DNA of 64,000 bases, from positions 822,332 through 886,331 of the forward strand of contig JAVSMS010000001.1 in NCBI GenBank assembly GCA_032027085.1, given 5' to 3'. This DNA comes from Pseudorhodoplanes sp. GTDB taxonomy: Bacteria; Pseudomonadota; Alphaproteobacteria; Rhizobiales; Xanthobacteraceae. The notes below the pieces were generated by a model that ran no database searches, had not been told where the DNA came from, and was given only the letters and a program-made list of their open reading frames with translations. Positions 1-64,000 of the stretch are shown here, piece by piece. A program made the position numbers and the translations under genes. The stretch's first letter is position 1, and every line of letters begins with the position of its first letter.

Positions 1-416
1 TCGGCGACCATTTCGTAGTGCCTGCGTCCAATCTCGCGCCCCTCGGAAATTTCCGGTGGACCTCCGGGCCGCGTCAATTCGTAGCCGATGACATACAGCC
101 TCAGTTTGCCGCCGCGATACTCAGTCTCGACGGTCTGATAGGTGATGCTGCCGGCGGCGGTCACGTCGGCAATGCGTGCCACCGCTTCACGGATGTCTCC
201 GGGAATCCGGGACGCCTCGGCGAAGGGACCGCGTGTATTGGCCTCCACCACCCACAGGTCAACAGCCGGCGCCCGGGCAATCGTCAGGGCGTCGACGATC
301 AGACCGCGATAAATGCCGATCATGGCCAGCACGACGCCGAGCAGCAGCCCGAGCCCCACACATGTCAGCAGGAAGCGACCGAGCGCGTGCCGGATGTCAC
401 GATACGCGAGGTTCAT
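1..416 (-). CDS. ABC transporter permease (MacB/FtsX-like), N-terminal part, runs off left edge
   Basis: I translated this leftward reading frame by hand. It starts at the ATG overlapping the stop of the upstream adaptor gene (ATGA, 416-413), which indicates translational coupling. The first ~18 residues are basic, followed by one strong hydrophobic segment (about residues 17-40). A soluble stretch with a phrase like VIGYELTRPGGPPEI follows, typical of the periplasmic domain after TM1 in FtsX/MacB/DevC-type permeases. Only about 138 residues are inside the window, so the three C-terminal membrane helices are not seen. Paired with an HlyD-type adaptor, it would belong to a tripartite ABC export system with an ATPase expected further left. 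Family assignment rests on layout and the N-terminal TM, so it is moderately sure. Confidence 0.7.
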   Translation of the reverse strand, partial: MNLAYRDIRHALGRFLLTCVGLGLLLGVVLAMIGIYRGLIVDALTIARAPAVDLWVVEANTRGPFAEASRIPGDIREAVARIADVTAAGSITYQTVETEYRGGKLRLYVIGYELTRPGGPPEISEGREIGRRHYEMVA

Positions 417-1660
417 TTGGACCCCACCTCGGTCACGCGCGCTGCTCGGCCTTCACGCAACCCACTCTCCAGCCGGCTCACAACACGAGCGTTTGCCGGA
501 AGGCCGCCGATGATCTCCAGGCGCGAATCCTCGGTGCGATGCCGGAACTGGACCAGACGGCGATGCAAACGACCGTCCTCGACCGTCCACACCGTACCCT
601 GTCGCCCGTCATAGCCATGCACCGCGGCTGATGGCACAAGCAGGGCGTTGTCGAGGCTGGCCACGGTGATCCAGAACTCCACCTGCTCTCCGAGGTAGAC
701 GCGAGCTGGCGGATTATCGCCCCTGAGATAGACGCGTCGCTCCTCGGTGACCCGGTCGCTTTCAAGCCCGATGCGAACCACGCGGCCCGTGAAGGATTCG
801 AGGGGACGGGAGCGCAAGCGCGCCTCGACGGGCTGGCCCTCCTCGATAAAGCCCGCGCGGGCCTCATCGACATAAGCGAGGCCCCAATAACTTCCAACGG
901 CAATCAGAGTAAAGATCGGGTCGCCGGCCTTTATTACCGAGCCTAGCTCCTTGTGGCGCTCAATGACCACGGCATCGAAGGGAGCAACAAGCGTGCGATG
1001 CCGCAGCATGGTCTCCTCGTATTGAAGCTGGGCGCGGGCGTCTGTCAGTTGCGCCTTGGCGCTTTCCACCTCGCTTTCCGCCACCGCTACATCCGCCTTG
1101 GCCACGGCCTCGTCGCGAACGGCCTCTTCCGCCGCCTGCTGGGAGACCACATCGCGACCAGCCAAGGCCTGTTTGCGCCGATTTGTCTCCTGCTTCTGCG
1201 TGAATGTGGCACGCGCCTTCTCCAAATTGGCGGCGCTCTTGGCGATATTGACCTCGGCGATCAGCAGCGAGGCGCGTGCTTTAGCAACCTTGGCATCCTG
1301 CTCGCCGGTAGCGAGCCGGGCCAGCACTTGCCCTCTGCTGACGTGATCACCATGGTCGGCGTGCAGTTCGGCAAGCGTGGCGCCGACTTCGAACCCGATC
1401 TTTGAGAGGACGCGTGCCTCGGTGGTTCCGAGGCCAAATACCCGGACCGGAACATTCTGCTCAGGCGCCGCAACCTGAACATCGATCGGTCGATTGGAGT
1501 AGACCAGGCCGGCAACGGCAATGACAGCAATGAGGCCCGCCACCGCCAGCGTATAAGTCACCGCCGGTTTGCGCAGCAAGGCGGACAAGCCGGCCTTTTT
1601 TTTCGTCAGTCCGGATGACTTTCCGGCCTTGACGGCGGCTAAATGCACAGAATCATCCAT
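413..1660 (-). CDS. HlyD-family membrane fusion (periplasmic adaptor) protein
   Basis: About 415 residues, with a short cytosolic N-terminus, one TM segment (about residues 36-56) and a biotinyl-lipoyl-like half motif near VGATLAELHADHGDHVSRG. A long Ala/Glu/Lys-rich alpha-helical hairpin follows (about residues 120-210), then the second lipoyl half (TLVAPFDAVVIERHKELG) and a beta-barrel. This is the classic adaptor of ABC- or RND-type exporters. It ends in an ATGA overlap with the permease gene, so the two are co-translated, and it lies 73 bp downstream of trxC on the same strand. The start is ambiguous: an ATG at 1660, or a TTG two codons upstream at 1666 that is better spaced from an AGAGG ribosome site. 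Confidence 0.85.
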   Translation of the reverse strand: MDDSVHLAAVKAGKSSGLTKKKAGLSALLRKPAVTYTLAVAGLIAVIAVAGLVYSNRPIDVQVAAPEQNVPVRVFGLGTTEARVLSKIGFEVGATLAELHADHGDHVSRGQVLARLATGEQDAKVAKARASLLIAEVNIAKSAANLEKARATFTQKQETNRRKQALAGRDVVSQQAAEEAVRDEAVAKADVAVAESEVESAKAQLTDARAQLQYEETMLRHRTLVAPFDAVVIERHKELGSVIKAGDPIFTLIAVGSYWGLAYVDEARAGFIEEGQPVEARLRSRPLESFTGRVVRIGLESDRVTEERRVYLRGDNPPARVYLGEQVEFWITVASLDNALLVPSAAVHGYDGRQGTVWTVEDGRLHRRLVQFRHRTEDSRLEIIGGLPANARVVSRLESGLREGRAARVTEVGSK

Positions 1661-1739
1661 GATCAAGCTCTACCTCTCGTTGATCCGGATCACATCGTCG
1701 CATTGCTTCTCTCCCCTCGCCTTTCGATCATTGAGATTG

Positions 1740-2195
1740 TCATCCACGTGCCGACTGCGTGCCGGCATGTTTTTTCGCCCAGGAAACAATGGCGGCCGCA
1801 TTCATCGCGCCGGAGATGCGAGCGACCTCGCGGCCGTTCGCAAACAGCAGCATGGTCGGAATGCCCTGAATTCCGAGCCGGCCGGCAACGTCCGGTTCGT
1901 CCTGCGAATTCAGCTTGATGAGGCGCATGCCCGGTTCGAGCACATGGGCGGCCTGCGCAAAGGCTGGCGCCATCGTCCGGCATGGCCCGCACCATGGCGC
2001 CCAGACATCAACCAGAACCGGGATAGAGCTGCGCTCAATCTGACGCTCAAACGTAGCCCGATCGGCATCAAGGGGTGCTGCGACGAACAGCGGCTGCTTG
2101 CAGGCCCCGCATTGTGCTGCAGTTGCGGCACGGCGCGCCGGCACTCGATTGACGGCTGCACAATGCGGGCAAACGACATGGTGGCTATCGGACAC
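1740..2195 (-). CDS. trxC: Thioredoxin 2 (TrxC) with N-terminal zinc finger
   Basis: This 151-residue protein starts with two Cys pairs (CPHC near residue 9 and CGAC near residue 30), which form the zinc-binding domain that distinguishes TrxC from TrxA. A thioredoxin fold follows with the redox motif WCGPC and the cis-Pro loop GIPTML. The length matches the family. The start codon is GTG, with AGAGG about ten bases upstream. TrxC is a cytosolic dithiol reductase often tied to oxidative or sulfur stress. Here it heads a leftward operon with an exporter and is divergent from a persulfide-sensor-type repressor, so the shared 78-bp intergenic region may control both directions. Confidence 0.93.
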   Translation of the reverse strand: MSDSHHVVCPHCAAVNRVPARRAATAAQCGACKQPLFVAAPLDADRATFERQIERSSIPVLVDVWAPWCGPCRTMAPAFAQAAHVLEPGMRLIKLNSQDEPDVAGRLGIQGIPTMLLFANGREVARISGAMNAAAIVSWAKKHAGTQSARG

Positions 2196-2238
2196 GTCCG
2201 GGCCCTCTCTTTGACGGGCAAATGATCTTCCCGCTCGC

Positions 2239-2281
2239 TTGACATATATTCAATAACTCGTATATTCGCAATTATGAATAT
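2239..2281 (+). promoter_or_regulatory. Promoter with overlapping ArsR/BigR-type operator
   Basis: TTGACA at 2239-2244 and TATATT at 2261-2266 are separated by 16 bp and form a strong sigma-70-like promoter. An inverted repeat ATATTC-N8-GAATAT (2262-2281) covers the -10 element and the first codons, and a further ATATTC lies at 2246-2251, 16 bp upstream. AT-rich palindromes of this kind are where BigR/SqrR repressors bind. Such placement would block polymerase and give autoregulation. The predicted transcript start falls almost on the annotated ATG (2274). Confidence 0.65.
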
Positions 2282-2648
2282 TTCGGCGAAGATCGACCCA
2301 AAAGTCATGCGCGTCGCCGCAGATGAGGCCGGAGCACTCTTGAAAGCGCTGTCCAATCGGCACCGCCTTCTGATCCTTTGCCAGCTCATCGACGGTGAGA
2401 AATCGGTCGGCCAGCTGGCCGACTTTCTGGGAATTCGCGACTCCACCGCCTCTCAGCATCTGGCGCTGCTCCGACGAGACCGCATTATTTCCGGCCACCG
2501 AGATGGCCAGACCATCCGGTATCGCATCGCTAGCAAACCAGCGCTTGATGTTATGCAGGTTCTCTACGCGGCCTATTGCGCTGGATCAAAGTCGCGGCAA
2601 CCCGCACCGCATTTCACGACGCCCCGCCGATCACGTTCAAAGGAGTAG
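2274..2648 (+). CDS. ArsR-family repressor, persulfide-sensor (BigR/SqrR/YgaV) type
   Basis: A 124-residue winged-helix protein. The phrase SNRHRLLILCQL and the recognition helix RDSTASQHLALLRRD are typical of BigR-like ArsR proteins rather than metal sensors. Two cysteines, C36 and C102, are 66 residues apart, the same spacing as the sulfide-sensing pair of BigR and SqrR, and both sit in the matching helices. Classical metal-site motifs such as ELCVCDL are absent. It heads a rightward run with a DUF2892 membrane protein and an RND adaptor/pump pair. Expected role: repress this run until reactive sulfur forms a tetrasulfide bridge. The start could instead be the ATG at 2307, because the promoter leaves almost no leader. 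Confidence 0.88.
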   Translation: MNISAKIDPKVMRVAADEAGALLKALSNRHRLLILCQLIDGEKSVGQLADFLGIRDSTASQHLALLRRDRIISGHRDGQTIRYRIASKPALDVMQVLYAAYCAGSKSRQPAPHFTTPRRSRSKE

Positions 2649-2652
2649 GACA

Positions 2653-2856
2653 ATGACTCTCGATCACGCCGTTATGATGTTCGCCGGCTTCATCATTCTT
2701 CTGTCTTTGGTGCTCGGCTTCTATGGGTCGCCCTATTGGTACCTGTTGACGGCCTTCGTCGGACTGAACCTCATACAAGCTTCGGTGACGGGTTTTTGTC
2801 CCGCGGCCATGGTGTTCAAGAAACTCGGCGTCAAGGCCGGAAAAGTCTTCAACTAG
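2653..2856 (+). CDS. DUF2892 (YgaP membrane-domain) small inner-membrane protein
   Basis: A 67-residue protein starting 4 bp after the regulator stop, with AAAGGAG straddling that stop as its ribosome site. It has two TM helices (about 8-27 and 29-50) and the GFCPAA turn between helix 2 and a basic tail. This is the hallmark of the DUF2892 domain, found alone or fused to rhodanese in YgaP. In E. coli the analogous pair is ygaV (sensor) and ygaP, which supports a sulfur-handling context. No catalytic rhodanese domain is present here. The start is chosen at the ATG after the Shine-Dalgarno; the reading frame is open further upstream inside the regulator gene but overlaps it. Confidence 0.85.
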   Translation: MTLDHAVMMFAGFIILLSLVLGFYGSPYWYLLTAFVGLNLIQASVTGFCPAAMVFKKLGVKAGKVFN

Positions 2857-2920
2857 CTACGAAGATCAGAGAGGAGCGCGTCCGTCGTCGCAAGTACATC
2901 TCTCTCCTGATAATATTATC

Positions 2921-3943
2921 ATGCCGCCGCGTACCAATTTTATCTTTCCTGTCCTCGTATCCATCTTCGTCGGCAGCATGCCGGCGGAGGCAAACGATTT
3001 CGTTGTCAAAAGCATTATGGTGCCGGACATGAAGGCCGTGTTCGGTCGGGTCGAAAGTACAAGGATCGTTCCTGCGCGGGCGCGGATCGGCGGGTCGATC
3101 CGAGCCATCGGGGTCGGTGAAGGCGATCAGGTTAAGGAAGGCCAGGTCGTTGCGGTGGTCGTCGATGACAAGCTCGCGCTGGAGCTTAACGCCGCCGACG
3201 CCAAGATCGAGGCGCTCAATTCACAACTTGAGAACGCTCGTACTGAACTTGACCGGGCGCAACAGCTCCTCGCCCGCGGCGCCGCGACTCAGGCGCGCGT
3301 CGATCAGGCGAGGACGCAGTTCGACGTCATCGTCAGCCAGGTCGCCGCCGCCCAGGCCGAGAAAGCTGTGATCGGCCAGCGGGCGCGCGAGGGCGACGTG
3401 CTCGCTCCCGCGGACGGCCGAATTCTCACAGTCCCGGTGACACTCGGTTCCGTTGTCCTCGCCGGCGAAGAAATCGCGCGCATCGCAAGCGGCCGCTATT
3501 ATCTGCGCCTTTCGCTGCCCGAGCGGCACGCCGCAGAGATCAGGCCGGATGCCATCGTTCGGATCGGACAGCGCGGTCTTTCGCCAGCGACGAGCGGCCG
3601 CATCGCGGAGGCACGGCCCGGCCGTGTCGCCAAGGTCTATCCGGAGATCGCGGGCGGCCGCGTGATTGCCGACGTCGAGGTAGAGGGCCTTGGAGGCTAT
3701 TTCGTCAATGAGCGAACGCTGGTTTGGATTCGGGTTGCCGAGCGTCCGGCGATCGTCGTCCCGCCAGAGGCCGTGACCACGCGTCACGGCGTCGATTACA
3801 TCCGGGTCGCTGCCGAAACCGGTCCTCTCGAAGTCGCCGTGATCCTTGGCGAGGCAATCCAGACCGCGGATGGTCCACGTATCGAGGTGCTGACCGGACT
3901 GCGCGAGGGCGACCGCGTGGTCATGCCGGATCGCAAGTCATGA
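2921..3943 (+). CDS. RND efflux periplasmic adaptor (HlyD/AcrA type)
   Basis: 340 residues with a signal peptide (basic start, hydrophobic FIFPVLVSIFVG, cleavage near PAEA). Two lipoyl half motifs are visible (VGEGDQVKEGQVVA and VLAPADGRILTVPVTLGSVV), flanking a short helical hairpin rich in Gln/Ala/Arg (about residues 95-150). A beta-barrel and a membrane-proximal region follow. The stop overlaps the pump start (ATGA at 3940), as expected for a stoichiometric pair. No outer-membrane factor gene is adjacent, so a TolC-like partner must come from elsewhere. Confidence 0.9.
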   Translation: MPPRTNFIFPVLVSIFVGSMPAEANDFVVKSIMVPDMKAVFGRVESTRIVPARARIGGSIRAIGVGEGDQVKEGQVVAVVVDDKLALELNAADAKIEALNSQLENARTELDRAQQLLARGAATQARVDQARTQFDVIVSQVAAAQAEKAVIGQRAREGDVLAPADGRILTVPVTLGSVVLAGEEIARIASGRYYLRLSLPERHAAEIRPDAIVRIGQRGLSPATSGRIAEARPGRVAKVYPEIAGGRVIADVEVEGLGGYFVNERTLVWIRVAERPAIVVPPEAVTTRHGVDYIRVAAETGPLEVAVILGEAIQTADGPRIEVLTGLREGDRVVMPDRKS

Positions 3944-6900
3944 AATTTGGGATTGCCGGCGGCCTCACCCGCGCCTTCATCGCCTCACCGCTGACACCTC
4001 TGTTCCTGCTCGCCGCCTTCGCGCTCGGACTTGTCGCTCTCGTCATGCTGCCGCGCGAGGAAGAGCCGCAGATCTCAGTGCCCATGGTTGACATCCATGT
4101 CGAGGCCAACGGGCTCAAGGCCGAGGATGCGGTCAAGCTCATCACTGAGCCGCTGGAGACGATCATCAAGAGCATCGACGGCGTCGAGCACGTCTATTCG
4201 CAGACCGAGGACGACGGAACCGTTGTCACTGCCCGCTTTCTTGTCGGCACCAATGCCGATGCTGCCATTTTGCGCGTGCACGAGAAGATCCGCGCCAACA
4301 TGAACCGCATTCCGGTCGGCATCCCCGAGCCGCTGATCGTAGGCCGCGGGATCGACGACGTCGCCATTGTCGTCATCACACTGACCCCGACCCCGGATGC
4401 GGCTGACCGCTGGAGCACGAACGGCCTGACCCGCCTCGCCCGCGAACTGCAAGTCGAGGTGCTCAAGCTGCCCGACATCGGGCTCACCTATATTGTCGGC
4501 GAGCAACCCGAGGAAATGCGCATCGAGCCCTACCCGGAACGGCTGTCGCTCTACGGCATCACCCTGCAGCAGCTCGCCGCGAAGGTCGCGGGTGCTAACC
4601 GCTCATTCCAGGCCGGTCGGGTGCGGGAAGTCGGTGAGCAGCGCACTCTCGTCGCCGGCCAAACCCTGCAATCGCTCTCCGAGATCGGCAACCTGCTTCT
4701 CACGGCCCGCGACGGCCGTCCTGTCTATGTGCGCGACGTGGCTTCAATCGTGCTGGCGACCGAGCCCAACGAGGCGCGCGTCACGAATGTGCGCAAGACC
4801 GCAGCCGGTCTCGAGAGGACGCCTGCTGTATCGCTCGCCATTGCCAAGCGGCCGGGAACCAACGCCGTCGTCATCGCTCACAATATTGTCGAACGCCTCG
4901 AACAGGCGCGCGGTCAGATATTTCCGGCCGACGTCGAGATGACAGTCACTCGCAACTATGGCGAGACGGCAAACGAGAAGGCGAATGAACTCCTCTTCCA
5001 TCTCGGCTTGGCGACAATCTCGATCGTGATCCTGGTCGGGTTTGCCATTGGCTGGCGCGAGGCGCTGGTGGTGGCGGTGGTCATCCCGACCACCATCCTG
5101 CTGACCCTCTTCGCCGCCCACATCATGGGTTATACGCTCAATCGCGTCAGCCTGTTTGCGCTGATCTTCTCGATCGGCATCCTGGTCGACGATGCTATCG
5201 TCGTCATCGAGAATATCGCCCGCCACTGGGCGATGAAAGACGGTCGGCCACGCGTGCAGGCCGCAATCGAGGCGGTGGCGGAAGTGGGCAATCCGACCAT
5301 TGTCGCGACCCTCACGGTGGTCGCCGCATTGCTGCCGATGCTGTTCGTCTCCGGCATGATGGGCCCCTATATGAGCCCGATTCCCGCCAATGCCTCGGCG
5401 GCGATGCTGTTCTCCTTCTTCGTTGCCGTGATGCTGACCCCCTGGCTGATGATGAAGCTCGGGGGTAAGGCGCATACAGAAGCGTCCGCTCACGGCGCCG
5501 CACAGGGGAGCGGCTGGCTCGGCCGCGCCTATATCGCCGTAGCTCAACCGATCTTGCGGACAAGAATACGCTCGTGGATTTTCCTCGGCGCGGTCGGCCT
5601 CGTCACACTTGCCTCACTCGGGCTGCTCTATACGCAGCACGTTACCGTCAAGTTGCTGCCGTTCGACAACAAGACCGACCTGCAGGTGATGGTTGATCTG
5701 CCGACGGGATCGTCGGTCGAGGATACCGAACGGTTGCTGCAGGCGATGGTCGAACGGCTCGCACCGGTCAAGGAGACTGTTTCCTTCCAGACCTATGCCG
5801 GCACCGCGGCACCGTTCAACTTCAACGGTCTGGTGCGCCATTATTATCTACGTGCGCAGCCGCATCAGGGCGACATCGCCGTGACTCTTTCCCCCAAGGA
5901 CGAACGCGCGCGTGCAAGCCATGAGATCGCCCTTGAGCTTCGCACGCGCCTCAAGGACCTGACCCTTCCCAACCGCACCATTGTGAAAGTTGTAGAGCCG
6001 CCGCCCGGCCCACCGGTGCTTGGCACGCTGCTCGCCGAAATTTACGGACCCGATCCGGAGACGCGGCGAGCCGTTGCGACAAAGGTGCGCGAAGCCTTCG
6101 AAAGCGTGCCCTTCATCGTCGATACGAACGACAGCTTCCACAATCGGCCGGACCGCGTGCGCCTCGCCATCGATCAGGACAACCTTGAATATTATCGGGT
6201 CGAACAGGGTGATGTGTACGACACGGTTCGTACCTTCGGCAGCGGCACCACCGTCGGCTATTCACATCGGGGTGGCGGCCGCCAGCCGATTCCGATCCGC
6301 ATCGCTTTGTCCAAGAGCGAGCGAGTCGTCAATGAGCGCACGCTGGCGACACCAGTGCCAGCCAATGCGCTGCCCGGCGATCGCTCCATCGTCGAGCTTG
6401 GCGATGTCGTCTCCGTGACGCGGGAGCGCGCTTCCTATCCGATCTTCCGGCATAATGGCCGCGCTGCCGAGATGGTCATGGCCGAGCTTGCCGGCACGTT
6501 CGAAGCGCCCGTGTATGGCATGATCGCAGTCGCCGACGCCATCGCAAAGGCGGACTGGGGCGAACTGCCGAAGCCCGCGCTCACACTCCATGGCCAGCCC
6601 AGCGACGAGTCCCGCCCGATCCTCCTCTGGGATGGCGAATGGGAAGTGACCTGGGTCACCTTCCGCGATATGGGCGCCGCCTTCGCGGTCGCGATCCTCG
6701 GGATCTACATTCTCGTCGTCGCGCAGTTCGGCTCATTCAAGCTGCCGCTCGTAATCCTCACGCCGATTCCGCTCACGTTCATCGGCATCATGCTTGGCCA
6801 CTGGCTATTCCGTGCGCCGTTCACGGCAACCTCCATGATCGGCTTCATCGCGCTCGCCGGCATTATCGTCCGAAACTCGATCCTGCTTGTGGACTTCATC

Positions 6901-7194
6901 CGCCACGCGCGTACGGCCGAGCGCCCACTGATCGAGGTGCTGCTGGAGGCCGGCGCCATCCGCTTCAAGCCGATCCTGCTCACCGCACTCGCCGCTATGA
7001 TCGGAGCGGCGGTCATCCTGACAGATCCCATTTTCCAAGGGCTTGCGATCTCGCTCCTGTTCGGCCTCGCCTCCTCGACGGCACTCACCGTGCTCGTCAT
7101 CCCGGCGATCTATGTCGTGGTGAGGGCAAAATACGGAGCTGAACTGACGCATCCGAACGCGCAAAAAGGTCGTGCCCAGACCCAGGCGCCGTGA
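3940..7194 (+). CDS. RND superfamily efflux permease
   Basis: About 1084 residues, slightly longer than AcrB. It has 12 predicted TM helices in the usual 1+5+1+5 arrangement with two large periplasmic loops. The proton-relay pair is present in TM4 (ILVDDAIVV), and the N-terminal porter loop begins with the acidic REEEPQIS phrase common in a subgroup of uncharacterised RND pumps. The start is the ATG overlapping the adaptor stop; a much longer upstream frame was rejected because it lies inside the adaptor gene. The substrate is unknown. Being downstream of a persulfide-type sensor, it could export sulfur species, thiol conjugates or toxic organics. Confidence 0.93.
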   Translation: MKFGIAGGLTRAFIASPLTPLFLLAAFALGLVALVMLPREEEPQISVPMVDIHVEANGLKAEDAVKLITEPLETIIKSIDGVEHVYSQTEDDGTVVTARFLVGTNADAAILRVHEKIRANMNRIPVGIPEPLIVGRGIDDVAIVVITLTPTPDAADRWSTNGLTRLARELQVEVLKLPDIGLTYIVGEQPEEMRIEPYPERLSLYGITLQQLAAKVAGANRSFQAGRVREVGEQRTLVAGQTLQSLSEIGNLLLTARDGRPVYVRDVASIVLATEPNEARVTNVRKTAAGLERTPAVSLAIAKRPGTNAVVIAHNIVERLEQARGQIFPADVEMTVTRNYGETANEKANELLFHLGLATISIVILVGFAIGWREALVVAVVIPTTILLTLFAAHIMGYTLNRVSLFALIFSIGILVDDAIVVIENIARHWAMKDGRPRVQAAIEAVAEVGNPTIVATLTVVAALLPMLFVSGMMGPYMSPIPANASAAMLFSFFVAVMLTPWLMMKLGGKAHTEASAHGAAQGSGWLGRAYIAVAQPILRTRIRSWIFLGAVGLVTLASLGLLYTQHVTVKLLPFDNKTDLQVMVDLPTGSSVEDTERLLQAMVERLAPVKETVSFQTYAGTAAPFNFNGLVRHYYLRAQPHQGDIAVTLSPKDERARASHEIALELRTRLKDLTLPNRTIVKVVEPPPGPPVLGTLLAEIYGPDPETRRAVATKVREAFESVPFIVDTNDSFHNRPDRVRLAIDQDNLEYYRVEQGDVYDTVRTFGSGTTVGYSHRGGGRQPIPIRIALSKSERVVNERTLATPVPANALPGDRSIVELGDVVSVTRERASYPIFRHNGRAAEMVMAELAGTFEAPVYGMIAVADAIAKADWGELPKPALTLHGQPSDESRPILLWDGEWEVTWVTFRDMGAAFAVAILGIYILVVAQFGSFKLPLVILTPIPLTFIGIMLGHWLFRAPFTATSMIGFIALAGIIVRNSILLVDFIRHARTAERPLIEVLLEAGAIRFKPILLTALAAMIGAAVILTDPIFQGLAISLLFGLASSTALTVLVIPAIYVVVRAKYGAELTHPNAQKGRAQTQAP

Positions 7195-7656
7195 CATCAA
7201 GAAGCAATGCAGATCCACACAGTCCAGACGCTCCGCAAGGCCATCCATTTCGTCGGGGTCGCCGTTGGCGTTTCGTTCTCGGAGCCCACACGCTGCGTAT
7301 GACATTCTTCAGATGCGCCCTAACAATGCTGCCAGCAAACGGATCTATTTGTGGATTGAGTGCAAGAAAATTGCTGTTTCCAAAAGCGCGCTAACCTGAC
7401 GCGCGATCATTTCGGCCACGCGCCTGTCTCCGCCAAACCACATCATCAGGTCATCGGCGAGCTAGGAAAGGATCGTGAGACCTTCGGGCGTTATTGAGTC
7501 TCTGATGCCGCCAGGGCGACATCATTGTCGCGCATTTTACGCTGATAAGGCCCGCCGAAGTCGAACGCTTCTAGGAAGAATAACACAGACTCTTTAACGG
7601 CGTGCCGTCATCCGGCACGGGCGGTGGCAGCCGACCAGCCACGAGGCGCGGCGGCC
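7195..7656. other. Non-coding or decayed stretch between convergent genes
   Basis: This 462-bp gap lies between the convergent RND pump and Rieske reductase genes. Short open stretches can be read on both strands (for example a leftward run LADDLMMWFGGDRR at about 7400-7460), but stops and the lack of a start make a functional gene unlikely. I see no clear terminator. It is most simply a gene remnant. Confidence 0.4.
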
Positions 7657-9189
7657 TCAATGCGCCGCATCCTGTTCCATCATCATTTCTGCTTGCAGAT
7701 TTTCTACGTCACGGGAGATCGATGCGACAGCCAGCGTGCGGCCGTTGCGTTTGAAGCGAAGCAGACAATTCTTGCTTGCTATGTCGCCATCGATTGCGAT
7801 TTCATCCCATGTCTCGGCATGGCCGACATAATTGATCGGCACGTCGTAATGCTGGCTCCAAAAAAACGGGACGGCAGTAAATTTCTCTCGCTGCCCCATC
7901 ATATTCAGCGCGGCGGTTTGTCCCTGTCGCTCCGCAACAATCCAGTGCTCAACGCGAATGTTGCCGCCAGAGTGAGCGTCGGGCCAGCGTGCAATATCGC
8001 CGGCGGCAAATATGCCCTTCGCACTCGTTTCAAGATATGAGCTCACAACGATTCCGCGATCGACAGCCAACCCCGCTCTTGCGGCAAGCTCAATTCGGGG
8101 TCGAACACCGATGCCGGCGACTACGAAGTCTCCTTCCAGGATACCGCCGCCCTTCAGAGTTATTTGGTGTCCGGAAATAGATACGGCGGTCTCATTGAGA
8201 TGAAAAATAACGCCATGCTCTTCATGCAGCGTTTGTATGAATTGGCCAATATCTGGGCCTAGAATACGCTCCAGTGGCCGCCTTTCCGGCGCGATAACAT
8301 GAACTTCGAGGTTGCGACTGCGCAAGGCTGCCGCGACTTCAAGGCCGATGAAGCTTGCACCAAGGATGATGGCGCGGCGCGCAGTTTGTGCGTGCGCAAT
8401 GATCGCGCGGCAATCATCAAGCGAGCGAAGCGAATGCACGTGCGCTTGGTCGCTTCCAGGGATCCAGAGGCGAACCGGCTCAGCGCCCGTCGCCAGAAGC
8501 AGTCGGTCATACCCAATGGTGTTTCCATCCGAGAGTTTAACTACTCGTGAGGCTGGATCAACGCCGACGACCTCTGTTGTAAGCCGAAGATCGATGGCAT
8601 TTTCCGAATAAAACGATTCCGGCCGAAGGGGCAGCCAATCCTCTGGGGCGCTGCCCGCAAGATAATCTTTCGACAAGTTCGGCCGGTCGACGGGAGCCCC
8701 AGTATCGTTACTCAGCATGGCGACGCTGCCTGCGAACCCTTCTCGCCGCAGCATCTCAGCGGCCGCAAAGCCAGCAGCACCACCGCCCACAATTACAATT
8801 TTTTCCGGTGTATCATTGAAAGTCCGACCGGTACGCGAACGCCTAGGCTGCTCTTTTTTGCCTGCGACAAAGACGCGGTCGCCCCGCAGCTCCACGGCCC
8901 AACACGACAAGGAGTCAAAGGCCGGCGCGCGAACGGCCTCACCGGTCCGCAGGTCAAAACATGCATGATGCCAGGGGCATCGAATCGTGCCTTCGGCCAC
9001 TAATCCTTCGGCAAGTGGGCCGTGGTAGTGCGTGCAATGGGCGCCAACCGCAAAAAATTCGTTGCCAATCCGCGCCAGTATCACGTCGTCCTCACCGACA
9101 TGGCCGAGTAACGTGGCGCCGTCGGCTAGCTTGTCTTGCGCAATGCCGAGCGTGAGATCAGGCCCACTGGGCTCAGGACGATCAGACAT
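7657..9189 (-). CDS. Rieske [2Fe-2S] domain-fused FAD-dependent oxidoreductase (ferredoxin reductase type)
   Basis: About 510 residues. The N-terminal ~105 residues form a Rieske domain with both cluster motifs (CTHYHG and CPWHHA). A glutathione-reductase-type flavoprotein follows with the FAD GGGAAGFAAAEML motif near residue 122, an NAD(P)-binding ILGASFIGLEVAAAL segment, and the second FAD motif IFAAGDIARW. The fold is that of AIF/BphA4-like reductases with their own Rieske centre. The start is the ATG at 9189, with AAGGA seven bases upstream; a longer frame to 9441 would run into the divergent regulator. Divergence from a LysR gene suggests inducible expression. A decayed copy of its C-terminus lies at 26,597-26,775. 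Confidence 0.9.
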   Translation of the reverse strand: MSDRPEPSGPDLTLGIAQDKLADGATLLGHVGEDDVILARIGNEFFAVGAHCTHYHGPLAEGLVAEGTIRCPWHHACFDLRTGEAVRAPAFDSLSCWAVELRGDRVFVAGKKEQPRRSRTGRTFNDTPEKIVIVGGGAAGFAAAEMLRREGFAGSVAMLSNDTGAPVDRPNLSKDYLAGSAPEDWLPLRPESFYSENAIDLRLTTEVVGVDPASRVVKLSDGNTIGYDRLLLATGAEPVRLWIPGSDQAHVHSLRSLDDCRAIIAHAQTARRAIILGASFIGLEVAAALRSRNLEVHVIAPERRPLERILGPDIGQFIQTLHEEHGVIFHLNETAVSISGHQITLKGGGILEGDFVVAGIGVRPRIELAARAGLAVDRGIVVSSYLETSAKGIFAAGDIARWPDAHSGGNIRVEHWIVAERQGQTAALNMMGQREKFTAVPFFWSQHYDVPINYVGHAETWDEIAIDGDIASKNCLLRFKRNGRTLAVASISRDVENLQAEMMMEQDAAH

Positions 9190-9315
9190 CCAGTTTCCTT
9201 CAACGTCAGGGCGACCCGAGGTCAGCCGCGGTACGCCGATAACATCCCACTGGCTTATGGACGAGACAAACGAATATAATTGACGCTTCTCTGCATTGAT
9301 TATGCTAGATGAGCT
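9190..9315. promoter_or_regulatory. Shared intergenic regulatory region of the Rieske reductase and LysR genes
   Basis: The 126-bp gap between divergent starts contains ATAA-N12-TTAT (9239-9258), a dyad of the size LysR proteins often bind. A possible rightward promoter (TTGACG at 9280-9285 and TATGCT at 9301-9306) lies just before the regulator. The arrangement is typical of a LysR activator controlling a divergent target. Confidence 0.4.
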
Positions 9316-10164
9316 ATGGACATCGAACTTGCCAAGACTTTCGTGGAGATTGTTTCCACCGGAAGCTTCATCAAAGCTGCAGATCGCCTGCACGTCGCTC
9401 AAACGACGGTCAGCGCGCGCGTGCGCTTGCTTGAACAGCAACTGGGACGGCCTCTGTTTGTCCGCAACAAAGGCGGCGCGACCCTCACCCCAGCGGGCGA
9501 GCAGTTCTTACGTTTCGCGCCGAGTTTCGTTCAGTTGTGGCAGCGAGCAAGGCAGCAGGTGGCGGTACCCGAAGGTCACCGTGCGGTGTTGACCGTGGGC
9601 AGCGAGGTCAGTCTGTGGCAGCCGCTCCTGCTCGAGTGGATCAGGATGATGCGGCGATCACATCCAGACATCGCGCTTCGCGTTCACGTCGACGTCCCCC
9701 AGGATCTGATCACACATGTAGCGGCCGGTCTCATTGACATCGCGATCATGTACGCGCCCCAGCATCGGCCAGGCTTGGAAATCGACTTGTTGATGGAGGA
9801 AGAGCTCGTACTCGTAACAACGGACTTATCGAACTATCGCGCAAATAGTCCTCGATACGTTCACGTAGAATGGGGCCCGGATTTCACCCTTCACCATGAG
9901 GCAAGCTTTCCCGATTCGACACCGGCGCTGGTCGCCAATCTCGGCCCTCTCGCTCTTAATTACGTGCTTTTGGAAGGCGGCTCCGGTTACTTCAGAATGC
10001 ATTCGGTTCAGCCGTATCTGGAATCCGGAGAACTTCATCTGGTCCCGGGCGCCCCTCATTTCTCGTTTCCGGTCTATGTTGCGCACCCGGCAAATATCGA
10101 CCCAACCACGTTGGGTTCGGCACTCGCTATCCTCCGTGCAGTGACGACCATCGAAGTGAAATAA
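9316..10164 (+). CDS. LysR-family transcriptional regulator
   Basis: 282 residues. The N-terminal winged helix is canonical: FVEIVSTGSFIKAADRLHVAQTTVSARVRLLEQQLG is the LysR helix-turn-helix and linker (about residues 8-43). The rest is a periplasmic-binding-like effector domain beginning near RAVLTVGSE. It is transcribed away from the Rieske-reductase gene, its probable target. Effector unknown. The effector domain is a little shorter than average (usual total 290-310) but looks complete. Confidence 0.9.
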   Translation: MDIELAKTFVEIVSTGSFIKAADRLHVAQTTVSARVRLLEQQLGRPLFVRNKGGATLTPAGEQFLRFAPSFVQLWQRARQQVAVPEGHRAVLTVGSEVSLWQPLLLEWIRMMRRSHPDIALRVHVDVPQDLITHVAAGLIDIAIMYAPQHRPGLEIDLLMEEELVLVTTDLSNYRANSPRYVHVEWGPDFTLHHEASFPDSTPALVANLGPLALNYVLLEGGSGYFRMHSVQPYLESGELHLVPGAPHFSFPVYVAHPANIDPTTLGSALAILRAVTTIEVK

Positions 10165-10522
10165 CGGCACGCCCTGCGGCCAGTCCCTGCACGGACGAGC
10201 ACTTCTCCTTCGACTGCAACGATCTTGCACTGAAGCGCCAATACTTTTCGTTTGTCTGGCGCAGCCATTGAGCGGATAGAATGGCGCCGGATCGACTGCG
10301 GCAATGATGCATCGTATCGCAACACAAGGCCGCACGGCTTCACTGGGGATCGAGCGATGACCAGATCGCGCGTCCGTAGGCATCGTGTCACATACTGCAT
10401 CACAGGGGTCGCTCCGGCTTTTTCCTCATTTTCTTAGAACGGAATTCCGACGATGAGCCTTCAAAATTCTGACGCCGCACTGCTGTGAAACTGGCAAGGT
10501 TCGTTCTGTCCGGGAAGGAATT
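10165..10522. other. Intergenic stretch with a degenerate repeat upstream of soxC
   Basis: No gene is supported in this 358-bp gap. Positions 10,405-10,480 match 29,851-29,930 downstream of norB. Both copies have GGTCGCTCCGGCTT, then ATGAGC-TTCAAAA and CTGAC, with scattered differences. In each copy the ATG opens a very short frame (MSLQNSD... or MSIQNPD...), so this may be the start of a lost gene or a short dispersed element. Confidence 0.5.
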
Positions 10523-11944
10523 ATGAAGATGACACACTCGGTTGTTTACAATGAGAAGGCCAGGCGCATAGTCGAGGCGATGAAAGCCGCAGAAGCGCGC
10601 CATATCGCTCAGCGTAGGGCGGAAGCCCAAGCCCAGGCGTGCGACTGCAAGGACGGTATGTTTCCGCGTTCGGGCATACCCGATCGGCGCACATTCCTTG
10701 TTGCGGCCGGTTCTTCGCTTGCGAGCATCGCTGCGACCCCGACCCTGGCGCAATCGTCCGGCACACCGAAAGCGCCGCCCGGCGCGTTCCATTTCGATGT
10801 GCCGGAGGATCCGACCAAGGAGCAGGGTCGTCCAGTTGGTGCCGATGGTGGTTACGGGTCGCGCTCGCAGTTTGAGACTGAAGTGCGTTGGCGCTATCCG
10901 ACGCCGAACGAGAATACTTCGTGGAGTATGACGCCGCTCGACAAGATGCTTGGCAACCTGACAGCGTCGGGTCTGCATTTTGAGCGTCATCACGGCGGCA
11001 TCCCAACCATTGACCCGCAGCGGCACAGCCTAATCGTGCATGGCATGGTCGATACGCCGAAGAAATTCTCGGTAGCCGACATTAAGCGCTTTCCATCGGT
11101 TACCCGCAAATGCTTCATCGAGTGTTCCGGCAACGGACTGACCGAATGGAACAAGCCGACGCTGAAGACGGTGCAGGGTACGCATGGCCTGCTCAGCACT
11201 TCGGAATGGACCGGCGTGCCCTTCGCCACGTTTGCGCGCGAAGTCGGCTTGCGGGAGGGCGCCCTGTGGGTGCTGGCGGAGGGCGCCGACGCGGCGGTGA
11301 TGACGCGAAGCATCCCGATGGAGAAGATGCTCACGGATGCGATGATCGTCTACGGGCAGAACGGCGAGGCGCTGCGCCCCGAACAGGGCTATCCGCTGCG
11401 GCTCGTCCTGCCGGGCTATGAGGGCAACACCCAGATCAAGTGGCTGCGCCGCCTCGATGTCAGCGATAAGCCGTTCATGACGCGTGAGGAGACGTCGAAA
11501 TACACCGACCTGCTCGGCAGCGGTAAAGCCCGGCAATTCAGCCTGGAGATGGACGCCAAGTCGGTCATTACTTTTCCCTCGGGGGATATGAAGCTGCCGG
11601 GGGCCGGCTTCTACAACATCCAGGGCCTCGCCTGGAGCGGCCGCGGCCGCATCCAGTCGGTCGAGGTATCCACCGACGCCGGCGAGACCTGGTATCCGGC
11701 GCATCTCGACAATGTACCAGAGCCGATCTGCACGGTGCGCTTCAGCTTTCCATGGATCTGGGACGGTAAGCCGGCGGTGCTGCAAAGCCGCTGCACTGAC
11801 GAGACCGGCTATTTGCAGCCGACGCTGAAGCAACTCGTAGCGATCCGCGGCAACAACGGTCCGTTTGGTTCGATCTATCACCTCAATGCCATCCAGAGCT
11901 GGGCCGTCAGTGCGACCGGGGAGGTAACCAATGTCCACGCCTGA
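10523..11944 (+). CDS. soxC: Sulfite dehydrogenase molybdopterin subunit SoxC
   Basis: 473 residues. A twin-arginine signal (DRRTFLVAAG, about residues 54-63) sits unusually far in, behind an N-terminal extension. The oxidoreductase molybdopterin domain has the Moco-ligand cysteine in FIECSGNG (about C201), and a Mo-co dimerisation domain follows (GLAWSGRGRIQSVEVSTDAGETW). This matches the sulfur dehydrogenase SoxC of thiosulfate oxidation, which acts in the periplasm on cysteine-bound sulfane sulfur with the cytochrome SoxD. The next gene is that cytochrome, overlapping by 14 bp. The other Sox genes (A, B, X, Y, Z) are not in the window, so this may be an orphan SoxCD or a sulfite dehydrogenase. 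Confidence 0.93.
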   Translation: MKMTHSVVYNEKARRIVEAMKAAEARHIAQRRAEAQAQACDCKDGMFPRSGIPDRRTFLVAAGSSLASIAATPTLAQSSGTPKAPPGAFHFDVPEDPTKEQGRPVGADGGYGSRSQFETEVRWRYPTPNENTSWSMTPLDKMLGNLTASGLHFERHHGGIPTIDPQRHSLIVHGMVDTPKKFSVADIKRFPSVTRKCFIECSGNGLTEWNKPTLKTVQGTHGLLSTSEWTGVPFATFAREVGLREGALWVLAEGADAAVMTRSIPMEKMLTDAMIVYGQNGEALRPEQGYPLRLVLPGYEGNTQIKWLRRLDVSDKPFMTREETSKYTDLLGSGKARQFSLEMDAKSVITFPSGDMKLPGAGFYNIQGLAWSGRGRIQSVEVSTDAGETWYPAHLDNVPEPICTVRFSFPWIWDGKPAVLQSRCTDETGYLQPTLKQLVAIRGNNGPFGSIYHLNAIQSWAVSATGEVTNVHA

Positions 11945-12515
11945 TATCTTGAAAACAGCTGCCGCGGTGCTGTTCTTCGCCGCCGCTGCGGTTCCGCCCA
12001 TTAGTCCGGCCATAGCGCAGACGCCGGCCGGGCATTTCGGCTTCGGTGTGCCGGTCGGCGCCGATGAACTGGCAAAATATCTGTCTATACATCCAGACGG
12101 GCGTGGTCTGCCGCCCGGCAGCGGCACGGCGCAAGCCGGCGCCAAGATCTATGCTAAGAATTGTCTCGCCTGCCACGGCGACAAGCTGCAGGGGATTCCC
12201 GATCCAGGCATCGGCGGCGATCGCTTGATCGGCGGCCGCGGCTCGCTAGCGAGTAAGACGCCAGTAAAGACGGTCGAGAGCTACTGGCCCTATACGACGA
12301 CGTTATTCGACTACGTCAAGCGGGCGATGCCGTTCTCCGCGCCGGGCTCGCTCAGCGATTCCGACGTCTATGCGGTAATCGCTTATATCCTTTCGGAGGC
12401 GAAGATCATCAAGCCAACCGAGACGATGGACGACAAGACGCTGCCGAAGATAGTGATGCCGAACAGGGACGGTTTCATCCCCGACGCGCGACCAGAGTTA
12501 CCACTCTATCGCTAG
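11931..12515 (+). CDS. soxD: SoxD-type monohaem cytochrome c
   Basis: 194 residues with a signal peptide ending at SPAIAQ. There is one haem-binding CLACH motif at about residues 78-82 and a likely axial Met in RAMPFSAP. The C-terminal helix SDVYAVIAYILSE is typical of class I cytochromes. It overlaps soxC by 14 bp and has GGGAGG before its ATG inside soxC. The Paracoccus SoxD is about twice this length and diheme; this one keeps only the N-terminal haem domain, as in several other SoxCD pairs. It passes electrons from SoxC to the respiratory chain. Confidence 0.88.
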   Translation: MSTPDILKTAAAVLFFAAAAVPPISPAIAQTPAGHFGFGVPVGADELAKYLSIHPDGRGLPPGSGTAQAGAKIYAKNCLACHGDKLQGIPDPGIGGDRLIGGRGSLASKTPVKTVESYWPYTTTLFDYVKRAMPFSAPGSLSDSDVYAVIAYILSEAKIIKPTETMDDKTLPKIVMPNRDGFIPDARPELPLYR

Positions 12516-13573
12516 TGTCCCGATTTCTAGATCCGTTTCATTCTACGCGTTTGCCGCGAGAGTGCGCAGGCATCAGCGGCAGCAAAAACTATTAAGTGAG
12601 GGACGTGGGAAAAGCAGATTTGTGAGATGGATCCAACTTATGAAGCAGTTTGCTCGTGCAGAGGAATTGTAGGCGAACCCCGCGCGCGACGCTTCCAAGC
12701 CGTCCTGGTGCAGTGCTCTCGCCGCCGGGTCAGGTACAGTATGTTCGTTTTGCATAGCTACTTCGTTGGAAGGGAACATCATGGCTGACACTTGGATTCC
12801 CTCACTCAAAACGGCGACTCCCCAGGAGCGGTTTGATCTTGCCACCAAGCTGGCGCGGGTCGGCGTCAAGGTGGCTCAGCCATGAGCCGAGGTACGTGAC
12901 AAACTGCGCGCCGCCTATGATCACGACGCCGCCCAGCTGATTGCCTCCTCGCAGGTGATTGCTATCCATTTCCAGACCGTCGCCGCCGTCAACAATTATT
13001 GTCGCGACTGACGACAACCGGCGGATGAAGACGCGATTCTTTGGGCGGAATCCGACCTGATTTATCGCAGCAGATACGGAGGGATCGATCATGTCCGTGT
13101 CCCCGGTGTGGAGCGGATTATTGGCTTTGTCAGGACGGAGGTGATTGACCGATCATTGGACATTACCACTCCGATGCGTTGCGACAGCGCCACTAGGACC
13201 GCTACCGCAGGGCCATTGACCGCCATGTACGATGTGACCGAGCGGCTTGAGGGGACACACGCACTCAAACGTAAGCTCGCGAATTCGCGGTGCAACAGAG
13301 GCATCATTGCTAAGTATTGATCGTCCGGGGAAAATGATCTTTTTGCATTTTGCGGCCACGGCAGCGGATCGGATACATCCGACCGCGAGCGCGATTGGAG
13401 GACCGGGTGGCACAAAGCTATATCCGCTTTCCCGACGTCGAAACTCAGCAAAAACCTTGCTGTAGAACACCAATTAAATTCGTTTGCATGCGCTCAAGCA
13501 AGTCTGCACGCTGCGCCCCTATGACCTAACGAAAAGTCCATGCTGGAATTACATAAAGACACGAGTGAACACC
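12516..13573. other. Gene-poor, decayed stretch
   Basis: Apart from the interrupted small frame at 12,781-13,011 (listed separately), I find no supportable gene in this ~1 kb. An open frame from about 13,026 to 13,320 on the plus strand (ADEDAILWAESDLIYRSRYGG...) follows in phase after the second stop and may be a further part of the same decayed gene. I do not recognise it. Confidence 0.4.
12781..13011 (+). pseudogene. Small unknown protein gene interrupted by one in-frame TGA
   Basis: The ATG at 12,781 is preceded by AAGGGAA and opens a frame reading MADTWIPSLKTATPQERF..., which meets TGA at codon 35 (after KVAQP). The same frame then continues without another stop for about 40 codons (AEVRDKLRAAYDHDAAQL...) to TGA at 13,011. 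The continuous composition on both sides suggests an original Trp (TGG) mutated to TGA, leaving either a truncated 34-residue peptide or a dead 75-residue gene. I recognise no family. Confidence 0.5.
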
Positions 13574-14404
13574 ATGCTGCTCGTAGAAAATACCAGACAA
13601 CTGAATGAAGTAAGCAATGATGTCGGCGCGCCGTTGCTGATTGATAGCAGCCCCTCGCCAGCGCCGCTACTGACGCGAGCCACGCAGCGGCTCTCGATAC
13701 TTGGAGAGATGACTGGCGGTATTGCTCATGACTTCAGGAACATACTTTCGCTCATCGATTCCAGCTTGAGACTCGCTGAATCAAACCTCAGCGATCCGGA
13801 CAAGGTTCGCACCTTCATTTCCGGCGCACATGAAGGAATCGTTCGCGGAGTAAGACTAACCTCTCAGCTTCTCGACTTCGCACAACAAGGCGAGATCAGA
13901 ACATACGCTGCAGATGTAAATACCCTCCTCAAGAATCTTGAGGTGTTTTTGAAATACGGCGCCGGGCCGTCTGTTCGAATTGTTTATGATTACTGGCCAA
14001 CACTTCCAAAGTGCCTTGTGGAGCGCTCTCAATTCGCCGCAGCGATCCTGAATCTTGTCGTCAATGCGCGTGACGCCATGCCCAGCGGTGGCGGCGACGT
14101 ACGGATCTGTACGGCTCTCCTCCAGACGACCTCCGAGACTTCGCAACCAGGATTCGACGGCGTGTACGTACGGGTTAGAGTGCAAGATAATGGTTCGGGA
14201 ATGCCTGATCACGTGGTCCAACGGGTATTCGATCCGTTCTTTACCACGAAGGGCGAGAAAGGGACGGGCCTTGGCGTCCCACAGGTCGGCGCCTTCATGC
14301 GACGCATAGGCGGCCATGTTAGCATCAGCAGCGAGTTTGGTCGCGGCACCGAGGTCGATCTTTTCTTTCCAGCCATCGAAGATGACAAGCCACTCGGTCA
14401 TTAA
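13574..14404 (+). CDS. Orphan sensor histidine kinase (HisKA-HATPase), no input domain
   Basis: 276 residues from the preferred ATG (the frame is open from 13,484). It shows an H-box GGIAHDFRN with the phospho-acceptor H52, an N-box (LNLVVNARDAMPSGG), G1 (DNGSGMP), an F-box (FDPFFTTK) and G2 (GTGLGV). All ATP-binding boxes are intact. There is no PAS, GAF or membrane segment, only ~40 residues before the H-box, so it is probably cytosolic and senses through a partner. The AHDF variety is typical of hybrid kinases and FixL-like families. No response regulator is adjacent. Confidence 0.88.
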   Translation: MLLVENTRQLNEVSNDVGAPLLIDSSPSPAPLLTRATQRLSILGEMTGGIAHDFRNILSLIDSSLRLAESNLSDPDKVRTFISGAHEGIVRGVRLTSQLLDFAQQGEIRTYAADVNTLLKNLEVFLKYGAGPSVRIVYDYWPTLPKCLVERSQFAAAILNLVVNARDAMPSGGGDVRICTALLQTTSETSQPGFDGVYVRVRVQDNGSGMPDHVVQRVFDPFFTTKGEKGTGLGVPQVGAFMRRIGGHVSISSEFGRGTEVDLFFPAIEDDKPLGH

Positions 14405-14488
14405 GACTTTGCCGGCACCGCTGGTAAACTATCGGTTACTTATGCAGACAATGGTCCGCTCTTGTTAAGAAACGAGTCAGTGAGTGTT

Positions 14489-14656
14489 TCACATCCTGCA
14501 GTTCCGTTTTGAAAATCGCGTCCGGATGTCGGCGCGGGTGATCTTGAGCGCGTCGCTCGCCGGAAATGTGGCCTCCAGTTCTCGGTCCAGCTCCATGTCG
14601 AGCTTTTTCTTCGCCATCTTCTCGTCGATTGTTGTCTGATTGACGTCTTTCTGCAT
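14489..14656 (-). CDS. Small TFPASD-motif protein
   Basis: 55 residues, very charged, with the conserved phrase LDRELEATFPASDALKITR (about residues 23-41). The ATFPASD core recurs in a family of short uncharacterised alphaproteobacterial proteins. The start is the ATG at 14,656 with GGGAG eight bases upstream; a longer frame to 14,719 lacks such a site. It stands alone, convergent with the histidine kinase. Function unknown; no signal peptide or membrane segment. Confidence 0.7.
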   Translation of the reverse strand: MQKDVNQTTIDEKMAKKKLDMELDRELEATFPASDALKITRADIRTRFSKRNCRM

Positions 14657-14901
14657 GATTTTCTCCCGGCTCGCGACGTGTGCGCCCTTCTCAGCTATGC
14701 AGAGGCTTTCAAGGATCAATCCTCTTGCCGGCCGCGAAATTCTCTGCTGCGCCGGACGCTATCCGTTTGAACGAGGAAGCAGCAATATCCATGAACTGAA
14801 ATGACAATTGAATTCGTTTGCCGCGAGTCATTGCAGATGAAATATGAGATGCAGGAAGCGGCCACTTGATGTGACCGTTAGCTTTCATCCAGGAGGCATC
14901 A

Positions 14902-15612
14902 ATGTCACATACTACATCACAGGAAGTGCTCAAGGATCGTCGAACGTTTTTGACCGTCGGTGGGGCCGCTGTGGCGCTTTTCCCAATGGCGGGGATCGCT
15001 CTCGCCGACACGCATCACTCATACGCCACCGTGACAGCAAATCGGACTGGCACAAGAGAAGCTGCACGCACCTATAAGACGTCTCAAACTGCCGCTGCCT
15101 TACGGGATGTATGGATCGGTCATATATTTTGGGTCAGGGCCGTGTCGGCAGCCGTTATCGATAAGAACGAGTTGGCGATGAAGGCCGCCGAGCAGCAAGC
15201 CGTCGCTAATGCGCGGTCGATCTCCGAAACGATCCAACCGTTTTACGGTTCAGCAGCCAAAGACAGCTTCTTCAAGCTTCTCGCGGGCCATTACGGGGCG
15301 GTCAAGGCTTATCTCGTGGCGACTGTGGCGGGGGACGGCTCCGGCCAATCAACGGCAACGGAGGCCCTTACGAAGAATGCCGACGCGATTGCGACGTTTC
15401 TGAGCAAGGCAAATCCGCATCTGCCGAAAGATGCCGTCCAAGGCCTACTACTGGCTCATGGCGGTCATCACATCCAGCAGATCCAGCAACTGAAGGAGCG
15501 CCGATATGAAGCCGAGGCCCAGACTTGGGAAGATATGAAAAACCACGTTTACCAAATCGCGGATGCGACAGCCGACGCCCTGGCGAAGCAATTTGCCAAA
15601 CAGTTTGCCTAA
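14902..15612 (+). CDS. Tat-exported, His-rich all-helical protein of unknown function
   Basis: 236 residues with AGGAGG seven bases before the ATG. A twin-arginine signal (DRRTFLTVGGAAVALFP, about residues 12-28) is followed by cleavage near ALADT. The mature part is almost entirely helical, with regularly spaced His residues (WIGHIFWVRAV, LAGHYGAVKAYL, AHGGHHIQQIQQL). That pattern suggests a four-helix bundle that could hold a metal or haem, and Tat export implies folding with a cofactor in the cytosol. No known family motif is seen. It stands alone, upstream of a dead membrane-protein gene. Confidence 0.75.
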   Translation: MSHTTSQEVLKDRRTFLTVGGAAVALFPMAGIALADTHHSYATVTANRTGTREAARTYKTSQTAAALRDVWIGHIFWVRAVSAAVIDKNELAMKAAEQQAVANARSISETIQPFYGSAAKDSFFKLLAGHYGAVKAYLVATVAGDGSGQSTATEALTKNADAIATFLSKANPHLPKDAVQGLLLAHGGHHIQQIQQLKERRYEAEAQTWEDMKNHVYQIADATADALAKQFAKQFA

Positions 15613-15659
15613 AGACGCCGTCCACATTCGCGGGGAGAATGATGACAATTCGCTCTCCT

Positions 15660-15954
15660 GAAGGTTGTGCCGGTTAATCAGCCACCGCAATCGGCACCGG
15701 CCAGCGGGCTGGAAAGGGCTCTGAGACTTCTCTCTGTCCTGACAATCCTTATGACGGTGCCGCGGGTGCTGAAGAATTAGGTCGGCGGCAACGCTGCCGG
15801 AGCTTCTCTGGTATCGTGGGCGTTCCTGTCTTTCGCAGCGTGCCTGCGGTTTGTTTACGGAATACAGAAGCGAGACAAGACAATCTACCCGGCATGCGTC
15901 GGGTGGGTGATACATGATGCAGCAGTGGTCATCGGCATCATCGTCCACGGCTGA
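15660..15954 (+). pseudogene. SemiSWEET/PQ-loop-like membrane protein gene broken by an amber codon
   Basis: In one frame the DNA reads a hydrophobic helix ending TILMTVPRVLKN, then TAG (15,778-15,780). It continues in phase with GGNAAGASLVSWAFLSF, RFVYGIQKRDKTIY and two more helices, to TGA at 15,954. Two or three TM helices around a P-[QR]-V turn followed by N-A-A-G-x-S-x-x-S-W is the SemiSWEET sugar-transporter layout, where a Trp normally sits at the stop position. No credible start codon is seen upstream. I therefore read it as a pseudogene. Confidence 0.6.
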
Positions 15955-16070
15955 ACTGTGCCGCGGCCAAGTGCGCAAAGTCGCCGCGTGCTGCATTTGG
16001 CAGCATATGGACCACAGCTGCAGTCGCGGATCGATTTTGACAACCGGCATTTGACGTTTGCGGAGGATGG

Positions 16071-16439
16071 ATGGTGAGAAGCAAGCCGCCGGCGAAGAAT
16101 GTTAAGCTCAAGCGCGCCTACGATGATCCTGCGGCAGCGGACGGAATGCGGATTCTAGTCGATCGCCTTTGGCCGCGCGGGGTGAAGAAGGAGGCCGCGG
16201 CGATCGATCTTTGGGTCAAGGACCTTGCGCCCAGCACGGAGCTGCGGAAGTGGTTCGGCCACGACCCCGGCCGCTGGACAGAGTTTCGGCGCCGTTACAC
16301 CGCAGAGATTCGCCAACATGCGGAGGCGCTCAACAAAATACGCCAGTTTGCGCGGCGGGGCACGGTTACGCTCATCTACGCCGCGCGCGACCAAGAGCGC
16401 AACGAGGCGGTAATCATCCGCAATATGCTGGTGGGCTAG
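16071..16439 (+). CDS. DUF488 (YeaO-like) family protein
   Basis: 122 residues, a complete single domain. Diagnostic phrases are ILVDRLWPRGVKKE (about residues 28-41), the Trp/Arg-rich middle LRKWFGHDPGRWTEFRRRY, and the end VTLIYAARDQERNEAVIIRNML. DUF488 proteins are small, soluble and uncharacterised; proposals include a role in heavy-metal or oxidative stress. The gene begins with an ATG after GGAGG and stands alone, with decayed DNA on both sides. Confidence 0.88.
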   Translation: MVRSKPPAKNVKLKRAYDDPAAADGMRILVDRLWPRGVKKEAAAIDLWVKDLAPSTELRKWFGHDPGRWTEFRRRYTAEIRQHAEALNKIRQFARRGTVTLIYAARDQERNEAVIIRNMLVG

Positions 16440-17005
16440 CCGAGGCCTCAACAGGTAGTTCTCGGATAGACCGAGTGTGCTGATCTGAACACGCGGCAGT
16501 TTCGGCTTTCGGAGATATCAGCAATGCTGCCGATCACCTAGGCAGGTCAAAAATAGATTTTAGAAGCGCGTTATGCTTTTCTCAAACGCTCGGCCGAAGG
16601 CCCGAAGAAGATGCACGACGCTTACGCCCAAAGCGCGGTTTATCGTCTAGATCCCAAACGCATTGTTCTGATCGACAACACAAAGGGATTTGGCCACAAG
16701 GAGACGCTCGAGCTATAGGGCGCCGATCACGCGCGGCGATCGAGCTTGACCTCGTTTACATTGACGTTGCGACAAGTCGTGGCGACGCGCGGTGACTTCG
16801 AGACTAAGAGGTTGATCAAAGAGACTTATGAGTGCGAAGTCGCTATTTGGCTAACGGCGAAGTCTACTTGCCTAAGTTGGGGGCCTTCGCCATACACACA
16901 TGAACGGTTCATGTTCAAGCCCCCTTTGGAAAAGGTCGGATCTGTGAACGGACACCCACTGCAGGCAGTTGACTGGCCTGCAGCGGAAGTCTGGCGATCC
17001 AGCTC
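16440..17005. other. Decayed intergenic stretch with one copy of a short repeat
   Basis: No intact gene. Positions 16,503-16,553 match 17,995-18,049 (shared core ATATCANCAATGCTGCCGATCA, CTAGGCA and AAAAAT). Just after it, a plus-strand run (16,591-16,719, SAEGPKKMHDAYAQSAVYRLDP...GHKETLEL) ends in a proper stop but has no start, so it is probably the tail of a lost gene. Confidence 0.5.
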
Positions 17006-17734
17006 TTACCATGGGAAAATCTCGCCGTTGAAGTTGAAAAACTTGCCGGCATCGGCCGCGGTCAAGTTCGCAATCACGGTCCGCACTCCAGTGACCGATT
17101 GATCAACGGAATTTGTTGCCTTCGGGCCGCCCATATCGGTCTGTGTCCAGCCAGGCGAAATGGACACAAGAATGATACCTCTGCTCTGGTACCATTCACC
17201 TGCGCTGCACGTAAGCATGTTGAGTGCGGCCTTGCTCGTGCGATAAGCATAGCGGCCCGCCTGCCATGTGCTCGAGATTGATGCCAGGGTCGACACCATC
17301 ATGACTGCAACGGGTCGCTGCCCGGCGGCGAGATTGTCCACGAAGGCGCCGCAAACGCGTGCCGGTCCCAACAGATTCGTGTTCAGCACGTCCAGCCAGC
17401 CCTGGTAATCGTAAGTGCGCAGGTCCGGATCGTCCGTTCCTTCATATGCCCCGCTGCCATAGAAGACAGGCTCCACCACACCGGCATTGTTTATCAACAC
17501 CTCAAGCGGTTTGCCCTTGATCCGCTCGGCGGCGGCGTTCACCTCGTCAGCATTGGTCACATCGATGCGCAGCAGCTTCAGCCGATCGCCAGACTCCTTG
17601 GCAAGCGCTTGCAAGTGCTCGGCGCGTTCGGGATCGCGGCAAGCTGCATAGACCTGCCAGCCATCCTTCAAATACTGCCGCACAAACTCAAGTCCGATTC
17701 CACGATTGGCACCCGTGATCAAAGCCGAGGACAT
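17006..17734 (-). CDS. Short-chain dehydrogenase/reductase (SDR), C-factor-like
   Basis: 242 residues of classical SDR fold. It has a GANRGIG cofactor motif near the N-terminus, NNAG (VLINNAGVVEP), a catalytic Ser in MVSTLASIS and the YAYRTSK active site (Tyr-x3-Lys), with SPGWTQTDMGG after it. The sequence resembles the carbonyl-reductase/CsgA subgroup. The start is the ATG at 17,734, with GAGG six bases upstream; the frame is open to 17,785 without a good ribosome site. It stands alone, so no substrate can be guessed. Confidence 0.88.
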   Translation of the reverse strand: MSSALITGANRGIGLEFVRQYLKDGWQVYAACRDPERAEHLQALAKESGDRLKLLRIDVTNADEVNAAAERIKGKPLEVLINNAGVVEPVFYGSGAYEGTDDPDLRTYDYQGWLDVLNTNLLGPARVCGAFVDNLAAGQRPVAVMMVSTLASISSTWQAGRYAYRTSKAALNMLTCSAGEWYQSRGIILVSISPGWTQTDMGGPKATNSVDQSVTGVRTVIANLTAADAGKFFNFNGEIFPW

Positions 17735-18134
17735 TTGTAACCTCACCGAAGAATAGATGAGTTTATCACTTTGTCGGCGATGCACGAACGTCCTTTAACA
17801 TTGAGCGCTCGATAACAGTTCCGGGCATCCAGACCTGCCTTCCACCGATTATCCGGACAGCGTCGTCGCAACCACCGGCAGTTGGTATACACCGGAGGAC
17901 GCGTCATTCGGCCCTTGCGCCGCTGTGTGGCGGACAATGATTTCGGGAACGCTTGTAGCCTTATTGGGGCGACCAATCTGGATACGCGGAAGGTCGCCAT
18001 TCGGCGATATCATCAATGCTGCCGATCACTAGGCATGTACGCTAAAAATGGAAATTCATGCGACAAGACCGCTTTGATTTTGCTTGGTGCGTCGAATGCG
18101 GCAAAAGCTACCCATATTATCCTAATGACATCTC
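17735..18134. other. Intergenic stretch with second copy of the short repeat
   Basis: This 400-bp gap holds the repeat copy at 17,995-18,049 and otherwise nothing I can support. The leftward 85-codon frame at 17,743-18,000 has no ribosome site and an unlikely composition. No terminator-like hairpin is evident. Confidence 0.45.
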
Positions 18135-19412
18135 CTAGCCTGTATATTCCAGGATGTGCAGCCCCAATCCCCAGCGATCAGCCATGTAGATCAAGCCAGT
18201 TTCAGGATCGACTTGCACATCGTTGCTCTGTGGGCAGCAGCGCTCCTTGTTGCCCGCCGGAATGTAGTAGCCGACTTCCTTTGGGTTGAATGGATTGGAC
18301 CAGTCGATAATACGCAGGCCGGCATTGAACCAGCAGATGTAGACTAGGTCATCCTTCTTCATGTCGAGCCAGATATTGTGTGCGCCATATCTCGCACCGG
18401 TTCGGCACCATTTCTGGTCAATCGGCCGCATCGTATAAGGATCAATCTCATAGGGCATGAAGGTGCTGACAAGCTGCGGCTTATGCACATTACGCAGATC
18501 GTAGAAGCTCACGAAGGCGGGCGGATAGTCACAATTGACGGTCGTTGTCTCTTGCGTCGCAATCGCGAATTCCGATCCTTCCGGCACCAGGAAGCTATGA
18601 TAGCAACCGGGCCAACCATGCGTCTCGTGCGGATTTTCTCGCCACATCAGGGTAGGCTTGCGAGGATCGGTCAAATCAAACATCGCGATGCCGCCATCCC
18701 AATAGCCAGCAGCGACGTAATTCCCGAACGGATTGCCCTCGTGAATCCAGACACCTTTTCCATCGACGATGTCGTTGTTCCAGCTCGGCGCTTCTCCCTC
18801 CTTTTGGCCAGGGATCGCACCAAACCCGATCAGCTCCGGATTCCACGGGTCTCTCATGTCATGGACGAGTAGGACCTTGCCCTTGTAGCCGTCCTTGAAG
18901 CCGGAGCTATAAAGCAAGTTGCGTTTCCGATCATAGATCGGCCGATGTATGCCGAAACCGTCCGTGCGGATGTATCGGACAAACTTCGGATTGAACGGAT
19001 CAGTATTGTCGAAAATCCGCAAACCGGGCACCGCGTCGGGAAAATCATTGCGCAGCCTGGGACGCAATTCGCTGTTTGTCAGCAGAACCTCATCGTTGAT
19101 ACGCAGAACCTTGTGCGTTCTCGCAGCGCGAGAATCGACAATCTGGTTCATAATCTTTGGTTTCGACGGGTTGGACACATCCAGGATCGTCATACCGTCA
19201 TGTCCGTTCACGCCTGACGCTGCGACGTAGCAGATACCCTTTCCGACTTGGATCTGAAACGCATCGCCCCACCCGTTTAAATCTGAATGCGCCACCAGCC
19301 TGACGTTGCGCGCCTCCTCAGGCCACGGCTCTGTCAGTTGATGATCCACACCGATATATTGTTCGGGTCCACCACCGCGAACGGGATTGGGATGGTAATA
19401 AGGTCTGGACAC
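18135..19412 (-). CDS. LVIVD-repeat beta-propeller protein
   Basis: About 425 residues with repeated blades of the form G-x-x-I-x-D-x-S-N-P-x-x-P. Examples are MTILDVSNPSKPKI, LRIFDNTDPFNPKF, IAMFDLTDPRKPTL and LRIIDWSNPFNPKEV. This is the LVIVD repeat family, expected to fold as a propeller. Several His residues (AHSDLNGWGDA, THKVLRIN, ETHGWPGCYHS) recur at blade tops and could bind a metal. No signal peptide is seen, so it is probably cytosolic. The start is the GTG at 19,412 with GGAGAG close upstream; the alternative ATG at 19,460 is nearer the operator. It is divergent from the PadR gene. Confidence 0.82.
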   Translation of the reverse strand: MSRPYYHPNPVRGGGPEQYIGVDHQLTEPWPEEARNVRLVAHSDLNGWGDAFQIQVGKGICYVAASGVNGHDGMTILDVSNPSKPKIMNQIVDSRAARTHKVLRINDEVLLTNSELRPRLRNDFPDAVPGLRIFDNTDPFNPKFVRYIRTDGFGIHRPIYDRKRNLLYSSGFKDGYKGKVLLVHDMRDPWNPELIGFGAIPGQKEGEAPSWNNDIVDGKGVWIHEGNPFGNYVAAGYWDGGIAMFDLTDPRKPTLMWRENPHETHGWPGCYHSFLVPEGSEFAIATQETTTVNCDYPPAFVSFYDLRNVHKPQLVSTFMPYEIDPYTMRPIDQKWCRTGARYGAHNIWLDMKKDDLVYICWFNAGLRIIDWSNPFNPKEVGYYIPAGNKERCCPQSNDVQVDPETGLIYMADRWGLGLHILEYTG

Positions 19413-19470
19413 GTAAACTCTCCGTCTGCTCCCAGGCCGGTCAGTGCTCAAAACATGCACGTATTGGATT

Positions 19471-19488
19471 TATGGTCCAAGTACCATA
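19471..19488. promoter_or_regulatory. Palindromic operator TATGGT-N6-ACCATA, copy 1
   Basis: Perfect dyad, extended here to TTTATGGT-N6-ACCATAAA (19,469-19,490). It lies between the divergent LVIVD-protein and PadR genes. Three further copies precede the other operons of this block, which makes the PadR protein the likely binder. Confidence 0.7.
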
Positions 19489-19598
19489 AATTGGATTGCG
19501 AAGCGTTGCAAGCGGATGGATATTCACATCATGCAAATCGAGATTTACGCCAAGCGGACAAGCTGGCATGACACTCGACAGCTGATTCGAGATTCGGG

Positions 19599-20225
19599 AT
19601 GAAACGGGCCAAAGGCAGCGACGCAAGGAAGAGCACCGACGTGTCGGTGCTCGGCTATTCGCTTTTGAGCCTCCTCGCCCGCAAGGATCGGACCGGTTAT
19701 GAGCTGTCGCGCTTTACATCTGGCGCCCGCAGCATGATTTTTTCCTCATCTGGGCACAGCAACATCTACAAGGAGTTAGCCAAGCTGAAAACGCGCGGCT
19801 ATGTGACGTTCCGGATCATCAAGGAAGCCCGCCCTTTCGACAAGAAGGTCTATTCGCTTACGAAACTTGGACGCGAAACGCTTCGAACATGGGTAGCTTC
19901 GCCGCCCAGCATGTTCTCCAGCCGCCGCGAACTTAACATTCGTGCCCATGCTCTTTGGTTACTCGCGCCTAACGAGGCGATCGGATTGCTCGACAAGCAG
20001 ATCGCGATTGTCCAAGCGGAAATCGAGGAACTGGATGCTCATAGCAAATACTTGCAGGAGGAGAATGATATTACCTTTCCTCCGCCTGCCCGGCACCCAC
20101 TGTTCGGCACCTATTCCAACATCGTCCTGGAAACTGACAGCCGCAGACTCATGATTGATTGGTGCAAATCAATCAAAGCACAGTGGAGACGCGGTGCCCG
20201 CGCGCGCAAGGCCAGAGCCGGCTGA
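19599..20225 (+). CDS. PadR-family transcriptional regulator
   Basis: 208 residues. The N-terminal winged helix is typical of PadR (VLGYSLLSLLARKDRTGYEL, then SNIYKELAKLKTRGYV and KKVYSLTKLGRETL). A C-terminal dimerisation coiled coil follows (AIGLLDKQIAIVQAEIEEL). PadR proteins usually repress degradation genes and release DNA on binding small, often phenolic, acids. It starts 187 bp from the divergent LVIVD gene, with the palindrome between them, so autoregulation is likely. The basic C-terminus is unremarkable. Confidence 0.88.
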   Translation: MKRAKGSDARKSTDVSVLGYSLLSLLARKDRTGYELSRFTSGARSMIFSSSGHSNIYKELAKLKTRGYVTFRIIKEARPFDKKVYSLTKLGRETLRTWVASPPSMFSSRRELNIRAHALWLLAPNEAIGLLDKQIAIVQAEIEELDAHSKYLQEENDITFPPPARHPLFGTYSNIVLETDSRRLMIDWCKSIKAQWRRGARARKARAG

Positions 20226-20269
20226 TGGGCTGGGAGGCGGATTTTCCCGCCTCCACGCCGTTGCTCAGT

Positions 20270-21238
20270 TTATTCCTTCTTCCTGTGCCCCGTCAGCTTG
20301 GCAAGTCCGGCCTGAAACGCCGTTTGCTCCTCCAGGTACTTGCCGTAACTCTCCGGCGTATTCGGCTGCGCCGGCAAGGTCATCCCCAGCGGCTCCAGGC
20401 GGCTGCGGAATTCCGGGGTGTTGATCGTCTCGTTGAGATACTTGTTCAACGTGGCAACGACCTCCTTTGGCGTGCCGCGCGGCGCGCTTAGACCCACAAA
20501 GGCATTGTGCTCGAAATTCTTGAAGCCAAGCTCCGCCATTGTAGGAACATTCGGTAGCCCTTCAATGCGTTTGGCATTGGTGACCGCAAGAGCGCGAACC
20601 TTGCCGCCGTCGATTAATGGCTTTGCACTTGGGTAGAAGACGAAGGCGCCCTGCACTTCTCCGCTGGCCACGGCAGCTGCCGCTGGCCCGGTGCCGCGAT
20701 AGGCAACCTCGACGATCTTCGTGCCCGCGAGTGAATTCAGCTGCGATACAGCAATAGCCGGTGAAGTCGCGGGTCCTGATGTCGAGAAATTGACCTTTGT
20801 CGGATTGGCCTTGGCAAAGGCGATCAGATCGGGAAGGGTCTTGAACTCCGACTGGGCGTTCGCAATCAGGACAAGCGTTGGCCCATCAGCAATCTTGCCG
20901 ATTGGAGTGAGATCCGTCAGAGCATTATAGGGCACGGAGAGATAGTGCAGGTTCTGCGTTTCTGAGATGGCGCTGACCAGCAACGTGTAGCCATCGGGCT
21001 CCGAGCGAACGACATAATGCCCGCCGTTCACACCAGAGGCGCCAGGCTTATTCTCCACGACAATTGTGGCGCCGGTCCGTTTTTGCATCTCGGCAGCGAG
21101 GAGACGCGCCGGCACGTCCGACAATCCGCCCGGCGCGAACGACACGACGAAGGTGATCGGTCGATTGGGATAATTCTGGGCCGTTGCGGTGCCGAGCATC
21201 AGCACCGCCAGAATAGCACTCGAAATAAGCCGGAACAT
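20270..21238 (-). CDS. Bug/TctC-family tripartite tricarboxylate-type solute-binding protein
   Basis: About 322 residues from the ATG at 21,238 (AGGGA upstream). It has a signal peptide (MFRLISSAILAVLMLG, cleavage at TATA-Q). Family marks are YPNRPITFVVSFAPGG, NKPGASG, PDGYTLL and PSAKPLIDGGKVRALAV. These periplasmic proteins bind carboxylates with an extended loop over the ligand. No TctA/TctB membrane genes are nearby, which is common for Bug proteins. It follows the M20 gene by ~60 bp in the same operon, so it may scavenge the substrate or product of that enzyme. Confidence 0.9.
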   Translation of the reverse strand: MFRLISSAILAVLMLGTATAQNYPNRPITFVVSFAPGGLSDVPARLLAAEMQKRTGATIVVENKPGASGVNGGHYVVRSEPDGYTLLVSAISETQNLHYLSVPYNALTDLTPIGKIADGPTLVLIANAQSEFKTLPDLIAFAKANPTKVNFSTSGPATSPAIAVSQLNSLAGTKIVEVAYRGTGPAAAAVASGEVQGAFVFYPSAKPLIDGGKVRALAVTNAKRIEGLPNVPTMAELGFKNFEHNAFVGLSAPRGTPKEVVATLNKYLNETINTPEFRSRLEPLGMTLPAQPNTPESYGKYLEEQTAFQAGLAKLTGHRKKE

Positions 21239-21298
21239 CGTTCTTTCCCTACTCATGTTTGCAGTTGCACATTGCCGATTGATCTCTTCCGGATGCCA

Positions 21299-22567
21299 TT
21301 ATTGGCCCGCCGGCCTGTTACAGAGGTCGAGCGCGGCGGCGAGATAGATTCGCGAGGCTGTTACAACGTCATCGAGCAAGACGTGGTCCCCGATTGAATG
21401 CATCGACTTGCCTTTTGCGTCCGGATGCAGGCGGCCGCCCGGCCCGAACTGAACGCAAGGCACGTCGTACCTGCTGAGATGAACTGCATCAGACCCAGGT
21501 CGGCGGATGAACGACGGCGGCCGCTCCCCCATGATGGCGGTCTGGGCATTGCCCATCGCTTCAACGACTGGAAGCTTTTCATCCAGGAGCAATGGTGGAT
21601 CCGTGACGAGGAATTCCAGCTTCGGCTCCGGCGTGTCGTGCCGCTTGGCAAAATCTCGCAACATCGCACGCAATTGCCGCTTCACTTGATCTGCCGTTTG
21701 TCCAGGCAGTGTCCGGATATCAAGATAGACGCTGCATTCCTGCGGATTTCGTGACAAACGCCACGGTGCGCCGCCGCGGATGCACGCGAGCGTCACGTTC
21801 GCTCGCTCGTCCATGAATTCGTTCGCGGCCTGGAATTCGGACGCCCAGCGGTCGATGTCGTCGCACAGCAAGCGCGCAATCCTGATGGCGTTCACCGTGC
21901 CAGGCTTGTTGGTCAAAGCCGAATGAGCGACCGTCCCTTGCACGGTCAAGCGCACCCACAGACAACCCATATTTGCGGTGCAAATGCGCAAGGAGGTCGG
22001 TTCAGCGAGAATGGCGTAATCGGCTGTCACGCCATGCGACACCAGGTGCTTGCTTCCGATTCCATAGCCGGAATAATCGCGCCCCTGAAACTCTTCGGCC
22101 GGGGCTTTTTCGATCTCGCCGACGACAGCACCGAAAGAGATGTCGCCCTTCAGCCGGATACCAGACTTTGCGATTGCCTCGAGAGCCACGACGAGCCCCG
22201 CGAGACCACTTTTCATGTTGTTCGCCCCGAGACCCCAAATCCATCCGTCCCGATAGACGCCCTTCGGCTTGAAGCCCTCACCCACCAGGTAATCTTCATC
22301 TCCGCTATAGGAGGTGTCCATGTGGCCGGTAAGAAGGAGGTTCAGGCCGGTACCGGCGCCCCGCAAATGCGCCACCGCATTGGGACGACCCTCTTCAACG
22401 GGTTGCTCAAACGCGTCCAGACCCGCGCCGACCAAGCGGTGCACGATATAGCTTGCCATGCCAGATTCGTGGCCGGTCGGGCTGCGGATATCGATCATAT
22501 CCTGCAAAACGACACGCACCGTCTCCGGCGTAATATAAGCAGCGGCCTTTTGAAAATCGGTATGCAT
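21299..22567 (-). CDS. M20-family amidohydrolase/deacylase with altered metal and catalytic residues
   Basis: 422 residues with the M20 layout: LTGHMDTSYSGD (first metal His and Asp), a lid domain in the middle and a C-terminal GGRLH metal His. Two canonical positions differ. The bridging Asp of the usual G-x-x-D-x-K is Asn here (GANNMKSG), and the Glu-Glu catalytic pair is Glu-Ile (VVGEIEKAP). This may mark a distinct subfamily with one metal or another chemistry rather than a dead enzyme, since the rest is well preserved. It is the first gene of the operon with tctC, and its start lies 18 bp from a PadR-type palindrome. Confidence 0.85.
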   Translation of the reverse strand: MHTDFQKAAAYITPETVRVVLQDMIDIRSPTGHESGMASYIVHRLVGAGLDAFEQPVEEGRPNAVAHLRGAGTGLNLLLTGHMDTSYSGDEDYLVGEGFKPKGVYRDGWIWGLGANNMKSGLAGLVVALEAIAKSGIRLKGDISFGAVVGEIEKAPAEEFQGRDYSGYGIGSKHLVSHGVTADYAILAEPTSLRICTANMGCLWVRLTVQGTVAHSALTNKPGTVNAIRIARLLCDDIDRWASEFQAANEFMDERANVTLACIRGGAPWRLSRNPQECSVYLDIRTLPGQTADQVKRQLRAMLRDFAKRHDTPEPKLEFLVTDPPLLLDEKLPVVEAMGNAQTAIMGERPPSFIRRPGSDAVHLSRYDVPCVQFGPGGRLHPDAKGKSMHSIGDHVLLDDVVTASRIYLAAALDLCNRPAGQ

Positions 22568-22584
22568 GTCCGATGCAGGTTTAT

Positions 22585-22602
22585 TATGGTTCTACGACCA
22601 TA
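22585..22602. promoter_or_regulatory. Palindromic operator TATGGT-N6-ACCATA, copy 2
   Basis: Perfect 6-bp arms with spacer TCTACG, ending 18 bp upstream of the M20 start codon. Occupancy would block transcription of the M20-tctC pair. Confidence 0.7.
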
Positions 22603-22669
22603 CTTTAACGACCTTATTATGCAAGGTCTCTCGCACAATGACGGGTCGGCCGAGCATTGAACTGCACAT

Positions 22670-22687
22670 AATGGTCTTTTGACCACA
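22670..22687. promoter_or_regulatory. Imperfect operator copy 3 (AATGGT-N6-ACCACA)
   Basis: A weaker match with 5-bp arms, ATGGT and ACCAC. It is 85 bp (about eight helical turns) upstream of copy 2 and just downstream of the ABC ATPase stop. It could be a secondary site for looping or cooperative binding. Confidence 0.45.
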
Positions 22688-22692
22688 GGCAG

Positions 22693-23460
22693 CTACGAAT
22701 ACTCGAAGCCGATGTAGCTTCCAACTTTCTGTATAAGTTGGCCAACCTCCGGAGATGATCGGGTCTCAACCGTACGAGGCCGTGCAACTGGCACATCCAA
22801 AACGGCCTGAACTCGGCCCGGGCGGAACGACATAACGACGACGCGATCGGCGAGAAAGACAGCTTCCGCAACACTGTGCGTAATGAGAATTGTTGTTTTT
22901 CGCGACTTTGCCCAGATATCCGCGAGATCTAGGTTCATCCGGTTTCGCGTCATCGCGTCAAGCGCCCCGAATGGTTCATCCAGCAGCAAAATTCCCGGAT
23001 TGTGAACCAAGGCGCGGCAGATCGAAACTCGCTGCTGCATGCCTCCGGACAGTTCTTTCGGATAGTTCTTCGCAAAGTCTCCAATTCCAGCAAGTTCAAG
23101 TAACCCGAGAATATGATCGTGCTGCGATTTAACATCTATACCGAGCACTTCAAGCGGAAGCGATACGTTCTCGTAGACCGTTCGCCATTTCATTAAGACA
23201 GGAGATTGGAAAACAATACCAACATTGAGTAGTGGCTTTGTGACGATATTTCCATCTACAATGACTTTACCAGCCGTCGGCGAGATAAGACCTGCAACCA
23301 GCTTCAGGAGTGTGGACTTGCCGCATCCACTTGGTCCAACGACGGCCACAAACTCCCCTTCCTTTATTTCAAGATTAACATTGGAAAGTGCCAAAGTATC
23401 GCTATCGCGAGTTTTATACCGCATTGAAACGTCCTGTAATGCAATTGCGGTACCTGGCAT
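22693..23460 (-). CDS. ABC transporter ATPase (SsuB/TauB/NrtD type)
   Basis: 255 residues with Walker A GPSGCGKST, a Q-loop (VFQSPVLMKW), signature LSGGMQQR, Walker B ILLLDEPFGALD and the H-loop (ILITHSVAEA). The pattern belongs to importers of nitrate, sulfonates, taurine or pyrimidine precursors. The start is the ATG at 23,460, one base after the permease stop; the longer frame lies inside the permease. It is the last gene of the cupin-cupin-SBP-permease-ATPase operon. Confidence 0.92.
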   Translation of the reverse strand: MPGTAIALQDVSMRYKTRDSDTLALSNVNLEIKEGEFVAVVGPSGCGKSTLLKLVAGLISPTAGKVIVDGNIVTKPLLNVGIVFQSPVLMKWRTVYENVSLPLEVLGIDVKSQHDHILGLLELAGIGDFAKNYPKELSGGMQQRVSICRALVHNPGILLLDEPFGALDAMTRNRMNLDLADIWAKSRKTTILITHSVAEAVFLADRVVVMSFRPGRVQAVLDVPVARPRTVETRSSPEVGQLIQKVGSYIGFEYS

Positions 23461-23461
23461 G

Positions 23462-24277
23462 CTACATTCCCGTAATAACCATGAGTTCCTCACGTTCGGC
23501 CGCGCTCCACGGTACGACGAGCCGCTCAAGAAACCCGATAAGTGCAAACAGCACGAAGCCAGCGGCCGTAAGGACCATCAGGCAAGCGAATACCAAGTCT
23601 GTCTTTAATTCAGAGGTTGAGATGACGATTAAGTAACCTATCCCCTGACTGCCTCCGATGAATTCACCTACAATCGCGCCAATAACCGCCAGGGTGACGG
23701 CAATGCGCATCCCACTAAAAAGAAACGGCAAGCTGTGAGGAATTTGCGCTTTAACAAATACTTTCCATCTCTTGGCGCCCAACGACCGCAACAGATCGAC
23801 CAATTCTTTTTCAACCATCGTGAGGCCGGTGGCCATATCGATTACGATCGGAAAAAAGGCGATCAGAAAGGCGACGACCACCTTAGATGAAATTCCGTAT
23901 CCAAACCACAACAGCACAAGTGGAGCTACCGCCACTTTCGGGATTAGCTGGGTGGCGATTACGATCGGCATGACGACATCTTTCGTCCGCTCCGATGTTG
24001 TGACGATAATCGCAACGACAACCCCGACAAGCACAGCAGCTGCAAATCCAAGTATCGTCTCCAACATCGTAATCGACAGATGCTGGGTGAGGAGACGCCA
24101 GTCCCCAATGATCCGTTGAGCGATACTGGACGGAGCGGGCAACAAAAAATCGGAGATTCCGAAGAGCCGAACCATCGCTTCCCAGGCGATGATTACTATT
24201 GAAATGCCAACGGCTCCACGAGTGGTCCGGCGCAGCAGATTTGGGGCAATCATGGGTGCGGCCACGCTACTTAGCAC
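23462..24277 (-). CDS. ABC transporter permease (SsuC/TauC type)
   Basis: 271 residues with six predicted TM helices. The BPD_transp_1 EAA loop reads LLRSLGAKRWKVFVKAQIPHSLPFLFSG, as in SsuC-like permeases. The GTG start follows the binding-protein stop directly; an alternative ATG at 24,253 is eight codons in. Together with the ATPase and the NMT1-like binding protein it forms a complete importer. Confidence 0.92.
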   Translation of the reverse strand: MLSSVAAPMIAPNLLRRTTRGAVGISIVIIAWEAMVRLFGISDFLLPAPSSIAQRIIGDWRLLTQHLSITMLETILGFAAAVLVGVVVAIIVTTSERTKDVVMPIVIATQLIPKVAVAPLVLLWFGYGISSKVVVAFLIAFFPIVIDMATGLTMVEKELVDLLRSLGAKRWKVFVKAQIPHSLPFLFSGMRIAVTLAVIGAIVGEFIGGSQGIGYLIVISTSELKTDLVFACLMVLTAAGFVLFALIGFLERLVVPWSAAEREELMVITGM

Positions 24278-25291
24278 TCACGGCACGTCAATCCTGGGAA
24301 TGAACTCTGCTGTATAAACATTCTCCAGCGACAGGGGCTTGGTCACGCCCATGTACTTTTGGGCCATATCGTAAGTTACTGCCATACGCTCTTTGGACAG
24401 ATAACCCAGTCCGTGCTTTTTAGTCTCGCTCGTCGAAATTAGCTTTTCATCGATCTTCCAGGTCGCAAGCGCGATGTCTGTGCTCATCGTCGGAACATGC
24501 TTCTTCAGAATTGCAACTGCCTCTTCTGGGTTCTTTAAGGACCACGCAATGCCCCTTAGAGAGGCTCTGAGAAACCCACGGATCTTAGGGCTTTTGGATT
24601 GCGCAAGTTTCGAATTGACGACAATTCCCGTTCCGTAATTATCAACGCCATAATCCGAGTATGGCATTATCTCGATATCGTCGCCCTGCCGTTGCGCAAT
24701 TGGCCGCATGACCGCCGCGTTGTCAGTGAATCCGGTAATGGCGTCCACTTGCTTGGTCAACAGCGCTGGGTATGTCTGGTCGCTCGCCATAAGGACGGAC
24801 TGATATCCCTCGAGTTGAGTAGTCTTCGCGAATGCCTTCAGCAGATCGAGCGAAGAACCGGCGGACGCACTGCCGATGCGCTTACCGGCTAAATCTTTCG
24901 GAGACCTAATCTTGGAGCTTCTAAGAACTAAGATGGTTTCCGGCCCTTTGTTAAAAAACGAAGCAACCAACATGACTGGAGGATTGCTCTCCGCTTTGGC
25001 CGCTATCAACGAAGCCACACTCAAAATGGCGAAGTCAGCGGAGCCGGTAGAAATTCGCTTGATTGAATCGGCAGTACCATAGCCGCGCTCGATAGCGACA
25101 TTCAGCCCCTCCTCCTTGTAGTAACCCTTCTCCTTTGCGACAAAAAATCCCACATGTCGGCCGCTGATCAGCCACTCGAGGGAGAGCTTGACATCGTCTT
25201 CCGCTTTCGCCGTCGTCATGAAGACGACGAAGACGGCAGTGATTAAAACGGCCGAAATCGCGATAAACCGAGGTCCAATTCCAACCTTCAT
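24278..25291 (-). CDS. NMT1/THI5-like ABC substrate-binding protein
   Basis: About 337 residues with a signal peptide (VLITAVFVVFMTTAKAED). Family marks are LEWLISGRHVGFFVAKEKGYYKEEGL near the N-terminus and the LAGKRIGSASAGSS phosphate-type loop. NMT1-like proteins bind pyrimidine precursors, nitrilotriacetate-like acids or aromatic sulfonates/carboxylates. A strong GGGAGGA precedes the ATG at 25,291. The substrate cannot be told, but the shared operator with an M20 deacylase points to an acylated or amide-bearing acid. Confidence 0.9.
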   Translation of the reverse strand: MKVGIGPRFIAISAVLITAVFVVFMTTAKAEDDVKLSLEWLISGRHVGFFVAKEKGYYKEEGLNVAIERGYGTADSIKRISTGSADFAILSVASLIAAKAESNPPVMLVASFFNKGPETILVLRSSKIRSPKDLAGKRIGSASAGSSLDLLKAFAKTTQLEGYQSVLMASDQTYPALLTKQVDAITGFTDNAAVMRPIAQRQGDDIEIMPYSDYGVDNYGTGIVVNSKLAQSKSPKIRGFLRASLRGIAWSLKNPEEAVAILKKHVPTMSTDIALATWKIDEKLISTSETKKHGLGYLSKERMAVTYDMAQKYMGVTKPLSLENVYTAEFIPRIDVP

Positions 25292-25328
25292 CACAAGTCC
25301 TCCCGTTTTTTATACAACCTGAATCACC

Positions 25329-25673
25329 TCACGCTGTCCCTTCAGGAACAGTGAGATGAAACAGTTTCAACATTCCCGATCCCGTCTGCCTAATTTTTGC
25401 AGTCTCTCGTGGCGCCAAGTAAACACCACCGCCCTTCTCAACCTCATACTCGGCGGAATCGATCTTGATGACACCACAACCCTCTAAAAAATAAATGAGC
25501 TGGTGCGTTGGTCGGTCGGCAACAACTTCGAATTGCGCCCCGCCTTCAATGACGCGAAGAACCCCATGCGAATAGACCGCGCCACATAACTCTTGGTTCA
25601 AAATTTCCGCCGATGATCCACTCGAATCTTTGACCATCGGAATGGAAGCCGTTTTCACAATTGTCGTGGCCAT
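25329..25673 (-). CDS. Cupin-fold protein (first metal motif lacking)
   Basis: 114 residues with a single cupin barrel: LIYFLEGCGVIKIDSAEYEVEKGGGVYLAP is the second half of cupin motif 1 and motif 2. The usual His-x-His of motif 1 is missing (PTHQLIYFLEG keeps one His), so metal binding is doubtful. AAGGG precedes the ATG. It lies between a second cupin and the transporter genes and may act as a ligand-binding or isomerase-like partner of the neighbouring cupin. Confidence 0.8.
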   Translation of the reverse strand: MATTIVKTASIPMVKDSSGSSAEILNQELCGAVYSHGVLRVIEGGAQFEVVADRPTHQLIYFLEGCGVIKIDSAEYEVEKGGGVYLAPRETAKIRQTGSGMLKLFHLTVPEGTA

Positions 25674-25701
25674 GGCGATACCCTTAAACGACGTTCATCA
25701 C

Positions 25702-26118
25702 CTATTTGATATGAGAGCGGACCGTGCCGTCGACCTGTTTCCACGTCAGGCCTTGAGCTCCGCCATCGAGAATTACGGTCTTGTGCTTGTATGGACCCTG
25801 AAACTCAAACATGAGGATGTCCTCCACAGCATTAAGCCGGTGCTTCTCCTCTTCGGGAATAAAAACCAAATCGCCGGCCTCAATCTTCTTGTTTCCGTCC
25901 TCGGTATCGATACTGCCGCTGCCTTCAAGGATGAAGTAAAAGTGCTCACACTTCTCGTGGTAGTGATACGGCGAACTCGATTTAGCGCTCAAACGCTGCA
26001 CGCCAGCGAGTAGATCTTGAGTTCCAGCGAGATCTTTATTGACGAACGGGATTCGCTCGCGCCCCGGAATGACCGAAGTCATTTTTGGCATTTCATCCTG
26101 ATTGAAAACATAAGCCAT
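25702..26118 (-). CDS. Cupin-domain metalloprotein
   Basis: 138 residues. Cupin motif 1 is intact (SPYHYHEKCEHFYFILEGSG, with His-x-His and Glu ligands), as is motif 2 (AGDLVFIPEEEKHRLNA, with the final His), so it should hold a metal ion. Single-domain cupins of this size are isomerases, dioxygenases or decarboxylases in small-acid catabolism. It is the first gene of the transporter operon, with an AGGAAG ribosome site; the palindromic operator lies ~100 bp upstream. Confidence 0.85.
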   Translation of the reverse strand: MAYVFNQDEMPKMTSVIPGRERIPFVNKDLAGTQDLLAGVQRLSAKSSSPYHYHEKCEHFYFILEGSGSIDTEDGNKKIEAGDLVFIPEEEKHRLNAVEDILMFEFQGPYKHKTVILDGGAQGLTWKQVDGTVRSHIK

Positions 26119-26216
26119 CGCTTCCTACTCCCAGCGCGTTGCCTTCGCTCGGGCCGCAGCGCGAGCTGGTTACGCCGACGATCGGACTATTCACCAGGCG
26201 CATATGATCAAGGCGC

Positions 26217-26234
26217 TATGGTCCAATGACCATA
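26217..26234. promoter_or_regulatory. Palindromic operator TATGGT-N6-ACCATA, copy 4
   Basis: Perfect dyad with spacer CCAATG, about 100 bp upstream of the cupin/transporter operon. The spacing is consistent with covering the promoter. Confidence 0.7.
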
Positions 26235-26596
26235 TGATTGCGCCGAACGTTTCTGATGTCAAGCTCGCAGGGCTCTGTGCGTGGCTTTTCGCAAACGCAA
26301 TTGCTCCGAGCGGCAAGTCGCAAGATGACGTTTGCTCAGTCGAGGCATAGACTTCCGCGTGCGCGAAGAGGATAAACAGTTGTGACGCGGCGAACCCGAG
26401 CGGCCGTGGTGCGCCGAAACGTCACGCCTGGCGCGACGCTCTTAAATCGGGAACCATACGTCGCCACCTGGTCCGAACACCGCCGCGGAAATCTTCAATC
26501 ATTTCGCGCATTTCTTGAGGCGCTCACACGGCGTCGCCCGATCTCGATGATCGGACAAACGAAGAAGAAAACGGCAATCGATGCTAGCTGTGAGCC

Positions 26597-26775
26597 TCAA
26601 CAGTTTGTTCCCTGGTTTACGTCGCGGAAGACCGATGTGACGGCCAACGCGCGGCCGTGCGTTTACAGCGAAACAGGCAATTCTTGCTTGCGATATCGCC
26701 TTCGATAGCGAGTTCATTCCATGTATCGGCGTGATCGAAATAATTGATCGGCACGTGTTAGTGCTCGTCCTAAAA
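26597..26775 (-). pseudogene. C-terminal remnant of a Rieske/FAD reductase paralog
   Basis: Read leftward, the DNA gives VPINYFDHADTWNELAI and then EGDIASKNCLFRCKR. The intact gene at 7657-9189 has VPINYVGHAETWDEIAI and DGDIASKNCLLRFKR. A one-base frameshift follows, after which GRALAVTSVFRDVNQ matches GRTLAVASISRDVEN, ending at TGA (26,597). Only this C-terminal end survives. The nucleotide match to 7700-7860 is obvious by eye. Confidence 0.85.
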
Positions 26776-26792
26776 CGGAGTAGGCTTATTAG

Positions 26793-26809
26793 ATATATTT
26801 ACAATGTAT
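26793..26809. promoter_or_regulatory. Palindrome upstream of the nor cluster, NsrR-like
   Basis: ATATATTTACAATGTAT is a 17-bp dyad with two mismatched pairs around a central A. AT-rich dyads of this form resemble NO-responsive NsrR sites (AAGATNCATTT half sites), and the location ~108 bp before the first gene would suit. No FNR/NnrR-type TTGAT-N4-ATCAA box was found. Confidence 0.3.
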
Positions 26810-26916
26810 GTTTTTTGACCTATAAGCCTTGATCACGAGTACTAACTTCGAGCTTGGCTGTCGCGCGATGGGTCCTCGGCCCATTAACAGCCTATAGACG
26901 GCCGTGGAGGGGGCTG

Positions 26917-27186
26917 ATGTCTACGCAGCGCATCATACGGTTGGCTCTGTCGATCCTTGCCAGTGGCGCGAGCCTGGCGCTGTCCTGGCCCTACTGGCGC
27001 GACTTCGGCTACTGGGGCGAGTCACACACGATGTGGCTGGTCTATTTCGCAGTTGGTTTCGCGCTGGCTGTTTATGTCTTCTCTGTATTCTTCAATAGCC
27101 TGGGCACGCTGTTCGAGCACGATGCGCTTGAGCGCGGCGAGCAGCCGGACACCAAAGTATCTCCGAGCACGGGAGGTACGTCATGA
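26917..27186 (+). CDS. Small membrane subunit of the nor-like cluster
   Basis: 89 residues with GGAGG just upstream of the ATG and two TM helices (about 6-24 and 39-63). The loop between them is aromatic (WPYWRDFGYWGESH) and the tail is acidic. The stop overlaps the norC start (ATGA). It resembles no canonical Nor protein I know, but strict coupling to norC and norB suggests a third structural or assembly subunit, comparable in size to small subunits of cbb3 and other haem-copper complexes. Confidence 0.7.
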   Translation: MSTQRIIRLALSILASGASLALSWPYWRDFGYWGESHTMWLVYFAVGFALAVYVFSVFFNSLGTLFEHDALERGEQPDTKVSPSTGGTS

Positions 27187-28154
27187 GCTGCAAGCCTGGG
27201 CAACTATGTTATGAGAGCGTGAAGCGCCATCGTGCACTTGCGGTCCTCGCCCTGATGGCCGTTATTTTTCTTGCCCTGTCGGCTGCCTCGTTCGTCGATT
27301 CGCGCGGCCAGATCGTGCCGTCGAAAGTCAGTTATGCCAGCCACGATGTAGTAGCGGGAAAGCGAATTTTCCAAGCCTACAATTGCATGGGCTGTCACAC
27401 CATCGTCGGTAACGGCGCCTATCTTGGGCCAGATCTCACAAAGCTCTACGGTAAGGTCGGGCCTGCGTGGATCGAGGCGTTTCTGCCGGCCGCGGGAAGC
27501 TGGCCGACGAGCGGCGCGGTGCGGTTGCAGCTGCAGAACAAGGCGATTGCGGCCGAAGCAGGTACCGACACGATCGACGGCTATCTTGAAAAATATCCCG
27601 ATGCCGCCGAGCGCATCGGCCGGCGCGGCGGTCACGCGACGCTGATGCCGAACCTGCCGCTCAGCCGTGAGGAAGTCGGCCAGTTAACCGCCTTTCTCAA
27701 ATACACCTCCGAGATGAACACCGAAGGCTGGCCACCGGTGCCAAAGGTGAACGGGCTCAGCTTCCCGCATGCCAAGCCGATCCCCGTCGCGGCTCAATCC
27801 ACCTCTGTCACGGTGGCGAGCCTTCAGACAGGAGCGGCCCAGCCAATCTCCAGGATTGCGCTCGGCGAGACGCTGGCAAAGGACAACGGCTGCATCGCCT
27901 GTCATGCGCCGACCAAAGAGAAGCTGGTCGGCCCCGGCTGGGGCGGCCTTTACGGCTCGACCGTCAAGCTCGCTAATGGCTCGAGCGTGGTCGCGGACGA
28001 TGCCTATCTGACCGAGAAGATACTGAAGCCCGACGCCAAGCTCGTCGCGGGGTATGAGGCGGGAGTCATGCCGTCTTTCGCCGAAATACTCGATGCCGAC
28101 CAGATCGCCGCCATCGTTGGCTATATCCGTAGTCTGAAGGGACGTAAGCCATGA
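27183..28154 (+). CDS. norC: Diheme NorC-like cytochrome c
   Basis: 323 residues, more than twice the usual NorC (~150). An N-terminal TM anchor (about residues 19-37) leads into a NorC-like domain with CMGCH (68-72) and the phrase CHTIVGNGAYLGPDLT. A linker is followed by a second cytochrome domain with CIACH (237-241) and VMPSFAEILDADQIAAIVGYIRSL. That C-terminal domain resembles the cytochrome c tail of caa3 oxidase subunit II, without the CuA domain. It should carry electrons from periplasmic donors to the catalytic subunit. It overlaps its neighbours on both sides by ATGA. Confidence 0.85.
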   Translation: MSCKPGQLCYESVKRHRALAVLALMAVIFLALSAASFVDSRGQIVPSKVSYASHDVVAGKRIFQAYNCMGCHTIVGNGAYLGPDLTKLYGKVGPAWIEAFLPAAGSWPTSGAVRLQLQNKAIAAEAGTDTIDGYLEKYPDAAERIGRRGGHATLMPNLPLSREEVGQLTAFLKYTSEMNTEGWPPVPKVNGLSFPHAKPIPVAAQSTSVTVASLQTGAAQPISRIALGETLAKDNGCIACHAPTKEKLVGPGWGGLYGSTVKLANGSSVVADDAYLTEKILKPDAKLVAGYEAGVMPSFAEILDADQIAAIVGYIRSLKGRKP

Positions 28155-29851
28155 TCCGGATCGAATACACGACCCAGCGCCTCAGCCTGCGTTTCTTTAT
28201 GGTTATGCTGGTGCTGTTCTTCGTTCAGACCGGCCTCGGTCTTCTGCTGTCCGCTCAGCATATCGATCCGACGCTGCTGGCCGGAACGCTGAGCTTCAAC
28301 GTCATTCGCACCCAGCACCTCAATCTGGCGATCTTCTGGGTACTGTCGGGCTTTATTGGCACCATCCTGTTTGTCGGCCCGCTGTTGTCAAAACGCGAGC
28401 TCGCCGCGCCATGGCTGATCAAGTTTCTGTTCTACGCCCTTCTAGCTGTGGTCGTGTGGAACTTGGCAACGCAGATGTTGGCGCAGAAGGGCATCGCCGG
28501 ATGGTGGATGGGTCAGCCGCTGCTACAAGAGGGCCTCGAATATCTCGAGGCCGGTCGTATCGCCGACGTAATCATCCTGATCGGCTTCGCGATCCTGTGC
28601 TATGTCGTGCTGCGCACCTTTCCGCCTCTGTCGCAGTGGAACGAAATCCATTGGGGCCTTGGACTTGGCGTGCTCGCGCTGACGGCGGTGTGGGTATTCG
28701 GCATGTTCTTCGTCGAGCGTCTCGACCTACAGGAGTATTTCCGCTGGTACGTCGTCCACTACTGGGTCGAGGGCGTGTGGGAGGTGATCCATATCTCGCT
28801 GGTCGGCTTCCTGCTGGTCTTGATGTTCAAGGCCGATGTGAAGTCAGTCGGCTATGCCGTGTTCTGGGGCATCTCGCTGGTGTGGCTGTCGGGCCTGCTC
28901 GGAAACGCGCACCACTATTTCTGGATCGGCACGCCCGAGTTCTGGCAGTTCTGGGGTTCGCTGTTCAGCGCCCTGGAGCCCCTGCCGCTAATCTTCTGCT
29001 TCTGGCATATCTATCTCGACGCCCACGAGGACGGAAAGCCAATCTCCAATATGCCGGCCTTCGCTTTTCTGCTCGGCTCGGTCGTGCTTGAGCAGGTCGG
29101 CGCCGGTATCCTCGGCTTCACCATGACCTTCGCCCTCACCAATGTCTGGTCGCACGGCACCTGGGTGACGGCCAGCCACGCACACCTGGCTCTGTTCGGT
29201 ACTTTTGGCATGCTCGGTCTGTCGGCGGCCTATTATGCCGTACCGATCATGCGCGGCGCGGAGCACTTCGACCAGCGCGCCGGCAAGCTCGCGTTCTGGC
29301 TGGTGTTCACTGGTATGCTGGGGCTCGGCTTCGCCTTCGCGATCGGTGGCACCATTCAGATCTTCGTCTATCGCACGCTGGGACTCGACTGGTTCGGCGG
29401 CGACGTGGCGCCCGCGATGCAGATTACCAAGATCATGGTGCCGATCTTCGGTTTCGTGTTCGCGGTCGGCGTCTGTCTGTTGGTGTTTGACCTGCTTACG
29501 CTTGGACACCGTCGCAGCGTCGTGTCCAACGTTCCTGCAACGATGATGGCCGTCTCGGGTGCGCCGACGCGCTGGGAGTACTGGTTGACCGGGTGGGAGA
29601 CCGGACTGTGGCTGCTTGCCATGTGGGTGTTTGGCGGCATCATCACGCTCGGCCTGCTCAGCTTCAATCTCAGCACCGTGCAACAGGGCAGCTCTATCTT
29701 CCCCTACATGATGGCAGGCGTTGGCTATCCGGGACTCCTTCTAGTGACATTATTCTTCGTCTGGCGCTTTCTCTCATCCCTCGAGGCGCGCAGCCGCGCG
29801 AGCTTCCTCCCGCTTCCCGCAGCTGTGGCGTCGCCTGCCGGCGCGGCCTGA
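28151..29851 (+). CDS. norB: Nitric oxide reductase catalytic subunit (NorB-like haem-copper family)
   Basis: 566 residues with about 12-14 TM helices. Residues typical of cNOR are present: HYWVEGVWEVIH (FeB His and the VEG Glu), GNAHHYFWIG (paired His), ALEPLPL (second conserved Glu) and SHAHLALFG (haem ligands). The Tyr-His cross-link motif and K-channel of oxygen reductases are absent, which argues for NO reduction (2 NO to N2O). It has no N-terminal quinol-oxidase extension, so it depends on the cytochrome subunit. No NorQ/NorD maturation genes follow. It is longer than the usual ~450-residue NorB because of extra C-terminal helices. Confidence 0.85.
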   Translation: MIRIEYTTQRLSLRFFMVMLVLFFVQTGLGLLLSAQHIDPTLLAGTLSFNVIRTQHLNLAIFWVLSGFIGTILFVGPLLSKRELAAPWLIKFLFYALLAVVVWNLATQMLAQKGIAGWWMGQPLLQEGLEYLEAGRIADVIILIGFAILCYVVLRTFPPLSQWNEIHWGLGLGVLALTAVWVFGMFFVERLDLQEYFRWYVVHYWVEGVWEVIHISLVGFLLVLMFKADVKSVGYAVFWGISLVWLSGLLGNAHHYFWIGTPEFWQFWGSLFSALEPLPLIFCFWHIYLDAHEDGKPISNMPAFAFLLGSVVLEQVGAGILGFTMTFALTNVWSHGTWVTASHAHLALFGTFGMLGLSAAYYAVPIMRGAEHFDQRAGKLAFWLVFTGMLGLGFAFAIGGTIQIFVYRTLGLDWFGGDVAPAMQITKIMVPIFGFVFAVGVCLLVFDLLTLGHRRSVVSNVPATMMAVSGAPTRWEYWLTGWETGLWLLAMWVFGGIITLGLLSFNLSTVQQGSSIFPYMMAGVGYPGLLLVTLFFVWRFLSSLEARSRASFLPLPAAVASPAGAA

Positions 29852-30385
29852 CAGGGTCGCTCCGGCTTCTTTCCTATTTATTGGCACCGAGTTCCAACGA
29901 TGAGCATTCAAAACCCTGACATTGAGCTGTACATCTGGAAGGCTTCACCGATGGTTTCACGCTGACACTAGGTGTTTTGCCATGGGTATTCTTTCCGAAA
30001 CCCCGGTCGGCTGGTCAATTCCTCATCCCGATCTGTCCACCCCAAGTGGTGCGCTCCACAGGGGTCAATTTGAACGCCGGTTGACAGATCGGAGAGGTTA
30101 AGGATCGTGTACAAGCTCGCCGCTTCATCGCGCTAGATTCTTGCTGCTTCAGCAGCTATGTGCTTGGCGAGCGTTGTCACAAGTGTTTTCAAGCCGGTAA
30201 GTTCGGAGAGTTCTGCGTATTCACCATTGCGAGAAGCAGATCGCGGCTACGTCGGAACGCAGGCGGACCTATAAAGCTGTTCCTGCACCAGTCGTTGGCC
30301 ACAAACATTATAGCGTTTCTGATATCACGCTTTGAACAGAAAAATGGGGCGACCTACTGGACTAGAAACTCCACCAGCTCGTGAC

Positions 30386-30411
30386 AAAAAAAGGGGCCGG
30401 TTTTCCGACCC
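30386..30411 (-). terminator. Orphan leftward intrinsic terminator
   Basis: Read leftward: GGGTCGG-AAAA-CCGGCCCC followed by seven T. This is a textbook rho-independent terminator, but no leftward gene is seen upstream of it (to its right). Confidence 0.6.
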
Positions 30412-30432
30412 TCTATAGCGGATTGAATTGCA

Positions 30433-30591
30433 ATGGATGACGATGCTAGCCGCCTACTCGCCTTCAATGATGACAGGCTGGCCCGCTTTCTCTTCGGGAG
30501 AAAAAGCGTCGAAACGGGAAGCCTTCGCGCGCTGGCGTGGATATTGATTTTCGTCGTGGTATTGGGAAGCATATTCTACTTGATAGGTTAA
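30433..30591 (+). CDS. Possible small single-TM protein
   Basis: 52 residues: a charged N-terminal half (MDDDASRLLAFNDDRLARF) and one convincing C-terminal TM helix (ALAWILIFVVVLGSIFYLIG). The amphipathic-then-TM design is common in bacterial small membrane proteins. The ribosome site is weak and I recognise no family, so it may be a chance frame. Confidence 0.4.
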   Translation: MDDDASRLLAFNDDRLARFLFGRKSVETGSLRALAWILIFVVVLGSIFYLIG

Positions 30592-31005
30592 ACACAGGCA
30601 GCCGTGTCATTTTTCGAGAGACTCTTGGATGGCAATAACTCTCTCCGTCAATTCATACTCCATCCCATACCTGCTACGCGAGTTTGAGCGACCTTTGGAG
30701 AATGTCCCTGCGCTACCACGGCTATGCCTCTATTGATCTCTTTATGCCGGGCGAGTTTTCGCGCACGAGCATGGTCTCTACCTATATGGAACCTCTCTCA
30801 GTATCGAATGTGAAGTACGAGTGGGATCGGAACGAAGAGCAATTCTGATCGACCCGAAAGGCGCCATGACTCGATACATTTTCAACGATTTACATTGAGT
30901 CCTGAAATCACGCTGGTTCCGCAATAATCTAAAGTTCATCCGCCATTTGATATTGCAGACTGATCAGTCGATTTCATACTGATCGCGCAACTGATTCGAT
31001 CACGC

Positions 31006-31584
31006 ATGGCTGGCAAGCAGGCAAAGATACTCACTGATCCCCATGTGCGCGATCTCCTTGTCTACGCCGATAACACCCGATATCCGCTGCGAAACCGGAT
31101 CATTGTCTTGCTATCTGTGAAAGCCGGGCTTCGCGCTGGCGAAATTGCAAAGCTAACTTGGCGAATGGTCCTCGACGCTGGTGGCGACATCGGGCCGGCT
31201 ATCGAGTTGCATGACGCCGCCGCCAAGAAAGGCAGCGGCCGCAGAATCCCGGTACATAACGAGCTTCGGCAGGCGTTGCAGGACTTGCGGCAGAACTCAA
31301 AGGGCGATGGTCCAATCGTCGCCTCGGAACGAACCGGTCGCGCAATGACGCCACGGAGCATCGTTCTCTGGTTTGCGACTGCCTACCGACATATCGGGCT
31401 GGACGGTTGTTCGTCGCATTCGGGTCGCCGAACGTTTATTACCCGTGCCGCACGTGTTGTTCACAAGGCCGGCGGCTCGCTGCGCGACGTCCAGCTGCTT
31501 GCCGGTCACCGTTCAATACAGACGACCGAACGCTACATTGACGGCGATACCGACGCCCAGCGGCGCCTCGTATCACTGATCTGA
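31006..31584 (+). CDS. Short tyrosine recombinase/integrase (catalytic domain only)
   Basis: 192 residues. Catalytic motifs are present: Arg in KAGLRAGEIAKLTW, His-x-x-Arg in HSGRRTF, AGH in LLAGHRSIQTT and the nucleophile Tyr in ERYID. The usual N-terminal SAM-like core-binding domain is almost absent (about 20 residues precede the fold), as in some site-specific integrases of small mobile elements and integron-like recombinases. It shares one base with the next gene (TGATG), so the pair is co-translated. Confidence 0.88.
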   Translation: MAGKQAKILTDPHVRDLLVYADNTRYPLRNRIIVLLSVKAGLRAGEIAKLTWRMVLDAGGDIGPAIELHDAAAKKGSGRRIPVHNELRQALQDLRQNSKGDGPIVASERTGRAMTPRSIVLWFATAYRHIGLDGCSSHSGRRTFITRAARVVHKAGGSLRDVQLLAGHRSIQTTERYIDGDTDAQRRLVSLI

Positions 31585-32666
31585 TGGCCGCCAACCCTCC
31601 ATCAGCACTCTCCGAATTTGCTAACACTCATCCGACCGCCGACCTCGACAGAGCTATTCGAGTTCTTGACCGCCTCTGTCATCTCGTAGGTGCAAGCAAC
31701 CTGTTGGATGTCAGCGCCAGCCCAGAGCGGCACAAGTTGTCGCGGGCCATTGAATGCTACCAAACGCCGTATCTCTTTGATTGGCTCATTCGCGCATTCA
31801 GCTTTCAGGGGATTTCAGACCGCGTTGCCTCCAGCTACATCGAAAAGCATGGATCCGTCACTTGGGACAACCTGGATACCCGACTGTCCAGAAGGATCCG
31901 TTGCCCGCGGTTGCACAGCTATTGGCAGTTTCACGGGTGCAGCTACGACAAGACACGCCAGACATGTTCCGAGCCAACTCTACTAGAACGATGCCCTCTC
32001 CCACGACACAGGCTTCGGAACGGGCGCCTTAATCAGACGGCGTACAGCTTGTTCCTGTTCATTCGTGACGTAGCGGAAGGTAATTTGGTCGAATGGCTGG
32101 ATAAGCAGTGTCATAAGGCTCACACCAATGAACCTGACGACGTGGCTCAATCCAGCGAAGCCTTGGCGGGACCCTTGCGGAATATTTTTGGCGTTTCTGA
32201 CAAGGTCATCGCAATGGCCATGTCAGAGTTGCTGCTAGCCGCGCCCGCGTCGAAGCCAGGTTGGCGGAACGTTGGGTATAGCCTGATCGCAATCGACACT
32301 CTGGTTCACAATTTCCTTTACCGGTCCGGCATTCTCAGTTCACTCGGCCGACAGCATGCCTATGGGCCGGGTTGTTATCGGGATGGCGGCTGTGCCGACA
32401 TCATTCGCCACATCTCGAGCAAGATTGATGCAAGCCGCATTAACCTAGCCTACCCAAGATATTTTCCCCGGTTCGTACAGCACGCGATCTGGCGCTTTTG
32501 CTCAACAGATGAATTTGACGTCTGCAACGGCAATCGCATCGACGACAGCCAGCGCTGCAAGAACACGCAATGCGCGCTTTTTGCGTCGTGCCAACGGCTG
32601 ATTTTGAGGCAAAAAAGACATTATATTTCAATATCTTACGCCATTGACAGAATGCCAACTCATTGA
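31584..32666 (+). CDS. HhH-GPD-like protein with four-Cys C-terminus, coupled to recombinase
   Basis: 360 residues, not a family I can name. Parts resemble the HhH-GPD (endonuclease III) superfamily. The N-terminal half has a helical IRAFSFQGISDRVASSYIEKHG segment. The middle shows a helix-hairpin-helix-like IFGVSDKVIAMAMSEL (about residues 200-215), followed by an Asp in IAIDTLVHNFL (about D238), at the position of the catalytic Asp. The C-terminus has C314-x10-C325-x4-C330-x5-C336, like the 4Fe-4S loop of EndoIII. Translational coupling to the recombinase suggests a role in the same mobile element, perhaps in DNA recognition or cleavage. Confidence 0.55.
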   Translation: MAANPPSALSEFANTHPTADLDRAIRVLDRLCHLVGASNLLDVSASPERHKLSRAIECYQTPYLFDWLIRAFSFQGISDRVASSYIEKHGSVTWDNLDTRLSRRIRCPRLHSYWQFHGCSYDKTRQTCSEPTLLERCPLPRHRLRNGRLNQTAYSLFLFIRDVAEGNLVEWLDKQCHKAHTNEPDDVAQSSEALAGPLRNIFGVSDKVIAMAMSELLLAAPASKPGWRNVGYSLIAIDTLVHNFLYRSGILSSLGRQHAYGPGCYRDGGCADIIRHISSKIDASRINLAYPRYFPRFVQHAIWRFCSTDEFDVCNGNRIDDSQRCKNTQCALFASCQRLILRQKRHYISISYAIDRMPTH

Positions 32667-32783
32667 TAGTATGATTATACCATCATGATTTGGCGCTCGA
32701 AACACGAGAGAAGGCGACACAATTTCGAGAAAGTGACCCGAGTACCTAGGCGGAGGAATTCCGCCAAACAGCCGAAGACTTCA

Positions 32784-32806
32784 AAGGGGCCCCAAGCGGG
32801 CCCCTT
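32784..32806 (+). terminator. GC-rich hairpin, probable terminator of the recombinase pair
   Basis: AAGGGGCCC-CAAGC-GGGCCCCTT is a perfect 9-bp stem located 118 bp after the previous stop and 25 bp before the next gene. It is followed only by a short T-containing stretch, so it could also be an attenuator for the next gene. Confidence 0.5.
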
Positions 32807-32830
32807 CGGCATTTCTGGAGACCTCTACTA

Positions 32831-33382
32831 ATGGCAAAAGCACGTTCAAAGACGAACGAGGCGAGTGCTCACACGATTATCGTCATTGGCACTGACAGTG
32901 AGGGAAAGCACCACGCTGGTCGTTTCTACGGTGCTCAGCGTGATCTTGTACTCAAAGCCGTGCAGGCTCTCGGTCTGCAGGCTTTTGAAGCCGAAACTAG
33001 CAAGCTCGACCCAACGATTGCCAAGTTGCCGTTGGGCCGACTCTATTCCAACGGGCGAGGTTTCGTACCTTTCATCCGCCGCGACCGAGCTGTGAAGATC
33101 GCAGAGCTGATGGGCGTAAAGCTTGAGGCTGAAGCTACGTCCCAACATTCGCCCGCGCCGGATATCACCAAGCAGAGCCTGCCAAGAGATTGGCCGTCAA
33201 TAACCGACGGTGATCTTGTCATAGCTTGTGACAGCGACCCGGATGCTGGCTGGTGGCCAGCAATCGTGGCGGGCATGGACGGTGACATGCTGACGCTCAA
33301 ATGGTGCCAGTTCCCCAAGGAACAGCCGGCCTTGCGCCATCGGTCGGCAGTCGCCCTACTCTACTCCGGTAACCGGGATTGA
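32831..33382 (+). CDS. Hypothetical protein, island-type
   Basis: 183 residues, unrecognised. The N-terminal half (residues 15-100) looks like a compact alpha/beta domain: HTIIVIGTDSEGKHHAGRFYG, then RDLVLKAVQALGLQAFEAET. The C-terminal half is a small domain with GDLVIACDSDPDAGWWPAIV and LTLKWCQFP, reminiscent of Tudor/SH3-like or PWWP-like folds. No signal peptide or TM. It lies between two hairpins as a single-gene unit. Confidence 0.65.
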   Translation: MAKARSKTNEASAHTIIVIGTDSEGKHHAGRFYGAQRDLVLKAVQALGLQAFEAETSKLDPTIAKLPLGRLYSNGRGFVPFIRRDRAVKIAELMGVKLEAEATSQHSPAPDITKQSLPRDWPSITDGDLVIACDSDPDAGWWPAIVAGMDGDMLTLKWCQFPKEQPALRHRSAVALLYSGNRD

Positions 33383-33392
33383 TGACAACGCG

Positions 33393-33419
33393 GCTGCTCC
33401 GGGCTTCACCCGGAGCAGC
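33393..33419 (+). terminator. Strong hairpin after the hypothetical gene
   Basis: GCTGCTCCGGG-CTTCA-CCCGGAGCAGC is a perfect 11-bp stem, 10 bp after the stop codon, followed by TCTCTTC. Confidence 0.65.
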
Positions 33420-33488
33420 TCTCTTCAACCTCCAATTCGCAACCCCCTGCAATCGAGCGAGACAAGCTCTCGCTGGAAAGGACATGTC

Positions 33489-33818
33489 ATGCGCTCTGAT
33501 ACCGAGACGATCCGACACTTGAATGATGAACTCCGTCGCACTCTCCTGGGCGGCCTTGCTGTTATAACGCCGGGCGTAGCGGCTTTAGGTCACGATGCCG
33601 TTGAAAGACTGGTCAAGACTGTCGCGGTCTTCGATGACTTCCATCATGCCAACGATCCTTACCAAGAACATGACTTCGGATCCTTTCAGGCGGAAGGAAC
33701 CACTGTCTTCTTCAAGATCGATTATTACGACAAGACCCTGGCAGCCGGATCGCCAAATCCCGCCGACCCCTCCGTAACCGAACGAGTGATCACTATCATG
33801 CTGGCCGACGAGTACTAG
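33489..33818 (+). CDS. DUF3768 family protein
   Basis: 109 residues. The order of phrases is that of DUF3768: LNDELRRTLLGG, ITPGVAALG, VAVFDDFHHANDPYQEHDFGSF, and VFFKIDYYD, ending VITIMLADEY. The family is short and uncharacterised, and typical of rhizobial plasmids and genomic islands. AAGGA precedes the ATG. It is convergent with the XRE gene, with 5 bp between stops. Confidence 0.85.
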   Translation: MRSDTETIRHLNDELRRTLLGGLAVITPGVAALGHDAVERLVKTVAVFDDFHHANDPYQEHDFGSFQAEGTTVFFKIDYYDKTLAAGSPNPADPSVTERVITIMLADEY

Positions 33819-33823
33819 TCAGC

Positions 33824-34081
33824 TCACTTCAGCTTCTTTGACCTAGCTGCCCGCGGGTCTACCAACAGGCGGTCGGGTGTCATCCCTAGCGCTTTGGCTA
33901 TTCGTGCAAGGACAGTGATAGTGGGATTCCGTTCACGTCGTTCGACTTGACTGACGTATGTCCGGTCAATTTCGGCCTCGTGAGCCAACCCCTCCTGCGA
34001 TAGCCCGGCCGCCTTACGCGCCGAACGCACGTTTTCCGCGACAATCGCAATAATCCCGGTTTCGTCCGATGCCCGTCCCAT
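33824..34081 (-). CDS. XRE-family HTH repressor
   Basis: 85 residues, essentially one Cro/C1-type helix-turn-helix: ENVRSARKAAGLSQEGLAHEAEIDRTYVSQVERRERNPTITVLARIAKALG. The basic tail has no extra domain. It is divergent from the secreted-protein gene at 34,190, with two perfect palindromes in the 108-bp gap, its probable operators. In restriction-modification islands such proteins often act as controllers. Confidence 0.85.
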   Translation of the reverse strand: MGRASDETGIIAIVAENVRSARKAAGLSQEGLAHEAEIDRTYVSQVERRERNPTITVLARIAKALGMTPDRLLVDPRAARSKKLK

Positions 34082-34099
34082 GGGGCAAATCGGCCTGAT

Positions 34100-34118
34100 C
34101 GTAGACCATTGGTCTACG
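34100..34118. promoter_or_regulatory. Palindromic operator 1 (CGTAGACC-N3-GGTCTACG)
   Basis: A perfect 8-bp inverted repeat centred 28 bp upstream of the XRE start codon. Confidence 0.7.
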
Positions 34119-34150
34119 GACTATGAGTCACATTCACTACCTGCTATGAT

Positions 34151-34168
34151 TGTAGACTATCGTCTACA
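34151..34168. promoter_or_regulatory. Palindromic operator 2 (TGTAGAC-N4-GTCTACA)
   Basis: Perfect 7-bp arms sharing the GTAGAC/GTCTAC core with operator 1. It lies 21 bp before the start of the rightward gene; the two centres are about 50 bp (five helical turns) apart. Confidence 0.7.
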
Positions 34169-34189
34169 TATTTTTCAGGAGGATTAGTA

Positions 34190-34711
34190 ATGAGGTATCT
34201 TTTGAAGCGCCAATTAAGGAATGCGGTCTCCAGTCTTTCTTCTTGCGCACTGGTGGCGATATCAGTTCTAGGTTGTGGCCCGTCACATGGAAATGAAGTC
34301 CCTCAGTGCGATGACCCAGCAGTCAAAGAAGTCGTGCTCAGAAGGTTTGTAATTTTCCGGGAGAAGCTCAGCGATTCATTGAGGGCGATGAAAAGCGATG
34401 CATCAGATTCCGCGATTAGAATACTATCAATGATCCAAACAGACATTGGAAGAATAAGGCAGCAGAACTACGATAAGGGTAACAATATCCGATATTGCGC
34501 CGGCACTTTGATGGACAAAGGCTTGCCCGCACTTACCCCGGAACAAACGTCTCTGTATTCAACGGCATTATTCGCGGCACAAATGCACTCAGGACAATCT
34601 CATCCTGGTGATTGCGGTGACGATCGTGGTGGGACGACCTACTACAAAATCGAACGCCCTCTTAGATCTGACAATGAATTCGTTGTGTCCTGGAGGTGCA
34701 GACCTTGGTGA
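34190..34711 (+). CDS. Exported protein of unknown function, probable lipoprotein
   Basis: 173 residues with AGGAGG before the ATG. The N-terminus is basic, then hydrophobic, and ends in a lipobox-like SVLGCG (Cys about residue 29). The rest is helical (VLRRFVIFREKLSDSLRAM, ILSMIQTDIGRIRQQNY), with a Cys-containing tail (DCGDDRGG and SWRCRPW). A DUF-type periplasmic function is possible. It is controlled by the two XRE palindromes. Confidence 0.7.
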   Translation: MRYLLKRQLRNAVSSLSSCALVAISVLGCGPSHGNEVPQCDDPAVKEVVLRRFVIFREKLSDSLRAMKSDASDSAIRILSMIQTDIGRIRQQNYDKGNNIRYCAGTLMDKGLPALTPEQTSLYSTALFAAQMHSGQSHPGDCGDDRGGTTYYKIERPLRSDNEFVVSWRCRPW

Positions 34712-34940
34712 GCTCCGGACTGGATACATTTGCAGAATTTTGTCGCAAGTTACGGATGCCCAGTGTCCCAAGGCAGTCTTGTGCGCCACGCCGGAAGCAT
34801 CCGTATCGTCGATATAGCCATGGGACTTAGTATTCGCTTCCCCGATCAGGTTTGTGCGTGGCCGACCTTCCCCCGAGGCCGGCCGCACCTTTTTGGGATG
34901 CAGGAAAACCCGATTTTACTAGGATTCCCGCAACGCTTCG

Positions 34941-35990
34941 GTGTGGTCTGATATCCCGCCGGTGAATTCTCAGGCCCATGAAGATACCGGCTACGATACC
35001 CAGAAGCCCGAGGCTCTGCTCGAACGAATTATCAAGAGCTCATCGAACGAAGGCGATATCGTCGCCGACTTCTTCTGTGGGTCCGGCACCACGCCGGCGG
35101 TAGCCGAAAAACTTGGTCGCCGCTGGATTGCTTGCGACCTCGGCCGGTTTTCAATCCACACCACACGGAAGAGAATGATCCGAATACAGCGCGAGCTGCA
35201 TGAGGGCGGCCGGCCGTATCGCTCTTTCGACCTCTACAACCTCGGCCGCTATGAGCGCCAGTGGTGGCAAAACGAATCGCTTCGCGGCGCGAATGATGAG
35301 CATCGCGCGATCGTCTTGAAGTTCTTTAAAGCCGAAGTACTGACGAGAGCGCCATCTCCACTGCTCCACGCCCGAAAAGGAACGGCGTTCGTTCACGTTG
35401 ACGGCATCGACAGCATTTTTACCCGAACCGAGGTGAAAGAGCTGGCGCAAGCCGTAGCGTCTGCGGGCGGCAAGGAAGTATATGTCCTTGCATGGGACTT
35501 CGAGATGGATATTCGGCAGGTCGCTGCGGCTGTTGAGGCCGAGACTGGTGTGAAGTTGAGGTTGGCGCGTATCCCTCGCGAGATCATGGAAAAGAACCGG
35601 GCCGAGGTGCCGCCGTTCTTTGAAGTTGCTGTGCTTGATGCGGCGCCCGTCATCCGCAAGGAGGGTGCTAAGCGAAAAGTCGACATCAAGCTGGAAAACT
35701 TTCTCCCGTCTCTTTCCGAAGTGCCCAGCAAGGAACTCGAAGCGTTACAGGAGCGCGCTGTTGAGAGCGGCTTTGATTTCATCGATTTCTGGGCAATCGA
35801 CTTCGATTGGAACCCGAACCGTCCTTTTAACCACCACTGGCAGGACTTCCGGACCCGCAAGGATCGCACACTGAAAACGGTAAGCGATGCCGAGCACATT
35901 TATCCGAAGGCCGGCACATACACCGCCTGCGTGAAGGTCGTGGATGTCTTTGGTTGCGATACGAGCATTACGGTCGAGGTTACGGTATGA
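34941..35990 (+). pseudogene. mod: C-terminal half of a type III DNA methyltransferase (Mod), N-terminus lost
   Basis: 349 residues in the open frame, beginning within homology ([11 protein letters not shown]...[17 protein letters not shown]). The SAM-binding motif [11 protein letters not shown] is present. In beta-class Mod proteins the catalytic DPPY motif lies N-terminal to this and is missing here. Upstream DNA in the same frame has a stop (TAG about 34,918) and unrelated sequence, so the first ~half was deleted or replaced. The stop overlaps res (ATGA). A protein from this fragment could not methylate DNA. Confidence 0.8.
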
Positions 35991-38900
35991 GCACCACCGA
36001 TGGCGCGCACGTCATTAACTCGGCTGCGCTGGAGCCGTTGTTTGCGCCTTGGGAAGAGGCTTCCCGCCATCGCGTGCGGGCGTCGAAGCCCGGCGGGCCG
36101 CCTGAGATCAAGACCTATCGCCGGCCTTCGCCAATCCGGTTGGTGAACGCGCTACGATTCGCCGTGAAGGAGTGGCGAGATCTCCGCTATCCGGGCGCGA
36201 GCGATACGACGCGCGAACTCCTAAGCCATTGGTTCGACCGACCTCATCGGGCCACGAACGCTAACGGCGACGAGTTCGAGTTCCGCTACTACTTTTGCCA
36301 ACGCGAGGCGATCGAGACCTTTATCTATTTGCTGGAGGTGAGAGGCATCAACGCTCTCTCGTTCCTTCTAGCTGAGTTCGGCGGGCCGACCGGTGAAACG
36401 GAAGCCCTTGGCATTCGCCCGGAGGACGATGAGTGGGCGCGTTACGCCTTTAAGCTGGCCACGGGTGCAGGCAAGACCAAGTGCATGAGCCTTGCAATCG
36501 TCTGGAGTTATTTCCACGCACTGCGTGAAAGTGACTCCCCGATGGCCAAGCACTTCGTCGTGGTTGCGCCAAATCTCACCGTGTTCGAACGGCTCAAGGA
36601 GGATTTCCGCCCAGAAGCGGGCGGCCCGGATATTTTCACGGCGGACCCGCTCATTCCGGCCGAATGGAAGGGCGACTGGAATCTGTCAGTGGTCCTGCAA
36701 GATGAGGCTGGCGGGGCGACTGCCGGAGGCGTTCTTTACCTTACAAACGTCCATCGTCTCTTCGACGCTCGCGGCGAGAGCGGATCGGACGATGAGGTCG
36801 CTTGGGCAGGACCGAAGATTTCCAAAGCCAAGGCACTTGAAACAGCTTCGGAGCTGCGAAAGCGGATTGCGGCCCACGGCCGGATCATGGTTCTGAACGA
36901 TGAGGCCCATCACGTTTGGGACCCTGGTTCGGCCTGGAACCAATCGATCCGCGCTCTTCATGACGCGATGAAGGAGACGGGCGGCGGCGGCGTTGTTTCG
37001 CAGCTCGATTTCTCTGCAACGCCGAAGGACAACAACGGCCGTGTCTTCCCACACGTCGTTTGCGATACACCTCTCGGAGAGGCGGTCGACGCGGGAATCG
37101 TAAAGACGCCGGTTCTCGGCCGTACCAAAGAGCTGATCGAGCAGGTTCACGATGACGCCGCCTATCGGTATGAGGCGCACCTTCGCCTCGGCTATGAACG
37201 TTGGAAGAAGAGCCAGGAAGAGTGGGGCAAGTCGGGCAAAAAACCGCTTCTGTTCGTCATGTGCGAGAACACGGACGCGGCTGATCAGATTGCAAAGCGC
37301 CTCAACAACGACCCGGTATTTCAGGCTCTGAACCAGAGAACGATCAACCTTCACACCAACCTCAAAGGCAAGATCAAGACGATCAAGCAGGAGGGAAAGA
37401 AGGTCGAAATTTTCGTCGAGGACGAGAAGGCGATCTCGGACGACGATTTGAAGGCGATCCGGCGCATCAGCCGGGAGCTCGACACGAACGAGAGCCCTTA
37501 CAGCTGCATCGTTTCGGTTCTCATGTTGCGTGAAGGCTGGGACGTAAGGAACGTGACCACGATTGTGCCGCTGCGCCCTTACAGCTCGGGAGCAAACATC
37601 CTGCCCGAGCAGACATTGGGTCGCGGCCTTCGCCGCATGACGCCTCCCGGGCAGGCAACCGAACTGGTCACGGTCATTGAGCACCCTGCTTTCGCGAGCC
37701 TGTACGAGCAAGAGCTGGAGCAGGAAGGATTGCCGCTGGAGGTGATCGCTGCCGAGGACGTGCCGGCGACGACGGTCACGATCTTTCCGGACCAATCCAA
37801 GGATTTCGATAAGCTCGACATCCTGTTGCCCGTGCTTACGGCGGCGCATGAGATCCAGCCTAAGCTTGAAGGACTGATGATCGAGCATGTGCGCGAGAGG
37901 TTTCGCCCGCTTAAGGTGCTGCCACTCGGAAACAAAGGGGCGACGGAGCTCAAATACGAGGGGCGGCACCTCATTACGAATGAAGTCGTCGAGGAGATGA
38001 AGGTCAACTTGCCGCTTCTCCAAAACGGCCTGACAGCTATCTCGTTCTACATTCGGGAGCTTGAAGCAGCCTGTAAGGTGCAGAGCGCACATGCCGTTCT
38101 GGCGCCACTTCTCCAAACGTTCCTTGGTGCAATTCTTTTTGGGGAACAGGTGTCATTGGTCGACAAACGGCTATCCGCCCGCCTTGCCGATCAGGATGTG
38201 CGCGAGCACATCCGCGCTGTATTTATCCCACTTATCCGCGAGCGGACCGTGACTACCGAGAAGCGGCGCGTTGCGGGCGCAGCCGAGTCCCTTCGCCACT
38301 GGAAGCCCTTCCAAGCGTCGTATTCGGCTGAGCGGCCCGTTCTAAAGGCGGCGCACACCCTCTTCAACCTGGTGCCGTGCAATCGCTCTCTTGAAGTAGC
38401 GCTTACAAACTTCGCGGATGTGAGCCCGGATGTAGCCTCGTTCGCTAAGAATGCTGGTCCCCAAGCTGTCCGTATTGATTATCTGACAGCCGACCAGAGG
38501 CTCGCCTTTTACACCCCGGATTTCTTCGTTCGCGACACCGGTGGAAAGCTCTATCTCGTTGAAACGAAGGGACGCCAAGACCGGGATGTGCCCCGGAAGG
38601 CGACGGCGGCGGTGGCATGGTGCAAAGCGGCTTCGCGGTCGAAGACCGACTGGGAGTACGTCTTCATCCCCCAGAACGTCATGGAGGGGCTTACCAGCAA
38701 CCAGTTTGCCGATTTGGTGAGGGCATGTGCGCCGGCTCTCCAGAACCTGCTTAGCGAGACTAGCAGCGCTCCTGAGTTGCCGCTGTTCGCGGGGAAAGCG
38801 GATGGGGATGCCGAAGTGTTCTTCGGCAAGGAAGCGCTGGCCAAGCTCACACCACGCGCCAAGAAGGCCGCCGAGGAAGCACTGGAGATTTACCGTTACC

Positions 38901-39391
38901 TCGAAAAGAAGACGGATGTCACAGGTCTGGCGCCCGTCTTCACCGTACTGCTTGGGTCGGTTGATGAGGCGGCCAAGACCTTCATCCTTCGCCTGCTGCA
39001 ACCCAATCTGCCGCCGAACAAGTTCGACCAGCAAAGGTGGTTCGAGCCTGATTTCGCCGATGTCCCTCACCGTGAGCTGCGTCATTTTCAGAACATGGCG
39101 GCTTCGCTAAAGCGGGCTCTGGTCTTCGGCTCAGTGCATTCGGCTATCGGCCTGACCCGCTCGTGCCTGGATCACGCGGTTCAGGGAGCACCGTCCATCG
39201 GTGGGGTGTTCGAGGTGGTTCGGAAGGTGTTTTCCGTGCCGAACGCCAAAGACCACCTGAAGCGGGTGAGCGACCTCAACGAGTTCCGCAACACTTATGT
39301 GGCCCACCACGAGAAGCCTCTGACGGATCGTGCCCTGACCGAGAAGAACTTGCGGGAATGGGTCGGCACGCTAGGCGTGCTGAAGGTCTAA
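35987..39391 (+). CDS. res: Type III restriction Res subunit with HEPN-like C-terminal end
   Basis: 1134 residues from the ATG overlapping mod. Superfamily 2 helicase motifs are intact: I (ATGAGKT), II (NDEAHHVWD), III (DFSATP) and VI (QTLGRGLRR). A PD-(D/E)xK nuclease follows (YTPDFFV...LYLVETKGR). The last ~150 residues go beyond the usual Res and end with [15 protein letters not shown], an Arg-x5-His (R1101, H1107) like the HEPN RNase motif. Type III Res works only in complex with Mod, so with mod truncated its function is doubtful unless another Mod is supplied. Confidence 0.88.
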
Positions 39392-39828
39392 AACCCCCGC
39401 CAAGAGCGACTAGGCTTGTTCGCATTCGGGAGCTTGAACCATCCTGTTGGCCGTGCTGTAGCGCGATAGCGCATTTTGCATAGACGCCTTACGGCTCGCC
39501 GTCGTGGCTAAACGGGCTATTGCTTGTTCGTAAAACAGCCGATTTCCGAACAGTCACCCTCAAATCAAAAAGAAAAACATGGCCAAATCAGCCTTGAAAC
39601 ATGCGCCTCCAGCTTTCGTAAAGCGAACAGTTGCCACGCTGGTCAGGCCAAGAACGCTGATGTTCGCAGCCGCAAGCATCTCACCGATGAAGGCGCAAGA
39701 AATCGCTATGTGGTGATCTCAAAAACCAACAGCTGGCGGATCCCGGGTTTCATAGAGTCATCTAGCCGGTGGGAATGGGCGGTCGAGAGACACAGACGGC
39801 GCCGCACATCGAATGAAAATCGAGTAGG
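39392..39828. other. Intergenic stretch, no supported gene
   Basis: A 437-bp gap between convergent genes. One frame from a TTG at 39,524 to 39,832 encodes 102 residues (ending RNRYVVISKTNSWRIPGF...), without a ribosome site and overlapping the next gene's 3' end. I could not support it as real. No terminator stands out after res. Confidence 0.4.
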
Positions 39829-40050
39829 TTAATCTCTTAGTATTTTGCGCGCTTCACGCATAACCTTCTCTCTTCCCTCACTGGGACTCACTTTCTTTGC
39901 GGCTTTTGTAAGCGCTTCCTTTGCTTCCTGTCTCGTCGCGCCGACTACCTGCTTTTGCAACTGCTTAGCAGCGTAATCGAATTCGTACCTCTGCTTGAAA
40001 GCAATGAGATTGTCATCTTGCCTTCCCACCTTCTTTTTGTCGTCTGCCAT
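39829..40050 (-). CDS. DUF3606-like small basic protein
   Basis: 73 residues starting MADDKKKVGRQDDNLI, then YEFDYAAKQLQKQV. The opening D-K-K-K-x-G-x-Q-D and the Y-E-x-x-Y-x-x-K phrase follow the DUF3606 pattern, though the rest diverges and has a basic KKVSPSEGREKVMREARK tail. GAGG precedes the ATG. It is a stand-alone gene; such proteins are common and uncharacterised in Hyphomicrobiales. Confidence 0.7.
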   Translation of the reverse strand: MADDKKKVGRQDDNLIAFKQRYEFDYAAKQLQKQVVGATRQEAKEALTKAAKKVSPSEGREKVMREARKILRD

Positions 40051-40202
40051 GGTTTAAATCCTCAGATAATATGTGCCGCCTAAGCGAGTTTACCGGCAAG
40101 CCGCTCGATACAAAATTATAGAAAAGTATCCAGTCGATCGCTCAATAGGTAGCGTTCTGAATTTCGCCATATCCGGCCCAGCCGGACCATTTCGATCGGG
40201 CT

Positions 40203-41066
40203 TCAGCAAACGGGCTCGGGTTCGAAAAGATAACTTTGGTTGACCTTGCGGAAGCGACCTGCGCGTCCGCCGGTGAAGTGCATACCAGTCACGAGTTCAC
40301 GGCTTGTAACTGCAGCATCGAGCACGCGAATACGCGTTTTTGCCGCTTGCTCAGGATCGACATCGAGTGCGATGGACCAATCCGGCCGTGAAAATTGCAG
40401 CGCAGGTAGGTGGGCGATGTCCGCAGCAATCAGCAACGATTCTCCTTCTGATGTAATGCGATACATGGTGTGGCCCGGGGTATGGCCCGGAGCATGGATT
40501 GCTTGAATTCCGGGCAGCACCTCACCTGCGGAGGAAAACGTAGTCGTCCGCCCCGCGTACGGCTGCAGCGCAGCACGGGCAATCGGAAAATACTGCTTGG
40601 CGAAGGCAGGGGCCCTGCTCTCTTCGCCTTCATCTATCCAGAATGCATGATCTCTTTCATGCAAGATGACCTCGGCGTTCGGAAAAACTGCCTGGCCATG
40701 ACTATCGGTAATGCCGCGCACATGATCGCGGTGCAAGTGCGTCAGCAAAATGACGTCGACCGATTCCGGCGCAATACCGGTGCCGACCAAATTGTCGTGC
40801 ATGCGTCCCGCAGTATCGGCAAGACCGGGACCAAGGCCTGCGTCAACTAGAATTCGGCGGTCGGGAAGATCCACAACAAACGTATTAATCGAAGCCTGCA
40901 CTGGGCCTTGCGGCAGACCTGCCGCTTCTAGCAGCGGAGCGACCTCTTCTGGGGTTGCCTTTGGCAGCAGCTTCGGATCGATCGCGACATAGCCGTCCGC
41001 GATCGCAGTAACCGTGACAGATCCGATACGCCACCGATCCAGAAACGCCCCCTCTGCGGCGGACAT
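40203..41066 (-). CDS. MBL-fold metallohydrolase
   Basis: 287 residues with THLHRDHV (the His-x-His-x-Asp-His zinc motif), HAPGHTPGH (third His) and a later Asp in AADIAHL. No signal peptide. The overall plan is that of lactonase/glyoxalase-like cytosolic enzymes. It is the last gene of the ten-gene operon, 5 bp after the enoyl-CoA hydratase stop, and may open a lactone or thioester intermediate in the pathway. Confidence 0.88.
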   Translation of the reverse strand: MSAAEGAFLDRWRIGSVTVTAIADGYVAIDPKLLPKATPEEVAPLLEAAGLPQGPVQASINTFVVDLPDRRILVDAGLGPGLADTAGRMHDNLVGTGIAPESVDVILLTHLHRDHVRGITDSHGQAVFPNAEVILHERDHAFWIDEGEESRAPAFAKQYFPIARAALQPYAGRTTTFSSAGEVLPGIQAIHAPGHTPGHTMYRITSEGESLLIAADIAHLPALQFSRPDWSIALDVDPEQAAKTRIRVLDAAVTSRELVTGMHFTGGRAGRFRKVNQSYLFEPEPVC

Positions 41067-41071
41067 CTGCG

Positions 41072-41806
41072 CTATCCCCGCGGCACTGAAGAAAAAACAG
41101 TCGCGAGCAGGTTTCCGGCAAGATCAGACGCCGCCCGACCTTGCAACGTCGGAGCGACACGAAAATAGTCCTTCACGCCCACCAACGTATCGCGCGAACG
41201 GGTGCAGAGCTCGTCGATAAGCTTATCGGATTGCGTTTCGAGCTGCGCCGGGGGAACAACATAGCTGACGAGACCAAGCCGCAATGCGGCCTGCGCATCG
41301 ATTTCATGCATAGAATAAACGAGCCATATCAGCGCCTTTTGCGGCACGCGCGACATCATCGCGGAAATGGCGAGTGTCGGCGGCAGATTCTTTTCCAGTT
41401 CCGGCAAGCAGAAGCGGGCGGCCTGCGATGCGATCGTGATATCGCATGACGTTGCAAGCGCACAGCCAAATCCCATGGCGGCTCCTTGCACCGAACAAAC
41501 TACAGGCTGCGGTGCAGCCGAGATCGCATCGTAAACGTCAAGGATCGGCGTGATCAGGTTGTTACGCATTTGCAGAGCATTGGGTGGCGGGCCGGGAGGC
41601 GGCCCCCCACGCGGGTCGCGACCAAGACAGAATTCATGCCCAGTCGTTCGCAAGGCGATCACCTTCGCATCGGATTTGCCCGCGTCCCTGAACGCCGCAG
41701 CAAGTTCGCGTAACATAGCAATAGTCAATTGATTGCCGTCCGAAGCGCGGTCGATGGTAATCGTGGCCACAGCATCTTTGCTGGCCAAACGGATAGCGTC
41801 CGTCAT
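41072..41806 (-). CDS. Enoyl-CoA hydratase/isomerase family enzyme
   Basis: 244 residues of crotonase fold. The oxyanion-hole region CSVQGAAMGFGCALATSCD and the catalytic-loop phrase FCLPELEKNLPP are both present. It lacks the C-terminal domain swap of longer members but is within the family's size. The ATG overlaps the CoA-transferase stop (ATGA). Expected to hydrate or isomerise the CoA thioester made by its neighbour. Confidence 0.9.
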   Translation of the reverse strand: MTDAIRLASKDAVATITIDRASDGNQLTIAMLRELAAAFRDAGKSDAKVIALRTTGHEFCLGRDPRGGPPPGPPPNALQMRNNLITPILDVYDAISAAPQPVVCSVQGAAMGFGCALATSCDITIASQAARFCLPELEKNLPPTLAISAMMSRVPQKALIWLVYSMHEIDAQAALRLGLVSYVVPPAQLETQSDKLIDELCTRSRDTLVGVKDYFRVAPTLQGRAASDLAGNLLATVFSSVPRG

Positions 41807-43059
41807 GAGGGCACCCGTTGCTTGGCGGCTTCTTTCGTCGGCTGTTTCTTAGCGCCGAATGCGCCGTCGTTGGCCAACGCATCGATCCGTTCCTGCTCTA
41901 GACCGAGCACAGATTTGAGGACCGCGGATGTATCCGCGCCAAGCTGCGGAGGATATCTATACGCAGGGTCTCCCTCGCCTATGAATTTAAGCGGGTTCCC
42001 GGCAACGCGCAGCTTTTCGCCTTTAGGCCCCTGCATCGCGAGCACCATCTTGCGATGAAGAACCTGCGGATCGTTGAGGCTGCGATCCAGCGTGTTCACG
42101 ATCGCGGCAGGCACTTCCGCCGCAATGAGCGCCTCTACCCATTCCGACGCCGACTTGGTCAGAAATGCCGGCTCCAGAATATTCCACAGCGCATCGCGAT
42201 TTGCGTAGCGCCGCTCGTTTGTAACGAAACGTTTGTCGGCGGGCAGTTCCGGGTGCCCGAGCACGCCGCAAAGATTGATCCACATTCGTTCCGTGTTCGC
42301 AGTGATCGCGATATCCATGCCATCCCCACAGGTGAATGAACGATAGGTCGGGATCGAATCGTGGCCGCTTCCCTGCCGCGCCGGCACATCGCCGGAAGCG
42401 AGATAATACGCGGCCTGATAGGATAGCATCGCGATCTGGCAATCGAGCATGCTGACGTCGATCAGCTTCCCCTTTCCTGTGCGGTTCTTTTCTGCCAGCG
42501 CCGCGAGGACGCCGATTACGCCATACATCCCGGCGGAGATATCTCCGATCGGAATTCCAGAGCGCACCGGATGGCCATCCTTCTCACCGGTAATCGACAT
42601 CCCGCCCGACATCGCCTGTACGATCATGTCGTATGCGGGGCGATCGCGGTATGGACCATCCTGTCCGAATCCGGAGATGCTACACCAGATGATCTCAGGC
42701 TTTGCGGCTGCAATGTCGGCATAGGAAAGTCCGAGTTTCTCGAGTACACGAGGGCGAAAATTCTCCACCACGACGTCGCAATTCAAGGCCAATTCCCGCG
42801 CCAGTTCTCGACCCGTCTTCGACTTGAGATCGATCGCAAGACTCCGCTTGTTGCGATTTATGGAAAGGTAGTAGGCGCTCTCGCTTCCCACAAAATAGGG
42901 GGGAAGCCGGCGCGTCATGTCGCCATCGACGGCCTCAATCTTGATCACATCGGCGCCGAGATCACCAAGAATCTGTGTTGCATACGGTCCGGACAGGAAC
43001 TGCGTGAAATCAAGCACGCGCAATTGCGACAAGGGACCGCAAAACTGAACGTTTTTCAT
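41803..43059 (-). CDS. CaiB/BaiF-type (class III) CoA-transferase
   Basis: 418 residues. Marks are LRVLDFTQFLSGPYATQILGDLGADVIKIE at the N-terminus and the catalytic Asp in GIPIGDISAGMYG. Family enzymes move CoA from one acyl-CoA to another acid, typically activating a carboxylate for degradation. It follows the IclR gene by 9 bp and overlaps the hydratase, so it probably performs the CoA-activation step of the pathway. Confidence 0.92.
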   Translation of the reverse strand: MKNVQFCGPLSQLRVLDFTQFLSGPYATQILGDLGADVIKIEAVDGDMTRRLPPYFVGSESAYYLSINRNKRSLAIDLKSKTGRELARELALNCDVVVENFRPRVLEKLGLSYADIAAAKPEIIWCSISGFGQDGPYRDRPAYDMIVQAMSGGMSITGEKDGHPVRSGIPIGDISAGMYGVIGVLAALAEKNRTGKGKLIDVSMLDCQIAMLSYQAAYYLASGDVPARQGSGHDSIPTYRSFTCGDGMDIAITANTERMWINLCGVLGHPELPADKRFVTNERRYANRDALWNILEPAFLTKSASEWVEALIAAEVPAAIVNTLDRSLNDPQVLHRKMVLAMQGPKGEKLRVAGNPLKFIGEGDPAYRYPPQLGADTSAVLKSVLGLEQERIDALANDGAFGAKKQPTKEAAKQRVPS

Positions 43060-43068
43060 ACTCAGACC

Positions 43069-43863
43069 TTATGCAGATTTTTCCATGCGCGGCGAACCGA
43101 TGGACTGCGACAGTCGCGTGGCCGTGGAACGCACCAACGCGCCAAGACTCGGATAGTCTTTCGCCTTTATCCTGCTCTCTGGCGTGGTGACGCATATGCT
43201 CCCCACCACCTTGCCATCAACGCCGAACACCGGCGCACTAATACCGACCGCACCCTGAATTTTCTGTCCGTGCGTTACGTCGTAACCGCGCTCCCGAATG
43301 GTAGCGATATCTCGGTCCAGAGCGCGCCGGGAAGGCAACGCTTCCCCTGAGCCGGGCGCTCGACCTTCCGATTTGTAAATACGATCAACGGTCTCGTTAT
43401 CGAGGAACGCAAGGATCGCACGTCCACTAGCGCCCCATAGTACCGACATCGGCACGTTCATTGTAACCTGATAACGAAGGGCACGACTAGAATCCACGCG
43501 CTCGGCAAAAAAGATCTTGCCCTCGCTCGGCAAATAGACACTGAGGACACAGGTTTCGTCACAGGCATCGACCAATTGGCGAAGCAGCGGTCTGGCAATA
43601 CTGCGAATGTCGTCTCGCGACTGGATCAATGCGGAAATACGGAACATCTCTGTTCCAACGCGGTAGCGTCTATGCGTGCTATCCTGTTCTATAAGCCCGT
43701 CACGTCCCAAAAGATCAAGAAGCCGATGACAAGTGCTCGGCGCAAGCGACAGCGCAAGCGACAGCTCCTTCAGGTTGGCTTCGCCCCGCTCGGCAAAAAA
43801 TCGCAGCACCTCCACAACCCGCTGCACCGTTCCAAGCGATTCTCCTGGCTGCCGTTTGGTCAT
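43069..43863 (-). CDS. IclR-family regulator within the operon
   Basis: 264 residues. The N-terminal winged helix is VQRVVEVLRFFAERGEANLKELS...STCHRLLDLL. The C-terminal GAF-like effector domain has GRAILAFLD and GAVGISAPVFGVDGKVVGSICVTTP. The start overlaps the coxL-like stop (ATGA), so the regulator is made from its own operon, indicating feedback. The effector is probably the pathway substrate. A candidate binding palindrome lies at 49,766-49,780. Confidence 0.9.
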   Translation of the reverse strand: MTKRQPGESLGTVQRVVEVLRFFAERGEANLKELSLALSLAPSTCHRLLDLLGRDGLIEQDSTHRRYRVGTEMFRISALIQSRDDIRSIARPLLRQLVDACDETCVLSVYLPSEGKIFFAERVDSSRALRYQVTMNVPMSVLWGASGRAILAFLDNETVDRIYKSEGRAPGSGEALPSRRALDRDIATIRERGYDVTHGQKIQGAVGISAPVFGVDGKVVGSICVTTPESRIKAKDYPSLGALVRSTATRLSQSIGSPRMEKSA

Positions 43864-46214
43864 GCTACGACTTTCAATTTTTCGTACGCGCCCGCGTCCT
43901 TGAGCGCAGCGACTATTCGATCTGGCATCAGCGGGGTCTCGGTGAAATGCACGCCGAATTCCGACAGGGCGTCCTCGATGGCGGCAATGATCGCCGCCGG
44001 TGCAGGAATAGTGCCGCCCTCTCCTGCTCCCTTCACGCCGAGCGGATTGAGCGGCGTGGGACTTTCAATGTGCGCAATCTTGCAGGTGGGCACATCGGTC
44101 GCCATGGGCAACAGATAATCGGCTAAGGTGATGGTGAGTGGCTGGGCGTTCTCGTCATATTTCATCCACTCAAGCAGCGCATTGCCAATGCCGTGCGCGA
44201 CACCGCCCTGGACCTGGCCATCCACAATGAGCGGGTTGATGATTGTGCCACTATCGTGCGCGACGGCATAATTCAGGAATTTGACCGCGCCGGTCATCGG
44301 ATCGACTTCGAGCTCGACCACATGGGTGCCGGAGCAATACGACGCCTGCGGCGGCGTAAAATATGCCGTGTGCTCGAGTCCGGCCGTCTGCCCCGGCGCC
44401 AGCGAAAATCCGGGCATGCCCTGCGCAAGGCGGTAGAGATCGCGGAATGAAATCGATGGCTTGTTGCCGCCGCGGCCAAATGCAACACCATCTTCGATCT
44501 CAATATCACCTTCTGGCAGTCCCAATGCTTGTGCCGCCAACTTGACAATCTGGGTTCGCACCGTCCCGCCGGCAATCTTGGCGGAAGAACCAGCATTAAC
44601 GGCCTGGCGACTGGCGAAAGCACCCACGCCCTGCGAGATCGCCGCGGTGTCGCCAATCGTGATGACGATGTCTTCGATCCGGCAGCCGACCTGATCGGCC
44701 ACGATCTGGGAGATCGTCGTCCGTGTCCCCTGCCCCTGATTCGTGGCACCGGTCGCGACTGCCACTTTGCCGCTCGGGAGCACGCGCACTGTGACGCCCT
44801 CATATGGGCCGAGGCCGGTGCCCTCGACATAATTGGCGATACCGAGACCGACGAAACGGCCCTTGGCGAGCAGTGCAGCTTTCCGCTCTTTGAAGGTGTC
44901 GTAATTGACGAGGCGCAATGCTTCGCGCTGCGCCTGCGGATAATCGCCGCTGTCATAGATCAACGGCTTGCCATCGCGGAAGGTCAGGCCCACCGAGTAA
45001 GGCATTTGCTCCGGTTGGATAAGGTTGCGGAAGCGGACTTCGGCCGGATCGAGGCCGAGTTCGCGAGCGACGCGGTCCATCAACCGCTCCATCGCGAATA
45101 CCGCCTGGGGACGGCCTGCACCCCGCACGGGGGTCGTTGCGACCTTGTTGGTCAGTACAACCGTAACGTCGAGACCATACGCCGGGATGACATACGGCCC
45201 AGGCATCGTCGCACCCGCGATGTAAGGCATAATGATGCCCCAAGGCACGAAGGCACCGGTATCATGAAGAAGCGTGCCGCGTACGCCCTTAATCTTGCCA
45301 TTGTGGTCAACGCCAATCGCAACCTTCCAGTACTGGTCACGCTCCTGTGTCGCGCAGAGAAAATGCTCGCGCCGATCTTCGATCCATTTAACCGGCCGAC
45401 GTAGCTTCATCGCCACCGCAGGAATGACGGCTTCCTCGGCGTAGAAGATCGCCTTCGGGCCAAAGCCGCCGCCAACATCGGGAGCAATGAAGCGGATCGA
45501 TTCCAGATTGCGATCGATCAGATCAGCCAACATCCGACGGCCGATATGCGGCGTTTGCGTTGCCGACCAGACCGTCAGCAGATCTCGCACGGGATCGAAA
45601 TCACCGACCACCGCGCGCGTCTCCATCGCCATACCGCCACCACGGTGCTGCCAGATGTCTTCTTCGAAGATATGCGTTGCCGAGGCAAATGCCGCATCGA
45701 CATCTCCATAGCTCTGACGAAACTTCGAAGCGATATTGTTCTGAAGCTCGGAGTGGACGCGCGGGGACCCCGGCTCGGCCGCCTCACGACAGTCGCTCGC
45801 GGCCGGCAGCGGCTCGTAATCGACATCGACGAGTGCGGCCGCGTCTTCCGCGATATAGCGACTATCGGCGATGACAACGGCTACGGTCTGGCCGACGTAG
45901 CAGACCTCTTCGCGTGCAAGGCAATATTGGGTCAGCTGCGTAGCAATCGCGGGATTAGGGACCAGCATCGGCATGCGATTGCCACTCATCGGAGCCGGCA
46001 GATCGTCTGCGACGAACACCGCGTGCACGCCCGGGAGCGCTTTCGCCGCACTCGTATCAATGCCGCGGATAAATGCATGGGCGTGCGGCGAACGCACGAA
46101 ACAGGCATGCAGCATGGCCGGCAGCTTTACGTCATCGACAAAGCGACCCTTGCCGGAAAGAAGGGCGGGATCCTCAAGGCGTGCGACACGTGCACCGAAT
46201 AGCTTGACACCCAT
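43860..46214 (-). CDS. Xanthine dehydrogenase/CO dehydrogenase-family molybdopterin subunit (CoxL-like)
   Basis: 784 residues. It has the substrate-binding domain (ARVARLEDPALLSGKGRFVDDV), the Moco-site phrase TTPVRGAGRPQAVFAMERLMD and the catalytic Glu in VKGAGEGGTIPAPAAI. The Cu-binding AYxCSFR loop of true CO dehydrogenase is absent and the RGAGR type (form II) is present, so this is a molybdenum hydroxylase of organic substrates rather than CO. It starts 2 bp after the CoxS stop. It hydroxylates carbon with water as oxygen source, passing electrons through CoxS and CoxM. Confidence 0.93.
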   Translation of the reverse strand: MGVKLFGARVARLEDPALLSGKGRFVDDVKLPAMLHACFVRSPHAHAFIRGIDTSAAKALPGVHAVFVADDLPAPMSGNRMPMLVPNPAIATQLTQYCLAREEVCYVGQTVAVVIADSRYIAEDAAALVDVDYEPLPAASDCREAAEPGSPRVHSELQNNIASKFRQSYGDVDAAFASATHIFEEDIWQHRGGGMAMETRAVVGDFDPVRDLLTVWSATQTPHIGRRMLADLIDRNLESIRFIAPDVGGGFGPKAIFYAEEAVIPAVAMKLRRPVKWIEDRREHFLCATQERDQYWKVAIGVDHNGKIKGVRGTLLHDTGAFVPWGIIMPYIAGATMPGPYVIPAYGLDVTVVLTNKVATTPVRGAGRPQAVFAMERLMDRVARELGLDPAEVRFRNLIQPEQMPYSVGLTFRDGKPLIYDSGDYPQAQREALRLVNYDTFKERKAALLAKGRFVGLGIANYVEGTGLGPYEGVTVRVLPSGKVAVATGATNQGQGTRTTISQIVADQVGCRIEDIVITIGDTAAISQGVGAFASRQAVNAGSSAKIAGGTVRTQIVKLAAQALGLPEGDIEIEDGVAFGRGGNKPSISFRDLYRLAQGMPGFSLAPGQTAGLEHTAYFTPPQASYCSGTHVVELEVDPMTGAVKFLNYAVAHDSGTIINPLIVDGQVQGGVAHGIGNALLEWMKYDENAQPLTITLADYLLPMATDVPTCKIAHIESPTPLNPLGVKGAGEGGTIPAPAAIIAAIEDALSEFGVHFTETPLMPDRIVAALKDAGAYEKLKVVA

Positions 46215-46216
46215 GA

Positions 46217-46702
46217 TTAGGACCTCGCCTCACCATGCGCACGCCGCGCCGTTTCCAGCGCCGCAGCGACGATCCCGGCATAACCGGTACACCGGCACAG
46301 ATTTCCGGTCAGGACGTCGCGAACCTGCTCTTCCGAAGGATCGGGATTGTCGCGCAGCAATTCAGTCAGGCTGATCAAGACACCCGGCGTGCAGAAACCG
46401 CACTGCAGACCATGGTTGTCCCGCAGCGACTGTTGCAGCGCATTGAGTTCGCCATCCGCCGCTGCAAGGCCTTCAACCGTCGTGATTTCGGCGCCGTCGG
46501 CTTGCACTGCGAAGGTCAAGCAGGAACGGCCGGAATGGCCATTGATCAACACCGTGCAGGCGCCGCACACACCGTGTTCGCAGCCGACATGAGTGCCGGT
46601 AAGATCGATTTCATGCCGCAGAAAATCCACAAGCGTGAGCCGTGGTTCGACCTCGCGCTCGTACATCTTGCCGTTGATCTTGATGGATACTTTTTTCTTC
46701 AT
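46217..46702 (-). CDS. Molybdenum hydroxylase [2Fe-2S] subunit (CoxS-like)
   Basis: 161 residues with two iron-sulfur domains: a plant-type ferredoxin motif CEHGVCGAC plus a later Cys, and the helical CGFC...CRC motif. The start is the ATG at 46,702; a longer frame to 46,804 overlaps the CoxM gene. The gene order M-S-L is the standard CO-dehydrogenase-like order, with 10 bp and 2 bp gaps. Confidence 0.93.
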   Translation of the reverse strand: MKKKVSIKINGKMYEREVEPRLTLVDFLRHEIDLTGTHVGCEHGVCGACTVLINGHSGRSCLTFAVQADGAEITTVEGLAAADGELNALQQSLRDNHGLQCGFCTPGVLISLTELLRDNPDPSEEQVRDVLTGNLCRCTGYAGIVAAALETARRAHGEARS

Positions 46703-46712
46703 CGTGACACAC

Positions 46713-47582
46713 TCAGATCGTGATATTGCAAACGGCCGCCGCATCCCGCAAGGCGCGAGTGAGAAGAACCGCGGCGAGATGGCGACGATAGTCAGATGTC
46801 GCATGGATATCGCTGATTGGCTCGAGCGTTCCGAGCGTCGAAATCATCTGATTCACAGATGCTGCATCAAGCGATTTTCCAATCAATGCCGCTTCCGCAT
46901 CCGTCAGGCGCATCGGCGCAGTGGCGACGCCACACAATGCCAATGAAGCGCGCTTGACCATCTTGTCATCGTTCACATCAAGCAGCACGGCGGCGCCAAC
47001 GATTGCAAAATCGCCGCGTCGACGAGCAAACTCGTGAAAGCCGTAGCCATGCCCCTTCGGCCAAAGCGGAATCTCTATGGCAGTGACGATCTCGTCTGGT
47101 TCAACCACGGTGCTCATGAAGCCACCGCCAAATTCGGAGAATTTCACCTTTCGGGTTCCCCGCTTGCCCGCGATCTCAACGATGGCGTCATAGGCCGCGC
47201 AAACAGCAGGCTGCTCCGCAGCCGGATCGGCATGCACGAGACTGCCGCCGATCGTGCCCCGATTGCGCGTTTGACGGTGACCCACATGCTTCAGGGCGAC
47301 CTGAAGCAGCGGAATATGCTCGGCAACGTCTTTCGAAAATTCGAGGTCGCGCTGCCGCGTCATGGCGCCGATCCGCATCACGCCATTCGCCACCTTGAAG
47401 CCGGCCAGCCCCTCGACCTTCGCAAGGTCGACCAGATGATCGACGATCACGTAGCGGAAGTTGAGCATCGGGACGAGCGACTGGCCGCCGGCGAGCACCT
47501 TCGCGTTCTCAAGCGAGGCCAGCAATCCAATGGCCTCTTCAAGGGTATGGGGTGCGTGATAGTCGAAAGGTGCTGGTTTCAT
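46713..47582 (-). CDS. Molybdenum hydroxylase FAD subunit (CoxM-like)
   Basis: 289 residues with the family motifs AGGQSLVPMLNFR and RNRGTIGGSLVHADPAAE (FAD binding), and the C-terminal CO_deh_flav_C domain. The start overlaps the thiolase stop (ATGA). It transfers electrons from the iron-sulfur subunit to a quinone or other acceptor. Confidence 0.93.
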   Translation of the reverse strand: MKPAPFDYHAPHTLEEAIGLLASLENAKVLAGGQSLVPMLNFRYVIVDHLVDLAKVEGLAGFKVANGVMRIGAMTRQRDLEFSKDVAEHIPLLQVALKHVGHRQTRNRGTIGGSLVHADPAAEQPAVCAAYDAIVEIAGKRGTRKVKFSEFGGGFMSTVVEPDEIVTAIEIPLWPKGHGYGFHEFARRRGDFAIVGAAVLLDVNDDKMVKRASLALCGVATAPMRLTDAEAALIGKSLDAASVNQMISTLGTLEPISDIHATSDYRRHLAAVLLTRALRDAAAVCNITI

Positions 47583-48718
47583 CGTGAAAAAATGTGGATT
47601 GAACAGGCGCCGTGATCGAAACCAGCGATGCCTCCGCCAGTGGCATGCGCAATTCCGACCTTGGCACCTGCGACCTGATGAGCGCCAGCGCGGCCTTCAA
47701 GCTGACGGACGATCTCAACCGCTTGCGCTGCGCCGGTGGCACCGACGGGATGGCCGCGCGACAACAGCCCGCCGGATGGATTGACGACAATATCGCCGCC
47801 AAGGGATGTCGCTCCACTCGATAGGAGATGATAGGCGCTGCCGCGTTCGCAGAATCCGAATGCTTCGTAATACATCAGTTCTGCAATCGTAAAAGCGTCG
47901 TGGATCTCGGCGACATCGGCATCCTTCGGGCCAATGCCCGCCATTTCGTAGGCCTCATGCGCTCCGCGCGCCGTGAGTTCGGCCCAGGTCATGTCGCGAT
48001 AGCCGTTGGTGTAGATACCGGAAGTCACTTCCGACGCCACGATGCAGACCGGATTGCTGCGGACTTTGCGCGCAACCTCCCCGGACGCGATGACGAGCGC
48101 CGCCGCACCATCCCCCATCGGGCAACAATGCCAGAGCGTGAACGGATCTGCGACTGGCCGCGAATTCATCACCTCTTCGAGTGTGACCCGCTTACGAATT
48201 TGCGCATTTGGATTGAGCGCGCCGTGGTCATGCGCTTTCACCGAAACCTCAGCGAGCTGCTTCTCCGTCAAACCGTATTCATGCATGTAACGCTTAGCGC
48301 GCATCGCGTAGAGCGCCGGCATGATCATGCCCTGATTGACTTCCCAGTCCTCCTTCTCAAGCGGCAGCGTACCGCCGCCGAACTTGGTCAGTTTCTCGAC
48401 CCCGATCACCAAGGCAATGTCTTTCTGCCCGCTGGCCACCGCCGTCCAAGCCGCGGCGAGTGCAGAAGAACTCGATGAGCAAGCATTCTCGACATTGATG
48501 ATGGGCATGCCGGTGATACCGAGTGATTTCATCACCCGCTGGCCGGACAGCATACCGCCGAGCGCGGACCCACAATACACCGCCTCGATCGATTTCGGTG
48601 GGATTTCAGCTTCGAGCAGCGCCTGCTTCACGGCCGGCCAACCGATTTCGGCCAGCGTCTTGTCGGGATATTTTCCGAACGGAATGAGCCCCGTTCCGAT
48701 GACACAGACTTCACGCAT
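47579..48718 (-). CDS. Thiolase-family enzyme (SCP-x/DUF35-partner type)
   Basis: 379 residues. The nucleophilic Cys is in NVENACSSSSSAL (about C90), His in GHPVGATGAAQ, and the last motif HATGGGIAG carries His in place of the second catalytic Cys. That is typical of the non-decarboxylating thiolase-like subgroup that pairs with DUF35 proteins. The start is the ATG at 48,718 (GAGGT upstream) or 48,730, which overlaps the DUF35 stop. Expected to cleave a beta-keto-CoA, or to act as part of an acyltransferase or aldolase complex. Confidence 0.88.
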   Translation of the reverse strand: MREVCVIGTGLIPFGKYPDKTLAEIGWPAVKQALLEAEIPPKSIEAVYCGSALGGMLSGQRVMKSLGITGMPIINVENACSSSSSALAAAWTAVASGQKDIALVIGVEKLTKFGGGTLPLEKEDWEVNQGMIMPALYAMRAKRYMHEYGLTEKQLAEVSVKAHDHGALNPNAQIRKRVTLEEVMNSRPVADPFTLWHCCPMGDGAAALVIASGEVARKVRSNPVCIVASEVTSGIYTNGYRDMTWAELTARGAHEAYEMAGIGPKDADVAEIHDAFTIAELMYYEAFGFCERGSAYHLLSSGATSLGGDIVVNPSGGLLSRGHPVGATGAAQAVEIVRQLEGRAGAHQVAGAKVGIAHATGGGIAGFDHGACSIHIFSR

Positions 48719-48726
48719 GGGTGACC

Positions 48727-49164
48727 TCATCGGCGGATAAAGGTGTAACTCATCAGCGAAGCGCCAGTCGGATCCGTTCCGACAACGCCAACGCCGAGTT
48801 TCATTGGCATGTTGATGGCAATCGAATTGAGCGGCACGTCGATATGGGCCAGGACACGGACACCATTGGGTAAGTCGACGTACCCTAGCGCGTAAGGCGT
48901 CGTCCAACCCTTGGGGGCCTGATGCACGACGGAGTACGAATAAAGTGTGCCCTCGTCGCCAAGATCCACCGCCTCGATGTCTTCGAACAGGCATGACGTG
49001 CAGACCATTGCACTCGGAAAGCTAAATGCGCCGCAATTCTTGCAACGGCCGCCGATCAGATGCGCGCTCCCTGACGCATCGATACGCACAAGGTTGGGGG
49101 CGACAAAATGCGGATCGGCGTTTGCCGCATCCGGATTGACCGCCATCTTGCTGACATTACTCAT
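48727..49164 (-). CDS. DUF35 zinc-ribbon/OB-fold thiolase partner
   Basis: 145 residues from the ATG at 49,164. It has a rubredoxin-like zinc ribbon (CKNCGAFSFPSAMVCTSC) followed by an OB fold (LYSYSVVHQAPKGW...LAHIDVPL). DUF35 proteins bind thiolase-like or aldolase partners and channel acyl-CoA. It sits directly before the thiolase and 2 bp after the CoxG-like gene. Confidence 0.9.
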   Translation of the reverse strand: MSNVSKMAVNPDAANADPHFVAPNLVRIDASGSAHLIGGRCKNCGAFSFPSAMVCTSCLFEDIEAVDLGDEGTLYSYSVVHQAPKGWTTPYALGYVDLPNGVRVLAHIDVPLNSIAINMPMKLGVGVVGTDPTGASLMSYTFIRR

Positions 49165-49166
49165 GA

Positions 49167-49748
49167 CTAGCCCTGCTCCTTCCTGCGCGACAACCATCCG
49201 CGGATCACCGCGGCGATAATTGAGAAAATCGACAGCGCCTGAGCACGTTGTGGCGCATTCACCACGCCATTCTCGGGCACCGCAACATCACCGGCTAAGG
49301 TGCCAATTCTAATTCGAAGGTTGTTGGCAAAATTCTCGATTATCACGCGCGACACGTCTGCGATTACGCCCTGCGCACGGCCATATTGTGCAACTGCACC
49401 GGCGAGCGAAAGATCGGTCACAATATCGACCCGCGTCGCTCGCCCTTCTGGAACTAGCACGAACGTCACATCCGCCTGCGCTGAACCCCGACCTTTGTTC
49501 TCTGTGCCCGAGGCATTTACACGAACTCTGTGATTGGACTCATCGACTTCGACAAGCTTCGCGCGGCCCTGGAATGCAACCGCGACCGGACCAAGCTTCA
49601 CTTTCACCTGGCCTTGGTAGTTGCGGTTGTCCTCGACGGCGAGCAGCTCGGCACCCGGCATGCACGGCACGATTGAGGGGATGTCGAGCAGCGTCGACCA
49701 CGTGGATTCCACCGGTAAATCGACGCGAAATGAATTTTCGAGCTTCAA
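49167..49748 (-). CDS. CoxG-like SRPBCC protein
   Basis: 193 residues. The N-terminal ~145 residues form a START-like cavity fold (RVDLPVESTWSTLLDIPSIVPCMPGAELL, VKVKLGPVAVAFQG), and a hydrophobic C-terminal segment (ALSIFSIIAAVIRGWL) matches the CoxG membrane anchor. CoxG recruits the molybdenum hydroxylase to the membrane. It is the first gene of the ten-gene operon. Confidence 0.9.
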   Translation of the reverse strand: MKLENSFRVDLPVESTWSTLLDIPSIVPCMPGAELLAVEDNRNYQGQVKVKLGPVAVAFQGRAKLVEVDESNHRVRVNASGTENKGRGSAQADVTFVLVPEGRATRVDIVTDLSLAGAVAQYGRAQGVIADVSRVIIENFANNLRIRIGTLAGDVAVPENGVVNAPQRAQALSIFSIIAAVIRGWLSRRKEQG

Positions 49749-49765
49749 CGTACGCTTCCTTTAAT

Positions 49766-49780
49766 TTCCGTTTATCGGAA
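49766..49780. promoter_or_regulatory. Candidate IclR operator (TTCCG-N5-CGGAA)
   Basis: A 5-bp-arm dyad in the 151-bp divergent region, 18 bp upstream of the coxG-like start. It is of the size and character of IclR-family sites; AT-rich DNA around it suits promoters in both directions. Confidence 0.4.
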
Positions 49781-49899
49781 TTGATTTTTATTGATTGGAA
49801 ATCATCGCCGTGGCATCGTCAAGGCCGTTCGCAAAAAAAATCGCGTCACTCGGACAAGACGCGCCATTGACAAGATCGAGCGACGGGGAGGTTTCAGGA

Positions 49900-51186
49900 A
49901 TGACAATCAACCAAAGCGCAGCTGCGTCTAGCGAGAGGCAACCGATTAGCGTGCAGTGGCTCGCACTGATATCCGGCTTCCTTGGCTGGATGTTCGACTC
50001 GATGGACCTCAACCTGTTCACGCTCGTACTTTTTCCGAGCGTGGCAGAACTCACAGGCTCCACGAACCCTGCCCAGGTGGCGCAATACGGCGGCTACATC
50101 GTCGCCATCAAGCTGTTCTGCTGGGGTATTGGCGGCATCTTTTTCGGCGTAGTCGCAGACCGTATCGGCCGTACTCGTACGATGGTGATCACCATCCTGA
50201 TCTATTCGGTCTTCACAGGTCTGAGCGGACTCGCGCAATCCTGGACCCAGCTCGCCGTGTTGCAGGCCATCGCCGGCTTCGGAATAGGTGGTGAATGGGC
50301 AGCAGGGGCCGCACTGATTGCGGAGACCTGGCCGGAAAAGAGCCGCGCGCGCGCCATGCAGGTGATGCAGATGGCCTTTGCCTTCGGTTTTTTCCTGGCC
50401 GCGCTCGACAATCTTTTGCTCGGACCGATCAGCTGGCGCTGGGTGCTTGCGGCTGGTGCGCTTCCAGCCCTGATTGCTCTCGCCGTTCGCTGGTTCGTGT
50501 CGGAACCGGAGCGATGGGTCCGTATCCGCCAGGACAAGACCGTCGCTTCGATGACGGCGATGCAGACCTTCTCGGCCATCTTCTCGCCAGAGCTGCGGCG
50601 CCGCACGATCGTGGGCTTCCTTATCTCAGCGGCCATGATGATCGGCAGCTGGGGCGGCCTTACACTGCTGCCGAGCTGGATCCAGCAACTCGTTCGCGCC
50701 TCTGGAGGCGGAGCGGCCATGGGCGTGCAGACCATCAGCTACGCTTTTATGCTGATGATGGTCGGCGCTGTTCTTGGATACGCCTCGCTCATCTTCCTGT
50801 GCGATGCGGTTGGCCGACGTATGTCCTACTTCATATTTGCAACCGGTAGTTTGCTGGTCTCTCTCTACCTGTTCACGCGGGTGACAGATCTCGGCACGCT
50901 GTTGTGGTTCATGCCGGTGTTTGGCTACTTCATCATCGGTGGCTACGGAACGTTCGCGGCCTACCTGCCAGAATTGTTTCCGACCCGGGTACGAGCAAGC
51001 GGACAGGGCTTCTGCTGGAACGCAGCGCGCTGTGTGACCGCCATCGGTCCGCTTATCGGCGGCGTTCTGGTCGGCACATTCGGCTCCTTCCCTGCTGCAG
51101 CCGCCTCGACAGCGGTGTTCTATATCGTCGGCATGATTGCGATCTGGTTCGGGCCGGAGACCAAAGGCGTTCAGCTCAGCGATTAG
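49900..51186 (+). CDS. MFS transporter (aromatic/organic acid symporter-like)
   Basis: 428 residues with 12 TM helices. The GxxxDRxGR loop between TM2 and TM3 (GVVADRIGRTR) and its repeat in the C-half (FLCDAVGRRM) are present. GFLGWMFDSMDLNLF in TM1 has the Asp typical of acid:H+ symporters (AAHS). The start is the ATG at 49,900 with GGAGG upstream. It is divergent from the catabolic operon, hence the likely importer of its substrate. Confidence 0.9.
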   Translation: MTINQSAAASSERQPISVQWLALISGFLGWMFDSMDLNLFTLVLFPSVAELTGSTNPAQVAQYGGYIVAIKLFCWGIGGIFFGVVADRIGRTRTMVITILIYSVFTGLSGLAQSWTQLAVLQAIAGFGIGGEWAAGAALIAETWPEKSRARAMQVMQMAFAFGFFLAALDNLLLGPISWRWVLAAGALPALIALAVRWFVSEPERWVRIRQDKTVASMTAMQTFSAIFSPELRRRTIVGFLISAAMMIGSWGGLTLLPSWIQQLVRASGGGAAMGVQTISYAFMLMMVGAVLGYASLIFLCDAVGRRMSYFIFATGSLLVSLYLFTRVTDLGTLLWFMPVFGYFIIGGYGTFAAYLPELFPTRVRASGQGFCWNAARCVTAIGPLIGGVLVGTFGSFPAAAASTAVFYIVGMIAIWFGPETKGVQLSD

Positions 51187-51198
51187 TACGCTTCACTC

Positions 51199-52188
51199 AT
51201 GCAGTCACATTGCGTCTTTTACGAGAAGACCGGACCAGCGCGTGACGTGCTGGTCCTCGGTGAGATGGAGCCGCGTGCGCCCGAGCCGGACGAAGTCCTC
51301 GTCCGGCTCCGCTTTTCGGGGGTCAACCCGGCCGATGTGAAGGCGCGGGGCGGCGCGCCTGGTCGGACCATGCCGTTCAAGCGCATCGTGCCACATCACG
51401 ACGGGGCCGGGATCGTTGAAGATGTCGGGGCAAATGTCGACCGCGCTTTGATTGGGCAGCCGGTTTGGCTCTTCAGCGCACAATATCAGCGCCCTTTCGG
51501 CACGGCGTCGCAATATATCACCATTGACCGAACCAATGTCGTAATGCTGCCGTACAATGTGCCGCTAAAGATCGGAGCGTGCCTCGGCATTCCTGTGATG
51601 ACGGCTTGGCACGCAGTCCTGAACGGACCACCCATCGCCGGCCGAAAGGTTCTCGTCACAGGCGGAGCAGGCGCCGTCGGTCATTATGCCGTTCAGTTGG
51701 CGCGCAGGCATGGGGCATTTGTCATCGCAACGGTCAGTTCCGACGACAAGGCACGCGAAGCGAAAGATGCCGGCGCGCATGTAACAATCAATTACCGCGA
51801 TGCTGACGCCATCGAACATGCTATGCAAGCGACCGGTGGTCACGGTGCAGATGTGATAGTTGACGTCGACACCACCGTTAACGCGGAGTTCATCGCCAAG
51901 ATAATTGCCCAGGACGGGCATCTGGCCAGCTATGGGTCAAGCCTGCTCACTGCGCAAATTCCTGTTCGCGACTTTCGACTGCGCTGTGCGACCATGCGCT
52001 TCATGACGCTCTACCATCTTTCCAACGAGACGCTTCGGGCCATCGCAGCAGGTATCAACGCAATCCTCGAGACTGATGGTCTTTTGCATCGCATTGCGAA
52101 AGAATTTCCATTGTCTGAGACCGCGGCCGCCCATGAGGCTATAGAATGCGGAAGGATCAGCGGCAAAGCCCTGATTCGTATTGACTAA
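51199..52188 (+). CDS. MDR-family NADPH:quinone oxidoreductase
   Basis: 329 residues, zinc-free. The GroES-like N-terminus has FSGVNPADVKARGGAPG and the Rossmann motif is VTGGAGAVGHYAVQLARRHGAFV, as in quinone oxidoreductase/zeta-crystallin. It lies 12 bp after the MFS stop in the same direction and is expected to be co-transcribed. It may reduce an enone or quinone intermediate of the pathway. Confidence 0.88.
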   Translation: MQSHCVFYEKTGPARDVLVLGEMEPRAPEPDEVLVRLRFSGVNPADVKARGGAPGRTMPFKRIVPHHDGAGIVEDVGANVDRALIGQPVWLFSAQYQRPFGTASQYITIDRTNVVMLPYNVPLKIGACLGIPVMTAWHAVLNGPPIAGRKVLVTGGAGAVGHYAVQLARRHGAFVIATVSSDDKAREAKDAGAHVTINYRDADAIEHAMQATGGHGADVIVDVDTTVNAEFIAKIIAQDGHLASYGSSLLTAQIPVRDFRLRCATMRFMTLYHLSNETLRAIAAGINAILETDGLLHRIAKEFPLSETAAAHEAIECGRISGKALIRID

Positions 52189-52244
52189 TTTGATTGCGCC
52201 CGCGCAATAGGGATCCGGCATTTATGGACGCCCCCGGAGAACCG

Positions 52245-52342
52245 ATGACGAATCACAAGCAGGATCCAATAGAAAACTCTAGGAGAGATCTTCGACAAAG
52301 GCCTCGCACTGCACCGCGAGGTGCTCGGCACCGAATATGTCA
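52245..52342 (+). pseudogene. Fragment of a carboxymuconolactone decarboxylase-family gene
   Basis: From the ATG at 52,245 one frame gives MTNHKQDPIENS. After a one-base shift it gives EIFDKGLALHREVLGTEYV, the conserved N-terminal region of this family (K-G-L-x-x-R-R-E-V-L-G). It then ends abruptly in an unrelated leftward gene piece. This is a truncated and frameshifted remnant, positioned to have followed the MDR gene. Confidence 0.55.
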
Positions 52343-52590
52343 TCATCCCGGGCCCTTCGTAATGTCGACAAGGATGACGTTGTGATCTCCGCCTTCCTCG
52401 ACCTCCCTGCGGATGACGGTAGTCGAATAGACCGCGCCATTGCCCGACACCTCCGACCATTCAAATTCGGACGATCCGCAATGCGGACACAGAACGCGCG
52501 GGTAGAACCAAAACGATCCGTCGGCCAGACAGCGCTGCAGCATGAACCGGCCTTCGCTGAGAAAGGCAGAAAATTGCTGGTCGGGGCAAC
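52343..52590 (-). pseudogene. Fragment of a DUF35 zinc-ribbon protein gene
   Basis: Read leftward: FMLQRCLADGSFWFYPRVLCPHCGSSEFEW, then GAVYSTTVIRREVEEGG...VILVDITKGPG. The Cys ribbon and OB-fold start are those of a DUF35 protein different from the one at 48,727. Both ends are lost and no start fits, so it is a remnant. Confidence 0.6.
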
Positions 52591-53104
52591 ATGGCGATGC
52601 CCCGACCGCAAACTCTCGAGGAGCTTCGCAACGAGATCGGTGAATCCTGCGCGCTGGCCGTTCTCGACGGGACTGACATTGTCTATGTCCTGCGCTTGCC
52701 AGCACGCCGGATCCTGACCACGAATCTTGGCATCGGAAGCCGGCTGCCGGCGCACGTTGTTTCGCTGGGACGTGTTCTCCTCGCCGGGCTGTCAAAAGGG
52801 GAGCGCGATATTCAGCTGTCGAAAATCAAATTCCCCCGCCTGACCCCGCGCACGATCGTTGATCGAAGCGTTCTGGAGAAGGAACTCGAGCGTGTGGCCG
52901 CGCAAGGCTACGCCTGGATCGACGGTGAGCTTGATCCTTCCATTTGCGGCTGTGCCGTTAAGGGACAACAGCCGTTCGGTCGTAGCCGCCATCAGCGTGA
53001 GTTTGATTTCCGGAACGATCGACGAGGCGACGGCAAAGGAACGATACTTCATCCTATTGAAACGCGCTGCGGAAGAGATTCGCGCGCAAACGTCTGCGCA
53101 TTAA
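52591..53104 (+). pseudogene. Decayed IclR-family regulator, truncated and frameshifted
   Basis: Effector-domain sequence of an IclR protein (RNEIGESCALAVLDGTDIVYVLRLPARRI...SLGRVLLAGL...RVAAQGYAWIDGELDPSICG) runs in one frame. It then continues in the next frame as AAVPLRDNSRSVVAAISVSLIS...LLKRAAEEIRAQTSAH to the stop at 53,104. The N-terminal DNA-binding domain is gone. The shift lies at about 52,940-52,965. Confidence 0.75.
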
Positions 53105-53252
53105 TGTCCATTATACGAGCAGTCATTCAACTTGATAAAAAAGAGTCAAAACGTATCCAGTCACTACTCGCTACAAAATGTGTCAATTGTATCGAGTAAT
53201 GTTCTACGAGCCTGATACGAGAGATGTATTTTGTATCGAGTGGATAGAAGCA

Positions 53253-53276
53253 CCTCCGGCACGAATGTGCCGGAGG
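53253..53276 (-). terminator. Hairpin terminator after the 98-residue gene
   Basis: CCTCCGGCAC-GAAT-GTGCCGGAGG is a perfect 10-bp stem, 11 bp beyond the stop of the leftward gene. The surrounding 53,105-53,250 is AT-rich and otherwise empty. Confidence 0.6.
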
Positions 53277-53287
53277 CTTATTTCGTC

Positions 53288-53578
53288 TTATTCGTCTCGT
53301 TCCAAATACTGTACGGTTTCTTCAAAGACGCCTCGTAAAAACTTGGTCACACGTTTAACTGTTTTATCACTATCGGGATTAGATTTTTCGCTTTGCACGT
53401 TGCGCCGCATTCTATCGAAGGCTCGATCAAAAAATTGCTCGGCTCTCGTTCTTGAACGAGACGTCTCTCCACCTAATATTCCAATCTCATAAAGCGTTTC
53501 CCCTAGGATTGCTTCAAGGGCATCAAATCTTGCGAATATATTAGCGTGAAGATCCTGCTCCAGTTTCAACTTTTTCAT
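53288..53578 (-). CDS. Hypothetical small charged protein
   Basis: 96 residues from the ATG at 53,578 (AGGA eight bases upstream; a TTG two codons earlier is possible). Helical and charged (LEQDLHANIFARFDALEAILGETLYEIG, then AEQFFDRAFDRMRRNVQ and VTKFLRGVFEETVQYLERDE). No family recognised. The next leftward gene upstream ends at 53,677, so it may be the last gene of a three-gene leftward unit. Confidence 0.65.
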   Translation of the reverse strand: MKKLKLEQDLHANIFARFDALEAILGETLYEIGILGGETSRSRTRAEQFFDRAFDRMRRNVQSEKSNPDSDKTVKRVTKFLRGVFEETVQYLERDE

Positions 53579-53676
53579 ATTCAATCCTTTAGCAGCGCGA
53601 TTTCAGTCGCGCACTCATCCAGCATCTTGCTGTAATCGTCTTCTTTACAAGTTTGCGAAATATGGACGCTCGGCCG

Positions 53677-54156
53677 CTAAGCGGCCCTAGACCCCAGGCA
53701 AGCACAGCGATTGATACCGCCTTTGCGACGGATATATGCACTGGATAACTCTGAGGGCTTTTTGTTTTCGTTCGCGTATTGCAAAGCCCGCCCCCACTTA
53801 TGGCGGGTCCGCCTATCCACAAGCACAGGATCCGAAGTGCAGGCGATAACCATCGAAAACACATTCTCGGATAATGGGATATCCAACTCGGTTAGCCGAA
53901 TTGCGCGTTCGCAGTTCTGAAGCGGTCTAGACACTGCCCTCCACAAAGCGACCAGCTTCCAAACCGCGTCAAGATAGCGATAGATCGCAGCACGCCCTCG
54001 TTGAGACACCACCTCATCCCAAACACCGCGAACTCTTTGGAGTTCAGCCCACAGAGATCTATCGGAGTAGGTCAGTATGGGCCTTCCGGATACTTCAAAC
54101 CTCTCGAACTCCAGAAGCTCTTCGCCAGCCGGCTTCATGTGGCACACAGCTAACAT
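53677..54156 (-). CDS. Hypothetical protein, plasmid/island type
   Basis: 159 residues. An amphipathic helical middle (IYRYLDAVWKLVALWRAVSRPLQNCERAI) and a terminal basic HKWGRALQYANENKKP are visible; no TM or signal peptide. It overlaps the preceding 74-residue gene by 7 bp, implying coupling. It could be an accessory replication or partition factor given the neighbours, but that is only context. Confidence 0.65.
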   Translation of the reverse strand: MLAVCHMKPAGEELLEFERFEVSGRPILTYSDRSLWAELQRVRGVWDEVVSQRGRAAIYRYLDAVWKLVALWRAVSRPLQNCERAIRLTELDIPLSENVFSMVIACTSDPVLVDRRTRHKWGRALQYANENKKPSELSSAYIRRKGGINRCACLGSRAA

Positions 54157-54374
54157 TCTGAAAGATCAGCGACGGCATCCGCCGCCTGATCTCGCAGATG
54201 ACGCTTTATTGCGGGTGTTGATCGCCAAACCAAGGCGTTCCCTTCTAGGCAGAGCATAGCGTTTCCGCTCTGGTGCATTTTGCGCAATCTGGCGGCTAGT
54301 CGCCCATCAATCACCCTCTTGCTCTGCCAGCCGCCTGCCCAACCGAGCAGATCCGCTTCAACAAACACTCTCAT
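54150..54374 (-). CDS. Small hypothetical protein
   Basis: 74 residues with AGGAG five bases before the ATG. It starts MRVFVEADLLGWAGGWQSKRVIDGRLAARLRKMHQSGNAML and has a basic C-terminal helix. Not recognised. It is the first gene of the leftward unit and divergent from the HUH Rep-like gene across a 215-bp region holding an 8-bp inverted repeat. Confidence 0.6.
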   Translation of the reverse strand: MRVFVEADLLGWAGGWQSKRVIDGRLAARLRKMHQSGNAMLCLEGNALVWRSTPAIKRHLRDQAADAVADLSEC

Positions 54375-54589
54375 GGAGACTCCTTCGGTACACGAGTTCT
54401 CATGAGCGAAATTAGCTTTCTACATACAGCATCGTTTGCGCCTCAGGCGACGCAACTTCGGGTTTTGACGCGCCAAACGCGGACTTACCCGTATGCCTGA
54501 TGCACCGCGTTTCGCTAATTTAGATCGTAGAAGCAAAAGTCCGTCGGAGAAGCCGCAGACAATAGCCGCTACCTAATACGGAGGATTCA
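54375..54589. other. Divergent intergenic region, possible origin-like repeats
   Basis: AAATTAGC at 54,409-54,416 and its reverse complement GCTAATTT at 54,514-54,521 form an inverted pair about 100 bp apart. A small CGCCT-C-AGGCG hairpin lies between them. This could hold promoters or a nick site for the adjacent HUH protein. Confidence 0.3.
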
Positions 54590-55183
54590 ATGCGGAACAA
54601 CTCGCTTCGCAATTGCAAAAACTATGTCAATTTGGAAAGCGGTTCACGGATCGAAAAAAAAGATCTGATCGAAGCTTACTCAGATCTTCTCGTCGGCCTC
54701 GAGAAGCCTCACTGGCAACTTTATCTAGTTACCTTGAGCTTCAACCAAATGGGAGGGAATCGGGAGCGTCGCAAGGAAACAATGCGAACTGAGACCATAA
54801 ATATGTTCAATAAATTGCTGACGAGGTTCTTCCGTAGGCCCCGCTCGGATAGCGTCAAGGGGTGGCTGCCAGTAGGGGTATTTATGTTCGACATGCCGGT
54901 TCGGAAAACAAACAAAAGGCGAAGGAATGTAACCTCACAAGTGCTGGTGAATGATGGGCTACACGTGCATGGGATTATTGCGGCTCATCCTTTTGGACGC
55001 ATTCAAATGTCGCTAGAGAAGTATTTCATCCAACACCAGAATGTATTTCGGACGCAAAACCTCAGCGAAGTTGACGTTCGACAAATTCAAGAAAGCTCGA
55101 GAAAAGCAGCAGGATATGCCGTGAAGGGCTTAAAGCGTTTCGATATGTCCGCCGACGACATGCTCATATTACCTCGTGACTGA
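54590..55183 (+). CDS. HUH-endonuclease-like replication/relaxase protein
   Basis: 197 residues with GGAGG before the ATG. Three Rep-type motifs appear in order: a hydrophobic strand YLVTLSF (about residues 45-51), a His-x-His in GLHVHGIIA (H125, H127) and a Tyr-x-x-Lys in AAGYAVKG (Y176, K179). This is the arrangement of rolling-circle Rep and REP-associated HUH nucleases. No helicase domain is present. It sits in a block with ParB- and excisionase-like genes next to a tRNA, suggesting a role in mobilising or replicating that element. Confidence 0.6.
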   Translation: MRNNSLRNCKNYVNLESGSRIEKKDLIEAYSDLLVGLEKPHWQLYLVTLSFNQMGGNRERRKETMRTETINMFNKLLTRFFRRPRSDSVKGWLPVGVFMFDMPVRKTNKRRRNVTSQVLVNDGLHVHGIIAAHPFGRIQMSLEKYFIQHQNVFRTQNLSEVDVRQIQESSRKAAGYAVKGLKRFDMSADDMLILPRD

Positions 55184-55355
55184 TGTCGGCGTGGAGTATT
55201 TCGTTCGACGGCGCAGTTAAGCCGCGATGTTCCGTGGACGTGTAAACGCGTGCTTTTGGCCGGACGGTCCGCCACACGCATCCTGTTAGAGGGCCGCCAG
55301 TCGCGTCAACGCGAAAGGAAGCGCGCCCGGGGATGGACGCGCGCCCTGTCCGATT

Positions 55356-56771
55356 TTACAGTTCGTAATAATCATCCGCCTTATTGGACAAATTGGTCGG
55401 CGTTCGTTGACTCTCGAGTCGAGATTGAACATCGAGCTCCGCGTGACGAGGCGCCTGCAACTCCTTTTCGGTAATACTGGAGCATCCGCTGAAATCTGGA
55501 TCTCGATTCTCGTAGGTTTGTAACGCGCGCGGGTCGCCGCCGTGCTTCTTTCTCCTGTAGCCATTCGCTTTAAAGTATTTCCGGAGTGATTTCCAAGAGA
55601 GCCCTTTCGAAATCGAATGCGCCTTCAGAACGCTTATTTCTATATTCTTCCGTCCGGCAAACACATCTCTCACGTATCGGCCCACATCGCTGCTGGCCCG
55701 GCAAGGTCGGCTCTCGAGCCAGTTCACGAACTCTTTGCGAACGGTCATCGGGGTGCGGGCCCAGAGCTTGATCCCGCCCTGGTCCTTCCAAAATTTACGC
55801 AGCTGTCGAAAATCCGTTTCTAGTACGGATTTATCGTCTTCACTGCCGCCTTCGTCCCCTTTTTCGTAGGCTTCCTCCCTTTGCCCGTCGTCATCCGCCG
55901 ACACCTCGTCGTCATCATCTTTACCGGCCCGATCTTTCTGCGCATCAGAGTCGGTGTCGTTGGATTCGCTACCTTCATCGTCCGAGGTAGTCGGGGCTTC
56001 GGCAGGCTGGAGCGGCGGGCTTTGAACCTCTGGGACTTCGGCAAGTTTCTTTAGAAGCTGGGCCAATTTTCGGTGCTGAGCTTCTGCACCCCCTGCAGAG
56101 GCGATAGCAAGCAAGGCGCTCTGGTTGTCATCAAGACCCGCGTCCTTGACCGCCGACTTCACGTCTGACGGCAAGCGAGCGATCTTGAAGGCACGCGCCA
56201 ACATCTTCTTTCGGGTATCAACTGTGCGCCCATATGCTGGCAGCAGGCGCGCGGACTTAAGGAGATCACCCTCGGGACGACCCTTTTTCGGGACAGGTTG
56301 TCCCGAAAATAGCCCCTTGGCCTTCAGAACGGTTTTGGCCCAATCTGTCCAGTGCTCGGCCTTCTCCAAGGCGGTCAGTTTCTTCCGGAACAGAGATTCG
56401 GCGATCTGAAGCAGACGCGCCTCCTCGTCGCTACCTATAAAAAGCCGACATTCGATGCGCTTAACTCCGGCAAATTGTGCAGCAGCGAGAACGTCAGCGC
56501 CCCAGATCAGCGCGTATTTTCCCAAACCCACCGGACGCACAATTACGGGATGAATCTGGCCAGTTACGATGAACCCTTCGGCGATGGACGACACAACGTC
56601 CTCGTCCGTCATCGACTGCTCAGGACGAAGCCGAATCTTCTCGATCTTGACCCGAAAGTATTCAGCCTTTGGAATCGAAATCGCACCCTCTGCCAAAACC
56701 GTGTGCGATGGCGGTTGTCGTCGGCTGTTATACTTGGACCACTTTATCTTGCTACGCTTCTTACCATCCAT
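55356..56771 (-). CDS. ParB-like nuclease-domain protein
   Basis: 471 residues from the ATG at 56,771. The N-terminal part (about 40-160) matches a ParB/Srx fold: KIRLRPEQSMTDEDVVSSIAEGFIVTGQIHPVIVRPVG, then LIWGADVLAAAQFAGVKRIECRLF. A long acidic, low-complexity linker follows (DDEGSESNDTDSDAQ...), then a basic C-terminal domain. It lacks a typical ParB helix-turn-helix and CTP-motif arrangement, so partitioning is uncertain; such proteins also serve ICEs as RepB/Spo0J-like factors. It overlaps the previous gene by 11 bp. Confidence 0.75.
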   Translation of the reverse strand: MDGKKRSKIKWSKYNSRRQPPSHTVLAEGAISIPKAEYFRVKIEKIRLRPEQSMTDEDVVSSIAEGFIVTGQIHPVIVRPVGLGKYALIWGADVLAAAQFAGVKRIECRLFIGSDEEARLLQIAESLFRKKLTALEKAEHWTDWAKTVLKAKGLFSGQPVPKKGRPEGDLLKSARLLPAYGRTVDTRKKMLARAFKIARLPSDVKSAVKDAGLDDNQSALLAIASAGGAEAQHRKLAQLLKKLAEVPEVQSPPLQPAEAPTTSDDEGSESNDTDSDAQKDRAGKDDDDEVSADDDGQREEAYEKGDEGGSEDDKSVLETDFRQLRKFWKDQGGIKLWARTPMTVRKEFVNWLESRPCRASSDVGRYVRDVFAGRKNIEISVLKAHSISKGLSWKSLRKYFKANGYRRKKHGGDPRALQTYENRDPDFSGCSSITEKELQAPRHAELDVQSRLESQRTPTNLSNKADDYYEL

Positions 56772-57165
56772 GGCCGCCGCCCTCTTCCAATCCATTACCG
56801 CATTCACCAACATTCGATTCAGGCGGGCAAACGATCAGCCCGTGAAATCGATCAAGTCTCCTTTCAAGTGCGCAGTCGAGTTGGCAGGTCTCGAGGGCAA
56901 GGTAAGACCGCCTGTGCTGCATCACACCACTGCGTGCTGGGTGCTGCAAGCCGACGCCGACAAACGGCCGGCAGCAGGCTTCATGGGCATGCGCATCGAG
57001 CTCGGCGCCGATTCTGCCTAACTCTGCCCAGATCTTGGACGGCTGACTAAACAGATGCAGGCCGATGAGCTCGGTTCTCACTTCACCCAGCAAGTTCCGA
57101 AACTCCACGACATGCGCTGTTTCGTTGCTCACCACAGTTCGCGGGGTAGCCTGAAGATTATCCAT
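56761..57165 (-). CDS. Hypothetical protein between excisionase- and ParB-like genes
   Basis: 134 residues, overlapping both neighbours (8 bp with the HTH gene, 11 bp with the ParB-like gene), which is the main support. It reads VVEFRNLLGEVRTELIGLHLFSQPSKIW..., rich in Leu, Gly and His, ending LEEGGGHGW. No known motif. Confidence 0.55.
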   Translation of the reverse strand: MDNLQATPRTVVSNETAHVVEFRNLLGEVRTELIGLHLFSQPSKIWAELGRIGAELDAHAHEACCRPFVGVGLQHPARSGVMQHRRSYLALETCQLDCALERRLDRFHGLIVCPPESNVGECGNGLEEGGGHGW

Positions 57166-57364
57166 CGATCGAGCCCCCGCACGGCTTGGCCAGTGGCCTT
57201 GTTTCGAGCCACTGCTCCAAATCTACGAGGAGAATCACAGTTCTCCGCTTAACTTTGCGCGCAATCAATCGACCTTCACGGATTTCTTCGCAAATCAGTG
57301 TTCGGCCAACGCCGGAAGTGGCCGCGGCCTCCTTTATTGACAGAGCAATTCGGCTTTTCTGCAT
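57158..57364 (-). CDS. Excisionase/MerR-type HTH protein
   Basis: 68 residues from the ATG at 57,364 with GAGGA six bases upstream. A single helix-turn-helix of the excisionase (HTH_17) type: LSIKEAAATSGVGRTLICEEIREGRLIARKV...VDLEQWLE. These small proteins bend DNA to steer integrase towards excision, or regulate element genes. It leads the HTH-hypothetical-ParB operon. Confidence 0.8.
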   Translation of the reverse strand: MQKSRIALSIKEAAATSGVGRTLICEEIREGRLIARKVKRRTVILLVDLEQWLETRPLAKPCGGSIDG

Positions 57365-57454
57365 GTTCGTCCTCATTAAGTGGCCCAATCCAATTTGGGC
57401 GCATGAGGACGATAGAGAGATTGCAGAGAAGTAGCGGGAAATACCGCCACCTTA

Positions 57455-58294
57455 TTAGAACACGAAAATTCCCGGTTCTCTTTTTTTTAAACGAAGCAGC
57501 TCGCGAATGACCGCTGCAACCTCATCATTGTTATTTGCAATTCGGCGCAGACTTTCTGGCCCTTGGCCAACGGCCAACAAATAGATGAGCCACAACAACG
57601 TCTTGGATTCGATAGATCCAAACCTTCGCGTTGCCGATTGAATGCCTTTTGCTATCGTGGTGGCATCGCTAAATCGGCGACACTCCTTCGGCAGAGTCAT
57701 TTGAAATGCTTCAATGAACTTAACAAACTTAGAGTGATCAGGATGCTTGTCGCCGCTAGACGCAGTTGCTCTCAAGCCGGATTCAATGAAGCTAGTCCTT
57801 ACAATTGACACCCATACTTCCCATTGGTCTTTGACTCGGCTTGCTTTCGCCTGGTTGATCCCCAAGAGCATAAGGTTGCTGGATGCCAGTGCGGTCTCAA
57901 GCGAGTCTGCAAAGTAGCTGAATGCACGGTCCGGACCATTCCGACCAGTGCTGCCCCACTTGGACTGATTGAATTTCTTGCTAACAACTTCTGGAGTTAT
58001 TTTTTTAGGCAGCTTTGGATCGAGCAGCACAATTCCCGAATGTTCGAACAAATTTTCGGTCGTCTTCTGCCAGGCTTTGACATGCTTGATAATTTCGCTC
58101 TTTCTTTTCGTGGACGTTCCAAGCAAAGCCAATCTGCCGAAGAAAATTGTAGCGAACGATATTTGATCTTTGACCAACTCAGGAATAGCGCAGTCGTAAA
58201 CCTGTTCGAGGCGCGACCAATTCGGCTTGTACCATTGTTGGGGTGATGCGGCGGCTGCAAAGTCTGCACCAACGACTATCCGCCCTGCGCTCAT
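57455..58294 (-). CDS. Hypothetical protein next to tRNA-Glu
   Basis: 279 residues from the ATG at 58,294; a longer frame to a TTG at 58,375 is possible but less likely. Mostly helical and soluble (RLALLGTSTKRKSEIIKHVKAW, FSYFADSLETALASSNLML, RFGSIESKTLLWLIYLLAVG). Not recognised. It lies between the excisionase-type gene and the tRNA, the usual place for an element's edge genes, but lacks integrase motifs. Confidence 0.65.
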   Translation of the reverse strand: MSAGRIVVGADFAAAASPQQWYKPNWSRLEQVYDCAIPELVKDQISFATIFFGRLALLGTSTKRKSEIIKHVKAWQKTTENLFEHSGIVLLDPKLPKKITPEVVSKKFNQSKWGSTGRNGPDRAFSYFADSLETALASSNLMLLGINQAKASRVKDQWEVWVSIVRTSFIESGLRATASSGDKHPDHSKFVKFIEAFQMTLPKECRRFSDATTIAKGIQSATRRFGSIESKTLLWLIYLLAVGQGPESLRRIANNNDEVAAVIRELLRLKKREPGIFVF

Positions 58295-58412
58295 GCAGCG
58301 ATCATTCGAAAGAACTGAGGAAGGAAAGAATATTGTGCATGCAGGGTTTCCGTATAATTTCCGTACGTCCCACAAATGCCGAACGTTAGATGTCGTAAAT
58401 CATTGAAATCAT

Positions 58413-58487
58413 TGGCGCTCCCTAGGGGAATCGAACCCCTGTTTCAGCCTTGAGAGGGCCGCGTCCTAACCGCTAGACGAAGGGAGC
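58413..58487 (-). tRNA. tRNA-Glu (anticodon CTC)
   Basis: Folded by hand: a 7-bp acceptor stem GCTCCCT/AGGGAGC, a D-arm with GCGGTTAGGAC, an anticodon loop CTCTCAA giving CTC (Glu), a TTCGATT T-loop and discriminator G. The 3' CCA is encoded. The tRNA is leftward, so its 3' end faces the accessory region, as for a tRNA used as an integration site. Confidence 0.95.
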
Positions 58488-58535
58488 GTGCGCCTTCAGA
58501 TAGCCCCGAAGACCGCGCGAGGCAAGCTGGGGCGA

Positions 58536-58880
58536 TCAGGGTTCGTTGACAAAGCGCAGCCGTCCGGCCGGCTGCAGGGTGCGGGCGTCGAAAGCGCGGA
58601 TTTCGGTCGATCCCTGCACGTCGATGGTCACGACAATGCGCTCGCCGGCGGTGGCGGTTGCGATCACCTTGGCGCCTTTCGGCAGCATGGTAACGAGTTC
58701 GGCCGAGGTCGCGACACTTCCCTCGCTGCGGAAAATACGATAGCCGACAACGCCGATGACCACCGCGATGCCGATCAGGGTGGCGACACCCGACAGCATC
58801 GACATCCAGCGCACGCGCGCGACAAGGCGCTCCTGTTCCGGATTGAGAGGCTTTTCGTCATCGTTGGCAGGGCTGGTCAT
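58536..58880 (-). CDS. DUF6476-type conserved small membrane protein
   Basis: 114 residues. One TM helix (about residues 28-48, MLSGVATLIGIAVVIGVVGY) separates a charged N-terminus (PANDDEKPLNPEQERLVAR) from a beta-rich periplasmic tail ending with GRLRFVNEP. Short proteins of this form are conserved next to rluD in Hyphomicrobiales. The start codon overlaps the rluD start codon on the other strand (CATG at 58,878-58,881). Confidence 0.8.
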   Translation of the reverse strand: MTSPANDDEKPLNPEQERLVARVRWMSMLSGVATLIGIAVVIGVVGYRIFRSEGSVATSAELVTMLPKGAKVIATATAGERIVVTIDVQGSTEIRAFDARTLQPAGRLRFVNEP

Positions 58881-59913
58881 GAGCGTCACACAGGAGCAAA
58901 TCGAAACGGTCGTCGTCGCCGACGCGGAAAGCGGCGATCGGCTCGACCGCCTGCTGGCCCAGCGCCTCGCGGCCCTGTCGCGCACGCGACTGAAAGCCCT
59001 GATCCTGGACGGTGCGGTCACGATCGGCGGCCGGACCATCCTTGATCCCGGCCATCGCGTCAATGCGGGAGAGAAAATCGAGGTTACCGTTCCGCCGCCG
59101 GAGGAGCCCGAGCCCAAACCGGAAAACATTCCACTCAATATTGTCTACGAAGATGACCAGCTCATTGTCATCGACAAGCCTTCGGGGCTGGTGGTGCATC
59201 CGGCGGCCGGCCACCCCACCGGGACATTGGTGAATGCCCTGATCGCCCATTGCGGCGACAGCCTGTCCGGCATCGGCGGGGTGAAGCGGCCGGGCATCGT
59301 GCATCGGCTCGACAAGGACACCACCGGCCTGATGGTGGTGGCCAAGACCGACCGGGCGCACCAGGCGCTAGCGGAACAATTCGCCGACCACGGCCGCACC
59401 GGGCCTTTGCAGCGGGGGTATTTCGCATTGGTCTGGGGCGCCCCCGAGCGGCCCAAGGGCACGATCGACGCCCCGATCGACCGCCACCCCCATGCCCGCG
59501 ATAAAATGGCGGTCCGGCCGAGTGGACGTGAGGCCATTACCCATTGGCAGGTCGTTGAACGTTTTCCGGGCCTCGACAAAAAGTGGCTGGCGAGCCTGAT
59601 TGAATGCCGGCTGGAAACCGGCCGCACCCATCAGATCCGGGTGCATCTGGCGCATCTCGGCCATCCGCTGATCGGCGATTCGACCTATGGTCCGGGTTTC
59701 CGGACCAAATCCGCGCTTCTCGCCCCGGCCGCCCGCGAGGCCCTGCAGGACCTTGGAAGACAGGCCCTGCATGCCTATCTCCTCGGATTCGAACATCCCA
59801 TTTCAGGTGAGGAGCTGGTATTCCGCTCGGAACTCCCGGCTGACCTTGCCCGTTTGCGTAGTGCCCTGAGGGATCATGGCACCGCAACCCTTCCGACCGG
59901 GAAGAAGCGATAA
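58879..59913 (+). CDS. rluD: 23S rRNA pseudouridine synthase RluD (RluA family)
   Basis: 344 residues. An N-terminal S4 RNA-binding domain (RLDRLLAQRLAALSRTRLKALI) is followed by the RluA catalytic domain with HRLDKDTTG (the catalytic Asp) and GRTHQIRVHL. It converts specific uridines of helix 69 of 23S rRNA. The start is the ATG at 58,879; the frame is open upstream but lies in the opposite gene. The next gene is rpoH, in an order common in alphaproteobacteria. Confidence 0.95.
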   Translation: MSVTQEQIETVVVADAESGDRLDRLLAQRLAALSRTRLKALILDGAVTIGGRTILDPGHRVNAGEKIEVTVPPPEEPEPKPENIPLNIVYEDDQLIVIDKPSGLVVHPAAGHPTGTLVNALIAHCGDSLSGIGGVKRPGIVHRLDKDTTGLMVVAKTDRAHQALAEQFADHGRTGPLQRGYFALVWGAPERPKGTIDAPIDRHPHARDKMAVRPSGREAITHWQVVERFPGLDKKWLASLIECRLETGRTHQIRVHLAHLGHPLIGDSTYGPGFRTKSALLAPAAREALQDLGRQALHAYLLGFEHPISGEELVFRSELPADLARLRSALRDHGTATLPTGKKR

Positions 59914-60113
59914 ACTGATATCCACCAAAGGCTTGGCCGGCAGCGGCCAGGTCACGACGAGGTGACAGGAAGTTAACTTTCTTTCGCCGCGTCCGTCCCA
60001 TATGCTGCACCTGCGGCTGGGATTTCGCAGTCGCAACATGCGCCGTCCGCCACTGAGGGGTCGGCCCATTTGCCTGCCGAATGGTTCGGGGGCATGAAAA
60101 ATGGAGGGCAAAT

Positions 60114-61031
60114 ATGGCCCGTGCTACGGCTCTGCCGATTGTGACCGCTGAAGGCGGTCTCGCCCGTTATATGGAAGAAATCCGCCGGTTCCCGATGCTG
60201 GAACCGCAGGAAGAATACATGCTGGCCAAACGCTGGCGCGAACACGATGACCGTGAAGCCGCGCACAAGCTGGTCACGAGCCATCTGCGTCTCGTCGCCA
60301 AGATCGCGATGGGTTACCGCGGGTATGGCCTGCCGATTTCCGAAGTCATTTCCGAAGGCAATGTCGGTCTGATGCAGGCCGTCAAACGCTTTGAGCCGGA
60401 AAAGGGCTTCCGCCTCGCCACCTACGCGATGTGGTGGATCAAGGCTTCGATCCAGGAATACATCCTGCGTTCGTGGTCGCTCGTGAAAATGGGCACCACC
60501 GCGAACCAGAAGAAGCTTTTCTTCAACCTGCGCAAGGCAAAGAGCAAGATTTCCGCGCTCGGCGACGGGGATTTGCGTCCCGAGCAGGTCGAAAGCATCG
60601 CCAAGCGCCTCGGCGTCACCGAAAAGGACGTCGTGGACATGAACCGGCGTCTGTCGGGCGATGCCTCGCTCAACGCGCCTATCCGCGACGACGGCGACAG
60701 CGGCGAATGGCAGGACTGGCTTGCGGATGAATCCGCCGGCCAGGAGGAAATCCTCGCCGAGAGCGAAGAGATGGACAACCGCCGCAAGGCGCTGTCGCAT
60801 GCGCTGTCCGTCCTGAATGATCGCGAACGTCGCATCTTCGAGGCGCGTCGGCTCGCCGATGATCCGGTGACGCTGGAGGAACTCGCCGAGGAATTCGGCG
60901 TGTCGCGCGAGCGCGTGCGCCAGATCGAGGTGCGCGCTTTCGAGAAGGTGCAGAAGGCGGTGAAGAACAAGGTGGCGGCGATGGAAACACCGCCGGCCGC
61001 TGCCGAACGCGCACCGCTGCCGGTACACTGA
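60114..61031 (+). CDS. rpoH: RNA polymerase heat-shock sigma factor RpoH (sigma-32)
   Basis: 305 residues from the ATG at 60,114 (GGAGGG upstream). Sigma-70 regions 2 and 4 are complete. Region 2 reads SHLRLVAKIAMGYRGYGLP...SEGNVGLMQAVKRF...YAMWWIKASIQEYILRSWSLVK. The RpoH box is QKKLFFNLRKAK, and region 4 is TLEELAEEFGVSRERVRQIEVRAFEKVQ. A 200-bp leader precedes it, which may hold its promoters. It directs the heat-shock regulon. Confidence 0.97.
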   Translation: MARATALPIVTAEGGLARYMEEIRRFPMLEPQEEYMLAKRWREHDDREAAHKLVTSHLRLVAKIAMGYRGYGLPISEVISEGNVGLMQAVKRFEPEKGFRLATYAMWWIKASIQEYILRSWSLVKMGTTANQKKLFFNLRKAKSKISALGDGDLRPEQVESIAKRLGVTEKDVVDMNRRLSGDASLNAPIRDDGDSGEWQDWLADESAGQEEILAESEEMDNRRKALSHALSVLNDRERRIFEARRLADDPVTLEELAEEFGVSRERVRQIEVRAFEKVQKAVKNKVAAMETPPAAAERAPLPVH

Positions 61032-61819
61032 GCGCAGCCCGCTTGTTGAATGCTGAAATCGCCGGGTGAAAGCCCGGCGATTGTGTTTGCATGCTTAATA
61101 TACGCGGAGTCGTTCCCGCGATGACCACCACCGCTCTATATGGGCCTTCGTCTTCGCGGGGCGACAGCGGGAGAGATTCATTTTTCAAACAGCCAACGCT
61201 CCGCCGCCCGTATTGTTTGAGGCGCCGGGATCGCCTTATTCCCTTTGTCCCTCTCTCCAATGAGAGAGGGGGATGGTGCGCCGAGTGACGCAACCAAGTC
61301 CGTGTAGAGACGACCTCCTCTCGAAGGCCGCCGCGTCTCTCGACGCACCATCGCGGCGTCTTCACTGCAACGCCGGGCCGCGCTTTGTCCGGAGCCGCAC
61401 TGTGCGGACGGACTCAGCCAGCTCCTGGCGGAGGCCCGTCAGTGGCCTCGGGCGGAGCCCCGACGTGGCCCGAGTGCCGGTTTGCGAGACCGACCCGCGG
61501 GCGCCACACCGGCCGAGGCCCGGAATTACCGGGCGCCGTCCAGGACGGCCGCGCGGCGCATCTCCGCCGCGCTCCGTCCTTCGTCCCGCCTGCACGACGC
61601 CTCGCGACAAGCGCCCCAAGCGAAGCCGGAAGTTCCGGCTTCGCCCTCTCAAGCTGCCGAACTCGCAAACATGCGAGTTCGGACGGACGAGGTTATTAGG
61701 AATATAATCCAGATTGCCGCGCCTGTCAAGGGCAATTTGGCCTCGGACGCGGCAGCCCGGCTCTGAGATTTCGGCTACCAGCCTTGCCGCGCTATAAGTC
61801 CCGCAACCGGGAGCGCGAC
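61032..61819. repeat. Structured intergenic repeat region between rpoH and the PstS-like gene
   Basis: Apart from the terminator at 61,057-61,082, about 500 bp (61,250-61,760) is GC-rich with nested hairpins. Clear ones are CGAAGCCGGAA-G-TTCCGGCTTCG (61,621-61,643) and CCGAACTCGC-AAACAT-GCGAGTTCGG (61,657-61,682). Overlapping frames in several phases here give proline- and arginine-rich peptides of the type that recur as spurious ORFs in Bradyrhizobium and Afipia genomes, so I take it as a dispersed non-coding repeat. Confidence 0.6.
61057..61082 (+). terminator. rpoH terminator
   Basis: AATCGCCGGG-TGAAAG-CCCGGCGATT is a perfect 10-bp stem followed by GTGTTTG, 25 bp after the rpoH stop. Confidence 0.85.
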
Positions 61820-62863
61820 TTGAGATTGCTAAAGCGGCTGAGTCTGGCGAGCATTGTCGCCATCGCATCGTCAAATGTCGCGCATGCGCGCGACCAAATC
61901 CGTGTCGTCGGCTCGTCCACCGTTTATCCGTTCACCACGACGGCGGCGGAGCAGTTTGGACGAAGCTCAACCTTCAAGACACCGGTTGTCGAAGCGACCG
62001 GCACGGGCGGCGGCATCAAGCTGTTTTGCGCTGGCCTCGGCGTCAATCGTCCGGACGCTACCAATGCATCGCGTCGCATGAAGCTGAGCGAGTTCAACGA
62101 CTGCCAGGCCAAGGGCGTCAAGGACATCATCGAGCTCAATATCGGATTTGACGGGCTCACGCTGGTTCACGCAAAGAAAGCCCGGCCGCTCAGGCTGACA
62201 CTGGCGCAATTGTTCCTGGCACTGGTCAAGGACGTGCTCAATGAAAACGAAGAACTCGTCGCCAATCCGCACATCTATTGGTCCGACATCGACAAATCCC
62301 TGCCATATACCAAGATTGAGATTTTCGGGCCTCCGCCGACATCCGGCACCCGCGACTCGCTGCATGAACTTCTGATGCAAAAGGGCGCCGAAGATGTGCC
62401 CGACTATGCCGCGCTGAAGAAGAACAATCCCAAAAAGTTTGAACGCATCTGGAAATCGATCCGCGAGGATGGCGCTTATGTCGAGGCCGGCGAAAACGAC
62501 AATGCCATCGTCCAGAAGCTGGAAGGCAACCATGACGCCTTCGGGATTCTCGGTTACTCCTTTCTGGAGGAAAATGCCGCCAAGCTGCGGGGTGTCGCTT
62601 TCGACGGCGTCGCGCCGGACTACGATTCAATCACCAGTGGCAAATACAAGGGTGGCCGACGCATCTACGTCTATTTCAAGAAGGCGCATATCGGCGTCGT
62701 GCCGGGCATCGACAAGTTCATCCAGGAATATCTGTCAAACAAGGCTGTCGGCGAAGATGGCTATCTGACCAGAAAGGGTCTCATCCCGCTGCCGGCGCAA
62801 GAGCTTGCCGAAGCGCGGGCGGCAGCTTCGGACCTGACGCCGATGGAACCGCCGTCACAGTAG
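61820..62863 (+). CDS. PstS-like phosphate ABC substrate-binding protein
   Basis: 347 residues from a TTG at 61,820 (GGGAG six bases upstream), which places the signal peptide (RLLKRLSLASIVAIASSNVAHA) right at the N-terminus; the longer TTG frame at 61,784 adds twelve non-signal residues. Marks of the PstS family are VVGSSTVYPFTTTAAEQFG and PPPTSGTRDSLHELL (phosphate-binding loops). No pstCAB genes follow in the window; the downstream gene is in the opposite direction. It may be a stand-alone phosphate sensor or binding protein. Confidence 0.9.
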   Translation: MRLLKRLSLASIVAIASSNVAHARDQIRVVGSSTVYPFTTTAAEQFGRSSTFKTPVVEATGTGGGIKLFCAGLGVNRPDATNASRRMKLSEFNDCQAKGVKDIIELNIGFDGLTLVHAKKARPLRLTLAQLFLALVKDVLNENEELVANPHIYWSDIDKSLPYTKIEIFGPPPTSGTRDSLHELLMQKGAEDVPDYAALKKNNPKKFERIWKSIREDGAYVEAGENDNAIVQKLEGNHDAFGILGYSFLEENAAKLRGVAFDGVAPDYDSITSGKYKGGRRIYVYFKKAHIGVVPGIDKFIQEYLSNKAVGEDGYLTRKGLIPLPAQELAEARAAASDLTPMEPPSQ

Positions 62864-63050
62864 GCACTGCACGCGTTCATTTTGGAAGCCCGCGTTTTAC
62901 AGGCGCTTCCAGCAATCGCAGCGCCTCGGTCGTGGAGCCCGCGCGCAAGATCACCAGACTCCTTCTGGCGCGATGCAAAAATTCCGGTTCAGAGGATCAG
63001 GAAGCGTCAGTTCACACTGACAAACTGACGCCGGACGATCACGAGCGATG

Positions 63051-64000
63051 TCACTGCTTCCAGGCCGCAAAGGCTTCCGCAAAGGCTTTCTCGCCCGGAG
63101 TGCCCTTCTCGATCGCCAGGATCGCGCGGCGATTGTTCGCATAGACGATCGGAATGTCGAACCAGGAGCGCTCCTTCAGAAGCTGGATGTTGCGCTGCAG
63201 ATCCGACTCGACCGCCGACAGCCCGATCAGGAAGAAGCCGTTGGTGACTTTTACGGCGAGGCCGGCGAGCGGCGTGCCGCGCGTCTGCTCGGCCTGCTTC
63301 ATCAGGATGCCGGGCACATTGGAAATGCTGCCCCCGGGGAAATCGGCCGGCAGATTGAACATCACCTCGGCCGTATGCGACGCCGGCAAGGTCTGGTCGG
63401 TGTTGCGGCGGATGGTGAGTGACATGGTCATCCGGCGCTCAGGAATTTCAACATCGGCGCGTACCGCGAGATCGGCGGGCTGGCCGGGGCCGGATGAGAC
63501 ATTTTCCGTGCGCCAGATCGCAGACCCGATGAAGCGCTTGCCCTGCGGATCGCTCGGCTCTTCTTCGTAAAGCACCACGCGCTGCGCGACGGCGGGAACG
63601 GCGGCCTGGTCCTTCTGCGCGCCCGGACCGATACGGTCGGAAATTTTCGGTTTGCCCTGCTGCTGCGGCGTTTCCTTCTGCGCCTGCTGCGGCGCGCCGC
63701 GCAGTGCCGAATAAAGTTCGGAGATGGTATCGCGCTGCCAATAGAAGAAGCCGAGCAAGCCGGCGACCAGCGCCACCGCGACCACCGCCTTGATCAGTCC
63801 ACCATAATTGCGGGGGGCGCGCCGCAGTCGCGGCATAGTCTCGTCGGGCCCCCGCGGACCGCGGTTAAAGGGGAGCTCTTCAGGTTCCTGAATTTCCTCC
63901 AGGGATTCGACGAGCGGGGTGCCGCGGCGCTTGGGCCGCAACGCATCTGAATCGAGCCGCGGTGGCGCTTTCGTCTCCAGACGGTCGAAATCATGCGAGG
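63051..64000 (-). CDS. Conserved membrane protein, N-terminus beyond right edge
   Basis: The leftward frame is open to the window end, so its start lies outside. The seen part has a charged N-terminal region rich in Pro/Arg/Glu, one TM helix (AVVAVALVAGLLGFFYW), a Gln-rich linker (QQAQKETPQQQGK) and a periplasmic domain with VVLYEEEPSDPQGKRFIGSAIW and NRRAILAIEKG at the end. I know it only as a conserved hypothetical of this bacterial group. It converges on the PstS-like gene. Confidence 0.8.
   Translation of the reverse strand, partial: SHDFDRLETKAPPRLDSDALRPKRRGTPLVESLEEIQEPEELPFNRGPRGPDETMPRLRRAPRNYGGLIKAVVAVALVAGLLGFFYWQRDTISELYSALRGAPQQAQKETPQQQGKPKISDRIGPGAQKDQAAVPAVAQRVVLYEEEPSDPQGKRFIGSAIWRTENVSSGPGQPADLAVRADVEIPERRMTMSLTIRRNTDQTLPASHTAEVMFNLPADFPGGSISNVPGILMKQAEQTRGTPLAGLAVKVTNGFFLIGLSAVESDLQRNIQLLKERSWFDIPIVYANNRRAILAIEKGTPGEKAFAEAFAAWKQ

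Follow-up and report, generated by a model that had tools for sequence, protein, structure and literature searches.

Several described systems resemble parts of the locus analysed here. In the 5-nitroanthranilate pathway of Bradyrhizobium JS329, the aminohydrolase NaaA, to our knowledge the only M20 enzyme that hydrolyses an aromatic amine, is found with the monocupin 5-nitrosalicylate 1,2-dioxygenase (5NSDO). In thiamin pyrimidine salvage, ThiXYZ imports formyl-aminopyrimidine and YlmB deformylates it. AphA of Vibrio, a PadR relative, activates virulence genes, and its operator is presumably TATGCA-N6-TGCATA, the same 6-N6-6 layout as that of the palindrome described below. The motif published for PadR (PMC3506622) is ATGT/ACAT, with 8-10 bases between the arms. 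Hydroquinone 1,2-dioxygenase and other heteromeric cupin dioxygenases consist of two different subunits, of which only one has a working metal site (PMC10306065). The stretch of DNA analysed here (the window, 64 kb) appears to carry, in a block from 18135 to 26234, a PadR switch with three identical, genome-unique sites over genes for the uptake and breakdown of a nitrogen-containing, probably aromatic compound.

A sequence-only reading of the window had reported three perfect copies and one imperfect copy of the palindrome TATGGT-N6-ACCATA at operon heads; the positions were confirmed, and so was the placement of the three perfect copies (predicted operators 1 to 3). Operator 1 (19471..19488) sits between the LVIVD gene (minus strand) and padR (plus strand), 110 nt from the padR start. 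The M20 hydrolase gene starts 17 nt downstream of operator 2 (22585..22602), and the gene for cupin A starts 98 nt downstream of operator 3 (26217..26234). Operator 3 also shares one base with the -10 hexamer of TTGACA-17-AATCAT (26262-26234, minus strand), the best promoter-like site, which precedes the cupin-ABC operon; promoter-like sites in the block numbered 7, compared with 6.2 in shuffles, which is no excess. When the whole genome (4,968,360 bases in one contig) was scanned, three perfect copies were counted, all of them inside the block and upstream of the three transcription units, and none outside it. The earlier remark that the window holds no further copies thus extends to the genome for perfect copies, and the perfect motif is not frequent elsewhere. 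The window contains 41 palindromes of the 6-N6-6 form with 39 different arms; only the TATGGT arm was present three times, and any arm was found at least three times in 1 of 200 block-shuffled windows.

With one mismatch allowed, three places were found genome-wide, each within an ORF and none in a promoter. A regulon wider than the block was dropped at this level, since all three extra places fall in ORFs. Named by eye from the sequence, these ORFs are pnp-like, DctP-like and, in one case, unclear. At up to two mismatches, 36 places were found, compared with 40 for the reversed control pattern. Therefore, the imperfect copy (22670..22687, two mismatches), located 85 bp from operator 2 in the 125-nt intergenic stretch that precedes M20, is not separable from chance by sequence, and its significance by itself was dropped. 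It is credible by position only, as a possible auxiliary operator.

The regulator (19599..20225, plus strand) belongs to the PadR family, with a score of 36.8 bits against the PF03551 winged-helix domain (cut-off 27) and a recognition helix that reads ...GHSNIY.... Its nearest solved structure is 5x11 of the PadR family, which we take to be B. subtilis PadR, followed by AphA. The architecture TATG-N10-CATA was found near the start in 19 of 26 PadR relatives, of which the 17 in-family relatives with it are close kin of each other and not independent, and in 1 of 263 control windows from the same loci, with the PadR upstream regions excluded (a looser set that did not fully exclude them gave 16 of 293). 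The exact form is missing in the other 7 relatives. Of the arm spacings from 4 to 16, that of 10 occurred in 19 loci and each of the others in at most one locus. Compared with the published ATGT/ACAT motif, the window dyad ATGG-N8-CCAT keeps the spacing and changes one base of four per arm. In length, spacing and outer bases, the palindrome matches the operators of the PadR family.

The inner base varies among the relatives. The helix HQQ pairs with ATGC (34 sites in 17 loci), HSS or HSQ pairs with ATGT (3 sites in 2 loci), and the window PadR combines the helix HSN with the arm ATGG, which suggests that the variable operator base may follow the recognition helix. There are exceptions: an exact ATGT-N8-ACAT was present in only 1 of 6 loci with HSQ-type PadRs, and of two HQQ loci, L147 has no dyad and L137 has an ATGT dyad as well.

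We infer that PadR binds these sites and that it represses rather than activates. It is very improbable that the palindromes serve another regulator encoded elsewhere and that PadR is a bystander. The distance of operator 1 from padR would fit that explanation, as in-family relatives carry tandem sites near their starts; however, PadR is the sole regulator recognised by Pfam in the block, the palindrome is of the PadR operator type in architecture and outer bases, and the genome has no perfect site outside the block. A PadR that works as an activator or dual regulator has a precedent in AphA and is just as doubtful, since the positions of operator 2, close to the M20 start, and of operator 3, touching the -10 hexamer, are typical of repression. 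Hence a PadR regulon confined to the block, as the sequence-only reading had proposed, is supported at the level of predicted operators by the architecture shared with 19 of 26 relatives and by the lack of outside perfect sites.

Downstream of operator 3, all on the minus strand, are the genes for cupin A (25702..26118), cupin B (25329..25673), an NMT1/THI5-type ABC solute-binding protein (24278..25294; PF09084, E 5.4e-48), an ABC permease (23462..24277; PF00528) and an ABC ATPase (22693..23460; PF00005), for which 23460 was chosen by eye as the probable start within a longer ORF from 23547. The HxH...E...H metal site of cupin A is complete and does not vary in 5 of 5 aligned rows (the window and 4 others); the metal ligands are absent from the partner protein, cupin B. 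The adjacent pair is kept in 4 other loci; in one (L120) it lies between subunits of pyrogallol-hydroxytransferase-like (AhtL-like) Mo enzymes, and in another (L121) it lies about 5 kb from such subunits. Cupin A was not recognised as a ring-cleaving member by the gentisate 1,2-dioxygenase model (24.3 bits, under the cut-off of 442.1), and 8ch4 (5-nitrosalicylate dioxygenase) was absent among its 19 matches. Its predicted structure, with a mean pLDDT of 58.8, was too poor for a structure search.

The nearest solved relatives of the binding protein, 4nmy and 3ix1, are ThiY/THI5-like. This would agree with thiamin pyrimidine salvage, the NMT1/THI5-type protein serving for import of a formyl-aminopyrimidine, as ThiXYZ does, and the M20 enzyme for its deformylation, as YlmB does. 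Nevertheless, we consider such a role barely probable, because no TPP riboswitch match was present in 16500-27500 at E up to 1 and the known pathway has no place for PadR control, TctC, cupins or LVIVD.

The second unit, behind operator 2, encodes the M20-family hydrolase (21299..22567, minus strand) and a TctC/Bug-type solute-binding protein (20270..21256, minus strand; PF03401, E 3.9e-58), whose relatives include BugD, Bug27 and terephthalate-binding proteins. TctC is alone in the block, without TctA or TctB, so that a tripartite tricarboxylate transporter is not formed there and the protein is an orphan receptor; four TctA genes, one of them read in two pieces, are located in the genome outside the block. 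The best solved relative of the M20 protein is NaaA (150.8 bits; the next different enzyme, 64.3), and NaaA groups with the clade of the window protein at 96/95. In the two enzymes, Asn replaces the Asp of the DMK motif and Ile replaces the second Glu of EE; the replaced residues are presumably M20 metal-site ligands. The window protein retains H82, D84, E151, E189, H215 and H390, the last aligned with the classical C-terminal His of M20 enzymes. Its active site accordingly differs from that of NaaA, which has a Tyr and a gap where the window M20 has H215 and H390. Since these two His residues are kept, hydrolysis of an amide and NaaA chemistry are about equally likely.

The same regulon could serve an acylated amino acid or an opine-like, non-aromatic substrate, with M20 as an N-acyl amino acid or peptide amidohydrolase and the cupins as an isomerase/epimerase pair, a possible though somewhat doubtful reading. 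The retained residues agree with it, the importer type of the ABC system is not aromatic-specific, and a clade neighbour that also has Asn at the DMK place (L078_b) lies beside ABC transporter genes and another M20 gene, with an amidase 3 kb off. However, NaaA is the closest solved relative by a wide margin, the two substitutions at the metal site are those of NaaA, and in two loci the cupin pair has AhtL-like Mo enzymes, which belong to aromatic metabolism, in its vicinity.

The LVIVD protein (18135..19412, minus strand; PF08309) has a probable GTG start at 19412, codon 17 of a longer ORF from 19460; Met stands here in most close homologues, and GGAG precedes. No secretion signal was seen in it by eye. 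It is a seven-bladed propeller like the phosphotriesterase of Sphingobium TCM1 (5hrm), which was its best Foldseek entry (E 4.7e-17; the next, 4.7e-10) and also matched by profile (E 1.5e-19), in a loose superposition with an rmsd of 8.9, a TM of 0.63 by query and 17% identity. We take the binuclear metal ligands of the TCM1 enzyme to be E201, H258, H389, E407 and H475. H172, H288, E304 and H361 of LVIVD, invariant in 20 of 20 rows, align with the last four, and E201 is not conserved, so that four of the five ligands are kept and the binuclear site is incomplete. LVIVD is related most closely to this enzyme, as a putative metallohydrolase relative. The accessible parts of PMC11277490 and PMC11656708 give no metal-ligand list for the TCM1-type enzyme, and the records returned by the literature search, as far as their accessible text goes, assign no function to LVIVD propeller proteins.

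A search for relatives of the M20 gene, with few candidates scored per genome, found none beyond its own copy among the genomes sampled, 297 from the order (E 1e-60) and 398 from the phylum (E 1e-36). In 12 of the genomes behind the LVIVD loci, M20 (50-56%) was present in 8 and cupin A (54%) in 2, on contigs other than that of LVIVD, and a PadR match (E 1e-6, 31%) was present in 1. Cupin A and cupin B had no matches on plasmids, and the plasmid matches to LVIVD and M20 were all below 60%, with about 30% among the matches listed. The GC content of 2-kb windows was 0.506-0.586 where they overlap the block and 0.494-0.644 across the 64-kb window. Transfer of the intact module as one piece was also considered and was not found in the genomes and plasmids sampled. 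Since the complete module was seen in no other genome of these samples, the case for the parts functioning together lies in their shared operators only. A literature search by title and abstract start returned no module of PadR, cupin, tripartite tricarboxylate and M20 components, and nothing on PadR operators with TATGCA/TATG or on a cupin with transhydroxylase.

Our best reading is that the module was horizontally assembled and acts on an N-substituted acid, probably aromatic. We infer this substrate class and the order of reactions from the protein families. PadR would bind three, perhaps four, matching 18-bp operators and shut off the LVIVD metallohydrolase-like propeller, the NaaA-type M20 hydrolase with the TctC receptor, and the two-subunit cupin enzyme with the ABC importer. 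PadR would be released by an effector (probably the compound that is taken up, or a product of it), and the three units would then be expressed at the same time. Uptake or sensing of the compound may fall to the ABC importer and TctC; M20 would hydrolyse an amide or aromatic amine at its C-N bond, the cupin pair would use a divalent metal to act on the ring or on a product derived from it, and LVIVD may be a metal-dependent ester or lactone hydrolase. That a PadR-repressed, effector-released module of three units imports and degrades an N-substituted aromatic acid seems to us an evenly balanced proposition. The sequence-only reading had listed a deacylase, two cupins and a propeller; these become an M20 of the NaaA clade, a cupin pair with and without metal ligands, and a metallohydrolase-related propeller. 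Its description of a complete, self-contained system does not hold as worded: "self-contained" is partly right, TctC is an orphan, and Pfam and NCBIfam revealed no enzymes in the block that would lead into central metabolism.

An unlikely extension of this scheme is an undescribed catabolic pathway with successive steps on a natural amino-aromatic acid, catalysed by a hydrolytic deaminase of the NaaA type, a monocupin oxygenase of two subunits and a lactone/ester hydrolase with the phosphotriesterase fold. Genes whose nearest relatives are unlinked in Nitrospinota-like genomes would have been put under one PadR, whose helix H-[QS]-[QN] would read the inner operator base by a simple family code.

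The M20 protein points to a second lineage around NaaA and, like the conserved small cupin pair, gives a testable enzyme idea; the LVIVD sequences raise the idea of a catalytic role for such propellers. If the pairing of helix and operator is true, PadR target sites could be predicted quickly in other genomes. The regulon is small enough for full testing.

The locus shares with the JS329 pathway an M20 of the NaaA clade together with cupin proteins; however, its M20 has the two His residues missing in NaaA, its cupins are of 114 and 138 aa and do not match 5NSDO, and no lactonase was recognised by family in the block. The TCM1 phosphotriesterase (haloalkylphosphorus hydrolase) has the propeller in common with LVIVD, in which E201 is not conserved. 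Cupin A has the metal motif of gentisate/salicylate-type ring-cleaving cupins but falls outside their family model. The likeness of the pair to heteromeric cupin dioxygenases, with one metal site between two subunits, is one of arrangement rather than of sequence membership. AphA is a relative of the window PadR with the helix HQQ instead of HSN and controls other genes. No phenolic acid decarboxylase was found by Pfam or NCBIfam among the block proteins scanned. With B. subtilis PadR/padC, the locus shares the PadR family, the nearest chain 5x11 and the dyad spacing ATG(x)-N8-(x)CAT (PMC3506622), whereas the inner base in the window is G/C rather than T/A and three operators stand over a block for uptake and catabolism.

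The palindrome TATGGT-N6-ACCATA was located in the window by a motif scan without mismatch at 19471, 22585, and 26217, and with two mismatches at 22670, in agreement with the sequence-only reading, which had claimed three perfect copies and an imperfect one. In the whole genome (4,968,360 bases in one contig), exactly three perfect copies were found, all within the block at 18135-26234. One-mismatch copies were present in three more places, each inside an ORF. When up to two mismatches were allowed, 36 genomic places matched compared with 40 for the reversed control pattern; therefore, only its position argues for the 22670 copy. Furthermore, TATGGT was the sole arm seen three times among the 41 6-N6-6 palindromes of the window, and any arm reached three occurrences in 1 of 200 block shuffles.

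Three transcription units of the block carry these sites, all on the minus strand. The LVIVD unit is transcribed away from 19471, with padR (plus strand) on the other side of the site; the M20-TctC unit lies downstream of 22585 and 22670; and the cupin A-cupin B-binding protein-permease-ATPase unit lies downstream of 26217. Pfam matches in the block were LVIVD, PadR, TctC, M20, ABC ATPase, permease, NMT1, and two cupins, the match of cupin B being weak (AraC_binding, 21.5 bits; cut-off 21.1). For LVIVD, GTG at 19412 is the probable start codon: the majority of close homologues begin with Met at this position, and GGAG lies ahead of it. The block's best promoter-like site, TTGACA-17-AATCAT on the minus strand, shares one base with the 26217 operator; such sites were not commoner in the block than in shuffles (7 versus 6.2).

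Adjoining the block, at 27183-29851, a cytochrome c protein and a COX1-type subunit look like the nitric oxide reductase pair NorC/NorB. Phage-type integrase and DNA methylase genes at 31006-35990, some 5 kb from the block, perhaps represent a mobile element. An apparent further catabolic set at 40203-48994 encodes a metallo-beta-lactamase fold protein, a CoA-transferase III, a Mo hydroxylase, and a thiolase-like protein.

The relatives of the PadR protein were then considered. Of 27 tested (18 from the window's family and 9 of 16 plasmid records with a match), one (L139) had no blast match and was left out. TATG-N10-CATA was present between -250 and +60 of the gene start in 19 of the remaining 26 and absent from that interval in 7, and the dyad was seen at spacing 10 only; of 263 control windows taken from elsewhere in these loci, 1 contained it. 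All 17 remaining in-family relatives had two copies 16 nt apart, but these relatives form one close group and are not independent evidence; the distant relatives with the dyad were a Bradyrhizobium plasmid copy and a Rubrobacter copy (L124 and L143). PMC3506622 gives a PadR motif of ATGT/ACAT with a spacer of 8-10. Moreover, the inner base of the arm tracked the recognition-helix triplet: HQQ was paired with ATGC (34 sites, 17 loci), HSS/HSQ with ATGT (3 sites, 2 loci), and the HSN helix of the window PadR with ATGG. As exceptions, one HQQ locus (L137) also had an ATGT dyad and another (L147) had no dyad; exact ATGT-N8-ACAT was not found in 5 of 6 HSQ loci. The palindrome is a predicted operator of PadR, a link that we regard as likely, and the proposed PadR regulon stands on firmer ground than the sequence-only reading could know. 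In the PadR group L074, L075, L125-L138, and L140, two TATGC-N8-GCATA dyads 16 nt apart stand at the gene start in 17 of 17 loci, a probable autoregulation.

The nearest LVIVD sequences (78-82% over at least 423 residues) were 12 of the 34 loci found, and 8 of these 12 belong to records with Nitrospinota, Nitrospinae, or Nitrospinaceae in the title; L072, whose 88% match spans just 60 residues where a contig ends, was excluded from this count. The best values in 101 relative genomes were 71% and 67%, and matches of at least 280 residues within the own family did not exceed 38%. An M20 relative (50-56%) was present in 8 of 12 LVIVD-bearing genomes searched, on a contig that differs in length from the one with LVIVD. 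We take this pattern to reflect assembly through horizontal transfer, not the movement of a ready module.

In 4 of 29 loci (L010-L038), TctC was found at a distance of up to about 1.5 kb from LVIVD, and LVIVD follows TctA and TctB in L051 and other OCS116-type records, so the LVIVD-TctC association recurs. In the marine L051 (6982-11290), TctC, TctA, TctB, and LVIVD stand in a row, followed by periplasmic binding protein and ABC genes, which suggests that LVIVD acts on the transported compound. In a second OCS116-type context (L054, L060, L063, and L064, about 7200-12460), LVIVD stands between a 271-aa protein that has no Pfam match, itself preceded by an M24 creatinase-like protein, and a CoA-transferase III. 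Within the block, TctC is an orphan receptor; four TctA genes are located elsewhere in the genome, three full-length and one read in two pieces. The ABC binding protein was closest to ThiY/THI5-type structures, and no TPP riboswitch was found nearby.

The LVIVD structure model (pLDDT 83.9) matched the Sphingobium TCM1 phosphotriesterase best (E 4.7e-17; next entry 4.7e-10), albeit with an rmsd of 8.9 and 17% identity on superposition, and profile comparison also ranked this enzyme first (1.5e-19). We take its E201, H258, H389, E407, and H475 to be metal ligands; its sequence carries the expected residues at these numbers. H258, H389, E407, and H475 align with LVIVD H172, H288, E304, and H361, invariant in 20 of 20 rows, and E201 is not conserved. 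A title in a reference list names a seven-bladed propeller that holds a binuclear metal centre.

In cupin A, all 5 aligned rows share H52, H54, E58, and H93; in cupin B, all 5 lack the metal motif and H57 is the single invariant His. Among 397 genomes sampled from the order, 2 had cupin A relatives at E 1e-20, the own genome included. The pair is adjacent in four further loci. Two (L114 and L115) are from genomes also carrying a Nitrospinota-type LVIVD, and there the pair adjoins a Gfo/Idh oxidoreductase (assigned by Pfam in L115 and by eye in L114). In L120, a second locus of the own genome, it has on one side a Mo protein carrying PF21423, a pyrogallol hydroxytransferase-like domain, and on the other a 4Fe-4S subunit; a subunit pair of this kind is found about 5 kb from the cupins in L121. 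Both neighbourhoods point weakly to aromatic substrates. The L120 pair (10000-10786, from C1:2729699) has upstream genes resembling, by eye, a branched-chain-type ABC transporter. At L121:808-13610, in another genome of the order, the cupin pair, an AhtL-like Mo enzyme, a fused E1 dehydrogenase, an M24 enzyme (nearest NCBIfam model DddP, score far under cut-off), and a succinate-semialdehyde dehydrogenase form a putative catabolic cluster.

The best solved relative of the M20 protein was 5-nitroanthranilic acid aminohydrolase (NaaA; 150.8 bits, next different enzyme 64.3), which grouped with the window M20 clade in a 14-row tree (support 96/95; NaaA is a long branch). Members of this clade carry Asn where four classical rows have the aspartate of DMK, and Ile or Val in place of the second Glu of their EE; in the Roseomonas neighbour L078_b, these residues are Asn and Leu. 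The window M20 retains H215 and H390, the latter at the position of the C-terminal His of classical enzymes, and NaaA has Tyr and a gap at these two positions; judged from these residues, it should not be filed as NaaA.

Taken together, the block is a predicted PadR-controlled catabolic island, and three of its enzyme families have functions worth testing; to call the system complete, as had been done, was too strong. Our best guess at its chemistry is that an N-substituted, probably aromatic, acid is taken up and then broken down by hydrolytic/oxidative steps. According to PMC11903332, NaaA probably acts via nucleophilic aromatic substitution with a metal hydroxide. The 5-nitroanthranilate pathway, as outlined in PMC10306065, proceeds from the aminohydrolase to a monocupin ring-cleaving dioxygenase and then to a lactone hydrolase. 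The block has an M20 protein of the NaaA clade together with cupins and a metallohydrolase-related propeller, a resemblance that invites analogy with that route, not whole-route homology.
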